Part shown: positions 1 to 64,000 of the stretch, in pieces
How positions within the stretch are numbered: position 1 is the stretch's first letter
Layout: every line of letters begins with the position of its first letter
Source: Siphonodentalium dalli
Taxonomy: Eukaryota; Mollusca; Scaphopoda; Gadilida; Siphonodentaliidae
Direction of reading: 5' to 3'
Length of the DNA: 64,000 nucleotides
NCBI GenBank assembly: GCA_032622095.1
Contig: CP136062.1
Location: 51,723,349-51,787,348 of the forward strand
Made by a program: the position numbers and the translations under genes
The notes under the pieces: generated by a model
What the model saw: only the letters and a program-made list of their open reading frames with translations
Told to the model about the DNA's origin: nothing
The model's database searches: none

Positions 1-500
1 TCATATAATTTCCCCACATAATGAAGGTGGTGCACAAATGTATGGATGTCAAAAGAAAGGGGAGCTAGGTTGTCTGCTGTAGGCATATTAAAGAAGATTC
101 GAGACTAAATGTGATGATGACCAAGGTCCCAATTTCTCGCAGACAAATTGCTCCTCGTTCTGATGACAAGAATTTTGAGGTGGAAGCTGGACCCTGGAGT
201 GGTTTATTAGAATTTTGAAAATAGTTTTAGAAGTACCCCACAAAAACAAGATTTGATTTAATACCAAAGGTAGAATTTCTAGGTTTTTGAAAATTACTCC
301 CAATGAGTTAAAAAGATGCCAAAATGTTTTGATAAGATCATAATCAGTTGCAGATTGCTGACTATATGCCATGCTAAGCGCATGTCATATCATGTTTCGA
401 CTCGTTACCTGCAAATAATGCATAGTTATTGTTCTGCTCTGGACAATCGGACACATAATGCAGAGGTGACAGCTGTGTTCTCACTTTAACCCTTTCAAAA
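1..500. other. No recognisable feature
   Basis: AT-rich sequence without repeats of the families seen elsewhere and without convincing exons. The CNNM gene continues leftwards through it as intron. Confidence 0.5.
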
Positions 501-539
501 CTAAACAGATTCTCCCAGCAAGCTATGTTTTCCAACAAT

Positions 540-1310
540 TCAAAAACATTTGATAGCTTTAGTCATGCAAAGAGTAGAATCCAAAATGGCCGCTGGCAGC
601 ATGTTTTAATGCCGAATAACCCCAAAATGACTCGTTCCCATCTACATGTACATGTCAATTTTAACAGCCATGACAAATTTTATGATGATCAGACTAAAGG
701 TACGACCTGTAGCCCGTGCTAAAGGATTTAGTCATACAAAGAGTAAAATCTAAGATGGCTGCTGGCGGCCATGTTTTTTGGCCGATTGACCCCAAAATTA
801 CTCGTCCCCATCTACAAGTCAATATTAACACCCACAACAAATGTCATGATGATCAAATGAACAGTACGATCTGTAGCCGTGCTAATGGATTGAATTTTGA
901 AATCCAAGATGGCCGCTGGCGGCCATGTTTTTTTTTTCCGAATGACCCCAAAATGACTCGTTCCCATCTACATTCCAATTTCAACAGCCATGACAAATTT
1001 CATGATGATCCGACTAAAGGTACGACCTGTAGCCCGTGTCAAAGGATTTAGTCATGCAAAGAGTAAAATCTAAGATGGCTGCTGGCGGCCATTTTTTATG
1101 ACAATAAGACGAACAGTACGGCCTGTAGCCCGTGCTAATGGATTGAATTTTGAAATCCAAGATGGCCGCTGGTGGCCATGTTTTTTTTTCGAATGACCCC
1201 AAAATGACTCGTTCCCATCTACATGTCAATGTCAACATCAATGACAAATTTTTTAATAATCGGACCAAAGGTATGAACTGTAGCCCGTGCTAAAGGAAAT
1301 TGTTGACGAA
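540..1310 (+). repeat. ~165 bp tandem array D1 (AAGATGGC family)
   Basis: About five head-to-tail units, each with AAGATGGCYGCTGG, GAATGACCCCAAAATGACTCG, TTCCCATCTACATGTCAAT and CGACCTGTAGCCCGTGC. Two monomer types alternate: one with GGATTTAGTCATGCAAAGAG, the other with GGATTGAATTTTGAAATCC, suggesting a dimeric higher-order unit. Ends at a GAAATTGTTGACG phrase followed by an (AC)n microsatellite at 1315-1332, as do some bivalve pearl/Helitron-like elements. Confidence 0.85.
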
Positions 1311-1683
1311 TCACGCACACACACACACACGCGCACGACGGATACCAAGCCATGGCAATAGGCTAGCTCAAAGTAAAGTTGAGCTAAAAAGTGTACGTTG
1401 GAATGGTCTATTATTGGTTTGGAGGAATGTACAGGTACCAGAAGGAGATAGACGACAGATAATACAAGTACGTACAGAAGGAACAATTATCTGAACATTA
1501 ACTACTAGGGCTGTATCAACACATTGTGAATTCAATGAATCACAATACACTTTCAAAGGATACACATACCTGTACCACATCAATTGTATCATGATAGAGG
1601 AAATCAAATAATTTCTGAAGATGGGCATGTGCATAATAGTGTAACAGAATGAGATAGATAAGTGCAGGAGTCGCACCGAAAGT

Positions 1684-1800
1684 TGGCAGCACCCGGAATC
1701 CCAAGCCGGTCACCCATCTAAGTACATGTACTAACCGGGCTCGGTGTTGCTTAACTTCGGTGATCACACAAAGCATCTAACGACCGTGACCAAGAGATCT
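1684..1800 (-). pseudogene. 5S rRNA-derived sequence (5S pseudogene or SINE3 head)
   Basis: On the minus strand the core TGATCACCGAAGTTAAGCAA is followed by GAGCCCGGTTAGTAC, then TTAGATGGGTGACCGGCTTGG and TTCCGGGTGCTG. This is the animal 5S rRNA internal promoter and 3' half. Six extra bases (ACATGT) split AGTAC|TTAGATGGG, making an AGTACATGTACT palindrome inside box C, and the 5' third of 5S is not recognisable. It is therefore not a functional 5S gene; either a pseudogene or the head of a 5S-derived SINE (SINE3 type), since another ~120 bp of unfamiliar sequence follows its 3' end. Confidence 0.75.
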
Positions 1801-2239
1801 AGACCTCTCGATCAGAGAAGTCATTGGCCTTCTATATTTACAACGCGACCGCTACAATAGCAACACATGCAATGTTCTCTCAGGTATACATGTACATGTG
1901 TATTATGTGTGATTGACTCATCTAACTAACTACATGTATTCACTGAATTTTAGTTTAACATGTACAGTACTCCATCTCCAATTACAAACATGTTAGTTCT
2001 GATAATTCAGGTTGTATTCATTGGAAATCAACTAATTTAGTATATCATGATATGTATCGTATCGTGTATCATGTATTGTGATTCATATAGTATCATGGCC
2101 AAGTATATCATTACAGCCCTAATAACTACTCATCTATGAGTATTTAGTATAGAAAATAGTTTAAGTCAGATAATAACCTCGTGGTCAGGCATTCGGAACA
2201 ATGCACAAGCCACCGGGGGAAATTACCAGATATACCAAT

Positions 2240-3375
2240 ATACATCAATGCTCTAAATAATTGATTCCTTAACCACAGCAGAATTACGGGTAACTTTTCA
2301 GGATTTAGTCGGAAATATGGCTTGTTGCCATTCATTGGAAAGCTCTCACCGAGAGTTTTCCGATGAATGGCAACAAGTGATATTTCCAACTAAATCCTGA
2401 AAAGTTACCCATAACTCTGCTGTGGTTAAGGAGTCGATTACTTAGAGCATTACTGTATACTATCACAGTGACAAGGTTCACAAGACAGATTTTGGGAAAA
2501 AACATACCATCTATCATACGCATCATACATGTACATGTAGATCTCAAAATTTTTCTTCTCAGTCACAATATGTTTCATTGTGTCTTATTGGCCATGAACT
2601 TTCCTTTCTTTTGTTGCATAATATGATAGTATCAAACGAAGGGAAGTCAAGATATCATATCGAAAACTAGCAAAACCTATCGATGAAAAGCGGTGGTCGG
2701 TTTCCGGTAAGTAGTGATTATACATGGATATCAATTCAATTATTATGATCGCAATTACGAACTTGCGAATTCACCATACGATATGTTGACTTCACTTATA
2801 TTGACTTTGTCAAGTTATATACAAAACTAGAGAAAATTTTATGCCCTATAACATACTAGTACACTGGGGCATATTTTGGCTGAGTTGACTATGTTTTAGA
2901 ATTATTGAGGATATTAGGCGGACAGGGAGACTGTCGACCAGTAGATATTGTAAGTTTTCGGTACGATGTCTCGACTTCCCTTCGTTTGATTTTATGGAAT
3001 TATAATGTACATGTACATCAAAAGAAAGGAGATTTCATGGCCAATAATAAGACATATTGAAACATATTGTGACTGAGAAGAAAGATTTTTAGAATCTATG
3101 AGGAATATCGGACTTGTATTAAAACTGTGTCACTGGTATACATATACAGTATACAGTAAAATTTTCCCTAAATAATCGACTCCTTAACCACAGCAGAATT
3201 ATGGGTAAATTTTCAGGATTTAGTCGGATATATGGCTTGTTGCCATTCATCGGAAATCTCTCACTAAGAGCTTTCCGATGAATGGCAACAAGCCATATTT
3301 CCGACTAAATCCTGAAAAGTTACCCATAATTCTGCTGTGGTTAAGGAGTCGATTAATTAGGGCATTACTGTATAT
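2240..3375. repeat. 1.1 kb near-palindrome with a family A MITE in each arm
   Basis: The segment reads as its own reverse complement over most of its length. Outermost are two family A foldbacks (2240-2458 and 3152-3373). Inward, CTGTATAC...CAGTGACA is matched on the other side. Then 2541-2632 matches 2991-3110 (TTTCTTCTCAGTCACAATATG). Then TCAAACGAAGGGAAGTC at 2633 pairs with the same phrase inverted, ending at 2990. The centre is near 2810. Confidence 0.8.
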
Positions 3376-3454
3376 TGGTTATGCTATTTTTCCCCAGGGG
3401 CCTGTGGAACAGAACACACTCTTATGGGCTACCTCCAGGCCTGACAATATGCTG

Positions 3455-3575
3455 CAGGACATTTGTAGAATGAGGTCCCCAGAGGGTGAATTTAGTGATG
3501 CTACCCCACACAGAGGGCTATCATCACCAAATTATCATCTGGGGACCTCATTCTGCATGGCCTCATTGATTCCTG
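3455..3575. mobile_element. Family C hairpin, truncated
   Basis: A GAATGAGGTCCCCAGAGGG arm and its inverted partner around a short loop, as in the complete family C elements, without their outer ends. Confidence 0.7.
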
Positions 3576-4132
3576 GATAATTTTCATTGATATCAACTTA
3601 TATGGAATCATTTCAGGATATCAAATTATTTCTCAGTGCTACAGGAACTAGTACATACATGTAAACACAGGTATGCAAGGGCAAAAATTCAATTCTCATT
3701 TTTATTTTGGGCACAGTTTCATATTTTGGCAACAGCGTTTACCGACTAATTTGGGGGAATAAAAGGCCAGATAACGATATCCATTTACATGTACTTTTGC
3801 GATCATCTATCGGTGATTGTAACAGGTCCACATGCACTGTATCTACTGTAGGATTTGTGTGGGTTAGCAGGCAACAAGTCAATAAGGAACCTTCTGGGAA
3901 TTAGCAAATAATTTACTTCCAATAGACCAGCCTGTCCTATACCATGCACTCTAATTATATTTGGTTATAGCTTTATAGGTTTTATAATTATTTGGGGCAT
4001 CAATAGCACATGTACATCACTTTCAACAGCTGACAGTATGAGGCATATGACATTGTTTATTTTATACCCGTACATGGAGAATAGAACATGAAATTTCAAA
4101 ATAAGTTTCACTGGTTCAAAATCATATATGTA

Positions 4133-4436
4133 CAGTAATGCCCTAAATAATCGACTCCTTAACCACAGCAGAATTCTAGGTAATTTTTCAGGATTTAGTC
4201 GGAAATATGGCTTGTTGCCATTCATCGGAAAGCTCTCAGTAATGCCCTAAATAGTCGACTTCTTTACAAAAGCAGAATTATGGGTAACTTTTCAGGATTT
4301 AGTCGGAAATATGGCTTGTTGCCATTCATCGGAAGAGCTTTCCGAGGAATGACAACAAGCCATATTTCCGACTAAATCCTGAAAAATTACCCATAATTCT
4401 GCTGTGGTTAAAGAGTCGATTATTTAGGGCATTACA
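4133..4436. mobile_element. Family A foldback, one half copy followed by one complete copy
   Basis: 4133-4236 is the left half of the palindrome; it is interrupted at the hairpin tip by a second complete copy (4237-4436) starting again CAGTAATGCCCTAAAT. This suggests insertion of one copy into another, or abortive replication. Confidence 0.85.
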
Positions 4437-4514
4437 TGTAAGGCCCTTTTTTATATAAACACTTGGTTAGCTAGCAGATATTTTCCTGTGAAAGTTGGGT
4501 TGGCCTAAATGAAA

Positions 4515-5350
4515 GTGTCAATGACACTGTAGCTCAACATGGAAAGGGAATAATTTCATGTGTTACACTACAGTCCACAGTCAATGGAGTGATTTAGGAA
4601 TGTGTTAAGTTGAAAGGCCTAGTTATGCATAGAGTAAAATCCAAGATGGCCACTGGCAGCCATGTTTTTTTGCTGAATGACCCCAAAAAGATTCGTTCCC
4701 ATTTACCATGTCATTGTCAACATCCATCACAAATTTCATGATGATCCGACAAAAGATTCGACCTGCAGCCTGTGTCAAAGGATTTAGTCATGTAAAGAGT
4801 AAAACCCAAGATGGCTGCTGGCGGCCATGATTTTTGGCCGAATGACCCCAAATGACTCGTTCCCATCTACATGTTATTGTTAACATCCATGACAAATTTC
4901 ATGATGATCCGACCAAAGGTACGATCTGTAGCCTGTGCCAAAGGATTTAGTCATGCAAAGAGTAAAATCCAAGATGGCTGCTGGTGGCCATGTTTTTAGG
5001 CCGAACGACCCCAAAATTACTCGTTCCCATCTACATGTCAATATTAACTTCCATGACATATTTCATGATGATCAGATGAACAATCCGGCCTGTAGCCCGT
5101 GCTAATGGATTGAATTTTGAAATCCAAGATGGCCGCTGGTGGCCATGTTTTTTTGCAGAATGATCCCAAAATGACTCGATCCCATCTACATGTCAATGTC
5201 AACGCCCATGACAAATTTCATAATGATCCAACCAAAGGTATGACCTGTAGCCTGTGCCAAAGGATTTAGTTATGCAAAGGGTAAAATCCAAGATGACTGC
5301 CCTTGGCCATGTTTTATGGCCGAATGACCCCAAAATGACTCGTTACCGAA
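4515..5350 (+). repeat. ~165 bp tandem array D2 with its 5' head
   Basis: The head GTGTCAATGACACTGTAGCT is followed by ~100 bp of unique head sequence, then about four AAGATGGC units of the D type. The same head occurs at 7541, 21815, 30690 and (inverted) 55850, so the array is the inside of a dispersed element. Confidence 0.8.
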
Positions 5351-5944
5351 ACGAACTGCCGAAGCGCCTGGTACATACATGTACATGTACTCTAATAATG
5401 TCGTATTTGTTTTATATCTGAAAAGCGGGACAGCGGTCTTTTAAGTTAATTAAAACATTTATTTGTGACACTCACGCCTCACGGTGGTCAATAACAACAC
5501 AGATGCTAACATCTCATCGTGTTTTCAGCGTGTCAAAACATTCGTGATTAACATTCATTACCGCAAAGGGAACAACCGCGACTATCAACACAAAACAATA
5601 GGTCATATTTTATTTTAAACACTTGGGACTTTGTCTCTGCATCGTCCGTTTCTTTTTGGGATGGCCACCACAATTAATCTATATACGGACATGTCTGGAA
5701 AAAACTAGAAAAAAAAATTAAGGAAAAAAACAAAACAAAAATTCCCTTAAAATTGAAGGCGACTTCGATTTCGCCTTAGAGCGACGATAGGGCGAAGTCA
5801 GCGACAGTAAGGCGAAAATCTCGCCTGAGTCGCCTTGTGAGCTGAGGCCTGCTACCGGTAATAAAAACAAGAGCATCGCTAGGGCGTGGCAAAATATGTC
5901 AGTGGTAATTTCAACAAAGGACCATGCTGTACAATGTACATGAT

Positions 5945-6262
5945 AACTCTGGTGAAAATTGGCAGGAGGAACCCAAGTTCGTCCTTGACCTGCATTTTGG
6001 GCCAGTAAAGTAAATTCACATACCAAATTTCATTTCATTCAGTTAACAGCTTACTACTAGCATATAAAGTTATCATCCGGAAACAAAAATTTAGTGCAAA
6101 TTCCAACTAAAAGGGCCGTAACTCTGGTGAAAATTGGCAGGCGGAACCCTAATTATAACTTGAACTGTACATGTACATGTATAGTGCTAATAACCCCACA
6201 TACCGGTACCAAATTTCGTTCCATTCTGGCTTTAAGGCTAAAGTTATCATCCGGAAACGAAA
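5945..6262. repeat. Two ~175 bp diverged tandem units
   Basis: Both units carry CTCTGGTGAAAATTGGCAGG, ACCAAATTTCRTTYCATTC and AAAGTTATCATCCGGAAAC in the same order. The rest of 5350-6500 shows nothing further. Confidence 0.7.
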
Positions 6263-6499
6263 AATGCGAACGGATGGCAAGACCAATGATACTAGTAGGG
6301 TGTTTGAGGGCTTTATGGTTTACTCCCAGGTGCCTATAAATAGTGTCAATACGATTATTAATTTTGGAGAAAATTCCCAATATTCACTATTATTTGGTAT
6401 TGAGACATAGCGTTAAATTGCCATCAGTATTATTAATTTCAGCATGAATCTCCACCCATTACTATTAATAGGCCATCACGATTCATAGGCACATGAGAG

Positions 6500-7540
6500 T
6501 ACCGGTATGTACTTTGGGGAGTCCATATTAATGAGGCGTAAAAAATGCACCAACGAAACAGGTTTAGGGGCTAGTTTGAATATTTATATTAGCATTTGCA
6601 AACCACATATACAACATACCGGTACATGTACTAGTACATGTATATTACATGTATCTGTGTATTGTGTAAACGTAATTTGTACAATGTACATGTCCCATAT
6701 GTGTTTTGTAACTCTTCATTATTGTGGGAAAATAAAGACTACATGTACCGGATATATGTCCAGGGTTAATGAGCTTAAGCTCTCAATCAGGTTGTCCAGT
6801 ATGCCAGGACAAGTATGGACATAAAATTTGTCTAGCTTTTCGTGTTTTTTGCAAAGTTGTGTTTGAATGATTTAAAGATCCCAAACAAGAGTTAATATGG
6901 CACTGGACAAAAAAGCTTAAGGGCTTAAGCTCATAAACCCATATAGCCCCTAAACCTTGTACAGGTACATAAACCCATTTCATTTTTCAAAACAGGGGTA
7001 TGATAAAAATAAAATTGCATGTTGAAACATTAAAAATGTTTTAAATTGATTTATAGCTTAAAACTAGGCTTCAGTTGCATTGGTTTTGTAGCATGTAACA
7101 TGCAGCTACATGTATGCATTTAATATGAAATTATACAAATTAATTAGGCAATAAGAACAATGAAAGAGAATGTCTCTTGTGTCAGGAACCAATGTACCAT
7201 CATTCTGTACGTGTATCTGTATATACTTAGTAGTCTCTGCACAGGATCCCTTCAGATGTATCAGGACACAAGATGTATAAACAATAAACAATTCTTTCTT
7301 GTCTACCAAATATCCATGTTTAGCATGTATACTACTGTACTACTAGCAGTATACTAGTACTAGTCTATATACCTACTACTAGTAGTACATGTACCATCCA
7401 TAAAATGAAGCTTTTTTTGCATTACGTAAGATTTCAAAGAAAAATGTAAAATAAAAAACTATCTGAATATTTTAATTTATTTCCCGAAATCAGAATTTAT
7501 GTGTCAGTTTGGTCCGCTAACAAAATTATTAAAATGAAAG
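6500..7540. other. No gene; AT-rich with many ACATGTAC motifs
   Basis: Scattered TACATGTA/CATGTACA palindromes, no exon or element boundary recognised. Confidence 0.4.
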
Positions 7541-7830
7541 CCAATAACACTGTAGCTCAACTTGGAAAGGGGTTCATGACTTATCATAATGTCATACATT
7601 AGTCAATGGAGCGATAAGGAATGCGGAAAGTTTAAATGTTGCCGGTAAGTAATATTAGACGTCAACCCGGAGAGCCATACATGTACCTGTATGAAGTTTG
7701 GGATTAATCGGATGTGAAATGATGATTTATATAGGGCATGACGAGAAGATTTAGTCATGCCAGGGAGCAAATTACTTTTGAAATTTTGATTAGCAAATAA
7801 CCTCACATTGACATGATTAGATACCGTAGC
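7541..7830 (+). mobile_element. D-type element head, degenerate
   Basis: AACACTGTAGCTCAACTTGG followed by the ~100 bp head sequence (GTCAATGGAGCGATAAGGAAT) and a weak GATTTAGTCATGC unit; no AAGATGGC array remains. Confidence 0.6.
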
Positions 7831-7916
7831 GTTGTTCTAAAATAATATAAAATTCATACCAAATTGCATAACTATTATCTAAATTTGTTTGGCAAATTGC
7901 GATATGATACCAGCAG

Positions 7917-8297
7917 GGGGCGCCGGAAGAGGGGGGCAGAGGGGGCAGCTGACCCCCCTGCCCCTGACCAAGGGGGGCGAGCGGGAGCAGGACTTGCCCT
8001 TTTTCTGGAGACAGAAAATGCTTTTTGTGTGTTTAATCTCGTGTTTTTATAGCAAAATGTGATTTTTTTGGTCCAAATACCACCAATTTCACAAGGAATA
8101 TTAATTTTTTGTCAATTTTATCACAAAACGGCCATAAAAACCGACAAATACCATTAAAATAGGGATTTTTGTCCACAATGAATTTATGGTTATTTTCCCG
8201 AGTTTGCGGAGAAAATGCCCTTTTTTTGCGGAAAAGTGCCCTTTTTGTAGGCTCTGCCCCCCCCCCCCCCCCCTGCCCTTGGATGCTTCCGGCGCCC
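7917..8297. mobile_element. MITE with GGGGCGCCGGAAG terminal inverted repeats
   Basis: Ends are GGGGGCGCCGGAAG and CTTCCGGCGCCCC; subterminal G- and C-runs also pair (a poly-C tract at about 8258-8272). No clear target duplication and no coding capacity. Superfamily not assigned. Confidence 0.7.
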
Positions 8298-8299
8298 CA

Positions 8300-8960
8300 T
8301 TATTAACAGCACTATTTGATACATGTTCGAAGGTGGTAGCATCAAAGATCAAAGACGTTGTCTCGGTGCCCTTTGATGACGCTGGCACATGCCAATGTCA
8401 GATACTAAGATGCAACGTATTATTTAAAAAATGACTTCATATAAACGTGTTTATTTTTCTTAATATTCCCACATACAATACAATATTGCCCCTATGATTC
8501 CCATTACATGTCTAGATCATTTGATGATCCACCATGATTAAATTTCTCAGTAATCCAGTGTAATCGAAATAAAACCCTGAAAGCCCGGACTAAATTATTG
8601 CATCGGCACCGGTTCCTAATTTCGTATTGCGCATGCAGTCACACCTGGTACTTCCGACAGTGCGTCCATGTTTTCGAAAAACAAATGTTTCCCGATTCAT
8701 TATCAATAAATCTTACCAAATTATCATTTTGAATGTCATTAGATCGCCCAGTTCTCTTTGAAATGATGCCTTTATCGTATATTATTGGGATGTTTATAGT
8801 TTCGTAGATCAGTAGATATACAAACAAACAAAAACGTCTGTTTTCCTGATGTTTGTCTAAAAAATAATGAACTTACCATAACGTTCTTCGTGTTTGGAAA
8901 CGGGACTCAGATAATGGGGTGCGACTAATCGACTTTTAGTAATATACATGTGTATACCAT
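8300..8960. other. No recognisable feature
   Basis: Low-copy AT-rich sequence between two MITEs; no convincing exon. Confidence 0.4.
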
Positions 8961-8962
8961 TA

Positions 8963-9353
8963 CCCTGCTGGACAAAACAAGTGTCAACTTAACCACGGTG
9001 CGGTTAGCGTTGCCACCGCGGCCGAAATGCAACAACACTGCGGCTCCACCGGCTAACTACAGTTGGGCCGCTGTGTACTTGCCATTCGGCCATGGTGTAC
9101 GTTCATTAAACTGAAAAAAGATGATACAAACCAGAAATCTAACCACGGTGTACATGCCATTCGGCCGCGTTGTAGTTGCCTTTCGGCCATGGTGTACTTG
9201 CCGTTCGGCCAAAGTGTACTTGCCTTCGGCCGCAGTGTACTTGCCGTTCGGCCGCGGTGCTCACTTTTTTTAACCGCAGTTACAAACGCTGACACCGCGG
9301 CCGAATGGCAAATATACTGCGGTGCCAATGGACACTTGTTTTGTCGAGCGGGG
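8963..9353. mobile_element. MITE with TA flanks and CGGCC minisatellite core
   Basis: Terminal inverted repeats CCCTGCTGGACAAAACAAGT and its mirrored partner (GACAAAACAAGTGTC arms), flanked by TA on both sides as for Tc1/mariner-type insertion. The core holds seven or more copies of GTGTACTTGCCATTCGGCC and variants. Lies just downstream of the visible CNNM exon, in its intron. Confidence 0.75.
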
Positions 9354-9433
9354 TACTAGTACCTCTGATTTTCAAAATACAATACCAGGTAATATACCGG
9401 TACGTGTATGATGTAAACTGTCTATGTACATAC

Positions 9434-10775
9434 CTTGTCTGAACTCATTCAACAATGCATGTAACTTGTGATCATCAAAGATGAATATCGGCTGGTGTTT
9501 GTAGAAGTTGACCAGTCGGCTCAGGGGAGTGTTATCATCGGTATCTACGAAAGCCAAGTCCTTTATATTTAGCAAGCCTATGATTTTTTTCGTTCCTTCC
9601 ATTTCCGAATCAATCTCGAAAACTGGAATGCGTGTATAGCCTCTTTTCATTATATCAGACATTGTTTGAAAATCCAAAATTGTATGAATGTCCAGCATAA
9701 ACACATCTTCTATTTTCGTCATAACTTCAACTACTGTTTTCTTAGAGAATTCTAGGGCTCCTGATATTATGTTCACCTCATCTTGTTCAAATTCCCCGTA
9801 CTCTTTGTTGAACTTTATTAATTCTTGAAGCTTTTCTCGATTGTAAACCTGGCCAATTTCTTCTCCAAGAAGCTTATCTAATAACAAACTGATAGGAAAA
9901 GATAGTACGAATGTTAGGACCATGAACGTCTTCGTTATCCATATAGTTTTCGCTCCAACAGATAGTCCATGCCTGGAGCAAATTGCTTGCGGTACAATTT
10001 CTCCGAATATCACAATCCCCATTGTCGCTCCAATAACGGCGAACAATCCATTAGTCAAATCATCAAGAAGGATTGTCAGCGTGTTGTTAACAAGAACATT
10101 GCCTAGCAGTAGCGTGCATAGAAGGAAATTACCCCTTTTTCTTACGGGCATAATAATTTTTGCATATTTTTTCTCATGGGCCGAACCACATTTTTCCACA
10201 AGCTTCAGCTCTGTTTGATCGAGTGCCATCAAGCCTAAGTTCAAACCGCTAAAAAGACCCGAAAGGCACAAGAGGACACATAACATAACAATCTGTATCG
10301 GTATTGGCATCAGGTTTGTTTTCGTTGGTCTGACGTCAGATACAATCATCATCTCAGGAGAGGCACCCTGGTGAATTGGAGATTTCAACTTATCTGATCC
10401 ATTCGTCTGGGCACATATATAATATGTACCTGATTTTTCGAATATGGCATCTATTTCTATCATGGAATCGCTCACGACCTCACTTGTGAAGATACCGGTA
10501 GTATAAACATTGCACGAGTCACCTGGGTTCGTGTTTATATCCGTGGTGAACGACACCGCGGTGTTATTCGTCAAGTCACTCCCAACAATGCGAAGTTTAA
10601 TTGTTTCTCCTGCAAAAACCGACACCGCACCAGACTCCGTTCGACCGGCTTCTGGATCCAGAGAGAATATTGCATCAACTCGAGACACTGACACTCCATT
10701 TTGTACCGTTAAAGTCGAAAAAACGAAGCTAAATTGTAACTGAAATATAAGTAAACACAGTGGGACTATTGCCAT
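9434..10775 (-). CDS. CNNM: CNNM-family metal transporter, first coding exon (partial gene)
   Basis: Plasma-membrane or basolateral Mg2+ transporter/regulator of the cyclin-M (CNNM/ACDP) family. The exon encodes 447 codons plus one base and stops at a clear donor (AAG|GTATGT; intron begins at 9433 and runs left). A hydrophobic signal peptide covers residues 1-20. An extracellular N domain follows (about 21-155), with C89 and C121 and sequons at N70 and N125. The DUF21/CNNM transmembrane domain spans about 157-310: the GLFSGLNLGLMALD motif at 173-186 and the GEIVPQAICSRHG motif at 258-270 are hallmarks. The first CBS motif with GYTRIPVF lies at 379-386, and the exon breaks at FRQ(G), as a large first exon does in this family. 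The rest of the CBS pair and the cyclic-nucleotide-like domain must lie beyond the left edge, because no continuation is visible in 1-9433. The start ATG sits in an AAGATGGC context, with a perfect CRE 17 bp upstream. Which of the CNNM1-4 types it matches was not determined. Confidence 0.95.
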
Positions 10776-10791
10776 CTTACGAATGACCTCA

Positions 10792-10799
10792 TGACGTCA
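10792..10799. promoter_or_regulatory. CRE palindrome TGACGTCA upstream of CNNM
   Basis: A perfect 8 bp cAMP-response element lies 17 bp upstream of the CNNM start codon. The start codon itself lies in AAGATGGC, which resembles a YY1 site. This looks like a TATA-less core promoter or 5' UTR; binding is inferred. Confidence 0.45.
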
Positions 10800-10865
10800 C
10801 TCAAATGACCTATCCTGTTTGTGATAAATAGAGTTACTGCCCATGTTCAACACCTTGCGAGCCAT

Positions 10866-10924
10866 TCGACAAACTTCGTCAGATTCCGTACCATTCGGCA
10901 AACCTCGTCAGATTCCGTACCGTT
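10866..10924. repeat. Two-copy direct repeat upstream of CNNM
   Basis: The ~29 bp phrase ATTCGRCAAACYTCGTCAG, followed by ATTCCGTACC, occurs twice head to tail in the CpG-containing stretch upstream of CNNM. The remainder of 10800-11330 shows no other recognisable gene. Confidence 0.6.
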
Positions 10925-11333
10925 GCAGCTCAGCCCCATATGTCATAGGTCGAGGGGTCCAGAATGCTTGCGAGCACCCTGTTCTCAACGACTCGGTCAT
11001 TTATCTAGAAGCGGAAATTGCTGAGTTGTTGAGAATGGCGAGCACCTGTCTGTTTCTCTATGAGATATTGGTCGACCTTTGCAGTCACCATGCACCCCAG
11101 GACTCAAATTCACCCACTAAGTTTCCTACTAATTAATATCTCCTCTACTTGTGTTCGGTTGTTAAAGTATCTGTATCTGTACGTTCCAGTAACCAGTTTG
11201 GCTTTTATGGGACGGCGGAGAGAGCGCATTTATTTTTCTCTCAGGACTAGTGAGTGCCGCGTTGAATGTTTCTATATCTGCGGCGTTGACCGTGTCGTCG
11301 TCAAGCTTATTCCAGTCCAGAAAGTAATAATGA

Positions 11334-11790
11334 TACATAGGCCTAACGGTAATCCGATTTAACGCTATCAAATTACCATTTATTTGGCTTCGGGGGGGGG
11401 GGTAATTATGGTATCGAGTCGAGAAACCCACCAATCAAAGCTCAGAGTGATCAGATGTCGATTTTTAAAGTCTATTATTTTTCACCACAGATACTTTTTA
11501 GTGGCCTGGTAAAAAAAAAGTCGACAAGAAATTGCGGATGAAGAAGGTTGACTCTAAAATCAAGTGGCTTTTGGGTGTCAGATAATCGTGATTGACAACG
11601 GCCAAATTTCGTTGAACAAAATGTTGATAAATAACATGTTTTGGGAAATGTTAGGCTATACAAGGCCTACAGCTGAGGTTAGCATTATTTTGGGGCAATT
11701 AATCGATTCTGATATAACTGAAGCGGCATTTCATAAATGTTGTTTTTGTTGGAATCTGATGATCCAATCGGATTGAGTACCCTTAACAAA
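11334..11790. mobile_element. Family H MITE, degraded copy
   Basis: Shares the GGCTTCGGGGG...GAGTCGAGAAACCCA and CAAAGCTCAGAGT blocks with 14240-14677 and ends CGGATTGAGTACCCTTAA. The left end is decayed. Confidence 0.6.
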
Positions 11791-12250
11791 ACAAGAAAAA
11801 AAGTGGCCGCCCACAAGATGTCGTCCATACTGGCGGCAATATAATATTACATGCGGTTGTATTTTCAACTCGATTCGTTACACTAATATACCACGCTTAT
11901 TAGTAAAAATCCGACAATAAAATCCAAAATGACGGCCAAGATGGCGGCCGAAATGTGAACAATTTCTAAATTTTCGACATTTCACCACCTATCGTTTGTC
12001 TCTGGGAAAACATGGGCATCTTGGGGTAATTTTATAAATCATCTTACAGATGAGTCATCTACTCACACTATGAGACCATAATATGCACTCCTGGCCGGAT
12101 ATTTTTGCCCGCCGATATCATGCACGTTTTTCTAAATGCTGGTATAATTCGGTAAACGCCGAATCGCCGCTAATAACGTAATGTCTGTTTGGAATTAGTG
12201 GGTCTTATCGTTATGATAACTCCACCATGCACATTAATAATGTCAGACAT
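11790..12250. repeat. Diverged AAATCCAAAATGG-type units
   Basis: CCAAAATGACGGCCAAGATGG and a following TTATGATAACTCCACCATGC block recur in changed form at 12780-13080, suggesting an old ~190 bp tandem repeat split by the element at 12263. Confidence 0.5.
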
Positions 12251-12262
12251 TATATGTGGCCC

Positions 12263-12713
12263 GCCATATCAAATCCAGTCGTAAGTCGGGATTTTGTTTA
12301 CCCTGTGCCAATTGATTCTCTTATATATTCGAGTCGACCATAGGTCGTCTCGCATATATAAGAGAATGCATTGGCCTAAATTAATTTACAATTTTAATAA
12401 TTATTTCTTGTATTCTTTAACAATTTTATAATTTCACCCATACAGAGCCCCAGACAAACATGAGCAGACGACACTCTTCTATATGCTTCTGTATATGTGT
12501 GGGGCTCCCTGCAGGGTAATGAATGTTTTTTATTTTATGTCCTAAAAATTGTAAGAAACATTTATTTTAAAAAAATGATAAAAAATTGTTAGGCCAATGC
12601 ATTCTCTTATAATATATGCGAGGCGACCTATGGTCAACTCGCATATATAAGAGAATGCATTGGCACAGGGTAAAAAAAAATCCCGACTTACGACTGGATT
12701 TGATATGGCGGGT
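12263..12713. mobile_element. Double-hairpin MITE with GCCCGCCATATC ends and 11 bp duplication
   Basis: Outer inverted repeats GCCCGCCATATCAAATCCAG / its mirror end at GGCGGGT. The flank CATTATATGTG is present intact on both sides, an 11 bp target duplication, closest to Mutator-like behaviour. Inside are two ~70 bp hairpins of the same CTCTTATATATGCGAG type found in family B, although the outer ends are different. A short unrelated GC-richer segment sits in the loop. Confidence 0.8.
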
Positions 12714-12779
12714 CATTATATGTGTAGGACATACCCCGACTAGGATTCATCTTATATATACTTGAGTTGAGTAATATTC

Positions 12780-13085
12780 ATCCAAATCCAAGATGGCATG
12801 GAATTGCCACCAGAAATTTTAAAAATCACCGACAATCGCTGATTTTCACATTAATATATTTAGTTAGCGTTATTATCACGACAATTCCGTTCATGCTTAC
12901 TGTTGTGAGTATATGGATTACTGAGGCGAAGTAATTTCCTTACCTGTACTTCTCATGCAACAAAAATCCCCGCAAATCCAAAATGGTGAAAAGATTTTTA
13001 AAATCACCCAAAATTTCTCATATTAACTTCAGTGGGCGTTGTTGTCATTATAACTCCACCCATGCTTACACCAACTGCAGGGACG
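12780..13085. repeat. Diverged ~190 bp tandem units
   Basis: Two units, each beginning AAATCCAARATGG and containing an AAAATCAC block, then a TTATCACGACAATTCC/TCATTATAACTCCACCC block. Confidence 0.5.
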
Positions 13086-14235
13086 AAAACCCACAATTAA
13101 TAGTAGAGATATGGCATTTCGAAATCCATTCTCCCGTAAGCGCCGATAATGAAAACGTAGATGAGCCGAATATATAGTCGTATCAATGACATGCAAAATT
13201 CAGGACCTGAGCGACGATTCTGTGTCTAGCTCACGAGTTTGCTCCAAAACCGGCGGATTCGATATTTGTTTTGCTAGCTTTCCCGTAGTATATATCGCTA
13301 GATCAAAATGAACATAATACTAAGCAGTATTACGCTGAATCTTGAACTAGATGGTAGCATCTACATGTAGTATACAACTCATCTGCTAAAATATGGGATT
13401 TGAATGTGCGTCGTTTTGAACTAGAAAGGCATACGATCGATAAGTACATAGCTTACAGAAGGTCATCTCTATCGGTATACGTCTTTCTCAGACCTCATGA
13501 GGCCAACCATATAATTATACGCATATATATAAGTGATCTTCCCATATATATAGTTAGCTATACTCCATCTATTCGTCAATTCAAAACTCAGCGAATGCCT
13601 GACGTATACCTGGATAACTCCGACAGTGTTTCGAAGGATGATAACTTTATCATTCCCTTGGGCGATGCCTCTATGCTGAGGCCGTATACAGCTATAGAAG
13701 ACCACAATAATGAACCCATATACTTCTTGACCGTGATCCTTACAAATAGTTGTGACGTCCGGCTAGCAATAGTCTAGTCGAAGAGCTCCCAACAGAGAAA
13801 AAAACAGTACACGCGGGCTGGTATGTGGATATGCGCACAGATAGTGCATGGGCCACAATCTATACACCGACCCATACACCAGGTGTATGTTTCAGATAGA
13901 ATCTCATGCCTGTCGATGTTTTTGGTGTGGAAAGACTGTATTTCCACAACCGTTTCGACGCCTTTCTGAATAAACTGGATCCGGTGTATACCATAATAGT
14001 CTGGGTAATACTATGCTAGCCTTCCACAGAACTGGTGTTATAGTATAAAATGTCCTTGAAAGTTTGTATGCGTTGTTATCATCCTCCTCGGGCGGGTTTG
14101 GTGTCAATGCGTGTTCAGCCCCACCCCCCGTGTACGTGGTATCGCCAAACCCGAGAGTATCGATCACCAAACCCGAGAATTGCGGTTTTGATAAATGTAC
14201 ATATATTCCCTCAAATAAAGCTATATATCTCACAG
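13085..14235. other. Low-copy stretch with no recognised gene
   Basis: Contains the unidentified 125-codon ORF at 13400 and no recognised repeat; GTATGTGGATATGCGC and CACCAGGTGTATG form small palindromes. Confidence 0.3.
13400..13777 (+). CDS. Unidentified ORF, 125 codons
   Basis: Longest open frame in the repeat-poor stretch 13190-14230. The deduced protein is rich in Ile, Tyr and Asp with no recognised motif, no signal peptide and no clear splice sites. The neighbourhood has low-copy, AT-rich sequence. It may be a chance ORF. Confidence 0.15.
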   Translation: MNVRRFELERHTIDKYIAYRRSSLSVYVFLRPHEANHIIIRIYISDLPIYIVSYTPSIRQFKTQRMPDVYLDNSDSVSKDDNFIIPLGDASMLRPYTAIEDHNNEPIYFLTVILTNSCDVRLAIV

Positions 14236-14239
14236 TTAA

Positions 14240-14677
14240 AGGTACTCAACCCGTAAAGAGGGTCCCCATCTCAACAGATTCCAACAACAACAATCCGATC
14301 GGAGGGTCCTATATTACTATTTCTTTGGCTTTGGGGGTAAAAAATATTTGATTCGAGTCGAGGAACCCATCAAACAAAGCTCAGAGTTATTAGATATTGA
14401 TTTTTGAAATTTGTTATAAACTCGAGATCAGTACTACTAACTGACGTAATCTGCTCTGGATGTGTTCTCCGAATCTATTCAAACAGACAAGGATGGATAA
14501 CTCTAAAAAGTTATGGGCCAGATAGTATTCCCGATAATGAAAAATAATAGATTTCTAAAATCGATATCTAACAAATCTGAGCTTTGATGGGTGACTTCCT
14601 CGACTCGAATCAAATATTTTTGACCCCCGAAGCCATTGAAATAGTAATTGAGAGGAGTTTTATCGGGTTGAGTACCT
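14240..14677. mobile_element. Family H MITE, AGGTACTCAACCCG ends with TTAA flanks
   Basis: Terminal inverted repeats AGGTACTCAACCCG / CGGGTTGAGTACCT are flanked by TTAA at 14236-14239 and 14678-14681, the duplication typical of piggyBac-like transposition. Inner arms GATTCGAGTCGAGGAACCCA pair with an inverted copy near 14600. Non-coding. Confidence 0.8.
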
Positions 14678-14684
14678 TTAAATG

Positions 14685-15285
14685 GTGATATCCACTATTC
14701 AAAACATAGTTTCGCAAAGCGGCATGTTCCCTCAATGGGATAGCGACCATAGCTTGCTCTCACCACTATAAATTTAATAGAAATTCCGACTCATTTCCGA
14801 TTTTATCATAAATAGACACTTTTTGACGTTATATATAGGTAGTTCGTTTGAAACATAGTTACCCGACATCTGCGTGTGTCAATAGAAAAATATGTTTAAT
14901 TAACCGTAAAATTGTATAGCCTGCAGAGCGGTTCGAAAAAATACTATTTGCGTAAAAGTGTGGGTACCCACCATAATTTCGGGTATCAAAGCCGCAGATC
15001 GAGATGTCACCAAACACATATATGTATGGGATGTCAAAGATGCGAATGATATACTTCACATTTTGACCGTTTCTGCTTGAAGATATCCCAATTATCATTC
15101 GGACAGGCCGGTACTTGGATCATCTTTAGGGTGTGGTGCATGTGCAAGGGTGAAAACGTGTATGTTTGTTTGTGTTTTATGTTCTAATGTCATATTAATA
15201 GTATAGGCTATTCTGTGTTATTCAACATTATAGGCCCAGAACTGTACAACGAATCGAAAAATTAAATCAGTGTAAATCATGAGTT
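14685..15285. other. No recognisable feature
   Basis: AT-rich low-copy sequence; a 79-codon minus-strand frame here has no motif. Confidence 0.4.
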
Positions 15286-15287
15286 AG

Positions 15288-16323
15288 CAGGGACGTGGAT
15301 ATAGGGTCCCTGTTGGGGGTGTTTACCTATAGCTTCTAAATGCACACCCTTCCATTAACTTTTATTTGCACCCCCATGTTAGGTTCAAGTTTTCATCAAG
15401 TTTACAATGCGTTCTTCCAACTTTTGGATATGACAACCCCTAAGTTTAGATTGTTTCATCTGGTGACCATTTCAGTTCACAAATATGGCCGAAATTATTT
15501 TAATTCTCTAAATATGCGGATTTTTGTCTGAAACAATTTACACACTAAATACTTAAAAATGTGAACAAAGTTTTGGAATGAAATTTCCAACTGAGGTTAT
15601 GTCGGGCAAGACTTTTCCAAATGTTGAAAGTGTTGACCGACGTGCTGACACATCCCAAAAAGCGAATGAGTGGATGAATTACCAGACAAAGAGAACAGGA
15701 CATGTGAACTTCGGATGTAGCCCAGTATGTTCGTGGAAATAGAGTACGCATAACTATTTATCTTTTCTTGCGATGTTTTGTATCAGAATTATCATTGCAA
15801 ATTGCTCGCTTGATTGACACCATGTGCTATTGTATACGTTGACCTAGGTTGAGAGATACCCCCAACAAAACTAATCCAGTCCATGAAGACAAATGCATTT
15901 ATGATGAATGACACATTACACTCATCATCATGTCTCGTGTTCGTTTTGCACGAGTGGAGCGAAAATCACAATTATCTCTGTGAATAAAGCAAAAAACAGC
16001 CACTCCGCATGAAATCACCGGGCGCGGAAGGCTTAATTATATTATAATTAATCCCTTAATCAGTCCCTTCAACCGGTCCCTAACCCTTTTTAGTATTTAG
16101 TGTGTAAATTGTTTTCAGACAAAAATCCGCATATTTAGATAATATAAATAATTAGGCCAAATTTGTGAACTGAAATGGTCACCAGATGAAAAAAAATATA
16201 AACTTAGGGGTTGTCATATCCAACAGTTGGAAGAACCCGTTGTAAACTCGGAGTGACTGGAAGGGGTGCATTAAGAAACTATATACGAACACCCCCAACA
16301 GGGACCCTCTAGCCACGCCCCCG
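15288..16323. mobile_element. 1.0 kb element with ~240 bp inverted arms
   Basis: Left arm 15288-15550 and right arm 16090-16323 are inverted copies: AGGGTCCCTGTTGGGGGTGT, GACAACCCCTAAGTTTA and ACAAAAATCCGCATATTTAG all recur inverted. Ends CAGGGACGTGG and (inverted) CGGGGGCGTGG. No clear target duplication, no coding capacity in the ~540 bp loop. Confidence 0.8.
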
Positions 16324-16327
16324 ATAG

Positions 16328-16665
16328 TGTGTCTACCATTTTCAGAATGAGGTCCCCAAAGGGTGAATTTAGTGACGCACATTTGGCTAGCAATCACTAA
16401 ATTCCCCCTCTGAGGACCTCATTCTGCTTAGGCCTCAACTTCTGGGAAGCATCTATAGTCTCAAATTAACAATGTTTTAGTTACTTTTTCCCCTTCTATT
16501 CAGTTTCTATATCCATAACATAAAATGCATCATGAAGGTGACCAATGTGTGAACATCACCAACTTCAACTAGGGAACTTCAATCTGATCCTAGGTCTCAC
16601 ATAGCAGATTGAGGCCTCAGCAGATTGAGGTTCCCAGAGGGTAAATTTGTTGATGCTAGCCCGCC
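16328..16665. mobile_element. Family C element, truncated
   Basis: The first hairpin (GAATGAGGTCCCCAAAGGG and partner) is followed by the family's internal CATCATGAAGGTGACCAAT spacer and the start of a second hairpin that breaks off near 16665. Confidence 0.75.
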
Positions 16666-16669
16666 ATGC

Positions 16670-17370
16670 TAAGAATATGTAAGAGGATAAATGTATTGAT
16701 ACCATTGTTTTTCTGTCAACAAGTTCCAGCATTTTGCACCGTCATTCATTTTTTTTTTCGAACCTCAGATATAACTTTTCCTGTTTGCCTTGACATACTT
16801 ACCAGTAAGACGTTGGATTGAGAAGGGAACAGATATTTGTTTCCTCAATACAGCTTGAGAATAATTCTTAATGTTTTCTTAAATTTTGCTATAAGGGGCA
16901 TTCCAGAAGAAAGTGTTTCTCATCTTATCTGTTATTGAAGACCGTTTTTTTACTGGAATGTTTAGATAAGTCTGCATCGTAAATGCTTTATATTTATTTC
17001 AATTTTCATAAATTACTTAATGATAAGCGCACATCCTGAAGGGAGGGACAGTCACGATAGAGCTTTGACACATGAGACAAACGAGCCATAGTGTGAGTAT
17101 ATTTTAATTTATGATGGATCATATAAACACGTATGAAGCATGTATGTAAGAAAATGTACAGAATTCTGTGCCAACATTATTTAGAGTTTCAATCCACACC
17201 CATTTCAAAGAGCACGTTAAAACAGAAATAATCTAAAACAAAAACGTAATTCAAATAATGTCATTTACGAGGTCTTGCACCTCCTAGGTTTAACTATATT
17301 AATTATATTTAACTATAATAGATAAGATTGTCAGTGCCAATTCCACAACTTCTCTGTTTTTGCAGTCTTA
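16670..17370. other. No recognisable feature
   Basis: AT-rich sequence with no element boundaries or exons recognised. Confidence 0.4.
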
Positions 17371-17374
17371 TTAA

Positions 17375-17636
17375 CCCTTTCAATGACGGGACCTTCTTGA
17401 AATTTTGAGAAAAACCCTGTGCGAATACATTCTCTTATATAAGCGAGTCTCCTTTTGGGAGCGCGCGCCTCGCATATATCAGAGAATACATTGGCCTTAC
17501 AATATTTACCTTGCAAGCCAGTGAATTCACCTATATATGCGAGGCTCCCTATGGGAGACTCACATAAATAAGAGAATGCACTGGCACATAGTTAATGCTG
17601 CACCATAGCACCAGTGCAGTTCCCGTCACGAAAGGG
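17375..17636. mobile_element. Family B MITE, double hairpin, TTAA flanks
   Basis: CCCTTTCAATGACGGGA / TCCCGTCACGAAAGGG ends between TTAA at 17371-17374 and 17637-17640. Two hairpins of the TCTCTTATATAAGCGAG type, with stems that differ from each other in the central CTCCCTATGGGAG. Confidence 0.85.
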
Positions 17637-17640
17637 TTAA

Positions 17641-17978
17641 AATCAGCCAATTGAACAAGCTACACTATCTCTAGTCTGACAAGTTTGAAAATCATTCCTA
17701 TCATCGTCGCTATAAATAGCTTTTCCAGGCATTAAAATTGCTGTAAATGTCCAGCACCGTATTTTTAGGCCCGATTCAAACCCTAAAATTAATGAATGGG
17801 CATTACCCATGTATCCAGTTATCAATGTTCAAACATCACCTAATTATGCTAGAAAACTTTCAGAAATAATTGATAATTTGCTATCCGGGTCAATATATTC
17901 TTGAACATCCAGTAAAGATTTTATGAGTTTTTGGGCGTGAAAGTTACGAGTTGTTGTACTGATGTGAGGTGTATTCGA
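17641..17978. other. No recognisable feature
   Basis: Low-copy spacer between two TTAA-flanked MITEs. Confidence 0.3.
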
Positions 17979-17982
17979 TTAA

Positions 17983-18228
17983 CCCTTTGAGTGCCAGGTC
18001 AATTTTTGTATCAACCCATATACCTTGTGCAAATGCATTCTCTTATATATGCGAGTCGACCATAGGTCGCCTCGCATATATAAGAGAATGCATTGGCCTA
18101 ATAATAATAATAATTATTTTTTTTTTTTTTACTATTTTTTACAATTTTAATAATTTATTCTTATATTCTTTAACAGACTTATTTTGTAGGTTTAGGGCCA
18201 ATGAGATCGGCCCCTGGCACTCAAAGGG
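17983..18228. mobile_element. Family B MITE, single hairpin, CCCTTTGAGTGCCAGG ends
   Basis: TTAA-CCCTTTGAGTGCCAGG on the left and CCTGGCACTCAAAGGG-TTAA on the right. Only one perfect hairpin (GCATTCTCTTATATATGCGA... inverted) near the left end; the rest is poly-T and AT-rich. The subterminal sequence differs from other B elements. Confidence 0.85.
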
Positions 18229-18304
18229 TTAAAGATGCCCCATCCAATGTGACACCGAAATATTCAATTTTACATTGAAAAAGATTACAAAATATGATAA
18301 TTAA

Positions 18305-18546
18305 CCCTTTCGTGGTAGGAGCTGCGCTGGTGCAGTATTAAAGATCCTATGCTAGTGCATTTTCTTATATATGTGAGTCTCCCATAGGGAGCATAGCATA
18401 TATAAGAGAATGTGCTGGCTTACAAGGTCAAGGTAAATATTGTTAGGCCAATGTGTTTCTTATATATGTGAGGATGCCAATGTGAGACTCGTATATATAA
18501 GAGAATGAATTGGCACAAATTTCAGGAAGCTCCAGTCATGGAAGGG
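18305..18546. mobile_element. Family B MITE, double hairpin
   Basis: TTAA-CCCTTTCGTGGTAGGAGC to CATGGAAGGG-TTAA, with two somewhat degraded TTCTTATATATGTGAG hairpins, separated by a TACAAGGTCAAGGTAAATA spacer. Confidence 0.8.
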
Positions 18547-18550
18547 TTAA

Positions 18551-19185
18551 GAACACTTTGCCCACCTGACAAAAATTTAAAACATGTGGGAACTGGAAAT
18601 TTTCAACTACTATCAACACATGAATATTTACGTAATTATTCTTTTATTTTTAGCCATGATCTCATTTATTTATTCTCCATATTACAGGAAAGCAATAATA
18701 TTCATACACATAATAATCTGGCTTGAGATTTCCTAATATTTCAACATGACAGTACACCATTAATAAATATCTAAATACAACATATATGACATAATTATCA
18801 CAAAACAATGATCAAATCATATAATTAGCGAGCTCCAATTTTCTGTTGTCCAAGTTCCATCATATTAAAATAATATAATAAACATGAGAATGTAATTATT
18901 AACGTGTACTGAGAAAAACGCCCCACAGCAAATTAAATGCCTTTCCCACGGCATTGCTTACTGATGTGACCAATTTTGAGGAGTTCAGCATAACCATGGT
19001 AACACAGGCTAGTGACCAATCAGAACAAGCTATTGGAAGCAGCCATTATCACATAGCAGCAAGGTCACATTACTATCTTATATTGTCTCAGTTCAAACTG
19101 AGGAAACTTGGACCAGGATATTCAGAGCTCAGTCAGAACATGAACATAAAGAGAAAGTGACGATAGAACCATATATGGAGGACAT
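18551..19185. other. No recognisable feature
   Basis: AT-rich; a 68-codon plus-strand frame at 18954 has no recognised motif. Confidence 0.35.
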
Positions 19186-19187
19186 AC

Positions 19188-19398
19188 AGTAATGGTCTAA
19201 ATAATCGACTCCTTAACCATAGAAGAATTATGGCTAATTTTTCAGGATTTAGTGGGAAATATGGCTTGTTGCCATTCATCGGAAAGCTCTCACTGAGAGC
19301 TTTCCGATGAATGGCAACAAGCCATATTTCCGACTAAAACCTGAAAAGTTACCCATAATTCTGCTGTGGTTAAGGAGTCGATTATTTAGAGCATTAAT
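19188..19398. mobile_element. Family A foldback MITE
   Basis: Near-perfect palindrome, CAGTAATGGTCTAAATAATC to its mirror at TTAGAGCATTAATG, TA on both sides. The tip is GAAAGCTCTCACTGAGAGC. Confidence 0.9.
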
Positions 19399-19634
19399 GT
19401 AATCACAGCATAGGCTGCTTGCTGTGATCGAGAATTTTATTAAAGCAGAATAATATGATGAGCTTCAAAAAAGCCCAATTCTGCCACTGAATAAAAATTT
19501 CCACGGTCTAGATACAAAATTCAAATAAAAATAAAAAATAAGAAAATGTAATTCAAAATTGTGTCGACAACTATGCTGTAAGAGTTTGTTTTCAGTTCTT
19601 GAGGTTACCGTACCCACTAAATCTAGAAAATTAA

Positions 19635-19886
19635 CCCCTCCATGACTGGAGTTTCCTGATTTTTTGCGAAAGCCCTGTGCCAATGCATTCTCTTATATAT
19701 GCGAGTCTTACAAAGGGAGCGTCGCATATATAGAATAAATTGGCCTAGCAATATTTACCTTGACTGTTAAAGCCAATGCATTCTCTTATATATGCGAGGC
19801 TCCCTATGGGAGACTCTCATATATAAGAGAATGCACTGGCACAGGATCTTTAATGCTGTGCCATCACAGCTCCCGTCAAGAACGGG
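19635..19886. mobile_element. Family B MITE, double hairpin
   Basis: TTAA-CCCCTCCATGACTGGAG to CCCGTCAAGAACGGG-TTAA. The left hairpin has a partly eroded right stem; the right hairpin is intact (ATTCTCTTATATATGCGAGG and mirror). Confidence 0.8.
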
Positions 19887-19981
19887 TTAATGTTGAGCTC
19901 CCATCATGAAAGGGCTAAACCGTCATGAATGCCACATACAAGTTTTTTTTTGAAGTGGCATATGCAGGTTAGGGAAATTAA

Positions 19982-20340
19982 CCCTTTACCCAACAGAACG
20001 GCCCTGTGCCAATGCATTCTCTTATATATGTGAGTCGACCATAGGTCGCCTCGCATATATAAGAGAATGCATTGGCTTAACACATTAAAAATTATTTTTT
20101 TAGGCCAAAATTTTTTTTTTAGGCCAATGCATTCTCTTATATATGCGAGGCGACCTATGGTCGACTCGCATATATAAGAGAATGCATTGGCACAGGGCAT
20201 AACTGTAACCATCACAATGTGGTCAATGAGCCGGTTCCAATGATATCCATATTTGTATGGTTTTATTGAGACAGACCCAAGATAATTTAGGCTGTTGCAG
20301 CTTTATTTGGCCGTTTTTGGCCGGTTTGTTGGGTAAAGGG
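19982..20340. mobile_element. Family B MITE, double hairpin, CCCTTTACCCAACA ends
   Basis: TTAA at 19978-19981 and 20341-20344. Two perfect ~70 bp hairpins near the left side, then a ~150 bp stretch (GGAACC..ATATTTGTATGGTTTTA..CCGTTTTTGGCCGG) shared, inverted, with 57341-57732. Confidence 0.9.
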
Positions 20341-20344
20341 TTAA

Positions 20345-20880
20345 ACACCTCTCTCAACAGGTAGTTAATCTGATTGAAATTACAGCTACCAAATAGCAAG
20401 ATAAGGGCTGTGACATGCATGACAGATCAAGATATCAGGCAGATTTACTCTTGTGTGATATCTGATGTCTACAACTAATAATATATTTAAGAAATGAATG
20501 GCAGTTTCAATATGACGATAGGATTTCGACCACGAGAAAAATTCAGCAAACCATATGAACCCCAAAGAGGTTCAAGCAAAGGATGTTTAACTTTTATCAT
20601 GATCCAAAGCCATAAGCATACTGAATCTGCTGTTAGTTACTTATATATACATGCTTAATAAACTTTTCAAAGCTTAACATTAATAAACTCAATATTTGTT
20701 CAACTTTGGCGAAATATATGTAATGGCTTATGTCTCAATTTAGCCATTCTAATACAAGTGAGCCCAATCACAGAACTTCTGTGGCTCTGTGCCAAGCGTA
20801 ATTAATCATTAGTCTATTACAGTTTTACACTAATATCCTCACTGACTATACAAACCATTCTTATATCCAAATGTTCAAAT
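20345..20880. other. No recognisable feature
   Basis: AT-rich spacer with no exon or element. Confidence 0.35.
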
Positions 20881-20881
20881 A

Positions 20882-21094
20882 CAGTAATGCCCTAAGTAAT
20901 CGACTTCTTAACCACAGCATAATTATGGGTAACTTTTCAGGATTTAGTCGGAAATATGGCTTGTTGCCATTCATCGGAAAGCTCTCCCGAGAGCTTTACG
21001 ATGAATGGCAACAAGCCATATTTCCGACTAAATCCTGAAAAGTTACCCATAATTCTGCTGTGGTTAAGAAGTCGATTACTTAGAGCATCACTGT
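20882..21094. mobile_element. Family A foldback MITE
   Basis: CAGTAATGCCCTAAGTAATC to the mirror end GATTACTTAGAGCATCACTG, TA flanks; tip CTCTCCCGAGAG. Confidence 0.9.
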
Positions 21095-21095
21095 A

Positions 21096-21814
21096 TGTCC
21101 ATAGTGGACTTGTGAAATAATGCAATTAATCACTACCTACAATAGTTCTAGAAGGTACCAGATCAGGTCAACCATGTCATTTCTCAGGCCCGTGTGTATT
21201 GGCATTCAACCTATTTAATTGCGTTCAATCTGTCAGGGAAGTTTTAATCATTACAAAATAATCACGGTACGTTTTCACACAAACACGCGTGAAATTGAGA
21301 TTGAACAGACCTTTTTCCCAGTTCAGATTTCGGATACTTGGTTTGGTGATTTTTGACAAAATAAATCACATGGAATCTATCGACTCACATTTTACGGACA
21401 TCTGTTTGGGAAATAAAACACCACAGCAACCAAAATTAAACCCAATTAAAGTTAGCCGATGCAGAGCTGGAATGCTTCCTTGACGTGTGCCCTAATAATA
21501 AATAATAAAATTTAAATACATATGCATGCATTCTTTTCAAAAACCTTTTGGCCTGAGAAATGGAAAATTTACTTTTCCTGGCCTACATAAAACAACAACA
21601 ACAGTACAATAAGTTCTTTGAATTGGAGAAAAATGGTAAAATTCTTGTATGCATATTAACGGGAGCAAAGGCCTTCAAAGTGGGTTCATATGAGACAAGA
21701 AAACGTTTATAACAGTCTGTAAAATATCTATCATCAACATGTTGTCGACAAATCACTGTAACAGTTTTGTTTACATAATAATGGTTTCAACATGCGAAAT
21801 TGAGTTAATTAATA
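21096..21814. other. No recognisable feature
   Basis: Low-copy sequence, one 64-codon frame without a motif. Confidence 0.35.
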
Positions 21815-22235
21815 TGAAATTGTCAATGACACTGTAGCTCAACTTGAAGTTGAGGAGGAGCAATGAATAGAATGATAATGATGAAGGAAAGTCAAAATAT
21901 TTCAGTGAAGGGCTTGTATTGTGTAGATGAAATTATTTTCATTTAAAAAATTTCACCAATAAATGTGGGCTGAAAGGTGTGCCAATGGATTCACATGTGA
22001 ACTCCAACATGGCTGCTGGCGGCCATATTTTTTGGACATCTGGAGGTCACCTTGAAGATCCATCTGAAGATTGGTGATGATCGGATGAGGGATGTGGCCT
22101 GTAGGGTGTGCCATGTTTTTCAATGAATTTTAGAAAAAAATTGATGGCTCCCATCTAGAGGTCACCCCAAAGATCAATATAAAGATGTGGCCTGTAGTGT
22201 GTGCAAAGGGAAATTGTTGATGGATACACAGATGG
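21815..22235 (+). mobile_element. D-like element with non-tandem body
   Basis: Head TTGTCAATGACACTGTAGCT, then ACATGGCTGCTGGCGGCCAT and GGAGGTCACC..GATGATCGGATGAGGGA, ending GAAATTGTTGATGGATACAC. A relative of the D arrays with a different, CTGGAGGTCACC-containing body, as at 30690 and 59450. Confidence 0.65.
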
Positions 22236-22322
22236 ACACCATGTTCTTCTTAATGGTGACATTTTACAGACTGTCATAATTTTATAACATTCACACACTG
22301 TAAAGTCCTTGGGTCCCTTTAA

Positions 22323-22577
22323 CCCTTCCATCATGGGAGCTTCCTGATATTTTGTGAAAACCATGTGCCAATGCATTCTCTTATATATGTGAGTCTCCCA
22401 TAGGGAGACTCTCATATATAAGAGAATACATTGGCTTAACAATATTTAACTTGACCTTGTAACCCAGTGCATTCTCTTATATATGCAAGGCTCCCTATGG
22501 GAGACTCGCATATATAGGAGAATGCACTGGCACAGGATCTTTATTGCTCCACCGGCGTGACTCCTGCCATGAAAGGG
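22323..22577. mobile_element. Family B MITE, double hairpin
   Basis: TTAA-CCCTTCCATCATGGGAGC to GCCATGAAAGGG-TTAA with two CTCTTATATATGYRAG hairpins whose loops read CTCCCATAGGGAG. Confidence 0.85.
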
Positions 22578-22611
22578 TTAACAATTGGTTTGATATGACA
22601 TAATTTTACAG

Positions 22612-22669
22612 ACAGCCATTCTTAGTCTAGGATGTCAGAAAAGGAAGCACAACCATCAGTGAAACAGGT
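22612..22669 (+). CDS. Possible start exon (MSEKEAQPSVKQ) of an unidentified gene
   Basis: A stretch bounded by an acceptor-like ATAATTTTACAG and a donor CAG|GTAACA contains an ATG followed by 12 open codons ending exactly at the donor. The arrangement (short 5' UTR piece, then start codon, then donor) is like the GOLGA7 start exon. The peptide is hydrophilic and not recognised. No partner exon was found downstream on the plus strand. Confidence 0.25.
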
Positions 22670-22867
22670 AACACTCTACAGTAAACCATGTAATGTGAAA
22701 ATTTGACAGCACAGACCACCCGTCAACAGTGACAGGTGGAAAATTTAATACCTGTTTGTGTTACCACAGAAAGTTAGCTTTCAGTAAACATATATATGTA
22801 GACAGGGGGAGAATATTAAGCACTGGGAAGGCCTGGCATTCTGTAAAATCCAAATTGTCAAGGAGTA

Positions 22868-23040
22868 CAGTAATGCCCTAAATAATCGACTTCTTAACCA
22901 CAGCAGAATTATGGGTAATTTTTCAGGATTTAGTTGGAAATATGGCTTGTTGCCATTCATCGGATATTTCCGACTAAATCCTGAAAAATTACCAATAATT
23001 CTGCTGTGGTTAAGGAGTCGATTATTTAGGGCATTACTGT
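22868..23040. mobile_element. Family A foldback MITE, shortened tip
   Basis: CAGTAATGCCCTAAATAATC and mirror; ~40 bp shorter than the others because the GGAAAGCTCTC tip is missing. TA flanks. Confidence 0.9.
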
Positions 23041-23041
23041 A

Positions 23042-23570
23042 CACTTGAGTAAATTTATCTAAAAACGATGAAATGAATATTTCTGATAGGCCCAAAGGAA
23101 CAAGCTGATTTTTACTAGTATGGTTTGAGTTATTCCCAGAAAAAAGCCAACAGTTATTTTAGTGATCTCAGTCTACCATTTTGCAAGGCGGGGAAAAATA
23201 TCCGATACGAATTACTATCAGATTCGTAGATAAAAACACATACAGGTACCGATATGCCTTGATAACCTATTTATTAATGAAAAAACCAGCAACTTTAAAC
23301 ATAATTTGTATCAATATTAGCAACCTTTGCAGATTCTATTTGGAGATTGAAAGCGGCATTGTTTACTAAGGGCGTTGTTTACTGAGGGCATTGTTTACTA
23401 AAGATAATCTGTTAAATTTTCAGGAAATAAAACATAGCACTCCTATCAACTTTTAGGTGTACTGTAGGTGTCTACATAATATTACTTAAATATTACACTC
23501 CTGCGAAATGCCAGGCCTGCCCCGGAAAGATTTTAAGTCAAAGCTGCCAAGTGGCAGAGAAGACAATCTA
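23042..23570. other. No recognisable feature
   Basis: AT-rich spacer; a GTTTACTAAGGGCGTTG phrase is repeated three times around 23360-23405. Confidence 0.35.
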
Positions 23571-23577
23571 TGCTGCC

Positions 23578-23993
23578 CAAGCCTGAGTTTAGTGTGACTG
23601 TCATTTACAGAATAAGACCCCCATAGTGTGAATTTAGTGACGCTATCCCACACAGTGGGCTAGCATCACCAAATTCACCCTCTTGGGACCTCATTCTGCA
23701 TGGCCTCATCTGCTATGGGAGATATAGACTCAGATTGAAGTTCCTAAATGGTGAATATTGTGATGTACACCCATTGGGAACCTCAATTATGCCATGTTTT
23801 GTCTGCCAATTTGGGGATATAGAGAAACTAAACTAAAAAAGAAATAGAATAAAGTTTCTATAGAAATTTGATAATAAAGAAACTTTCCAGAGAAGATGAG
23901 GCCACCAGAGGGTGAGTTTGGTGATACTAGCCTGCTAAATTCACCCTCTGGGGACCTCATTCTGCAAATGACAGGAACTGTATTCTCAGGCTT
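23578..23993. mobile_element. Family C hAT-like MITE, double hairpin
   Basis: CAAGCCTGAGTTTAGTG to its mirror CAGGCTTG; flanks ATGCTGCC and AAGCTGCC (8 bp, one mismatch). Two hairpins of the GAATGAGGTCCCCAGAGGG type inside. Confidence 0.85.
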
Positions 23994-24274
23994 GAAGCTG
24001 CCACTAAACCAAGCCACATGAAAACCAAAATATCCATTATAAGCAAGAACCAACCTGGAGGTTGATTCGATCCTTGGTGAATCATTGCAGGCCTAGAAAG
24101 CACAACTTAATACCGTATTTTAAACATACAAGTGCTGTAATAAGAGAAGGCAGTCATATTCCTTTCGCAATAAGGAGACGTGACCATATTCTGGGAAAAT
24201 GAAATATCCCAAGTTTCTCTCTTGGCTGGTCCCTAGCTGAGCCTTGGAAATTTAAGAAGATTTGAGCTGCCAAG

Positions 24275-24732
24275 CAAGCCTGAGTTTAGTGTGCCTGTCA
24301 TTTGCAGAATGAGGTCCCAGAGGGTGAATTCAGTGATGCTATCCCGTAGCGGGCTAGCATCACCAAATTCACCCTCTGGGGGACCTCATTCTGCATGGCC
24401 TCATCTGCTATGGGAGACATAGACTCAGATTGAAGTTCCCAAATGGTGAATATGGTGATGTACACCCATTGGGAACCTTGATTATGCAACATGTCGTCTG
24501 CCAATTTGGGGATATTGAGAAACTAAACTAAAAAAGAAATAGAATCTATGTGAAGATGTTTCTATAGAAATTTGATGATAAAGAAACTTTGCAGAGAAGA
24601 TGAGGTTTAAGCAGAATTAGGTCCCCAGAGGGGGAATTTAGTGATGCTAGCCCGCTATGCAGGATAGCGTCACTAAATTCACCATCTGGGTACCTCATCC
24701 TGCAAATGACAGACACGATATAATCAGGCCTG
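24275..24732. mobile_element. Family C hAT-like MITE, double hairpin
   Basis: CAAGCCTGAGTTTAGTGTG to CAGGCCTG; flanks CTGCCAAG and CTGCGAAG (8 bp, one mismatch). Internal spacer carries GGGGATATTGAGAAACTAAA as in its neighbour at 23578, to which it is most similar. Confidence 0.85.
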
Positions 24733-24740
24733 CTGCGAAG

Positions 24741-25085
24741 CAGCATTATCGATTGCAGATGACACAATCCATGCTAGCACCAAGCGGCACCTGGAAACGT
24801 TGTCCATTTGAAAATAGAATCTCCATGAATAACATTGACACACAGCATCGTAGAAACTGTTGAAATGTTTGACTGGCGCAAAACAAGTAAGTCGACGTCA
24901 ACAACAATCTGTATCCATGGAGACGACACAATCAATGGCCTTTGTTCAACATACATATTTCCAGCTGGAAACATCATTAAGGAATATAATAGGATATGAC
25001 AATTTGATTTATAAATTACAATATACACATGTCGGGTAGGGAAGATAAGTTTGCAATGAGTTGATCAAGCCCATAGAGTAATAAT
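24741..25085. other. No recognisable feature
   Basis: Low-copy spacer before the minisatellite. Confidence 0.35.
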
Positions 25086-25515
25086 ATTACAGAACCCCAT
25101 GAATGTCACAGGACCCCATAAATATCACAGGATCCCATGAATATCACAGGACCCCATGAATATCACAGGACACCATGAATATCACAGGACACCATGAATA
25201 TCACAGGACCCCATGAATGTCACAGGATCCCATGAATATCACAGGACCCCATGAATATCACAGGGCCCCATGAATATCACAGAACACCATGAATATCACA
25301 GGACCCCATGAATATCACAGGACACCATGAATATCACAGGACCCCATGGATATCACAGGGCTCATGAATATCACAGGACCCCATGAATATCACAGGACCC
25401 CATGAATATCACAGGACCCAATGAATGTCACAGGATCCCATGAATATCACAGGACCCCATGAATATCACAGGGCTCATGAATATTCATGCTATGAGTTGA
25501 TCAACCCATAGAGTT
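25086..25515. repeat. 19 bp minisatellite (CACAGGACCCCATGAATAT)n
   Basis: About 20 tandem copies with few substitutions, most often CCC/ACC and ATAT/ATGT. Two flanking ATGAGTTGATCAASCCCATAG phrases at ~25055 and ~25490 bracket the array. Confidence 0.95.
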
Positions 25516-26144
25516 ATGAATATCACAGGACAGCAGAAAAGCAGAATTTTCTCCCCGCTACATTCGCCACGTTAAACTATTGAGGTATATTTATGTGAAT
25601 TCAAACTATGCGTCACTGATATTTTCCTTTGTTAACCTTATATATACCCTAATATAAATGATCACATTATTTAGAACACATTTAGTGCTTTGTAGGGGGT
25701 CAAAAGGGTCTGAGTCAATATAGAATACATATCAGCACTGGCATACTGCTAGTATAAGACTGCCTACATGGACAAAAACAAATCCTAAAGTATTTGAAAA
25801 AATATTTAAATATGTTGTTGGAGACCAATTCTGAATTATACTAGTACATGTACATGGACAACAGTTAATTGTATGGAATTAGAATCTGTGATTCATCGAA
25901 AAGCATGGTAGGCATCAGATATAGGCAAATGGTCTCAATATATTATGCCTAACACAAGCCAAAGCTTCCAGTGATTCAAGATAAGAATCCATTTATCCCA
26001 ATATTGTTGATGCCTGTGCATTTCACATATATGTACAAAATGATAAATTAGTCATTAAAATGAATAGAACACATTAATGAAAATTTTTAAAGTAATGAAA
26101 ATAAAAGGTCAGCCGACCACAGTGTTCCCCGAAAATGTGGCAAG
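25516..26144. other. No recognisable feature
   Basis: AT-rich, no exon or element recognised. Confidence 0.35.
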
Positions 26145-26830
26145 TCAGTGCAGCTTTGTTAAAGAAATTAAGTCGAAAGGGTTAATAATTCCATCAAAAA
26201 ATATTTTTTCGTAGCGCCGTCCTGAACTGTCAAAAATATTTATGACATCTATACTCCATGGAAGTTCAGAAATTATCAAAAAATGTTGAAATTTTCTAAG
26301 TCGAAAAGGGTTAATAACTCTGTAAACAAATATTTTTTCCGTCATCTATATACATATTGCACATCTTCAATATGTGTGTAACAATACCCTGAAGTTTCAA
26401 ATATCTACGAACAAAACTGTAGGAGGAGTTGATTACACCATGAAGGTACCCTCATACAGAAAATTCTAATAAATGTTGAAATTTTCTAAGTCGAAAAGGG
26501 TTAACAACTCTGTCAAAAAATAATTTGTTCGTCATCTATATACATGCTGCACATCTTCAATATATGGGCAACAATATTCTGCTGAAGTTTCCAATATCTA
26601 CGATCAAAACTGTAGGAGGAGTTGACTACACCATGAAGGTACCCTCATACAGAAAATTAAAAAAAATGTTGAAATTTTGAAGTTTCAAATCTCTGGGATG
26701 AAATCTGTAGGAGGAGATGATTACACCATGAAGGTACTCAAAAGTGTGATGAACGGACGGATGAATGGACGGACAGAGCCCGTTTCTATAGTCCCCCTTT
26801 TCTTTCAGAACGTCGAGGGACAAAAACACA
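26145..26830. repeat. ~190 bp tandem repeat with GGACGGACGGA tail
   Basis: AAGTCGAAAAGGGTTAA recurs at ~26168, 26299 and 26489; TACACCATGAAGGTACC recurs at ~26435, 26628 and 26725. The right end has ACGGACGGATGAATGGACGG, as in molluscan dispersed elements. Confidence 0.75.
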
Positions 26831-27525
26831 TAACTCCATAAATTGTGATCCTGACTTTATAGATAACCATCATAAGTGTCTAAAATAAATAAAACAAATA
26901 ATTTGGCATTTTTATGGGCCATTTGGCCTCTTTTGGATAGAGTATTAAACGGGGAATGCATTTGGGATGTTATTTCTTACAAATAATCAGCAATTAAAGC
27001 TGAACGAGTGTAAAATATGGGAGAACTTTGGGGTGGATCCCAAATTTTGCCAAATAGGGGGGGGGGGGTGGTGGGTAGCATGAGGTAGGAAAAGAATTTT
27101 TTTGGTCTTGTGTCTGCAAATTTTGTCCCCCCCCCCAGTAGTTTCTGCAAATTTTTGCCCCCAACCCCCATTTTCTATTGATGTTAATGTAAACAAGATT
27201 TTCATTTCAACATTTTATGTCTCAAAATTAAACCAAAGTGTTACTCCTGAAGTAATAAGCCATGTATTGATTGATTCACTTATGATTGTCTGTTACGTGA
27301 GCTTTATCCTATAATCTAAATATGTAAAGAGCTTATTATTGAATCACTTATGGTGAAACCAATTGAGATTATTCTTAAATTCAAAATAACCAGTAATCCA
27401 ACTGATAAATTTGTAAAGAGCTAAGACATTATTAAATCCTCTTAAGTGATTAGCTAAGTGATTTACCTAATTGTAATCGTAACCTCAATGATAGTGAAAC
27501 TATAAAGATTATCCTTTAAATCAAA
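26831..27525. other. AT-rich spacer with G- and C-runs
   Basis: A poly-G run (27056-27069) and poly-C run (27126-27136) sit ~60 bp apart with related flanking words (AAATTTTG, CTGCAAATTTT). Nothing else recognised. Confidence 0.35.
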
Positions 27526-27537
27526 ATAACCAGTAGT

Positions 27538-27978
27538 CAAGCCTACAAACAGTGTGTCTATCTTTGCAGAATGAGGTCCCCAGAGGGTGTATTTAGTGAT
27601 GCTATCCTGCACAGCGGGCTAGTATCAGCAAATTCACATCTGGGGGACCTCATTCTGCTTAGGACTCAACTTCAGGAGAGTATCTATAGTCTCCAATTAA
27701 CATTGTTTTTAGTTAACTTTTCCCTTCCCAGATTCTATATCCCTAAATTTGCAGAAGATAAAATTCATAATCGAGGTGACTAATGATTGAACATCACCAA
27801 CTTTAACTGGGGAAATTCTATCCGATACTAGGTGTCCCATAGCAGTTGAGGTCTAAGAAAAATGAGGTTCCCAGGGGGTGAATTTGGTGAAGCTAGCCCA
27901 CCGTATGAGATAGCATCACTAAATTCACCCTCTGGGGACCTCATTCTACAAATGACAGACACACTATTTGCAGGCTTG
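27538..27978. mobile_element. Family C hAT-like MITE with perfect 8 bp duplication
   Basis: CAAGCCTACAAACAGTGTG to the mirror CACTATTTGCAGGCTTG. The octamer CCAGTAGT is present on both sides, exact. Two hairpins and the shared internal spacer (GGGGAAATTCTATCCGATAC). Best reference copy for calling the family. Confidence 0.92.
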
Positions 27979-28140
27979 CCAGTAGTCCTACTAATAAATT
28001 TGTAAAGAAGACATGATTAAATCCTCTTATTTAGTAGATTAGTCAGCTAGATTAGCGAGATTATCCTTTAAACCCAAATAATGCAGATTATCCTTTAAAC
28101 CCAAATAATGCAGACAAGAGGGCCAGGTGGAGACAGGAGA

Positions 28141-28499
28141 AAGCTGATCATTCACGCTTTCGGTCACTCAGGGGATGGACGTGCCAGCGAGAGCTCTTTG
28201 CCAGTCCTTTGAGTGGCGTCGATGTTTTTGTTGGACTTGGCTGACTATGGATTTAATCCCCAGCCAAGTCCACAGCGTTCTGAGCGGATTCCAGTCTGCC
28301 CATTTTGTTAGCTGGTCTCTCCATGCTAATACAGGCAGACTGGATGTGGTTTTGAAGTTCCAGGTCACTCCGGTAGAACCCTCTACTGGCCACCAGGAAG
28401 ACAAGGAAGAAGACCCCCTCAAGACACTGCAGGGATGCTGACAGGAGGGTCAAGTGGATAACTGAGAGACACCCAGTTCACCCCCACCTGGCCCACCTG
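28141..28499. other. GC-rich low-copy sequence
   Basis: Part of the GC-richer island shared with the two ORFs that follow; a minus-strand frame reads SKDWQRALAGTSIP, suggesting an old mobile-element gene, but no domain is certain. Confidence 0.3.
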
Positions 28500-28895
28500 T
28501 TGATGTCACCACCACCAGAAGGAACAGGGACGCCAAAGTCACCCTGGATGTCCCTGCCGTCGATGTGGACAGCGGTAACAGGGGAAGTCCCTGCCGCTGT
28601 CTTCGATGTGGAGATGGCAACACCTCCATCCAGCCAGACTCCACCAGGGATGGAAATTGTCACCTCCATCCCTGTGAAGCCGATGTATGAAGAAAGGCCA
28701 GCGTCACCAAAGAAAGAAAGCCGAGAAGAATGCATGGAACATAATGTGCAGATTAAACAGGTCATCTCTCAACACCACTCAGCAGGAAAGACCTACCAGT
28801 GCAACAATTATGAATTCCACCTGCTGAGAGACCGTCAAATACAGAGGGCCAGACCAGTTAGATCCCTCACCAGGAAACGCCTGGATCAACAGTGA
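28500..28895 (+). CDS. Unidentified ORF with VPAxVFxVEM motif, copy 1
   Basis: 131 codons in a GC-rich island unlike the AT-rich surroundings. Residues around VTGEVPAAVFDVEMATPP match VTPDVPATVFVVEMDTLPP of the ORF at 29487 in the same relative frame, which supports past coding. The N-terminal half is Pro/Ser-rich; the C-terminal part is basic (RARPVRSLTRKR). There is no recognised domain. A family C hAT-like MITE (28944-29377) separates the two copies and carries a perfect target duplication, so they were originally neighbours. It may be a remnant of a mobile-element gene or of a tandemly duplicated exon. Confidence 0.3.
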   Translation: MMSPPPEGTGTPKSPWMSLPSMWTAVTGEVPAAVFDVEMATPPSSQTPPGMEIVTSIPVKPMYEERPASPKKESREECMEHNVQIKQVISQHHSAGKTYQCNNYEFHLLRDRQIQRARPVRSLTRKRLDQQ

Positions 28896-28943
28896 AGGCA
28901 TAATTGTCTATTCAAGAAAGCCACCACCTTTGAAGTTTGAAAT

Positions 28944-29377
28944 AAAGCCTGCAAATAGCGTGCCTGTCATTTGCAGAATGAGGTCCCCAGAGGGTGAATT
29001 TAGTGATACTATCACCAAATTCACCCTCTGGAGACCTCATTCTGCTTAGGCCTCATCTTCTGGGAAGTATCTACAGTATCAAATTAATATTGTTTTTAGT
29101 TTTCCCTTCTGGGAAGTTTCTGACAAACTTTCTGTGTCCCCTAATTTGCAGCAGATAAAATGCATAATCGAGGTGCCCAATGGGTGAACAGAACCAACTT
29201 CAACTGGGGAACTTCAATCTGATCCTAGATCTACCATAGCAGTTGAGGGCCTAAGCAGAATGAGGTTCCCAAGAGGGTGAATTTAGTAATGCTAGCCCGC
29301 TGTGCGGGATAGCATCACTAAATTCACCCTCTGGGTACCTCATTCTGCAAATGATACACACACTATTTGCAGGCTTG
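28944..29377. mobile_element. Family C hAT-like MITE with perfect 8 bp duplication
   Basis: AAAGCCTGCAAATAGCG (first base changed) to CGCAGGCTTG-type mirror; TTTGAAAT is duplicated exactly on both sides. It sits between the two VPAxVFxVEM ORFs. Confidence 0.92.
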
Positions 29378-29486
29378 TTTGAAATAAGAGAAACAAACAA
29401 AATTATGTCAAAAAATGGTATTTTTTTCTTTCTATTAGATATTTCCTAATAAAAGCTCAAACATAAGGGGTGAAGGAATAGACCTC

Positions 29487-29939
29487 TTGTTCTATTCGAC
29501 CATCGCATGGTTAGCCCCCCCCCCCCCCCCCCCCCAAACCAGCTACCATTCACTTGGCCCCGGGCATGATGCACAGCCAATTGTCAGCAGAAGCAGGAAT
29601 GCCGAAGTCACCCCGGATGTCCCTGCCACGGTATTTGTGGTGGAGATGGACACGCTACCACCAAGGACACTGGAGAACCATCACAGCCCGGCGTCCTCCA
29701 TCTCCACCAGCAATAATAACAATACCAGCGACAACGACACCACCAGCAGCTCTGCCGTCTCCATTCCTCAATCAGCTGAAGACGCACTTAGAAGGGCTAA
29801 GGCATGTGAGGAGAAGTCAAAAGACAGAAAGGCAGAAGAGGCCCTTCCAAATCCTCCAGGGTCCACACCCAAATCCCCCTACAAATTCATCCATATAGCG
29901 TTGAAAATATGTGTTTTGTTTCTAATACTTTTTTATTAA
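29487..29939 (+). CDS. Unidentified ORF with VPAxVFxVEM motif, copy 2
   Basis: 150 codons. Order of features: a run of prolines coded by a poly-C tract (homopolymer, so its length and frame are doubtful), then the VTPDVPATVFVVEMDT motif shared with 28500-28895. A Ser/Asn/Thr-rich stretch follows, then a Lys/Glu-rich segment and a hydrophobic C-terminal ~17 residues that could be a membrane anchor. No known family recognised. The ATG lies upstream of the poly-C tract and may not be the true start. Confidence 0.3.
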   Translation: MFYSTIAWLAPPPPPPQTSYHSLGPGHDAQPIVSRSRNAEVTPDVPATVFVVEMDTLPPRTLENHHSPASSISTSNNNNTSDNDTTSSSAVSIPQSAEDALRRAKACEEKSKDRKAEEALPNPPGSTPKSPYKFIHIALKICVLFLILFY

Positions 29940-30684
29940 TTGAGATTGTTTCATTTAAGTGACGGTTCAATTATTTGTCGTGGTCGCATATTGCAACTAT
30001 GGACCATGAGACGTGTTGTCGTCGCTCTGAAATGTTTATAGTATTACATAATTTTGACGATTTAAAATGAAGAGAAAGGAGTGCGTCAAGTATTAAAATA
30101 GTTTTGTGTTAAGATACTAGTAACGCAATATACCTTTTATGGACATTCAATTTCATATTCCGGAATTCCGATAAATACAAATGGCTGTTTTTTATTTGGA
30201 CCCAATCATGTTGTTCAAAGTTCTATTTTTATGACTTCAATGCATCATTCTGGGATAATCTTTCTGTATAATGCTCACAAAAAGATAGTTCAGGTTTTTT
30301 CTCACCAATTTCAATAACGGGGAAAATTCAAAAGCGAATATTATTAGGTGTATTTTGGAGCACAAACCACCATGTGGCTTTAAGTAAACCTTTGGAATCA
30401 TCATACAGAGATAAATATTAAATATTGGGAAATTGGGAAATTGTAGACTAAAAATTTGGAAAAATTGGATTTGACAATGAGAAAAGAGGCTATATTTTGT
30501 TATCTTCTGTAATTAATGTCCCTATAGATTGGCTGATATTATTGAGGGGGAGACTCATCCATAAGACATGGGCTCAGAATATTTACATTATATCTGAGAG
30601 ATGATATACAAGTAGGAAAAGTTGAGAGACCTGAATGCATATATAACATTCTAATTTGTAAGAGATTTCTTACATGCCTATAAA
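29940..30684. other. No recognisable feature
   Basis: AT-rich spacer; no exon of GOLGA7 found here on the minus strand. Confidence 0.35.
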
Positions 30685-31020
30685 ATGACACTGTCAATGA
30701 CACTGTAGCACAAGTGTCAATGACACTGTAGCACAACTTGGAGGGGGTAATTTCATGGGTTACAGTCAATGAAGTGATCAGGAATGCCGAAAGTTGAAAT
30801 GTCTAAGTAATACTAGATGTCAAAATGAAGCGATAAATATAAAGTAAAACCCAAGATGGCTGCTGGGCCGTGCTGTTTCCAATGAAATTAAACAAAATTT
30901 GATAGGTCCCATCTATTGGTCACCCAGAAGATCTATATAAAGTTTAGTGATGATCGGACGAGGGATGTTGTCTGTAGGGTGAGCCAAAGGATTTAGTCAT
31001 ACAAAGAGTAAAAATACGCC
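30685..31020 (+). mobile_element. D-like element, degenerate
   Basis: The CACTGTCAATGACACTGTAG head is partly duplicated (twice within 40 bp), then CCAAGATGGCTGCTGG and a GATGATCGGACGAGGGATG block. Confidence 0.6.
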
Positions 31021-31591
31021 CTTCACTCGGAAAGAACCATGCTTCGTATAGCAGCCCAAGCAAGATCGCCATAGATTTATTGAAGGCAAACAACACTGCA
31101 ATGCAAGTCGCTCAAAGGATAAGTGTTTCACTCAGCCAATCAGTACACATCATACATTGTCGAAGGGTACATGTATATGAGCTAGACTCAAATCGCAAAT
31201 CGTTCTACCATCAACTGTCTCTTAAGACATTTAAGCAAAAGGAAATCGATATGACAATTAAGACGATATTTCCCGATTAACTTTTTGATTCTGATTACTG
31301 TTTTCCTCCAACCCGGTAGCTTCATTATGGCTACAAACAATCTTGCCGTACCAGCTATAAGATTCCAAGACACTACACTAGTGAGTGACCCAAACTCCAA
31401 TGTAGTTAGCCTCCCAAACAGAGGACTTTTCACCAAGTGCAACAGAATAAACAATGGAGAAAACACCAACCAAGACATAGCAATCATGGGGGCTAACTTA
31501 GCCATGGGGGCTAACTTAGCCCTACATTGTACCATCCATAATCGCCACATACATGTAAAACACAACCTCCAGGCAACCTTTCTGGAGCTTT

Positions 31592-31601
31592 ATATAAAAG
31601 A
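31592..31601 (+). promoter_or_regulatory. TATA-box-like TATATAAAAG
   Basis: A consensus-quality TATA box just after an ORF-like stretch (31285-31620) that contains a tandem 18 bp duplication (CATGGGGGCTAACTTAGC twice). A candidate ATG with an immediate GTGAGT donor occurs near 31707. It could be the promoter of an unrecognised gene or of a mobile element. Confidence 0.2.
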
Positions 31602-31620
31602 CCAAGCCCGACCGGCCTGA

Positions 31621-32244
31621 CTCAAAGAAATTGAATGGATCTAAGCCTTCGCACGCTTATACCACTCGGCCTGAACAAGAAGAACTTTTAAGTCGTCTCT
31701 TTTGTTATGAAATGTGAGTTTTTCATCCATTGTTATCCCTAAAAACTTGAAATGTTATTTGATTAACTGCCTTAAAAGGATACAACTCTTAATCCTCGCT
31801 CTGTCGGGTCAACGAGCATTAAGCCCCGGGGAACATACACCGTCTGATTCTGGTCCTCTATATATCGTGATATTTTCTTCAGTGTCTGAAATTAATAATA
31901 AAAAAATTTCAAATGATACCGGTACATTTGTTTTCAATCTGGGACGATGATCAGTCCCATCACCATATATCAGGTGTATAGCATTTTGCAGCATTGGGTA
32001 GATTTTATATAGCATTCCCTACCAATACATTTTTTTTCATTGTAAATTGGTTAACAGAAATTAGAATGCGAATCCAGTTAAATCGAGCCCTGTATATTAT
32101 AATAAAATTCCCTATATAGAGATATGCATCATTCTTTCTGCATAAATTAATTCGGTGTAAGTTGTACCGCTTATTACCAGTATTAGTACTAAACATTATT
32201 TGGACACTTAATATGATATAATTCCAAGTGGAGCTGATTTGGAA
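31621..32244. other. No recognisable feature
   Basis: Low-copy AT-rich sequence downstream of the TATA-like motif. Confidence 0.3.
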
Positions 32245-32548
32245 GGTATTAAAGACATATTATGTACTTGTTCGGGTGTGTGAAACTGATAAGTTAGAAA
32301 ACATAGAAAACATCATCAGAACTACTACGCTCAATTGTCAATATTTACTACTCGAATTGGGACGAATCTATCGGCGATAAACTAACGAAAAATATTTCGC
32401 AATCGAGAGTCAATGCATTTAATTCATATATAAGAATAATGGTGTGTGTGTTTTTGGATATACTATTTGTAAATAATTACTACTTTGACAAGATTATTCT
32501 CCATTTCTGTTTGATCACCATACCGGAGTGTTTCATATCACTTTAATC
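32245..32548 (+). repeat. Dispersed repeat G, copy 1
   Basis: AAAGACATATTATGTACTTG, GTGAAACTGATAAGTTAG, GACAAGATTATTCTCCATTT and CGGAGTGTTTCATATCACTT recur in the same order, inverted, at 61690-62085. The ends show no inverted repeat. Confidence 0.8.
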
Positions 32549-32667
32549 AAATCAGCAATTATACAATGTACCTGTAATTATTCTGTGCATTCAAACTTCA
32601 CCAATACACTATCAAATACACAACAGTACATGTAAGGGATGTAAATACATAAAGAGGGGAGAGGTAC

Positions 32668-32883
32668 AGTACTGCCCTAATTAATCGACTCCTTAACCAC
32701 AGCAGAATTATGGGTAACTTTTCAGGATTTAGTCGAAAATATGGCTTGTTGCCATTCATCGGAAAGCTCTCCTCCCCGAGAGCTTTCCGATGAATGGCAA
32801 CAAGCCATATTTCTGGCTAAATCCTGAAAAGTTACCCATAATTCTGCTGTGGTTAAGTAGTCGATTAATTAGGGCATTACTGT
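32668..32883. mobile_element. Family A foldback MITE
   Basis: CAGTACTGCCCTAATTAATC and mirror, TA flanks, tip CTCTCCTCCCCGAGAG. Confidence 0.9.
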
Positions 32884-32929
32884 AATTCTGCTATACTTAC
32901 AAATTGTTGAGGTGATATGGTGTAAATAT

Positions 32930-34560
32930 TGATGCCATTTCTTGATTGGTCGAACCCATTTGTAACCCAGTCCCAAGTAACACAAGGACCCTCCATACTA
33001 GTTACTACATATAAGCTAAATAGGCCTGATGGCTCTTGTGGAGGAGCCATTTTAAAAATTACTATGGGAAGAGTTATGTCCCTGGTTGCACCCCTATTTG
33101 ACCTGTGAACCCATGTGAACAAATCTGAATCCCAGTCACTCAAGGACTCTCTATACCAAAATGTATGCTAAATATGCCAAATGGTTCTTGAGAAGATGTT
33201 TTAAGAATAACTATTGAGGGAAAGAATTATGTCCCTGGCTCCGACCCTATTTGACCCAGTGATCCAATTCTGAATCAAATCTGAATCCTAGTCACCCATA
33301 CCAAATATAAACTGAATAGGCCTGATGACATTTTAAGACTTACAATGGATGGACAAGTTATGTCCCTAGCTCCGCCCTTATTTGACCAGGTGACTTCATT
33401 TTAAGGCATCTGTATCCCTGTCACCCAAGGACCTTCCATACCAATTATAAGCTAAATAGCCCTGATGATTATTGAGAAGATGTTTTAAGAATTACTATGG
33501 ATGGAAAGAGTTAGGTCTCTAGCTATGCAACTTTTTTGACCATGTGACCCCCATTTGAACAGAACTGCTTCCCAGCCACCTAGGGTCCATCCACACAAAA
33601 TATGACTCACATTCTTCAGTTTCCCATATGGAATTGCCTGAGAAAACAGGTATTTAGTTTTACTGGCCTAACTGTCAGATTCATCATTCACACTTGGCCT
33701 TGGGAGTTTGTTATCATAAGCTATCGGTCATTTATATTAAAACTCTCTAACATGCAGAGAGTTTTAGGGTATTTATCAAAGGAGCTGTCACTCCAATCAG
33801 ATTTTGTTAACACTGCCATTTCATTTATTACTTTATAATAAATGTGACTTAATATGGTGTTAAGTAAACATTTTGTGATCGCAGGCACCTTCCTCATATA
33901 TCATAGAGCTCTGAGTATCTGCTGTTTGCATGTTCTTGATTTTAGACTGATTTAAATCAAATTTGGTTGAGTCACCCTGGTGGATGTTATAATGGTGTTT
34001 TTTTTTTAGATTTAAAATATAAAAAAAAAAAAAAAAATTGAGAAAGAAATTAATCTCAATTAAAATAAAAAAACATAAATTAAATTTTTTTTTTTTTTAA
34101 ATCAATTGACTTTTTTAGTTTGGATTTTTTTGGTTAAATTGAGCATGGAGCTCAATCTTCTTTTTTTTAAAAGTTGTCCCTGGCTCTGCCCCTATTTGAT
34201 CCAGTGACCCCATTTGAAGAAATCTGAACCGCAGTCACCACACCTGAAGCCCCCACACCAAATATAAGCTAAATCAGCCCAATGGTTCTTGAGAAGAAGT
34301 CATTCTAAGAATTACTATGGAGGAATAGAGTTATGGCCCTGGTTTCGCAACTATTTGACCCAGTGACCTCATTTGAACAAATCTGAATGTGATTCACCTA
34401 AGGAACATCCACACCAAATATGAACCCATTCGGTATTATGGTTCCGAAGAAGATGTTTAAAGAATTGTTGACGGATGAATGGACGGACGGACAGATGGAC
34501 GGATGACGGACGAGGAGTGATGACTGTAGCTCCACCGGAGACTTCGTCTCAGGTGAGCTA
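32930..34560. repeat. ~130-165 bp degenerate tandem repeat, interrupted
   Basis: TATGTCCCTGGCTCCGCCCCTATTTGACC-like blocks recur near 33070, 33230, 33360, 33510, 34176 and 34340, with AATATAAGCTAAAT and TTCTTGAGAAGATGTTTTAAGA between them. Poly-T/poly-A-rich DNA (33990-34110) is inserted. The right end is a GGACGGACGGACAGATGGAC run followed by GAGACTTCGTCTCAGGTGAG, resembling common molluscan dispersed repeats. Confidence 0.75.
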
Positions 34561-34672
34561 ATTATTCAATAATAAAATGAATTTCTTTGGTATTTACGAG
34601 ACTACTTGTAGGTTATATTTCAATTTTGATTTCAACATTTTTTCAGTGGAACAAATCAGAAAACAATGTTAA

Positions 34673-34908
34673 CCATTTCATCACAGGAACTGCGCTGGTA
34701 CAGCATTAAAGATCCTGTGCCAGTTCATTCTCTTATGGGGAGCATTGCATATATAAGAGAATGCACTGGCCTACAAGGTTAAGGTAAATATTGTTAGACC
34801 AATGTAATCTCATATATATGTGAGGCACCCTATGGGAGACTCACACATAAGAGAATGCATTGGCACAGAGTTTTCTCAAAATTTCAGGAAGATCCAGTCA
34901 TGGACGGG
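34673..34908. mobile_element. Family B MITE, degraded double hairpin
   Basis: TTAA-CCATTTCATCACAGG to CATGGACGGG-TTAA. Left hairpin has lost much of one stem; right hairpin partial. Confidence 0.75.
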
Positions 34909-34912
34909 TTAA

Positions 34913-35240
34913 AGTAATAAAGCATGTTACCAGTTCGCCATTTCATCCCCTTTTTTCACTGTTAGCATTTTTTAGCATGTTATCACCCCCAATTTACCAG
35001 TAACTTTTTAATAATTTTTTAGATTTGTAATTTTATGCGCTTTTGTATTTATTAGTAACGTCTCACTTATAGTTCTACATTTATGTTGATGTCCATAATT
35101 ATGTCTTATATTTGCAATTGTATTTTATGTTTAACATGTCAAGCGTTTTAGAGCACTTCAGTGGATTTTACGCTACACAAAACTGTTATTTATTTATTAT
35201 TTATTATTATTTATTTAATACCACAAATAAGAACAAAATG
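34913..35240. other. GOLGA7 intron start, no repeat recognised
   Basis: AT-rich sequence next to the GOLGA7 donor; ends in a (TTTA)n-like run at ~35190-35218. Confidence 0.4.
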
Positions 35241-35247
35241 GACTAAC

Positions 35248-35400
35248 CTTTTCATATGATGTGTTCAAACAGAGATAATATAAGTATGCTGTTAAACAAG
35301 CGAGACAGCTCTCACAGTAATTTCGGCCACCGCATCTCTCCGCTTCGGCAAACATGGCATTCAAAGTACTAACTGTCTGGGCGAAAACGGTTGGTTCCAC
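35248..35400 (-). CDS. GOLGA7: GOLGA7-like protein, second coding exon
   Basis: This exon continues the reading frame from the exon ending at 38039, in phase 0. Acceptor: TTTTTCAG just right of 35400; donor: GAAAAG|GTTAGTC. It supplies residues 41-91. The core [14 protein letters not shown], then the cysteine cluster [11 protein letters not shown], match the most conserved block of the Erf4/GOLGA7 domain. C72 and C75 align with the palmitoylated pair of vertebrate GOLGA7, and C69 is an additional cysteine. The exon ends at the SYEK step of the family, so the C-terminal ~45 residues (the DPIERGLR-like segment) remain to be coded. I looked for that exon on the minus strand down to the CNNM gene and did not find it by eye. 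The intron of ~2.6 kb holds three MITEs and an hAT relic. Confidence 0.9.
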
Positions 35401-35617
35401 CTGAAAAATAGTATCATAAGTAATTGCATGTATTCATGAACACCAGCCTAATGGCCATATCATTATTAAACGGGACAGAGACAACAATGACATGTTAAAT
35501 TACACTCCCTCACACCCTATGCACTAAACGCTGACAATGGGCCTGAACTTAACCAAGATGATCTATGATCTCCATGGGTGCTATGGATACATTGAATGAA
35601 AATCTAATATACCAGTA

Positions 35618-36065
35618 CTCTCGGGCTCCAAATAAAAGTGCAGGGCCAATTAATAGTGCAGGGGGGAAATTCCATTGAAAGTTAATAAAAGTGCAGACCC
35701 AAATAATAGTGCAGGGGGACTCGGAGCAAAACACCAACATGCTTGGTTAAACAATTATTTGTTGTAGTAGGTCAAGTACAGGAATCAACATAGTACATGT
35801 ACCGTATGTCTCATGTGGTATTTTATTCAATATTAATTAAATGTCCATATGTATGCCATACATGTATACTTGAATATGTACATGCATAGAGTTATAAGCT
35901 CATCATTTTGATATCAGAATCATATAGAAATCTTGACTTTGTGCTCTTTTCAATTTTAATAGCCTCAAAATTAATAAACGTGCAGACCCAAATAAGCACT
36001 GTGCATGGGGGAAATTTCCCACAAAAATAATAAACGTGCATGCATGTTTATTTGGAGCCCAAGAG
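35618..36065. mobile_element. MITE with CTCTCGGGCTCCAAATAAA ends
   Basis: Inverted ends CTCTCGGGCTCCAAATAAA / TTTATTTGGAGCCCAAGAG, TA on both sides. Subterminal GTGCAGACCCAAATAA words repeat near both ends. In the GOLGA7 intron. Confidence 0.8.
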
Positions 36066-36236
36066 TACAATACTACATAATTTATTATGGCCTAACATAA
36101 CCAGGGTTTCCCCCAGGCCGGTGGGGGGTCTGTAAAACGGACCCAGTTTTGGTGCCCAAAAAAAATCAAGGAATGTTAATCAATATACAAAGTGTTGGTT
36201 TGTACAGGTCTGGTTGTTTATTTTATTTCTAGAGTT

Positions 36237-36320
36237 GAAACGATTTGTTGACTAGTTGACGTCGACAAATTGTTCAACAGAAGTCGATTCCAGATTCTCA
36301 AGTTGATTGGTTGCATTAAA
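36237..36320. mobile_element. hAT-like terminal fragment
   Basis: GTTGAAACGATTTGTTGACTAGTTGAC resembles the terminal repeat of the element at 50045-50949 (GTTGAAACGATTAG..GACTAGTCG); no second end found. Confidence 0.5.
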
Positions 36321-36768
36321 TTGAGCACGTAGTGCACACACTATGTTTTAACAGAACAATGATACCATACAATATACCAACAATGGCAAGGACAGTGCTA
36401 AAAGTTAAAACAAAAGGCGCGCTAACTACTAATTAGTAGAATTACTTACACAAACACCAGTTATGAGATCGACCATGTTGATAATAAATAAACATCATGG
36501 TGCAATGGCCGATCAAAGATAACGTTATTGGCAGCGGCGCATTGAAGCCTCTGATGTTCTTTCAATTTGTGTCAGGACAGTTAATTATATCAATACGTTT
36601 ATATTCTCTGTCACTATGTGTGTAATTAATTCAGTTTGAGTATGGACTAACTTTTTTGTCACCACAAATGGAGACAGAAATCTAATTCAAACAGCGCTGA
36701 ATAGATTGGCGAAGTTAGTTGACGAAATATCGCCAGTTTTGGACATGCGGGTTTCGTACTTTGGATAC

Positions 36769-37169
36769 CAAGCCTGCAAAAAGCGTGTCTGTCATTTGCA
36801 GAATGAGGTCCCCAGAGGGTGAATTTAGTGACGCTACCCTGCATAGCGGGCTAGCATCACTAAATTCACCCTCTGGGGACCTCATTCTGGTTAGGCCCTC
36901 AACCGCTATGGCAGACCTACATGTAGGATCAGATTGAAGTTTCCCAGATTTTATCTTCTGCAAATTAGGGGATATAGAAACTTCCCATATGGGAAAACGT
37001 AACTAAAAACAATGTTAATTTGATACCATAGATATTTCCCAGAAGATGAGACCTAAGCAGAATGAGGCCCCAGAGGGTGAATTTAGTGATGCTATGCGGG
37101 ATAGCGTCACTAAATTCACCCTCTGGGGACCTCATTCTGCAAATGACAGACACGCTATTTGCAAGCTTG
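36769..37169. mobile_element. Family C hAT-like MITE, double hairpin
   Basis: CAAGCCTGCAAAAAGCGTG to GCAAGCTTG, flanks TTGGATAC and TCAGATAC (8 bp, two mismatches). In the GOLGA7 intron. Confidence 0.85.
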
Positions 37170-37796
37170 TCAGATACATTGTCGGTGATGGTTGTACAAA
37201 GGTGATTACTAATCTTCAAAAACCTTAATCTCTCCACTGGTTATATCATATTTTGTTGAATAGGCAGTCTGTAAGATGAAATACGTAAATGCATTGTCCT
37301 ATAATTTGATGTACCAGCGATCAGGACATGTGAGATACGTAATGTGTCGTAAACTGCCTTCCGTCATCTAACAACCGGCCTTCACACCATAAAGGTTATT
37401 AATACAATAGGTATTCAACAACTCACAATAATAAGCAACAGAACTGTTATTTTATTTTGGCGAAAATAGCAATGACAACTAAGTCTAACACACCCCATTA
37501 CTGGATTAGTTGGCAAACATGGTGTCAGCGACATACTAGTAGAGTCAGAGAATTATCTATTTAAAAAATATAATTTAGTCATCAGTTGTGAGCCCAGAAA
37601 ATGAGGATTTATTTTGGCCAAAGTCTTTTTTAATTTGGCCAAAAAACATTTGGCCAATTTTGTTTTTATTTGGCCACTAAAAATTTCATTTGGCAAATTT
37701 TTTGGCCAGAAGATTTTTCAGTCCAGCACGAATACTATTGATGTTCAATAATCAGAATGTCGCCAGTTTAGTGATTACTAGAAAATACTGGCATAC

Positions 37797-38009
37797 AGTA
37801 ATGCCCTAAGTAATCGACCCCTTAACCACAGCAGAATTATGGGTAACTTTTCATGATTTAGTCAGAAATATGTCTTGTTGCCATTCATTGGAAATATCTC
37901 TGTGAGAGCTTTCCGATGAATGGCAACAAGCGATATTTCCGACTAAATCCTGAAAAGTTACCCATAATTCTGCTGTGGTTAAGGGGTCGATTACTTAGGG
38001 CATCACTGT
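37797..38009. mobile_element. Family A foldback MITE beside a GOLGA7 splice donor
   Basis: CAGTAATGCCCTAAGTAATC and mirror, TA flanks. Its right end is about 29 bp from the donor of the exon at 38039. Confidence 0.9.
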
Positions 38010-38038
38010 ACATGTATGTGGCGATTACATGTGCTTAC

Positions 38039-38160
38039 CTTTCCCTCCAGCTCTTGTGGAAACTTGGTCAAAAATTTGACTGACGTCCCATCAGTGAAAT
38101 CTCTTGGGACGAAGACTTTCAGGCAGTTGTTTGGTGGAAGAGACCCAAGGTCATCCATGT
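38039..38160 (-). CDS. GOLGA7: GOLGA7-like protein, first coding exon
   Basis: Golgin A7 (GCP16, Erf4-like) is the small palmitoylated partner that stabilises DHHC palmitoyltransferases such as ZDHHC9 at the Golgi. The exon is bounded by an acceptor (TATTTCAG at 38161-38168 on the minus strand) and a donor (AAAG|GTAAGC). The ATG at 38158 lies two bases inside the exon, so at least one non-coding 5' exon must lie to the right. The 40 codons end in phase 0. Residues 13-39 follow the family pattern: a KVF(V)PRDF strand, then TKFPQELEG, matching the KVFIQRD and TKFPAELE of vertebrate GOLGA7. A family A palindromic MITE lies in the intron about 20 bp past the donor. Identification rests on this exon together with the next one; the symbol could also stand for GOLGA7B, as invertebrates often carry a single copy. 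Confidence 0.85.
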
Positions 38161-38168
38161 CTGAAATA

Positions 38169-40890
38169 CACAAAAAATGTGAATTGTTGTTGTTCTAAGA
38201 TTGAAGCTTCACATAGTATATGGTAGCTTCCCTGTCTCACTTTTGTCGTGTGATAGTGTAATTTATCCTAACCTTATATTTGTGTAAACAAATAATAATT
38301 ATAAATTACAGGCATACATGTATATGTATAAACTTAGTAATATACTTAAATAGTGTTGCATTAAGTTTAAATAATATATGTACATGTACCAGCATGTACA
38401 AGTTAATACGGACAAGTAACAGTGAACATATTCATCTAAATAATTGCTACATATGGCAATGCATGCATCTGCTACTCTGTATTCGTGTTCACTTTCGCTG
38501 TAATATGTCCATATCGTTCTGTCACTCTAGACCAATGTTAACAGTCTAGACATGCTGCTGTATTTAGATCAGGTTCATGTAAGCTCGCCAGCTGATTGGA
38601 TGACACAAAGCCAAGCCCAGGTAAATCAAAAGGTTAATTAGTTTCATGGGTTTTCATATTGTTCAATGTTTACCAAGCTGTTAATACCAGAAAAGTCTTC
38701 TGTTTGTTTTGTCAAGATATTTTCAAAATATTTAGATTATGGAATAACATAGATATATCAGTTAGCTCTGCGTGATTACGCAAGGTTACAGAAAATAGGC
38801 CCCGCTTAAATCACCATTTGTTTTATATTCATAATGACATTGGTTTGTGAACAAAACAATGCAAATGTGTCAAATTATACTCAAATATTGATGTATAGTC
38901 ATGGGTCGATTTATCTGGATTCGCATCGCAATTTGCAACGCGATTTCCAATTTCTACTATTAACCATTATTGGTAGGAAATGCTATACAAAATCAACCCA
39001 GTGTTGCAAAATGCTATACAAATTTAAAACATTAAATCGACCCCTGATAGTTTAAGATGCATATACCGGGTAGCTCCAAAATCGCGAAGTACAATGTAGA
39101 TCAGAGCACGTGGTCACATTTTTAGCATTTTTTTACCGCTCTGTACATACATGTAAGCTACCGGTACTTGTATGACTTGAAATTACAGGAGGACCTGAAC
39201 CAAATGAAGACGATCTATCATCTTACTCAAAAATAAAACGAACCAATAGCCATTTTCTGAATAAAGAGGTCCTGACGTATCGCTTGTGAAATCCAAGAAA
39301 CCGTTCCATTTTGTTTATGACCACCCCCAAGTGTTATGTTATGGCGGTTATCTCCACTGCATTGAGGAAAATTACAACCACGTTGGGAGTAACGTTACAA
39401 CCACATTGCATTAACAATAGAACTGTGTTGATGGTAATTTTTCAACGTGGTCTCACAAAGTGATGGAAGGTTAACAGAGGGCACAACTTGGTGTCGGTTG
39501 TTAGAAAATAACCAAGAGTTGCACTCTGCAAACAACCGACGATCATGTTTCAAAAATAATTCATTAATTTCAATACATTTCACATACAATAAAGTGAACA
39601 GCATGTCAGATTACACAGAACTGATTGCCATCCGGACTCCCGCATATCGGAACAGTGCGGGGGATGAATCAGGCGATGATATCTTGCCATTACACGCACA
39701 TTCCCAGAAGATATAAATATAAAGCACACGATGGTATATTTAAAATAGCGCAAGAGAACTCAGTGTTTGCGACTAGAATAGAATTACAATTATGTTGTCA
39801 AAGGTAAAAAACAGGTGCAGGTGACTTTTGTTACCTTTAATATATTGTCAATTGTCTTAGAATAATGGTGCATTTTATTTGAACAGATGCGAATTAAGAG
39901 TAAAAATGCAAAAAGAAACATTTTGTTCCGAGGGAAATAAACAAGTCGGCACTTTGAACTGCATTATGTAGCTGTAACTTCATTCTCATGACTAATGGGC
40001 CGATAAAATTGAACGCATATCTGTCACTTTCAACAAAATAATACAATTTTTAGCCGGTCAGTCGCCGTGTGTACACATGCAATTATTATGTGTCTTGTTG
40101 ATAGCGGTTATTTTTGACCGGATCTGTATCACTCAACCCCAGTTGCATGAGCATTACGTCAGCATTATTCAGGAATCAGGCAAGTGGACTTTGTGAGAAT
40201 CAAAATTTTTTGCTACACCATATTAAACTGTTGTTTTGAGTGAACATGATTACTTATTGTCACTTTCTCAATGAGATTCCCTTTCAAGTCTCATGCTCGA
40301 TCAAAGGACCATACTGCCGTGCTTTGTCTTTACTATTCAAAAGCGGCCGAAAAATACCTTAGTCCCTGAAGATTCAGGCCTATTTCATTTATCTGGTTAA
40401 AAAAAACCGAAACCAAGGTTTTTCTTTCCAAAAATACGAAACGGAGTGCAAAAGTAATAACCTCCAGTCTCTAGTCTCATGGTGGTTACAATGCGGTTGA
40501 GAGGGACACTTATTTTGAGAATATGTATACATGTTTATGTTGGCATTTTTCAGTTTATTGCGAACAATATACTGGGATTAATAGTTGCTATTATTGGAAT
40601 TATGTACACACGATTATAACTTTAGCAGCGACGTCAATATAAAAACTTCTGACGCATCTGAATAAAAATACTCGTGGTAAATCGTACCAGTCGCGGAAGT
40701 GGTTAATCATTGTCAGCGTGATCGGCAGCATTAAAAATGATTAGGGTCGCATGTTCAAAATATGGACGTCAGGAAATCCGAACAAAACCATATTTTTTTC
40801 TAGGTCCTAGGGATAGCACTCCCATGAAACATGCTGTGATCATAGTCCAAAATTGACTATACATTGAATGTTTTGTCCAACTTTCCCCAC
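38169..40890. other. Upstream of the GOLGA7 coding start; no gene identified
   Basis: Must contain the 5' end of GOLGA7 (a non-coding exon is implied by the acceptor at 38161). A GTTATGGCGGTTATCTCC stretch near 39339 could be part of a promoter. A small hairpin-ended piece (GGGTCGATTTA...TAAATCGACCC, 38903-39048) is the only repeat-like structure seen. Confidence 0.35.
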
Positions 40891-41208
40891 CGCTGGCAAC
40901 GGAGCTTTTGCTTCAAGTCCGGAAAGGAAGAATATGACACAAGACATGACCAAATCGCGATGTTCCCAGGACAATACATATCCTAATGCATCACCCTGGC
41001 ATACCATTTACCTTCCTTTTCCAAAAAAGAGACATTTAATGAACATTTTAGGTGACGAGACGAATGATCAGTGAAATAGTCAGGTGTGTTCGATCCGAAT
41101 GGATCGACTTCCAGTTACTGTACATCGCACTCAGTATCGTGGGGCAAATAATTTTTGTCAATGACAATGTAGCGCGAACCTATTTAGATGTCTCATTAAG
41201 GTGTACGT

Positions 41209-41327
41209 TCAGTTTCTCATCTAATAACTTTGCGCATTCTTTTCCCAATGGTATAGACCCAGGACCCATTCCCCAAAAAAGGGTGGAAAAATACCTGTAT
41301 TTATAATTTTATCAGATGAGAAACTGG
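41209..41327. repeat. ~120 bp hairpin with CAGTTTCTCATCT arms
   Basis: CAGTTTCTCATCT and AGATGAGAAACTG bracket an ~90 bp loop; a small MITE or part of the surrounding composite. Confidence 0.55.
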
Positions 41328-42239
41328 AGGGCGCATTGTGAGGGAGTACGACGATTGAAAACCGGTACCGTAAACCGGGGTAACTTGAGACAGTTTTTAG
41401 GGTATTTTAAAGCTAACTTGAAATAAATGTTTTGGACCCTAGCCACATCACTTGACACTTCTCAAACAACCTCTCAGCTATTGATTTCTAATAGTTCTAA
41501 CCTGTTGTAGCATTGTAGGTGGCAAAAATTGTGGCCCGAACAGGTGTCTCAAGTCACCCCGGCAATGGGGTGACTTGAGACAGATGCCTCCTCAACTCAT
41601 ATAACATATTGTTCCACTGCCCCAATTCGACTCCAGTAGTAGGACAGACCGATAATGATGCAACAGAGAAAGATTACTTTAATAAGAATTATAATTTAGA
41701 TTTTAGCAATCTATATTTGCTATACACCACTATCCAGGCTTTACGTTAATAATCATGTGTCGATATTAGAATGCAATGCCATTGTATCATGTGATGCTGA
41801 AATTTAATGGATCGTCATGTTCGTACTACTTGTCATCTTAGAAAACAAATAGTATACCTTACCTATTATTTCAGGATTATTATAAACACTTCAAGAAATA
41901 TATAAGAGAACAAACTGGATGGCGCTTAAGTGGCTTTTAATAACACTTTCTTTATTGAATACTCATTGCCGAGTAGTGGCCAAAGAAAATGCTCAGATAA
42001 CTTCAACAAACAGACATAGACCATTTGTATAACTTATTGTCTGAACAGCACCAATGTGTATGAAGCTCGTTCCCCACCAATAAGGCGAGATCACTGATTC
42101 GCTACCATATTATATCCATGCATCCAGCCCGTTCCGTGCATTCAGTGCTACAGGTCAAAGTTCTGTCTGGAGTAATAGCATTCGATTAAATATTCATGAA
42201 TTCCATATTGCTACATCAAATAATTTAGGCTTAGGGTTA

Positions 42240-42820
42240 TAATATAGGGCTCACGTTGAACTAGTGAAAGGGTTATGGTGTTCTTTAGGGTTAGGGCACC
42301 CTTTAGGGTCAAATCTCACCCCCTCAATCACAGGTTTAGATATCGGGTTAGGGTTCATCCTTTATGGACAAAGCGTATCCCCTCGATCACATGTTTAGGG
42401 GGTAGAGCTCACAATTTAAGGGCAAATCCCACTCCCGCAATCACAGGTTTAGGGAAAGGGGCTCATCAGAAATTTATGTGCAAAGCCTATCCCCTCGATC
42501 ACTGGTTTATGGTTAGGGCTCATGTTGATCTAGTGAAAGGGTTAGGGTTTGCTTTAGGGTTAGGGCACCATTTAGCGTCAAATCCCATCCCCTCGATCAC
42601 AGGTTTAGGGTTTGGATTCACCCCTTATGGGCAAATCCCACCCCTCGATTACAGGCTATGGCTCATCCTTTATGGGCAAAGCGTATCCCCTCTATCACAG
42701 GTTTAGGTTTAGGGCTCATCTTGAACTAGGTAAAGGCTTAGGGTTTCCTTTTGGGTTAGGGCACCCTTTAGGGTCAATGCCCACCACCTCAATCACATGG
42801 TTAGGGTTAGGGTTATCGGA
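42240..42820. repeat. ~65 bp tandem repeat rich in TTAGGG
   Basis: Eight or more units with TATCCCCTCGATCACAGGTT, then TAGGGTTAGGGCTCATC and variants. The same unit appears inverted at 43340-43480. TTAGGG is the animal telomere repeat, but here it is embedded in a longer unit and is not a terminal array. Confidence 0.85.
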
Positions 42821-42824
42821 GATA

Positions 42825-43320
42825 CGAGTCTTGGAGCCATGACATACACTTAGGCTACATGGCTCCTAGACTCGTATCTTCATTATGGAGCCATGGCTCC
42901 ATGGCTAAAAAAAACTTGTATCCTCGTTATGGAGCTATGGAGCCATATCGGAGACACAAGTCTTCGAGTCGTGGGGCCATGGCTCCATAACAAGTCTTGG
43001 GGTCATGTAGCCATAACGAAGATATGAGGTTTGGAACCATGACATACTTTCGTTTGGCTCCATGGCTCAGAGACTCGATTGTATCTTCGTTATGGAGCCA
43101 TGGCTCAAAGACTCGATTCTTCGTTGTGGACATATGGAGCCATATCGGAGCCACGAGTCTCAGAGCCATGGCTCCATCATGAAGATACGAGTCTTGGAGC
43201 CATACGAAAGTTTTTGTAATGGCGCCATAATGGTGATGTATGTATTCGTGTAGCTGTTGCTTCGTTGCTTTATGGCACCATGACACGTATCTCCGTTATG
43301 GATCCATGGCTCAATGCAAG
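42825..43320. repeat. Array of GGAGCCATGGCTCC palindromes
   Basis: ATGGAGCCATGGCTCCAT, ACGAGTCTTGGAGCCAT and GACTCGTATCTTCGTTATGG words alternate in both orientations, giving a decayed, self-complementary array of ~30-70 bp units. Confidence 0.85.
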
Positions 43321-44329
43321 ACTCGTATCTCTGTTATATCCTAATCCTGTGATCGAGGGGATACGCTTTGCCCATAAAAGATGAGCCCTAACCCTAAACC
43401 TGTGATCGAGGGGGTGGGCTTTGATCCTAAAGGGTGCTCTAACCCTAATTCAACATGAGCCCTAACCCTAAACATATGTGATCGTAGTACTTGCAGTCAG
43501 TCAGCTACATGTAGATTATCATTCAATTTTACTTGTGCAACTTATCATGTGCATTAACTGAGATATACTGTAGTAGTTAGCAACTAAATAGCACATGTAG
43601 CCATATAGAGCATGTATGGGTCATATCCGGGGTGACTGTCTCAAGTCACCCCGAGTATGTCGAAAATCATGTTTTTCTTAGAAAGCATAAAATATGTAAC
43701 TACATACATAAAATGACAATCTGTTGACACATCAGATATATATATTTCTGGAGTCTTGGTCATATTCATCTCCATATAGTCCACATGGTGTATGTGGTGC
43801 AGTGTAAGTTTGCAAGTGGTCAAATTTTTGCAAAAAAAAATCAATGAAATTCTCAGACCAGTTGCTCCATTTTTATTCAATTGCATCTCATTATATATAG
43901 ATTATTATCAAATAAATATACCTGTCATCAGAATAAATAAGATTTATTTGAATGTAAGAACAATAGGGAATGATTATAGTGCCTGAAATATGGCACCATC
44001 CTGTTTTGTCTCAAGTCACCCCAGTGTCTCAAGTTACCCCGGTTTACGGTACGGTACGTATGTTTATTTAGTTTAATCTGTATATATACATGTAGGCATG
44101 TTTCGGATCGAACACACCCAAATTTTTCACTGATCGTTCATCTGGTGACCAAAAATCCTCTTACAAAAGTCTCTTTTTTGGAAAAAGAAGGTAAATGGTG
44201 TGAGCATTAGACATTACTACATTAGTAATAGTATATGTATTGTCTGGGGAACATCGCGGTTTGGTCATGTCTTGTGTCATATTCTTCCTTTCCGGACTTG
44301 GAGCAAAGCCTCCCATTACAGGTATCGCG

Positions 44330-44942
44330 GAAATTTTGATGGGATATCTTTATCCCAAAATTCCCATAGATTTTCGACTAGCGTGATCATAAAGATTAAA
44401 CTTTAAAAGTGATATAAATATCACTTTTAAAGTTAAAACATACATTTATCTGTTTATAGATGTACATGTGCTGGCATGATCATAAAAGTAATAATTAAAA
44501 TAAAATATATAACGTCATGACGTCGGTCAAGCCGTCAAGCGCTCAACTTTGCTCAAGGCCAAGGTCTCAGTCAAAAATTGAAAACAAGAATCTGACTCCT
44601 GTGAGTCCTGGGCTGGCTGCGGGGAAAAATTTATTTCGAATGTGATATAGACGTAGAAAATAAAATAATTGGGCGATTCCGTATCTAATTTCAAATAATA
44701 TCTTCAAAAATTACATACACCGCACCTGTCCGTCCATAAGATTACAGTAACTAACCAATCTATCCAAAAATAAACACCCAAATAAAAATTGTATTAAATC
44801 CAAATATCATCCATTGTAATTTACCGGAAGTCAGATTATTGCTCATCTTCATTATGATTCGGCTACCAACGACGACTAAATTCCATGAGAGACCACCATT
44901 TCGAATTATGCATACATATGCTGTCACATATTTATGATACAA
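44330..44942. other. No gene recognised
   Basis: Contains a short perfect hairpin, TTTAAAAGTGATATAAATATCACTTTTAAA, at about 44403-44432; otherwise low-copy. Confidence 0.4.
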
Positions 44943-44951
44943 CTATATCAC

Positions 44952-45413
44952 GGGAACGGGACTACCCGCCCCCGAGACAACCCGCCCCTATGCTATTTTG
45001 GGGGCGGGTTGTCCCGATAAATGAGGGCGGGTTGTCCCGAAATTGTTAATAGTGATTATGTTCTTTTATGTTCTTTGATGATATATTATTTTAATCTTCG
45101 TTCATATTCATTCATTCCGTTTTTAAATTTCGTTCATTAAACTTCGTAATAAATAAACATATTATCGTTGATGCATGTTTGTGTTCATAAGTTATATTAT
45201 ATTACATGTGTATTTATTGTTGTCCATGTTGTTAAATCTAATAAAACTCTATAAAAAACAACCCAGTTTCGTTAAACAAACATCTCATCCCCTCACACCT
45301 CCTAATTAGCCACTGATTACCGCTAATTGATTTTTGGGGGCGGGTTGTCCGGGGGCGGGTTGTCTCAGAGTGAAAGGGGGCGGGTTGTCTCGGGGGCGAG
45401 TAGTCACGGACCC
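44952..45413. mobile_element. Mutator-like MITE with 9 bp duplication
   Basis: Inverted ends of ~37 bp sharing GACTACYCGCCCCCGAGACA, starting GGG, and flanked on both sides by the exact nonamer CTATATCAC. GGGCGGGTTGTC is repeated at least five more times in subterminal positions in both halves, like transposase-binding iterations. 462 bp, non-coding core. Confidence 0.88.
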
Positions 45414-45696
45414 CTATATCACGTGTAGGCCTAAAGTTGAAATGAGTAATGACCCCCCCACAGCGATAGAAAATGTTAAATAATACCAATATTAATATTA
45501 AAAAAAAACATTTCTTTAAGAAGTAGCATCCATTTGTAAACATTCGACAGCTGAGTGCGAGAATTTTTTATCAACATTTTATGGCTTAATTTCATTTATT
45601 CTGAGTGCAACTACGTGTTTAAGAATTGTTTTGTGGCCATGTCATCTATAGAGTTAGGATCTGGTGACGATGCAGACATTCAGACGCCCTTTTTTG
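45414..45696. other. No feature recognised
   Basis: Short low-copy spacer to the candidate divergent starts. Confidence 0.3.
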
Positions 45697-45888
45697 TCAA
45701 CGAACTTCCCATAAGTTACTGATAAATAGCGAGTTCTTCAGCTGAGTTCTTGCGTTAAAAACATAACTAAAAAACATACGTGATACATCCAATCCATCTA
45801 CTGTGCGAAACCTACGTATTGTATGTATCCAGGGTGAGTGTTTAATTAGTTTTATGAAGTTATCGCACCTGCGATTCGGTAACGACAT
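45697..45888 (-). CDS. Possible first exon of an unidentified gene (start at 45888)
   Basis: A 63-codon open frame starts at an ATG with A at -3, within a GGCAAC ATG context. The first 30 residues are basic with several Arg/Lys and hydrophobic residues (MSLPNRRCDNFIKLIK...), which would suit a mitochondrial presequence. A strong donor (TATCAC|GTATGT) occurs after residue 36, so the real exon may end there rather than at the stop. The start lies 86 bp from a plus-strand ATG at 45975, giving a head-to-head arrangement. No downstream exon was recognised and no family assigned. It could be chance. Confidence 0.3.
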   Translation of the reverse strand: MSLPNRRCDNFIKLIKHSPWIHTIRRFRTVDGLDVSRMFFSYVFNARTQLKNSLFISNLWEVR

Positions 45889-45974
45889 GTTGCCATTTTA
45901 TTTTGGGAATTCCCAGACTGGAGTCATATGCTAAAAAAAGATGCTACTTGTTAACTTTGACCTCCGGAGACCAA
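45889..45974. promoter_or_regulatory. Possible bidirectional promoter
   Basis: An 86 bp gap between two divergent candidate start codons, flanked on both sides by AAATGG(C/CGG) motifs of YY1 type. No TATA box is seen. Inference from layout only. Confidence 0.25.
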
Positions 45975-45992
45975 ATGGCGGATTCACCGCGA
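45975..45992 (+). CDS. Possible short first exon, MADSPR, of an unidentified gene
   Basis: ATG in a CCAAATGGCGGAT context (YY1-like), six codons, then a perfect donor GTAAGT. It faces away from the candidate minus-strand start at 45888 across an 86 bp gap, the layout of a bidirectional promoter. No second exon was recognised to the right. Too short to identify a product; the evidence is the start context, the donor and the paired arrangement only. Confidence 0.25.
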
Positions 45993-45999
45993 GTAAGTG

Positions 46000-46560
46000 A
46001 TATCACTTATTGGTGAATTGATTTGACTATTCATTTCTAAATTATTACTGTAGTACACCTGATCACACCTGTTAGTGGCATGGAAATTCTTGACATATGA
46101 CAGCTGTCATTGAAATATTTCTTCTATAAAGCAAGTTTGGATCGGTACCCCATACATACATAATATTCAAATTACCAACCAGGTGACATGTATTAAATTA
46201 ATTTCATTTTGAAAGTCGTTATAACATAACTTAATCCAGGTGAAAATGACAAAAATATAATACAGAATTTCGTGTTGTTTTACTACAAAAATGGTCTCAA
46301 ACGGCATAAAAACTCACATTTCTTACTCCACAACGGACACCCTTTGAAACGTGAGATTCTGATAATTCATGACAGTTGGTGTACAATAGCTGCAATAGAC
46401 GCCAGATTTTCCTCTTTTTATTGCGATGTGAAAGCACTGTTTTGATTAGAAGAATCGGAGTTGAACTACCTTTAGCAATGGCGGACATAATCTGAGTGCG
46501 TTACCGATTGGCCGATCAAATGACGGCTTCCTTCATCTATGGCAGTACCAGAGGAAAAGC
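46000..46560. other. No certain gene
   Basis: A minus-strand ATG at 46488 in an ATGTCCGCCATT context opens 63 codons without a motif, directed toward the divergent pair at 45.9 kb. Weak. Confidence 0.25.
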
Positions 46561-46565
46561 GGAAG

Positions 46566-46690
46566 TTAAAGAAGAAGAAGAAGAAGAAGAAGAAGAACAA
46601 CAACAACAACAACACCACCACCAACAATAACAAAATAAATAAATAAATAAATAAATGAATGCATGAATAAATAAATAATAAATAAACAAA
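46566..46690. repeat. Compound microsatellite (GAA)n(CAA)n(AAAT)n
   Basis: Consecutive runs of GAA, then CAA/CAC, then AAAT with a few substitutions. Confidence 0.95.
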
Positions 46691-46801
46691 ATTAATTATA
46701 TTAAATGGTGCGTTACGAAAATTTTATTATTAATTTATTTGCGTGTAAACAACCCAAGCCAGTGTCAAGCTTTGTGGTGTCGCATGGACTATCTATCTAT
46801 C

Positions 46802-47370
46802 TAATTGATACTCCATCGCCCTCAATGTGTTGAGGATTATGTGGAGGTCCAGGTGCTACCACGGCCGAGTAACTTTATAACCATTGGCAATGATCAAACT
46901 GCAAAAAAATTCCAGCAGCAAATGTCATCTTGTATGGGATTCATCAAAATACTCGCCCGCTGCCACAAAAAAAGGTTATTATAAAAACATGGTTGATGAC
47001 AGACACTTATTTACTACAAATAAATAGAAAAAGATTCAGACAAAACCTGACCTCTGCCATATGTCCACTATGCAAACTAGCTGATGAGGACAGAATACAC
47101 TTCATTTCACAATGTACGAACACTAGTAACCAACGACATCGTTACATACAAAAACTCAAATTATGTCTCTCAAAAACTACCACTGACAAATACATTATTG
47201 ATCAACCAGAACTCTTAACTCAATTAACCTTAGACTGCACAAAACTAGAAACCTGGAACCTCATCGATATAGAAAAAGAACAAATTGAAAAACTGGCAAG
47301 AAATTTCTTATACTCAATCCATGTGCATAGAGTAAACACTTTGAAAACAGAAGCAGACAAGCACATATAA
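46802..47370 (+). pseudogene. Non-LTR retrotransposon (LINE) ORF2 C-terminal relic
   Basis: Open reading from after a stop at about 46802 to the stop at 47368. It carries the sequence typical of the far C-terminus of LINE reverse-transcriptase proteins: WLMTDTYLLQINRKRFRQ, then a zinc-knuckle-like CPLC(x8)H(x4)C, then ISQCTNTSNQRHRYI. In bivalve and other invertebrate LINEs this block follows the RT domain. No RT motifs are visible upstream, so this is a 5'-truncated copy, the usual result of aborted target-primed reverse transcription. About 330 bp of downstream sequence ends in a short GGTGCTCCTC / GAGG hairpin and an AAGCAAGCAAG tail near 47700, which I take as its 3' end. Clade (CR1, L2 or Nimb-like) not resolved. 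Confidence 0.7.
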
Positions 47371-47371
47371 A

Positions 47372-47700
47372 ATGACAAACTAGCCGAGCTGTACAGGCAA
47401 AACAACTACTTGTAAATATTCTTGTCAACATGACAATTTTAACTATACCAATCTTAAAAACAAAACAAAAATATACATGTACATATGTACATATGAAAGC
47501 TCAACTTAAAAGTTTTTAAGTGCAACTTACGCACACACAAATCTTTTAACTCACTAGTACCACAATTTTACCAACTATTTTTATCATTACTGTAGTTTTA
47601 CCTGGTCTTATTTGACTTATTTTTACTTCCATTATTTTTATACCCATTATAATGGGGTGCTCCTCACTTAAAGGAGGGAAATCCACAACAAGCAAGCAAG
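47372..47700 (+). mobile_element. Probable LINE 3' untranslated region and tail
   Basis: AT-rich sequence directly after the LINE ORF, ending with ATAATGGGGTGCTCC, a short inverted repeat, and (AAGC)n-like tail. The structure resembles the 3' end of CR1/L2-type elements, which terminate in short tandem repeats. The boundary with the neighbouring minus-strand SINE is uncertain. Confidence 0.45.
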
Positions 47701-47704
47701 ATGA

Positions 47705-48012
47705 CTCCAGTAGCGTTCTTTAACGTGCACACACAGAGGCGTGTACACGGGTCAGCCATTAATGTCCGCGCCCGATCGGACAGCGTACTGCACCCACGAC
47801 AACATACCTGGACAAGTGTTGTAATGGGGGGGGGGGGAGTCGACATTTTTGCATTCGGATCTTTATTCAGTGATCTCGAATGAGACTTTTCAGTCTGACA
47901 AACTTGGTATCTGACCGAGTTCTGATTTTTGTCGGAATACCCTGACCAGGTTGCGATCTCCGGTCCGATAGCACGAGAGACCAGTACGCTACCTCTCGGC
48001 CACCGAATTCCC
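47705..48012 (-). mobile_element. tRNA-derived SINE
   Basis: Read on the minus strand from 48012, the element starts GGGAATTCGGTGGCCGAGAGG, an A-box-like TGGCCGAGAGG as in tRNA-Leu/Ser. About 40 bp later comes a degenerate B-box-like GGAGATCGCAACC, then a ~220 bp body with a C-rich run. This is the usual plan of a tRNA-headed SINE. It is old: the B box is poor and the poly-C tract is in the body. It lies tail to tail with the LINE 3' end. Confidence 0.5.
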
Positions 48013-48049
48013 TTGGACTCTAAATGTCTTCACTTGACAAATGATTGTC

Positions 48050-48616
48050 ATGTGGTCACGTGACTGCTCGACCTTGAGAAAAATGGCATCTGCCACCCGA
48101 CTTCTCTCCCGGTTTTCAGGTGAAAAAAGTTGCTTTTGAGATACAAACCGAAATAGTTTGTAATCACATCATCTTGTTATAGCTTCACTGTATTACTGCT
48201 AGTCATAGTTCATAAATCGTTAAGATTAGAGTCCTGCCCCAACTTGAAAATAAATTTTTTTGAGGGGAACTCGGGAGGTCAAATTCAGTTCAAGACAAGT
48301 TGTGATATTAATCGAAAATTGCAAATTTCAAATTCAACTATATACATTGTGTTATATACCATTTGAAAAGGCATTGCATTCTGAATACAATAGTGGAAGA
48401 ATTTTAAAGAATGCCCTTATAATACAAAAGTTATGCCTGTGCCTATGGGCTTGGCCCTTTCAACCTTTGAAGTTTTTGGAAAGTCAGAATTTTTCTGCCA
48501 TTCCTTATTTCCTAGAATCCTACGCCACGGCTACGTTACAGCTACATGTACTCTTAGACCTAGGTAACAGTAGGTTTAAATCTTGCCAATGACATAGAAT
48601 GAGGATCAAATCGTGG
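48050..48616. repeat. Low-copy stretch with a ~150 bp block repeated at 52.2 kb
   Basis: CATTTGAAAAGGC..CATTCTGAATA, AATGCCCTTAT and TTGGCCCTTTCAA recur in order at 52175-52265, in direct orientation. Confidence 0.55.
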
Positions 48617-48620
48617 GTAC

Positions 48621-51600
48621 TACCGCTATTCTCAAAGTAATTGACCAGAAAAAACAGGGTGATGACCGCGGTGATACCGGTAATAAACGGTAGCGGTATC
48701 GAGACGGTCACGGCGGTGGAGTTACGGTATCGGGCGGTAAGGATACCGCGGTCTGATGGCGGGCACCGCGTTAAATGTTTTGAATAGCACAGTGATTTTC
48801 ATGGAACTCTTTGAAGGGATGCATTTAGTGAACGTTCAGACAACGATTCAATCGTAAGTGGAAAGATTTCCGTCGAGGCCGGGAGTAACCGATAGTTGGA
48901 TTGCGCATGCTGACAATATATGTCGCAAGTCAAAAAATAATATCAAGCACCGTTCGATTTTAGATGCGAAATCATGGCGTATCCTTGATAACCTCCACTT
49001 GCGACGTAATCGCAGTCGTGTGTACGTAAAAATCGTAGCTGGAAATGTCGTAGGGTAGTCAATCGCATGTTTTATTCGCGGTTTATTTCTGAAAATCGGA
49101 GCGGGGGATACGGAATAAATCCAAAATGATTTGAACTATGTTGAATAGCAAGAGAAATATGATGATATTGGAAAATCATCTATAAAAAAAAATAAATATA
49201 TCGTCCCATGTGTTTATAAATGCCAGTTTATATTTTCTTTGATACAATTGCAATGTTCCGTGTTTTTGACGCATGATTCACGGCATTGCTATAATATCTA
49301 TTAATTAAATGACGACTCCTGCTGGCTGGGTTGTCACACCGAAAGTTGAAAGTTAAAACAACATGTCTATAAGCCTTAATTAAGGATCTCATTAAATTCC
49401 ACAGATAAAAGGAGAATCACTGTGTGTGATTTCCACGACTTCGTGCCAATGCCAATCGCCGCCTTAGAATGTCCATCTTACTTTATCGAATAAAAAAAAA
49501 CAAAAAAAGTTCCGTCATGACTCATAACACATTCATACTTTGTGCGTGTTGAAATTATTTCAAGGGCAGGTATGTGTTGGAAGACACCTCAGTGCCCGGA
49601 CACCAGGAGATGGGTGGAGTTTATAATTTGACAGCCGATGTTGGCAACTTCAAAGTACCGGTAGCGTAAAGTTCACGGCGTGAACTTTGTGTTGCACTCA
49701 GAGCTGAAGATTACCATGACGATCGGTCGCATTCAGAACAAGCCCACGTGACATTTTTGTGACGTGTTTAGTGTTTGGGGAAGTTCCCTTGATGACGTCA
49801 TCATGGGTCATATTGTCAAATTGTGTTCAGCCTAGTGATTATGTTTTTGTTTTCTTCTTATAAATGTCAAATTGTAAAGCGTCCACATTTGTCAAATTTC
49901 CATGTTGACTTTACGGCAATAAACAATCTATATACATGTAGCAGATGCATACGGACTGTTCCCATCCCCCATGTCTTTATAAGAGGATGCGCATGTGTCG
50001 TCATAATCATCAGGATTATCTCACTTATAAATAACCATACACGATAGTGTTGAAACGATTAGTGAATTTCAGAGTCGACTAGTCGATACCCAAAAGTCGC
50101 GTTGCGTCGACTAGTCGGTACCCGATATGAAAACTTTCAAACATACATGGTACGGAAAATTCATCGTACATGCCGTACACTGATGACTGATGCAATGACG
50201 GTCTATTGCGTAGCGCATTTCCCTGCATAGACACCAATTTATTTGGGAAATAATACTGTAAACATCTTGATATTTATCCAACACACTGAATGTAATTATA
50301 TAATTAGACATGTGGTGGATAATGATTAAAAACTCGATCATTTATACAGGTTTTAAATTTAATATCAGCGTTCGAGATTTCGTTTAGTCACGTGATCACC
50401 AATAAACCGGTGCCGAGCGGTGTCACTATAAAATGTTAATGTTCCGACTAAATACGCCCTATAGAATAGGCTATGTTGTAGAATACGATAGCCAGTTCTT
50501 AATGTCAGTATCATTTATATACGGTAGCAACAATGACGTCACCTTAAGCGACCTTCAATTGATCAATTGAAATATACAGTGTCTACTGTCTAGATCAAAG
50601 CGGTCTCCGACAAACGATAAAGCCGCATCAATCATTGCCATCATGTCGCAGTGATGTCTTTGACCTCAAACGACGAGTGAGACATTGTGTTGTCAATTTC
50701 ATTCTTTCAATTAATAGTCGGGTCACCGTGTGTGTCTATACTAGTAACACTGTCAATTCCGGGTGCCACCAAACATTATACTTACCGTAACTTACGCGCA
50801 GTTAACACCGTTTATGTCGGAATCGATCTTGAAAACGTTATACATGGAACTAATACACTATGTTCCGACTAGTTGACGGCAAAATTCAGAGTCGACGTTC
50901 TGACATTTCAGCGTCGTCTACGACTAGTCGATTAATCGTTTCAACCCTAATACATGACACCCCTGCGTGCCTGTAAAAGTAGACGAATCTGGTTCCAATT
51001 AAGCCGTGTTTCCATGATGTACGCGCATGATATTGTCAGGGTTATCTCATTATTAGGGATCGCACAACCTGCTCACAAGAATAGTAATTATTTTCTGCCG
51101 GGCTCGATATTGGCACCATATATTTCTGTTTTAATAATGTCAATAAAACCACACAAAATAAATCCAATTGCATTGGAGATTGATCAAAGTTGGGAATATC
51201 GGTAAGAATTGTTGTTTCCCCCACCCGCACTATTATTTGGGTCACTCAGATAATTCTTACCTACCTGTACCCTGCATCGCAACTAAAACTGATATGCATT
51301 CTCATGTAGGTTTATTATCGACCTATGTCTATATGCATGTATAAGTCGATGGGTCAACATGTATACATATTACATGCACGATGTTTCAAATATAAAATAA
51401 AAATAAATCGAGGTAACAACTAAATTAGGTCGGATATATCGGATTTTCTAAGGAAGACGTTACCGTCTATCAATATCTATTGGTTAATATACGGAGACGA
51501 GAACAAAAAATTCCACTCAAGAGATAGTTTTTGATGACGCAGACACATAAAGAAATCACTATTGGCAAAAGCATATTATACACATGGACAAATCACTATT

Positions 51601-51883
51601 GGCAAAAAAACATCATCATCAATAGTAAGTAAATAAAATAACCACAATAAATGAAGATTTCTTCAGTGTCCTTTGTTTTTTTCCGCGCAAATTGTCCGTT
51701 AAAATCACCGCGGTATCGCGAACCATGACCGCATGCATCGTGGTGTCACCGCGGTATGCGCGGTGTTGAAGCGTTAATAAGCGGTATCAGTACCGCGGTA
51801 TTGGGGATACCGCGTTACCATACCGCGGTATTAACGGGGTGACACCGCATTATAGATTGTCAATTACTTTAAGTATAGCGGTA
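48621..51883. mobile_element. 3.3 kb inverted-repeat element with CCGCGGTAT-rich ends
   Basis: Ends TACCGCTATTCTCAAAGTAA and mirror TTACTTTAAGTATAGCGGTA. Subterminal zones 48660-48770 and 51700-51850 are full of ACCGCGGTAT words in both orientations. The interior is low-copy with no transposase and contains the hAT-like element at 50045. No clear target duplication. Confidence 0.65.
50045..50949. mobile_element. hAT-like element nested in the 48.6-51.9 kb element
   Basis: Ends TAGTGTTGAAACGATTA and (inverted) TAGGGTTGAAACGATTAA, with GTCGACTAGTCG arms inside; flanks ATACACGA and ATACATGA (8 bp, one mismatch). 905 bp, no transposase recognised. Confidence 0.8.
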
Positions 51884-52265
51884 CCTTCAATAAATCATGT
51901 ATCAACATACATTTTATATTTATTTCGAAGGGAATTTTATCTTGAATATGTATGAATTTAGGGCCTTTGCCTTCTGTATCTTGAGTTATATCCTTGGCTT
52001 CTATATCTCGAGTTATATCGCTTGGATATTATAGAAATTCTATATATATATATATATTCTTTTCGGGTCAAAAACTGATGAAGTTCAAAACCTGCCGAGT
52101 GCCGATGGATTGTAATCATCTCTACTGACGATGGCAAATCAAATGGGCATAAGCAAAAACACATCCTTGTTATTTATCATTTGAAAGGGCGTGTCATTCT
52201 GAATAGAAATCTGAAATTTTTTGAAGATTGCCCTTCTTGTTCAAGAGTTTATTGCCCTTTCAATT
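51884..52265. other. No gene; TA-rich run
   Basis: Contains (TA)n at 52039-52057 and the block shared with 48.3-48.5 kb. Confidence 0.4.
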
Positions 52266-55200
52266 TTTAGCTCATCTTTACTTTGTAAAGTTTGAGCTAT
52301 TGTCATGGCTTTGTCGTCCGTGTGTGCGTAAGGCGTCAACAATGCAGTCTACAGGTCGTACCTTTGATCGGATCATTATGAAATTGTCATAGCTGTTGAC
52401 ATCAACATTTAGACTAGAATGATTCATTTTGGGGTCATTCGGTAAAAAAACATGGCCGCCAGTGGCCATCTTGCATTTCAAAATTCAACCCATTAGCACG
52501 GGCTACAGGGCGTACTGTTCGTCTGATCATCATGAAATTTGTCATGGATGTTAATATTGACATGTAGATGGGAACGAGTAATATTGGGGTCATTCGGCCA
52601 AAAAACATGGCGGCCAGCAGCCATCTTGGATTTTACTCTTTGTATGACTAAATTCTTTAGCACGGGCTACAGGTCGTACCTTTAGTCTGATCATCATCAA
52701 ATTTGTCATGGATGTTAATATTGACATGTAGATGGGAACGAGTAATTTTGGGGTCATTTGGCCCAAAAACATGGCCGCCAGCAGCCATCTTGGATTTTAC
52801 TCTTTGTATGACTAAATCCTTTAGCACGGGCTACAGGTCGTACCTTTAGTCTGATCATCATAAAATTTGTCTTGAATGTTGATAATTACATGTAGATGGG
52901 AACGAGTCATTTTGGGGTCGTTCGGTCACAAAACATGGCCGCCAGCAGGCATCTTTGATTTTACTCTTTGTATGACTAAATCCTTTAGCACGGGCTACAG
53001 GTCGTACCTTTAGTCCGATCATCATAAAATTTGTCATGGCTGTTGAAATTGGAATGTAGATGGGAACGAGTCATTTTGGGGTCATTCGGACAAAAAACAA
53101 TGGCCGCCAGTGGCCATCTTGGATTTCAAAATTCAATCCATTAGCACGGGCCACAGGTCGTACTGTTCGTCTGATCAGCATGAAATTTGTCATGGATGTT
53201 AATATTGACATGTAGATGGGAACGAGTAATTTTGGGGTCATTCGGCCTAAAAACATGCGGCCAGCAGCCATCTTGGATTTTACTCTTTGTATGACTAAAT
53301 TCTTTAGTACGGGCTACAGGTCGTACCTTTAGTCTGATCATCATAAAATTTGTCATGGATGTTAATATTGACATGTAGATGGGAACGAGTCATTTTGGGG
53401 TCATTCGGTCAAAAAACATGGCCGCCAACAGGCATCTTTTATTTTACTCTTTGTATGACTAAATCCTTTAGCACGGGCTACAGGTCGTACCTTTAGTCCG
53501 ATCATCATAAAATTTGTCATGGCTGTTGAAATTGGAATGTAGATGGGAACGAGTCATTTTGGGGTCATTCGGACAAAAAACATGGCCGCCAGCAGCCATC
53601 TTGGATTTTACTCTTTGTATGACTAAATTCTTCAGCACGGGCTGCAGGTCGTACCTTTAGTCTGATCATCATAAAATTTCTCATGGATATTAACAATGTC
53701 ATGTAGGTGGGAACGAGTAATTTTGGGGTCATTCGGCCAAAAAACATGGTCGCCAGCAGCCATCTTGGATTTTACTCTTTGTATGACTAAATCCTTTAGC
53801 ACGGGCTACAGGTCCTACTTTTTGTCTGATCATCATAAAATTTGTCAAGAATGTTAATAATGACATGTAGATGGGAACGAGTCATTTTGGGGTCATTCGG
53901 CCAAAAAACATGGCCGCCAGCAGCCATCTTGGATTTTACTCTTTGTATGACTAAATCCTTTAGCACGGGCTACAGGTCGTACCTTTAGTCTGATCATCAT
54001 AAAATTTGTCATGGCTGTTGAAATTGTAATGTAGATGGGAACGAGTTATTTTGGGGTCATTTGGACAAAAAACATGGCCGCCAGCAGCCATCTTGGATGA
54101 CTAAATTCTTTAGCACGGGCCGCAGGTCGTACCTTTAGTCTGATCATCATAAAATTTGTCATGGATGTCAACAATGACATTTGGCCCAAAAACATGTTCG
54201 CCAGCAGCCATCTTGGATTTTACTCTTTGTATGACTAAATCCTTTAGCACAAGCTACAGGTTGTACCTTTAGTCTGATCATCATAAAATTTGTCATGAAT
54301 GTTAATAATGACATGTAGATGGGAAACGAGTCATTTTGGGGTCATTCGGCCAAAAAACATGGCCGCCAGCAGCCAACTTGGATTTTACTCTTTGTATGAC
54401 TAAATTATTTAGCATGGGCTACAGGTGGTACCTTTAATCTGATCATCATAAAATTTGTCATGAATGTTAATAATGACATGGAGATGAGAACGAGTCATTT
54501 TGGGGTCATTCGGCCAAAAAACATGGCCGCCAGCAGCCATCTTGGATTTTACTCTTTGTATGACTAAATTCTTTAGCACGGGCTACAGGTCGTACCTTTA
54601 GTCTGATCATCATGAAATTTGGCGTGGATGTTAATATTGACATGTATATGGGAACGATTAATTTTGGGGTCATTCAGCCAAAAAACATTGCCGCAGCAGC
54701 CATCTTGGATTTTACTCTTTGTATGACTTAATCCTTTAGCATGGGCTACAGGTCATACCTTTAGTCTGATGATCATAAAATTTCTCATGGATCTTAACAA
54801 TGACATGTAGATGGGAACGATTAATTTTGGGGTCATTCGGCCAAAAAACATGGCCGCTGGCGGCAGGGAAGGATCCAGAGATTTTTTGGGGACACCTGTT
54901 CTGTATTTGAGTATGTCCCCATATAAATTTGGATGTTAAAATATTCAGTACTGGACACTTGAGTGTGCAAATAAAGGCTCTATATATAGACTATAACATC
55001 TGCAGGTTGATGATTTGCATTACTAGTAAATGTTGTTGAATTATAGAAAAATTCCTTGAAAATATGGAAAATCCAACTTGAATAAATACTATCCACTTGG
55101 AATTTGGGTCTCCAGAGTTTGGGAGCCCAAACCTGTAACAGGTATCAAAACATCCCTGGATCCTTCTCTGGCTGGCGGCCATCTTAGATTTTACTCTTTG

Positions 55201-55875
55201 CATAACTAAATCCTTTAGCACGGGCTACAGGTCGTACCTTTGGTCAGATCATCATGAAATTTGTCATGGATGTTAACAATGACATCTAAATGGGAACGAG
55301 TCATTTTGGGGCCATTCGGCCAAAAAACATGGCCGCCAGCAGCCATCTTGTATTTTACTCTTTGTATGACTAAATCCTTTAGCACGGGCTACAGATCGTA
55401 CTGTTCATCTGATCATCGTGACATTTGTCGTGGGTGTTAATATTGACTTGTAGATGGGAACAAGTAATTTTGATTTTACTCTTTGTATGACTAAATCCTT
55501 TAGCACGGGCTACAGGTCGTACCTTTAGTCTGATCATCATAAAATTTGTCATGGCTGTTGAAATTGACATGTAGATGGGAACGAGTCATTTTGGGGTTAT
55601 TCGGCATTAAAACATGGCTGCCAGTGGCCATTTTGGATTCTACTCTTTGCATGACTAAAGCTATCAAATGTTTTTGAATTGTTGGAAAACATAGCCGCCA
55701 GCAACCATCTTAGATTTTACTTTTATATACATGTATATACATATATATCTTTTCATGTTGATAAACTAGTATTAGACATTCAACTTTCCACATTCCTAAT
55801 CACTCCATCGACAGTAACACATTAAATTATTCACTTTCCAAGTTGAGCTGCAGTGTCATTGACACTTTCATTAAA
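52266..55875 (-). repeat. Large ~165 bp tandem array D3 with head and tail
   Basis: About 20 units on the minus strand; spacing measured between neighbouring CAGCCATCTTGG words is 164 bp. Most units are of the AGTAAAATCCAAGATGG type; a minority have the TTGAAATCCAAGATGG type. The minus-strand head (GTGTCAATGACACTGCAGCT) is near 55860 and a tail with TTTTAGCTCATC..GAGCTATTGTCATGGC at 52266-52310. One hAT-like MITE is inserted. Open frames through it (60-77 codons) are by-products of the repeat. Confidence 0.9.
54864..55170. mobile_element. hAT-like MITE inside array D3, perfect 8 bp duplication
   Basis: Ends CAGGGAAGGATCCAG and mirror CTGGATCCTTCTCTG; the octamer GCTGGCGG on both sides is exact and is part of the array unit. 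307 bp. Confidence 0.92.
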
Positions 55876-55918
55876 AATTCATATTTTTTCTGCCAGTCCA
55901 AGGTTCGAACCCCGTCGG

Positions 55919-56885
55919 TAGAGATGGGCGGTACTCGGTATTTACCGTGTGGTACAAATATTGTAATACCGATTTACTTTACCGAGTCAAAACTAAAAAT
56001 ATTGAATTTTCGGTACTTATATTATTCATATGTTGCCAACTTGTGTGTCTTTGTATCATCGGCAATTTTTAACTGGTGTCGATCACCCCCCCCTGAAGAT
56101 TTTACAAACCTAATTATGTTCAACTCTATTATTACACATAGCTTTTGGATAGTTAAAGACGGAGAAGGGAGTGGCTTCACCTTCCTAATTTGATCGAGCA
56201 TAACAGGGTCACATGGAATCTCACAGAGAAAGTGACAATAAGTTTTTAAATCATGTTAAAAACATTAACTCAATAATCAGTTATGATGTAGCAAATAATG
56301 TTGATTGGCACAAACTCTGCGTGTTGCACGTTCCCAAAATCCATGGGAGTACTGGGTCTGAATTTCCCTGAAATCTACTTTCACTTTCTGAAAATAGAAC
56401 AGATCCATCAAATGATTTAAGAATTCTTTTTATATACAATGTGTTTTGCTCAAATTCATAATGCTGCGTTCACAGTGTTTGCATGGTGGATTTATTCCGC
56501 TGTCGGGACTATTTATTGGGATTAAATTTTGTGAATTGTGATCACTGATTACTACTCACAATTTTATTCACTAACGAAAATGTAATGTGACGAAATTGAC
56601 ACATATATACATTGCAGTCATACATTGATTCATTCTCTCATTCTTTTCAAAAGCTGTGCGACGGCATGCGTGTAAATCATCAAAGAGATGTGTAACGAAT
56701 GTAGTAAATCCGTGGACTGTGGGCATATACTGTTCAGTTATAAACTTGGATTACCACAATTTACCTGGAATCTCTAATCTGGTCTTATAATTAAGAGCCA
56801 ATACTGATTACCTTTACCGTTACCGAGGCAAATCAACGAAAATTTACCGATACTGAGATTGAAATTTCAATACCGCCCATCTCTA
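55919..56885. mobile_element. hAT-like element with TAGAGATGGGCGGTA ends
   Basis: Ends TAGAGATGGGCGGTA and mirror TACCGCCCATCTCTA; flanks CCCGTCGG and CCCGTCAG (8 bp, one mismatch). Subterminal GGTATTTACCG-like words near both ends. A frame of ~110 codons inside has no transposase motif. Confidence 0.85.
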
Positions 56886-56969
56886 CCCGTCAGTAGGGGT
56901 AAAACCACATGGACTAGATTTCAACGCAACACAACGTCAAAATAGTTGATAAGATCTGACTCATATGTG

Positions 56970-57336
56970 AAACTTCCAATGCCTGTTCTTGATGATTTAT
57001 TTATGGCATTTGTGCGTGGATATGCGATGTCTTATCGCGAAAGAAATTATATATTAAAATCAGTGCTCTCCATGAGTGGCGAGCAATTACCCACTAACAG
57101 TAACAGTAGCAAAGTGACTCAACCAAGCATTTCTGATGGCCTAAAGACATCATCCCAAGGTGCATACATGAAATTCTACAATACTGCCTATAATATCGTA
57201 ACGAATGGAAAATATGTTTTTGAGATCCATAAAGAAAATGGGGTGCAATTACTCAAGGACAAACAAAATGATCGTGTCTGTGCAGAAATGGTTTGGGTTC
57301 TTGGCAGTGTGATTCAACAAAAGGTCGTTAAACTTG
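56970..57336 (+). CDS. Unidentified ORF ended by a family B MITE
   Basis: About 120 codons of non-repetitive, mixed-composition protein sequence. It starts near the VKLPMPVLDDLFMAFVRGYAMSYRER segment, continues through a Ser/Asn/Thr-rich linker (about residues 50-75) and ends at IQQKVVKL, where a TTAA-flanked MITE begins at 57341. After removing the MITE, the frame runs on for only a few codons. The upstream side follows an hAT-like element (55919-56885). No family recognised; it may be a relic of a transposon gene or an exon lacking obvious splice sites. Confidence 0.3.
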
Positions 57337-57340
57337 TTAA

Positions 57341-57732
57341 CCCTTTACCCAACAAACCGGCCAAAACCGGCCAAATACAGCTTCAACAGCCTAAAATATC
57401 TTCGGTCTGTCTCAATAGAACCATACAAATATGGGTATCATTGGAACCGGCTCATTGACCACATTGTGATGGTTATAGTTATACCCTGTGCCAATGCATT
57501 CTCTTATATATGCGAGTCGACCATAGGTCGCCTCGCATATATAAGAGAATGCATTGGCCTAAAAAAACACTTTTTTTAACACTTTTTACCATTTTTTCTT
57601 ACATTCTTTAACAATTTTATAATTTTTAATGTGTTAAGCCAATGCATTCTCTTATATATGCGAGGCGACCTATGGTCGACTCGCATATATAAGAGAATGC
57701 ATTGGCACAGGGCCATTCTGTTGGGTAAAGGG
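57341..57732. mobile_element. Family B MITE, double hairpin, full-length reference copy
   Basis: TTAA at 57337-57340 and 57733-57736; ends CCCTTTACCCAACA and mirror. Two perfect ~70 bp hairpins (CCAATGCATTCTCTTATATA.. CGACCATAGGTCG ..) on the right side. It ends the unidentified ORF at 56970. Confidence 0.92.
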
Positions 57733-57739
57733 TTAAATG

Positions 57740-58015
57740 CTTTGGATTATCGGTAAACTATTGATCTATGTCTGCTATACGAGAAACGATTTGAGAGAAT
57801 ACAGAGGGGTGAATCGATGATGCATCACTGGGCTCTAAACTTGTAAACATGTAGTTTAGTAAAGTTATATTCATTTATAATTGAGTACATGTGTATTTGA
57901 TTTTATCACTCTTGTTAGCGGAGAATTCAGCTCTCGAAACCGACCGAAAAAGGTTGGTCCAAAGGATATTCAGGTTGGAAGATGTTTTACTGTACTAGTA
58001 AGTTTGTCTTTATAA
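57740..58015. other. No exon recognised upstream of SUCLG1 exon
   Basis: I searched for the SUCLG1 start exon here; a frame with ATGTTTTACTGTACTA|GTAAGT would need a ~30 bp intron, which is not credible. Confidence 0.4.
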
Positions 58016-58022
58016 TTGATAG

Positions 58023-58126
58023 GGATCTCCAAAAACAGCCTGAGAACATGTTATACAGAAACTAGGAAGAACTTACTTATCAACAGAAACACAAAAGTAA
58101 TATGTCAGGGGATAACCGGGAGACAG
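58023..58126 (+). CDS. SUCLG1: Succinyl-CoA ligase alpha subunit, exon coding the N-terminal part
   Basis: Mitochondrial matrix TCA-cycle enzyme subunit that, with a GDP- or ADP-type beta subunit, converts succinyl-CoA to succinate with nucleotide triphosphate formation. The exon runs from an acceptor (TAATTGATAG|GG) to a donor (GACAG|GTATGT) and carries two bases of a split codon plus 34 codons. It ends NRNTKVICQGITGRQ, matching the NTK-I-CQGFTGKQ segment that begins the mature protein and the CoA-binding loop; the upstream Arg/Ser/Thr-rich residues look like the end of the transit peptide. The codon phase joins cleanly to the exon at 60825. The preceding exon, with the start codon and most of the transit peptide, must end in phase 1; I could not find it. 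The exon was recognised by frame and homology, being too short to stand out otherwise. Confidence 0.85.
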
Positions 58127-58136
58127 GTATGTACTT

Positions 58137-58330
58137 AACCCAATAAAACGGCCAAAACCGGCCAAATAAAGCTTCAACAGCCTAAAATATCTTCGGTCTG
58201 TCTCAATAGAACCATACAAATATGGATATCATTGGAACCGGCTCCTTGACCACATTGTGATAGTTACAGTTATGCCCTGTGCCAATGCATTCTCTTATAT
58301 ATGCGAGTCGACCATAGGCGACTCCATTTA
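58137..58330. mobile_element. Family B MITE, left part only
   Basis: TTAA-CCCAATAAAACGGCC, the ~150 bp stretch seen in 57341-57732, then half of one hairpin, broken at GCGACTCCATTT. In the SUCLG1 intron. Confidence 0.8.
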
Positions 58331-58608
58331 TAAAAAAGTTGGACGGACCTCATAATCGCAGGTGCACAGTAATAAATATCTGTTAGCTTTAAAAAAAAAT
58401 TGACTGATTTGTATAGGAATACAAGTTTGGACAAAATTGCATCCCTGGACAAGAGGGACTAAGACTAAGACAGATGGACAAGCTGATACCAATATACCCT
58501 GGTATAATGATGAGTGGATGGGCAGCTTGCAGTGGATTAGCTTCCAATGCTAGGCCCTATTTGGTACCGTGTTTACATATTACATATACAACCTCCAGGG
58601 AGAGGTGT
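58331..58608. other. SUCLG1 intron spacer
   Basis: No recognised feature. Confidence 0.35.
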
Positions 58609-58610
58609 TT

Positions 58611-58722
58611 AACCCTTTACCCAACAGAACGGCCCTGTGCCAATGCATTCTCTTATATATATGCGAGGCGACCTATGGTGGACTCGCATATATAAGAGAA
58701 TGCATTGGCACAGGGCATAACT
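58611..58722. mobile_element. Family B MITE, one end with one hairpin
   Basis: TTAA-CCCTTTACCCAACAG followed by one complete hairpin, then GCACAGGGCATAACTGTA; the other half is missing. Confidence 0.8.
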
Positions 58723-59330
58723 GTATGTGCACAGCCAAGAATAAATTCTATTTGCAGAAGTAACACTCAGGGTGATTGTTGACTGCTCATGGTCATCAAT
58801 GACTAATTATGATTCTCTTGTTACCGTGTTCAATAAATCATTAAAAATGTTCCGTAATTTTTTTTGGTGATAAACCACAGACAGCCCAGAATCAACCGTC
58901 TCAGCCCAATTCTACTAGGTCCTCTATTTAGCTAGCCTATGAGCACGTTCTTTGCTATGAAGTAACGAGAATATGTACAAAATGTAGTGCGTGCTTACAT
59001 ATATGTCCTTGGATCTTAAAAAGTAAACAAGGAAGTAATGAGGACACCATAAGCCTTTAATTCGCTAAATGTTGTTGTGAATTCGGAAAGACAGAAACTA
59101 CATGTATAGAATGGGCACATGTCATTCTAAGAATAGTTTACTCATTTACTGCCTGGTAATAGTGGTTTACATCCATTATAACGAAAACCTGCAGTGTTAT
59201 ATCGCTCGTTTAAAATGTATATTTAAAAAGAAAAATATTCTATAAAACCGTTTATCGCGGTGTTATTTTTCTGTTAATTTTAATGAATAATTTTTGTCCG
59301 AGCTTGTATTTCTACATTTTTCTATCAATT
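58723..59330. other. SUCLG1 intron, no feature
   Basis: AT-rich, nothing recognised. Confidence 0.35.
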
Positions 59331-60010
59331 TTTAGCTGAACTTGACAAAGCCATGGGTTGGCTCCGTGGGGCCGTGCATGCATTCGTCCTTCAACAATTT
59401 CCTTTGGCTCACCCAACAGGCCTCATCCGATCATCCCCAAAGTTCATATGGATCTTCAGGGTGACCTCCAGATGAGAGCCATCAAATATTTCCGAAATGT
59501 GTTAAAAAACATGGCCGCCAGCAGCCATGGTGGATATCAAATTTGAAAGCCCGCGTATATCGAAGATATGGTTTTGTAAATTTACAGGAATGATTAGGAT
59601 TATAAGTTGAGAGCTATCGAATTTGAATGTTTAAATTCGATGAAAAACATGGCTGTCTGCAGCCATATTGTATTTTACTCTTTGCATGACTAAATCCTGT
59701 GGCACAGACCACGTCCCTTATCCCTTGTCCGATGGTCACCAAATTACAATTTCATAATGATCTTCGGGGTGACCTCTAGATGTGAGCCAATGATATTTTC
59801 CGAATTTCGTTAAAAGCACCATTGGCCATTTTGGATTTGACTCTTTAAAATCATTTGGCACACTCTACATGCACGTCCCTCATCCAAACTACATATGGTT
59901 CTTTGGGGTGACCACGAGATGGAAGCTGTCCATTTTTTCCGAAATTTGTTTTAAAAAAAGCATGCCCACCTGAAGCCATCTTGGATTTCACATTTGAATC
60001 CATCGTCGCA
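59330..60010. repeat. D-related units with GGGGTGACCTCCAGATG words
   Basis: Three to four diverged ~170 bp units, each with a TTCGGGGTGACCWCNAGATG phrase and AACATGGCNGCC-like block; related to 21815-22235 and 30685-31020. Confidence 0.7.
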
Positions 60011-60079
60011 CCCTGCAGCCCACATTTATTGGAGATATGTTTGAAATGAAAATAATTTCATTTACACAACACAATTCAA

Positions 60080-60140
60080 TTAACCCTTTACCCAACAAAC
60101 CGGCCAAAACCGGCCAAATTTCAATAATAGAACAGACCCG
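60080..60140. mobile_element. Family B end fragment
   Basis: TTAA-CCCTTTACCCAACAAACC..CCAAAACCGGCC then unrelated sequence. Confidence 0.75.
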
Positions 60141-60824
60141 AATAGAAGATCGAGGTGGACAAATTCTTAGATGTCTCAATATTCGAACAAGCCGATTGTT
60201 GGCTATAAATCTGTCAACCCTCCCTTTGTATTTGCTGGTGCTTGAGTGTCCAATAACTGTAATTGAATTCAAAGTCAATGACATCCAGTTTTCGATATCT
60301 ACCAGTACCAATACCGGTACATGTATTACTACTGGTACATGTAATACAAGTGGTAATTTTAGATGGGGTTTAGTGTCATGACATGGATGCGTAATTGGCT
60401 GTGGCTTATAAATTTGTCAGTAAAAAGCTACAGCTTGTCACAGCTGGCAATTTTTATACGATTATGTCAGATTGAAATTGAAAAAAATAACAAACATATA
60501 GACCGGAATAAGCTCATACAGGGAGGCAATTTTCATGAAAAAAAGAAAGAAATATACACGTTTGTTTATTCGGGTCACTAGAGTAACTTATTCGGGACAC
60601 TAGAGTAACTTACATATTTGTATGTAAAATATTTCCACCACTGGCTTAGTCCTATTGAGAGAGAGCCCACCACTAGTTTCGATCGCCATTAAAACTTTTG
60701 CGAACTTATTTGCGGGGCCAGCGGTTCCCATAGATGGTTGGTCTCTGCAGAAACACCCATTTCAGGGCAAATAATTATAATAGATCTATATGTAGATTTA
60801 TTGTTTGTAAATATTTTTTTACAG

Positions 60825-60941
60825 GGAACTCTTCATACTGAGCAGGGTCTTGAGTATGGTACCAAGTTCGTTGGTGGTGTGTCTCCAAAGAAAGCGGGAG
60901 AAATCCACTGTGGAATCCCTGTGTTTGCAACAGCTAAAGAA
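60825..60941 (+). CDS. SUCLG1: Succinyl-CoA ligase alpha subunit, CoA-binding exon
   Basis: The exon has 39 codons in phase 0 at both ends, between TTTTTTTACAG and GAA|GTGAGT. It begins [19 protein letters not shown], continuing the G-T-G-K-Q-G-T nucleotide-like loop of the CoA-binding Rossmann domain started in the previous exon. It ends in the [10 protein letters not shown] segment. The family pattern (EYGTK-VGG, then G-PVF-T-KEA) is intact, with no stop or frameshift. A truncated family C hairpin starts ~25 bp past the donor, so repeats have landed very close to the splice site. Confidence 0.95.
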
Positions 60942-60965
60942 GTGAGTTAATAATAATATACATCA

Positions 60966-61178
60966 AGCATAGTGGGCTAGCATCACTAAAATCACCCTCT
61001 GGCGACCTCATTCTGCAAATGACAGGCACACTAAACTCAGGCTTGGTTTCTGCCTTAACTGCTTAAGCCTCAACTGCTATGGGAGACCTAGGGTCAGGTG
61101 ATGTTCACCCGTTGGTACCTTGATTCTATCTTCTGCAAATTAGGGGATATAGAAACTTCCCAGATGGGGAAAAAATAA
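60966..61178. mobile_element. Family C fragment beside SUCLG1 exon
   Basis: Half of one hairpin (CACCCTCTGGCGACCTCATT) followed by a mirrored outer end CAGGCTTG and a piece of the internal spacer. Rearranged copy. Confidence 0.75.
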
Positions 61179-61179
61179 C

Positions 61180-61685
61180 TGCGTCCCGCACTCGAGGTAT
61201 CGCTCCGCCAACAAATCTTGTGCGATAATTTCGTCAAAATCCAGACACTCATGCGGTTCTATTTTTATTACATATCTCCGTATCATAGCAAGTTGACTCA
61301 CAATCGTACATCTCCGGTAAAGAAAATTTGAATTTAATTGAGTTTTAACTGCCTTTTAGGGTTAACGCAACAATCAGACAGGGAGCCCGTTTATCCGTGA
61401 GTGACCTTGACCCATCTTTAATGATGCGTTTGAAATTAAATTCTGTGCCTCGACAAACATATTCTTGAAATGAAACTACTTGAATGAATCATCTCATCGA
61501 TTGATCGCTTATTGTTTCTTTATTGTCGTGATTGAAAAAGTAAAAATAGTAACGGCGAGAACCAGCCTAACAACACTGAATCAAATAGTTCCGTCGACAG
61601 ATTGCACTAGTGCGATTCTGAGAATTATCACACGCCTGGAAACTCGTGCGATCATGCGAATTACGTTGATAGATATGTAATAAAA
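61180..61685. other. SUCLG1 intron, no feature
   Basis: Low-copy; the 66-codon frame at 61480 has no motif. Confidence 0.35.
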
Positions 61686-61689
61686 GATA

Positions 61690-62085
61690 GGATACCGCTT
61701 AAAGTGATGTGAAACACTCCGGTTTGGTGATCAAATAGAAATGGAGAATAATCTTGTTCAAAGTAGTATTTAAACAAAATGTTATATCCAAATTGACAAT
61801 AAACACTGTCATTCTAATGTATTAATTAAATACAGTGACTCTCGATGGAGAAATCGTTTTTGTTATCTTATCGCAGATAGTAGCGTCCCGATTCGAGATG
61901 TAAATATTTACAATTGCGGGTAGTTCAGACGATGTTTTCTATGGAGTGGTGAGGTTGATTTGTCTGAAACTTTCATCGATGTTACTAGAATGCTATATTC
62001 CTCCAGTTGGCATAGCGCCTGAATACTAACTTATTAGTTTCACGCATCCGAATAAGTACATAATATGTCTTTAAAATCACCATGA
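61690..62085 (-). repeat. Dispersed repeat G, copy 2
   Basis: Inverted relative to 32245-32548 and ~90 bp longer. Shared words in order: GACATATTATGTACTT, GATTATTCTCCATTTC, CGGAGTGTTTCACATCAC. In the SUCLG1 intron just before its next exon. Confidence 0.8.
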
Positions 62086-62227
62086 CAATTTATGTTAGGA
62101 AGAATAAAAAATAATATTCGCCTGCCACATTATTTTTCTGATAAAGTTTATTTATATTGGCCTAATCCTGAGATTGTGAAGGAAATTTTGGTCCATTTGT
62201 CATCTCTAATTCTCTATTGTGTTGTAG

Positions 62228-62440
62228 GCCAAGGAGAAGACGGGAGCAGATGCTTCCGTTATTTATGTGCCTCCATCGGGTGCTGCGGCAGCCATTATAG
62301 AAGCCATTGAAGCAGAGATCGGTTTAGTCGTGTGCATAACGGAGGGCATTCCACAACAAGACATGGTCAGAGTCAAACATAAGCTTCTTCGACAGAATAA
62401 AACGAGACTAATCGGTCCTAACTGTCCCGGTACAATCAAG
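62228..62440 (+). CDS. SUCLG1: Succinyl-CoA ligase alpha subunit, third visible exon
   Basis: 71 codons in phase 0, between GTGTTGTAG and AAG|GTGAGT. It contains [12 protein letters not shown], the [22 protein letters not shown] strand-loop that contacts CoA and the subunit interface, and the strongly conserved IGPNCPG motif. The sequence is very close to the animal family and uninterrupted. The catalytic histidine that is phosphorylated during turnover lies in a later exon to the right; nothing matching it occurs between 62441 and 64000, so the gene leaves the window. The intron before this exon contains a ~390 bp dispersed repeat (61690-62085) shared with 32.2-32.5 kb. Confidence 0.97.
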
Positions 62441-63280
62441 GTGAGTCGGCTTCAAACAAATGATCTGTGATAATTTCCATCGACTGCGCTAAGGCAAAAA
62501 CAAATTCCATTCGCCAATTTTTAGCTAAGTCCAATTTCAGAAGCTGTCAATATTTAGCTCAACATTAACACTTTCATGATGGGTATACTGGAATCAGCTT
62601 GTCCATCCGTCGTCCGTTCTTCCATGGACACAAATATGTCCGGAGTTTTCTCAATCGTTTTTTAATCATTTTCCTGTGAAACTTGACACAGACATGAACC
62701 ACCACGTCTGTCATACTTTTTTTGCATAATAGCGGTAAGTGACGAATTGGTAGGTCTTCAGTAGATAACTTTAATTGTGATGTGGCAATATCAAGCATCA
62801 ATGGTGACAGCAACAATGGTACACACATATATATCTGGGCATAAGTAAATAGTCGAGAACTGTGTTAATATGGAAATCGCATGGTAAAAACCCATGTAAA
62901 CTCCGAAGAGCGATTCCCCCATACAGCTTCTCATCCCTCATTGTCAGAACTCTCCCTGAGTTCTCAAGTCACATATATTTTTGTTTATATCATCATTGGA
63001 ATGCGTTTGTGAACTCCTTAAGTGACCAGACTGCAATGGACTTGGCGAAGGCTAATAACTGATGTAATAAGACATTTCAACTGACAAAATATCTAAGGTT
63101 AAATGTACATGGACATTTCTAAGGTTAAAAGTACATGGAAATTTTTAAGGTTAAAAGTAGATAGATACTCCGTCTAAGAAATATCAAGGTGAAATTCCGT
63201 GCATTCAGGGATGTTACTGGTAGTTGGGGGTATATTATGTATCAAATTGTTCAGATAATAAGTTCAACAAACGACATAGG
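62441..63280. other. SUCLG1 intron, no exon found
   Basis: AT-rich; ACATGGACATTTCTAAGGTTAAA words repeat three times near 63100-63160. Confidence 0.35.
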
Positions 63281-63289
63281 TCATTTTGT

Positions 63290-63680
63290 TATCCCCTGCC
63301 CGAAAAAAGTTTTCGGCGGGTGATATAGGAATGGGTTCCATCCATCTGCCCATCCGTTAGTATGTCTCCTGAAAAGTTGTCCGGGGGTTATTTCAAACAG
63401 TTTCTACAGATTTCAAAGATTTTTGGTATTTGAGTTCACAAGGGGAATATTTGAATCGAGTTCGCAAACTAGGCCCAGTCGGACATTATCACCAGAGTTA
63501 TGGCCCTTTGGTTGTCAGTATTTGGTGTTTAGCACCCACGAAAAGTTGTCCGGTTGTTATTTCGAACAATTATCAACAGATTTCAAAGATTTTTTTTCAC
63601 AAAAGGAGTACATGTATCTGAAACTAGTTCGCAAACTTGCCCAGGCCATACATTTTTACCAGGGTTACAGCCCTTAGACT
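63290..63680. repeat. Two ~135-185 bp units with AAAAGTTGTCCGG
   Basis: AAAAGTTGTCCGGKKGTTATTT, CAACAGATTTCAAAGAT and GTTCGCAAACTWGCCCAG recur in order. CCCCTGCCCGAAAAAAGTTTTCGGCGGG at the left end is a short palindrome. Confidence 0.75.
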
Positions 63681-64000
63681 AAGTTTTTGGCATTGCAATT
63701 TAAATTATAATCCTGAATTATAATCCTGAATTAAATCAAATACTAACCAATCTCAAACAAATATTAACTGATTTCACTTATTTTTTAGTATATTTTGAAA
63801 ATGCCCATCCCCAACTTTGCCCACCTAGACGGGGAATACCGCCATTGGTGACTACTTGTTGAACTTATTATCTGAACATTTCCCTCAGATGAATATGAAT
63901 CCTTCAGCACTTGTATTATATTCATCTGACGGTCATCTGCTAATTTATCTTGAACACCCCTCCAATGTATAACTTTATAACTGAATGGGAGAAAAAAATC

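Follow-up and report, generated by a model that had tools for sequence, protein, structure and literature searches.

Non-autonomous transposable elements are usually classified by their ends, with a family keeping its ends and losing its inside. The TU elements of sea urchin are modular foldbacks in which constant arms enclose a variable middle. The closest case that we saw described for the elements reported here is the CMITE group of Acropora corals (Wang et al. 2010, PMC2872659). According to the available excerpts of that paper, its families have a common interior and differ in their terminal repeats. These elements are approximately 100 bp long with an interior of 75 nt, sit between TTAA duplications, and have ends starting with CCCTTT or CCCC; the excerpts also link one family by its TIR to a piggyBac-like transposon and describe CMITE-IN, a new element formed from one TTAA element nested in another (PMC2872659).

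A shared interior behind different TTAA/CCCTTT ends, as these excerpts describe for CMITEs, also occurs in the window, the whole 64-kb stretch of DNA that we analyzed. We infer that the DNA is animal-like from its gene content, a minus-strand CNNM exon at 9372-10775 (Pfam CNNM, E 3.2e-33) and a CoA-binding domain at 62228-62467 (Pfam, E 1.4e-9). Repeats are dense across the window around these genes. They include a 164-bp repeat array with AAGATGGCCGCC-like motifs (52381-55800) and an inverted, shorter array at the window's other end (560-5416), a tandem array with a 19-bp unit (25026-25556), and degenerate repeats rich in GGGTTAGGG-like sequence (42200-42600). A second abundant foldback family, with nine copies of one 122-nt arm, occurs at 19184-19414 and other sites between 2240 and 38023.

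The original prediction was that one hairpin is reused in at least ten copies. We count 18 hairpins of approximately 69 nt, some of them damaged (e.g., H1 and E1), distributed over nine complete elements, A to I, and a fragment, J2. A second fragment, J1, contains half a hairpin, bringing the complete and partial copies in the 64-kb window to 11. Searching with a 27-nt hairpin arm and allowing up to 7 edits gave 38 fuzzy matches, at least one of them spurious (18476-18503), whereas three mononucleotide shuffles averaged 2.0. A strict hairpin pattern matched 7 times, with 0.00 matches expected from 100 dinucleotide shuffles. DNA folding of 5 of the 18 hairpins gave z-scores of −9.7 to −16.0, and element F folded whole reached −23.7. 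With arm matches, strict pattern, and folds all beyond the shuffles, chance palindromes are ruled out. We also rejected an RNA gene, as an Rfam scan of the window returned no match at the gathering threshold. Six of the 11 copies are clustered inside 5 kb (simulated p 0.005 under uniform placement), and the range originally singled out, 17371-20344, includes five of the nine complete elements. TTAA density may explain part of this clustering: it is 10.3 per kb in 17000-23000 compared to 7.2 overall, although the elements' own TTAA raise the local figure.

Four sets of outer ends enclose the hairpins, and all four end types named in the original prediction, including one without TTAA, are present. 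Sets 1 and 2 are each known from one element. Set 1 is that of element A (plus strand, 12259-12713; hairpins 12307-12375 and 12593-12664), which begins with GCCCGCCATATCAAATCC at 12259 rather than at 12263 as previously placed. Its 41-nt outer inverted repeats (GCCCGCCATATC...) differ at 2 positions, and its end motif was found elsewhere in the window at no site. Instead of TTAA, element A has an exact 11-bp direct repeat (11/11) on either side, with the left target-site duplication, CATTATATGTG, at 12248-12258 and the right at 12714-12724. Set 2 is that of element C (plus strand, 17979-18232), which carries TTAA and CCCTTTGAGTGCCAGG at each end (16/16); it retains one hairpin (18029-18097) and a remnant of the second (18191-18203).

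Set 3 (CCCTTTACCCAACA, TTAA) comprises elements F and I and the two fragments; one of its ends is short, and the other measures 147 nt including TTAA. In F (plus strand, 19978-20344; hairpins 20008-20076 and 20123-20191), the left end is the short one, at 24 nt with TTAA, and the right is the long one. Element I, a close relative, is inverted with respect to F (minus strand, 57337-57736; hairpins 57490-57558 and 57638-57706). J1 (minus strand, 58135-58316) consists of half a hairpin (the first half) and the long end, in which 9-10 nt close to the tip are deleted. J2 (plus strand, 58609-58725) has the short end, a single hairpin bordered by CCCTGT on both sides, and 10 nt of the long end; the spacer and other hairpin are absent, and this structure is the expected leftover of a loss between two hairpins. 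A 40-nt set-3 end, 100% identical to that of I, also stands alone at 60080-60119 (plus strand), with unrelated sequence and no hairpin behind it and no second end (up to 3 mismatches) further on in the window. It is either another element type with the same ends or a truncated copy.

Set 4 contains five elements with TTAA and CCCTTYCATGAC-type ends (also CCCTTTCATGAC). On the plus strand are B (17371-17640; CCCTTTCAATGACGGGA / TCCCGTCACGAAAGGG; hairpins 17421-17495 and 17517-17585), E (19631-19890; TTAA at 19631-19634 and 19887-19890; hairpins 19679-19744 and 19772-19840), and G (22319-22581; hairpins 22367-22435 and 22463-22531). Opposite to B, on the minus strand, are D (18301-18550; hairpins 18351-18419 and 18447-18514) and the decayed H (34669-34912; hairpins 34719-34770, damaged, and 34798-34864). 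Immediately after E lies a lone set-4-type end (GAGCTCCCATCATGAAAGGGCTAA, 19891-19920), perhaps the remnant of a neighboring or nested copy. The left subterminal stretch of set 4 differs from the right. Both set 3 and set 4 have brief outer repeats followed by asymmetric sequence up to the hairpins, a layout that is the anatomy of an insert within a host element. At 26176-26504 we also observed AAGTCGAAA(A)GGGTTAA three times, always in one orientation and twice as part of a longer matching stretch (TTGAAATTTTCTAAGTCGAAAAGGGTTAA; TTAACCCTTT), with another interior and no hairpin core.

The end sets are unrelated to one another. In local alignments (300 shuffles each, terminal hexamer removed for TTAA sets), none of the 100 between-set comparisons reached p<0.01, the lowest value being 0.027 (A right vs E left), compared to 24 of the 53 within sets. 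Of the 29 within-set misses, 4 fall in set 3 (out of 6 comparisons) and 25 in set 4 (out of 45); most should involve very short ends or left-versus-right pairs, which have only a short common repeat. All complete elements except A (8 of 9, B-I) have TTAA on both flanks, and 12 of their 16 ends start with CCCT; the four ends of E and H are CCCC, CCCG, CCAT, and CCCG. B-I have the TTAA duplication and, at most ends, the terminal CC[C/T]T by which piggyBac/TTAA MITEs are recognized. The piggyBac label given in the original prediction fits in its TTAA and CCCT, but the 12 ORFs scanned against Pfam, including 11 of the 27 stop-to-stop ORFs of at least 105 aa, contain no transposase domain. Joining the flanks of the nine elements gave no junction-spanning match, and hence no empty site, in the window.

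Inside these ends, the order is constant: CCCTGT, hairpin, spacer, inverted hairpin, ACAGGG. This foldback core is 196 nt long in F and 229 nt in I. The inverted hairpin pair is present in 8 of the 9 complete elements, the exception being C with its remnant. Read as its reverse complement, hairpin 2 has the same loop-adjacent asymmetric bases as hairpin 1 in A, F, and I, indicating that each hairpin belongs to an inner inverted repeat that starts at CCCTGT. With gaps ignored (A2 and J2 have small insertions), pairwise identity among the hairpins of A, C, F, I, and J2, which represent end sets 1-3, is 93-100%, or 97-100% when A1 is left out. Set-4 hairpins are 74-93% identical among themselves and 75-91% identical to the remaining sets. 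The loops follow the ends: the CTCC type is confined to set 4, and GACC occurs in the other three sets.

The spacers are less uniform. Those of A and C, and of A and I, match better than any of 500 dinucleotide shuffles in each test, and the C-I match is less strong (1 and 2 of 500 as high). F and I share a 19-nt match (equaled by 0 of 500 shuffles in one orientation and by 4 of 500 with both allowed), and F has no clear match to A or C (445 and 331 of 500 as high). Set-4 spacers are alike in all ten pairs (0 of 500 each), and kinship between them and the spacers of sets 1-3 is unsupported in 20 pairs compared in both orientations (best A-B, 13 of 500). From these results, part of the spacer accompanies the hairpins in sets 1-3, at least in A, C, and I, and what set 4 has in common with those sets is the hairpins and the CCCTGT edge only. 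The spacer of A additionally contains a small inverted repeat, GAGCCCCA...TGGGGCTC (12443-12510), that we saw in no other spacer.

The inner edge of the core is abrupt. We aligned representatives of six end types (A, the left end of C, both set-3 ends, and both set-4 ends) at the hairpin start. Mean per-position identity is 13-47% outside offset −6; from that position inward, as far as the alignment was displayed, it is 67-100%. A constant edge at six distinct joints points to a unit with defined ends. If the core were a stand-alone transposon, target duplications would be expected at its own ends. However, a search reaching 13 nt from the hairpins found no direct repeat above 4 nt in the eight two-hairpin elements; C, whose second hairpin is lost, and the incomplete J1 and J2 were left out of this comparison. 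Read directly from the sequence, TA lies on both sides of the core in A but not in F, I, or set 4. Spy elements join without duplication and follow an AAA/TTT flank rule; that rule does not fit the core edges, and we rejected a Spy-like joining. Furthermore, no copy of the core is free of outer ends: each of the 11 is bounded by a known outer end on one or both sides.

We lean, somewhat more than evenly, toward a clean-ended cassette that was nested into several elements unrelated to one another and is carried along by their ends. A discrete foldback core (CCCTGT, a 69-nt near-perfect palindrome, a spacer, the inverted palindrome, and ACAGGG) would sit inside at least four short inverted-repeat hosts that are unrelated to each other, and the outer ends of each composite would now let it move non-autonomously. 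A TTAA-specific, piggyBac-type transposase would move sets 2, 3, and 4, and one that makes 11-bp duplications would move set 1. The core itself may once have moved through its own CCCTGT ends. Nesting is the best account because the inner edge is fixed, CMITE-IN offers a described example of a new element arising in this way (PMC2872659), and the model's main difficulty is that a simple nested insertion should leave an inner-edge repeat, of which there is none above 4 nt. The length of a target duplication is a property of transposase superfamilies, so the mover of A would differ from that of B-I; this single element was probably inserted by a different transposition chemistry. The Mutator-like range is 9-11 bp, and from duplication length we would guess that A is perhaps Mutator-like. 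We also entertain a bolder reading, which we regard as rather doubtful: that the hairpin pair passes between elements of different transposase superfamilies, the TTAA type and the 11-bp type, and enters at exact CCCTGT edges with no target duplication. A non-coding passenger would thereby change its carrier, and with it its mover, while its inside stays unchanged.

The main rival to nesting explains the missing duplications. The core itself would never move; instead, breaks left by excision would be repaired by copying from another hairpin-bearing element, template switching at the palindromes would join the core to new ends, and the new end would then be copied across. Inner edges that lack duplications longer than 4 nt are what such repair should produce, J2 and C have each lost a hairpin, so that the palindromes do undergo deletion or recombination, and the two 41-nt ends of A are alike to within 2 mismatches, as copying from side to side would give. 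Template switches should leave ragged joints, yet six end types share one edge. We give end capture a lower probability than nesting. The similarity of tips in three of the four end sets, all with TTAA and CCCTTT-like termini, could alternatively reflect a single MITE ancestor with a constrained core and fast-changing ends, and excerpts of the CMITE paper discuss fast-diverging ends for the coral elements (PMC2872659). Constraint would also account for stem pairing kept through two-sided changes at columns 5/74, 30/40, and 31/39 (four to six sequences each) and, in one sequence, 24/52. All 500 shuffles and the slid controls fall below the observed values for paired cells, cells with two-sided changes, and the covariation score, with cell counts inflated by shared descent; the number of doubly changed pairs, however, is matched by 275 of the 500 shuffles. 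Against a single lineage, hairpins that are 97-99% identical lie behind ends with no detectable similarity across an abrupt edge, and in A the 11-bp repeat is suggestive of another transposase. We consider this descent very improbable.

Old nestings followed by continuing gene conversion could also keep hairpins alike across unrelated elements. Between F and I, 10 of 171 outer positions differ (TTAA included), compared to 1 of 150 positions in the hairpins and CCCTGT (Fisher p 0.012). This contrast comes from a single pair of elements and reflects either conversion or constraint on the hairpins, which would yield the same figure. Because A1 and the set-4 hairpins have diverged, conversion is not general, and we think it unlikely as the overall explanation.

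Returning to the nested cassette, the original prediction of one core inside several end types, beyond the reach of point decay, is borne out by hairpins of sets 1-3 that are 93-100% identical, by the 0 of 100 end matches, and by the abrupt edge. A single outer-end clade with differences due to decay was not seen, in a comparison where sets 1 and 2 are single elements. The proposal that the cassette is mobile or convertible fares unevenly: with outer ends on all 11 copies and no inner repeats above 4 nt, a core mobile by itself is not supported, and the F/I contrast weakly favors a convertible one. Inverted pairing, the 11-bp repeat of A, the sharp CCCTGT edge, and the association of loop type with end set were absent from that prediction. 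Here the inside persists behind ends that probably need different transposases. If this is general, end-based classification divides one passenger among several families, and exchanging ends would be a way for a MITE to survive the loss of its transposase. Because the edge is clean and duplication-free, a whole genome would allow the route of entry to be tested directly.

A hairpin 20-mer and an end 14-mer had no match in the literature text searched, and among the matches listed (titles and abstract starts, from part of the literature) there was no close case besides CMITE. A 22-mer gave 0 matches in viral contigs, 0 in genome contigs, and none in plasmids, and a degenerate pattern gave 0 in viral contigs; these zeros say little because none of the collections is built from animal genomes. 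Compared to known systems, B-I resemble piggyBac/TTAA MITEs in their TTAA flanks (8 of 9 elements) and CCCT termini (12 of 16 ends), and differ in having a core common to unrelated end sets and no autonomous partner seen in the window. Element A resembles Mutator-like MITEs in its long outer inverted repeats and fairly long duplication, but it carries the core of TTAA elements. The modular foldback anatomy is common to TU elements, whereas here it is the inside that stays constant and the ends that vary. Mosquito Mutator-like members have duplications of 8-10 bp in the excerpts of their description, placing the 11 bp of A just beyond that range (PMC5225508). The interior of the CMITEs, as far as the excerpted 60-nt consensus represents it, is unrelated to this core (score 13, with shuffles up to 24), and its best matches in the window, at 13 nt, fall outside the elements. 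Relative to the CMITEs of those excerpts, the hairpins here are paired and inverted, the core alone measures 196 nt in F and 229 nt in I, and one host has an 11-bp repeat in place of TTAA. We conclude that the coral CMITEs, as excerpted, are a precedent for shared insides, and that the paired-hairpin core and the non-TTAA host are new relative to them.
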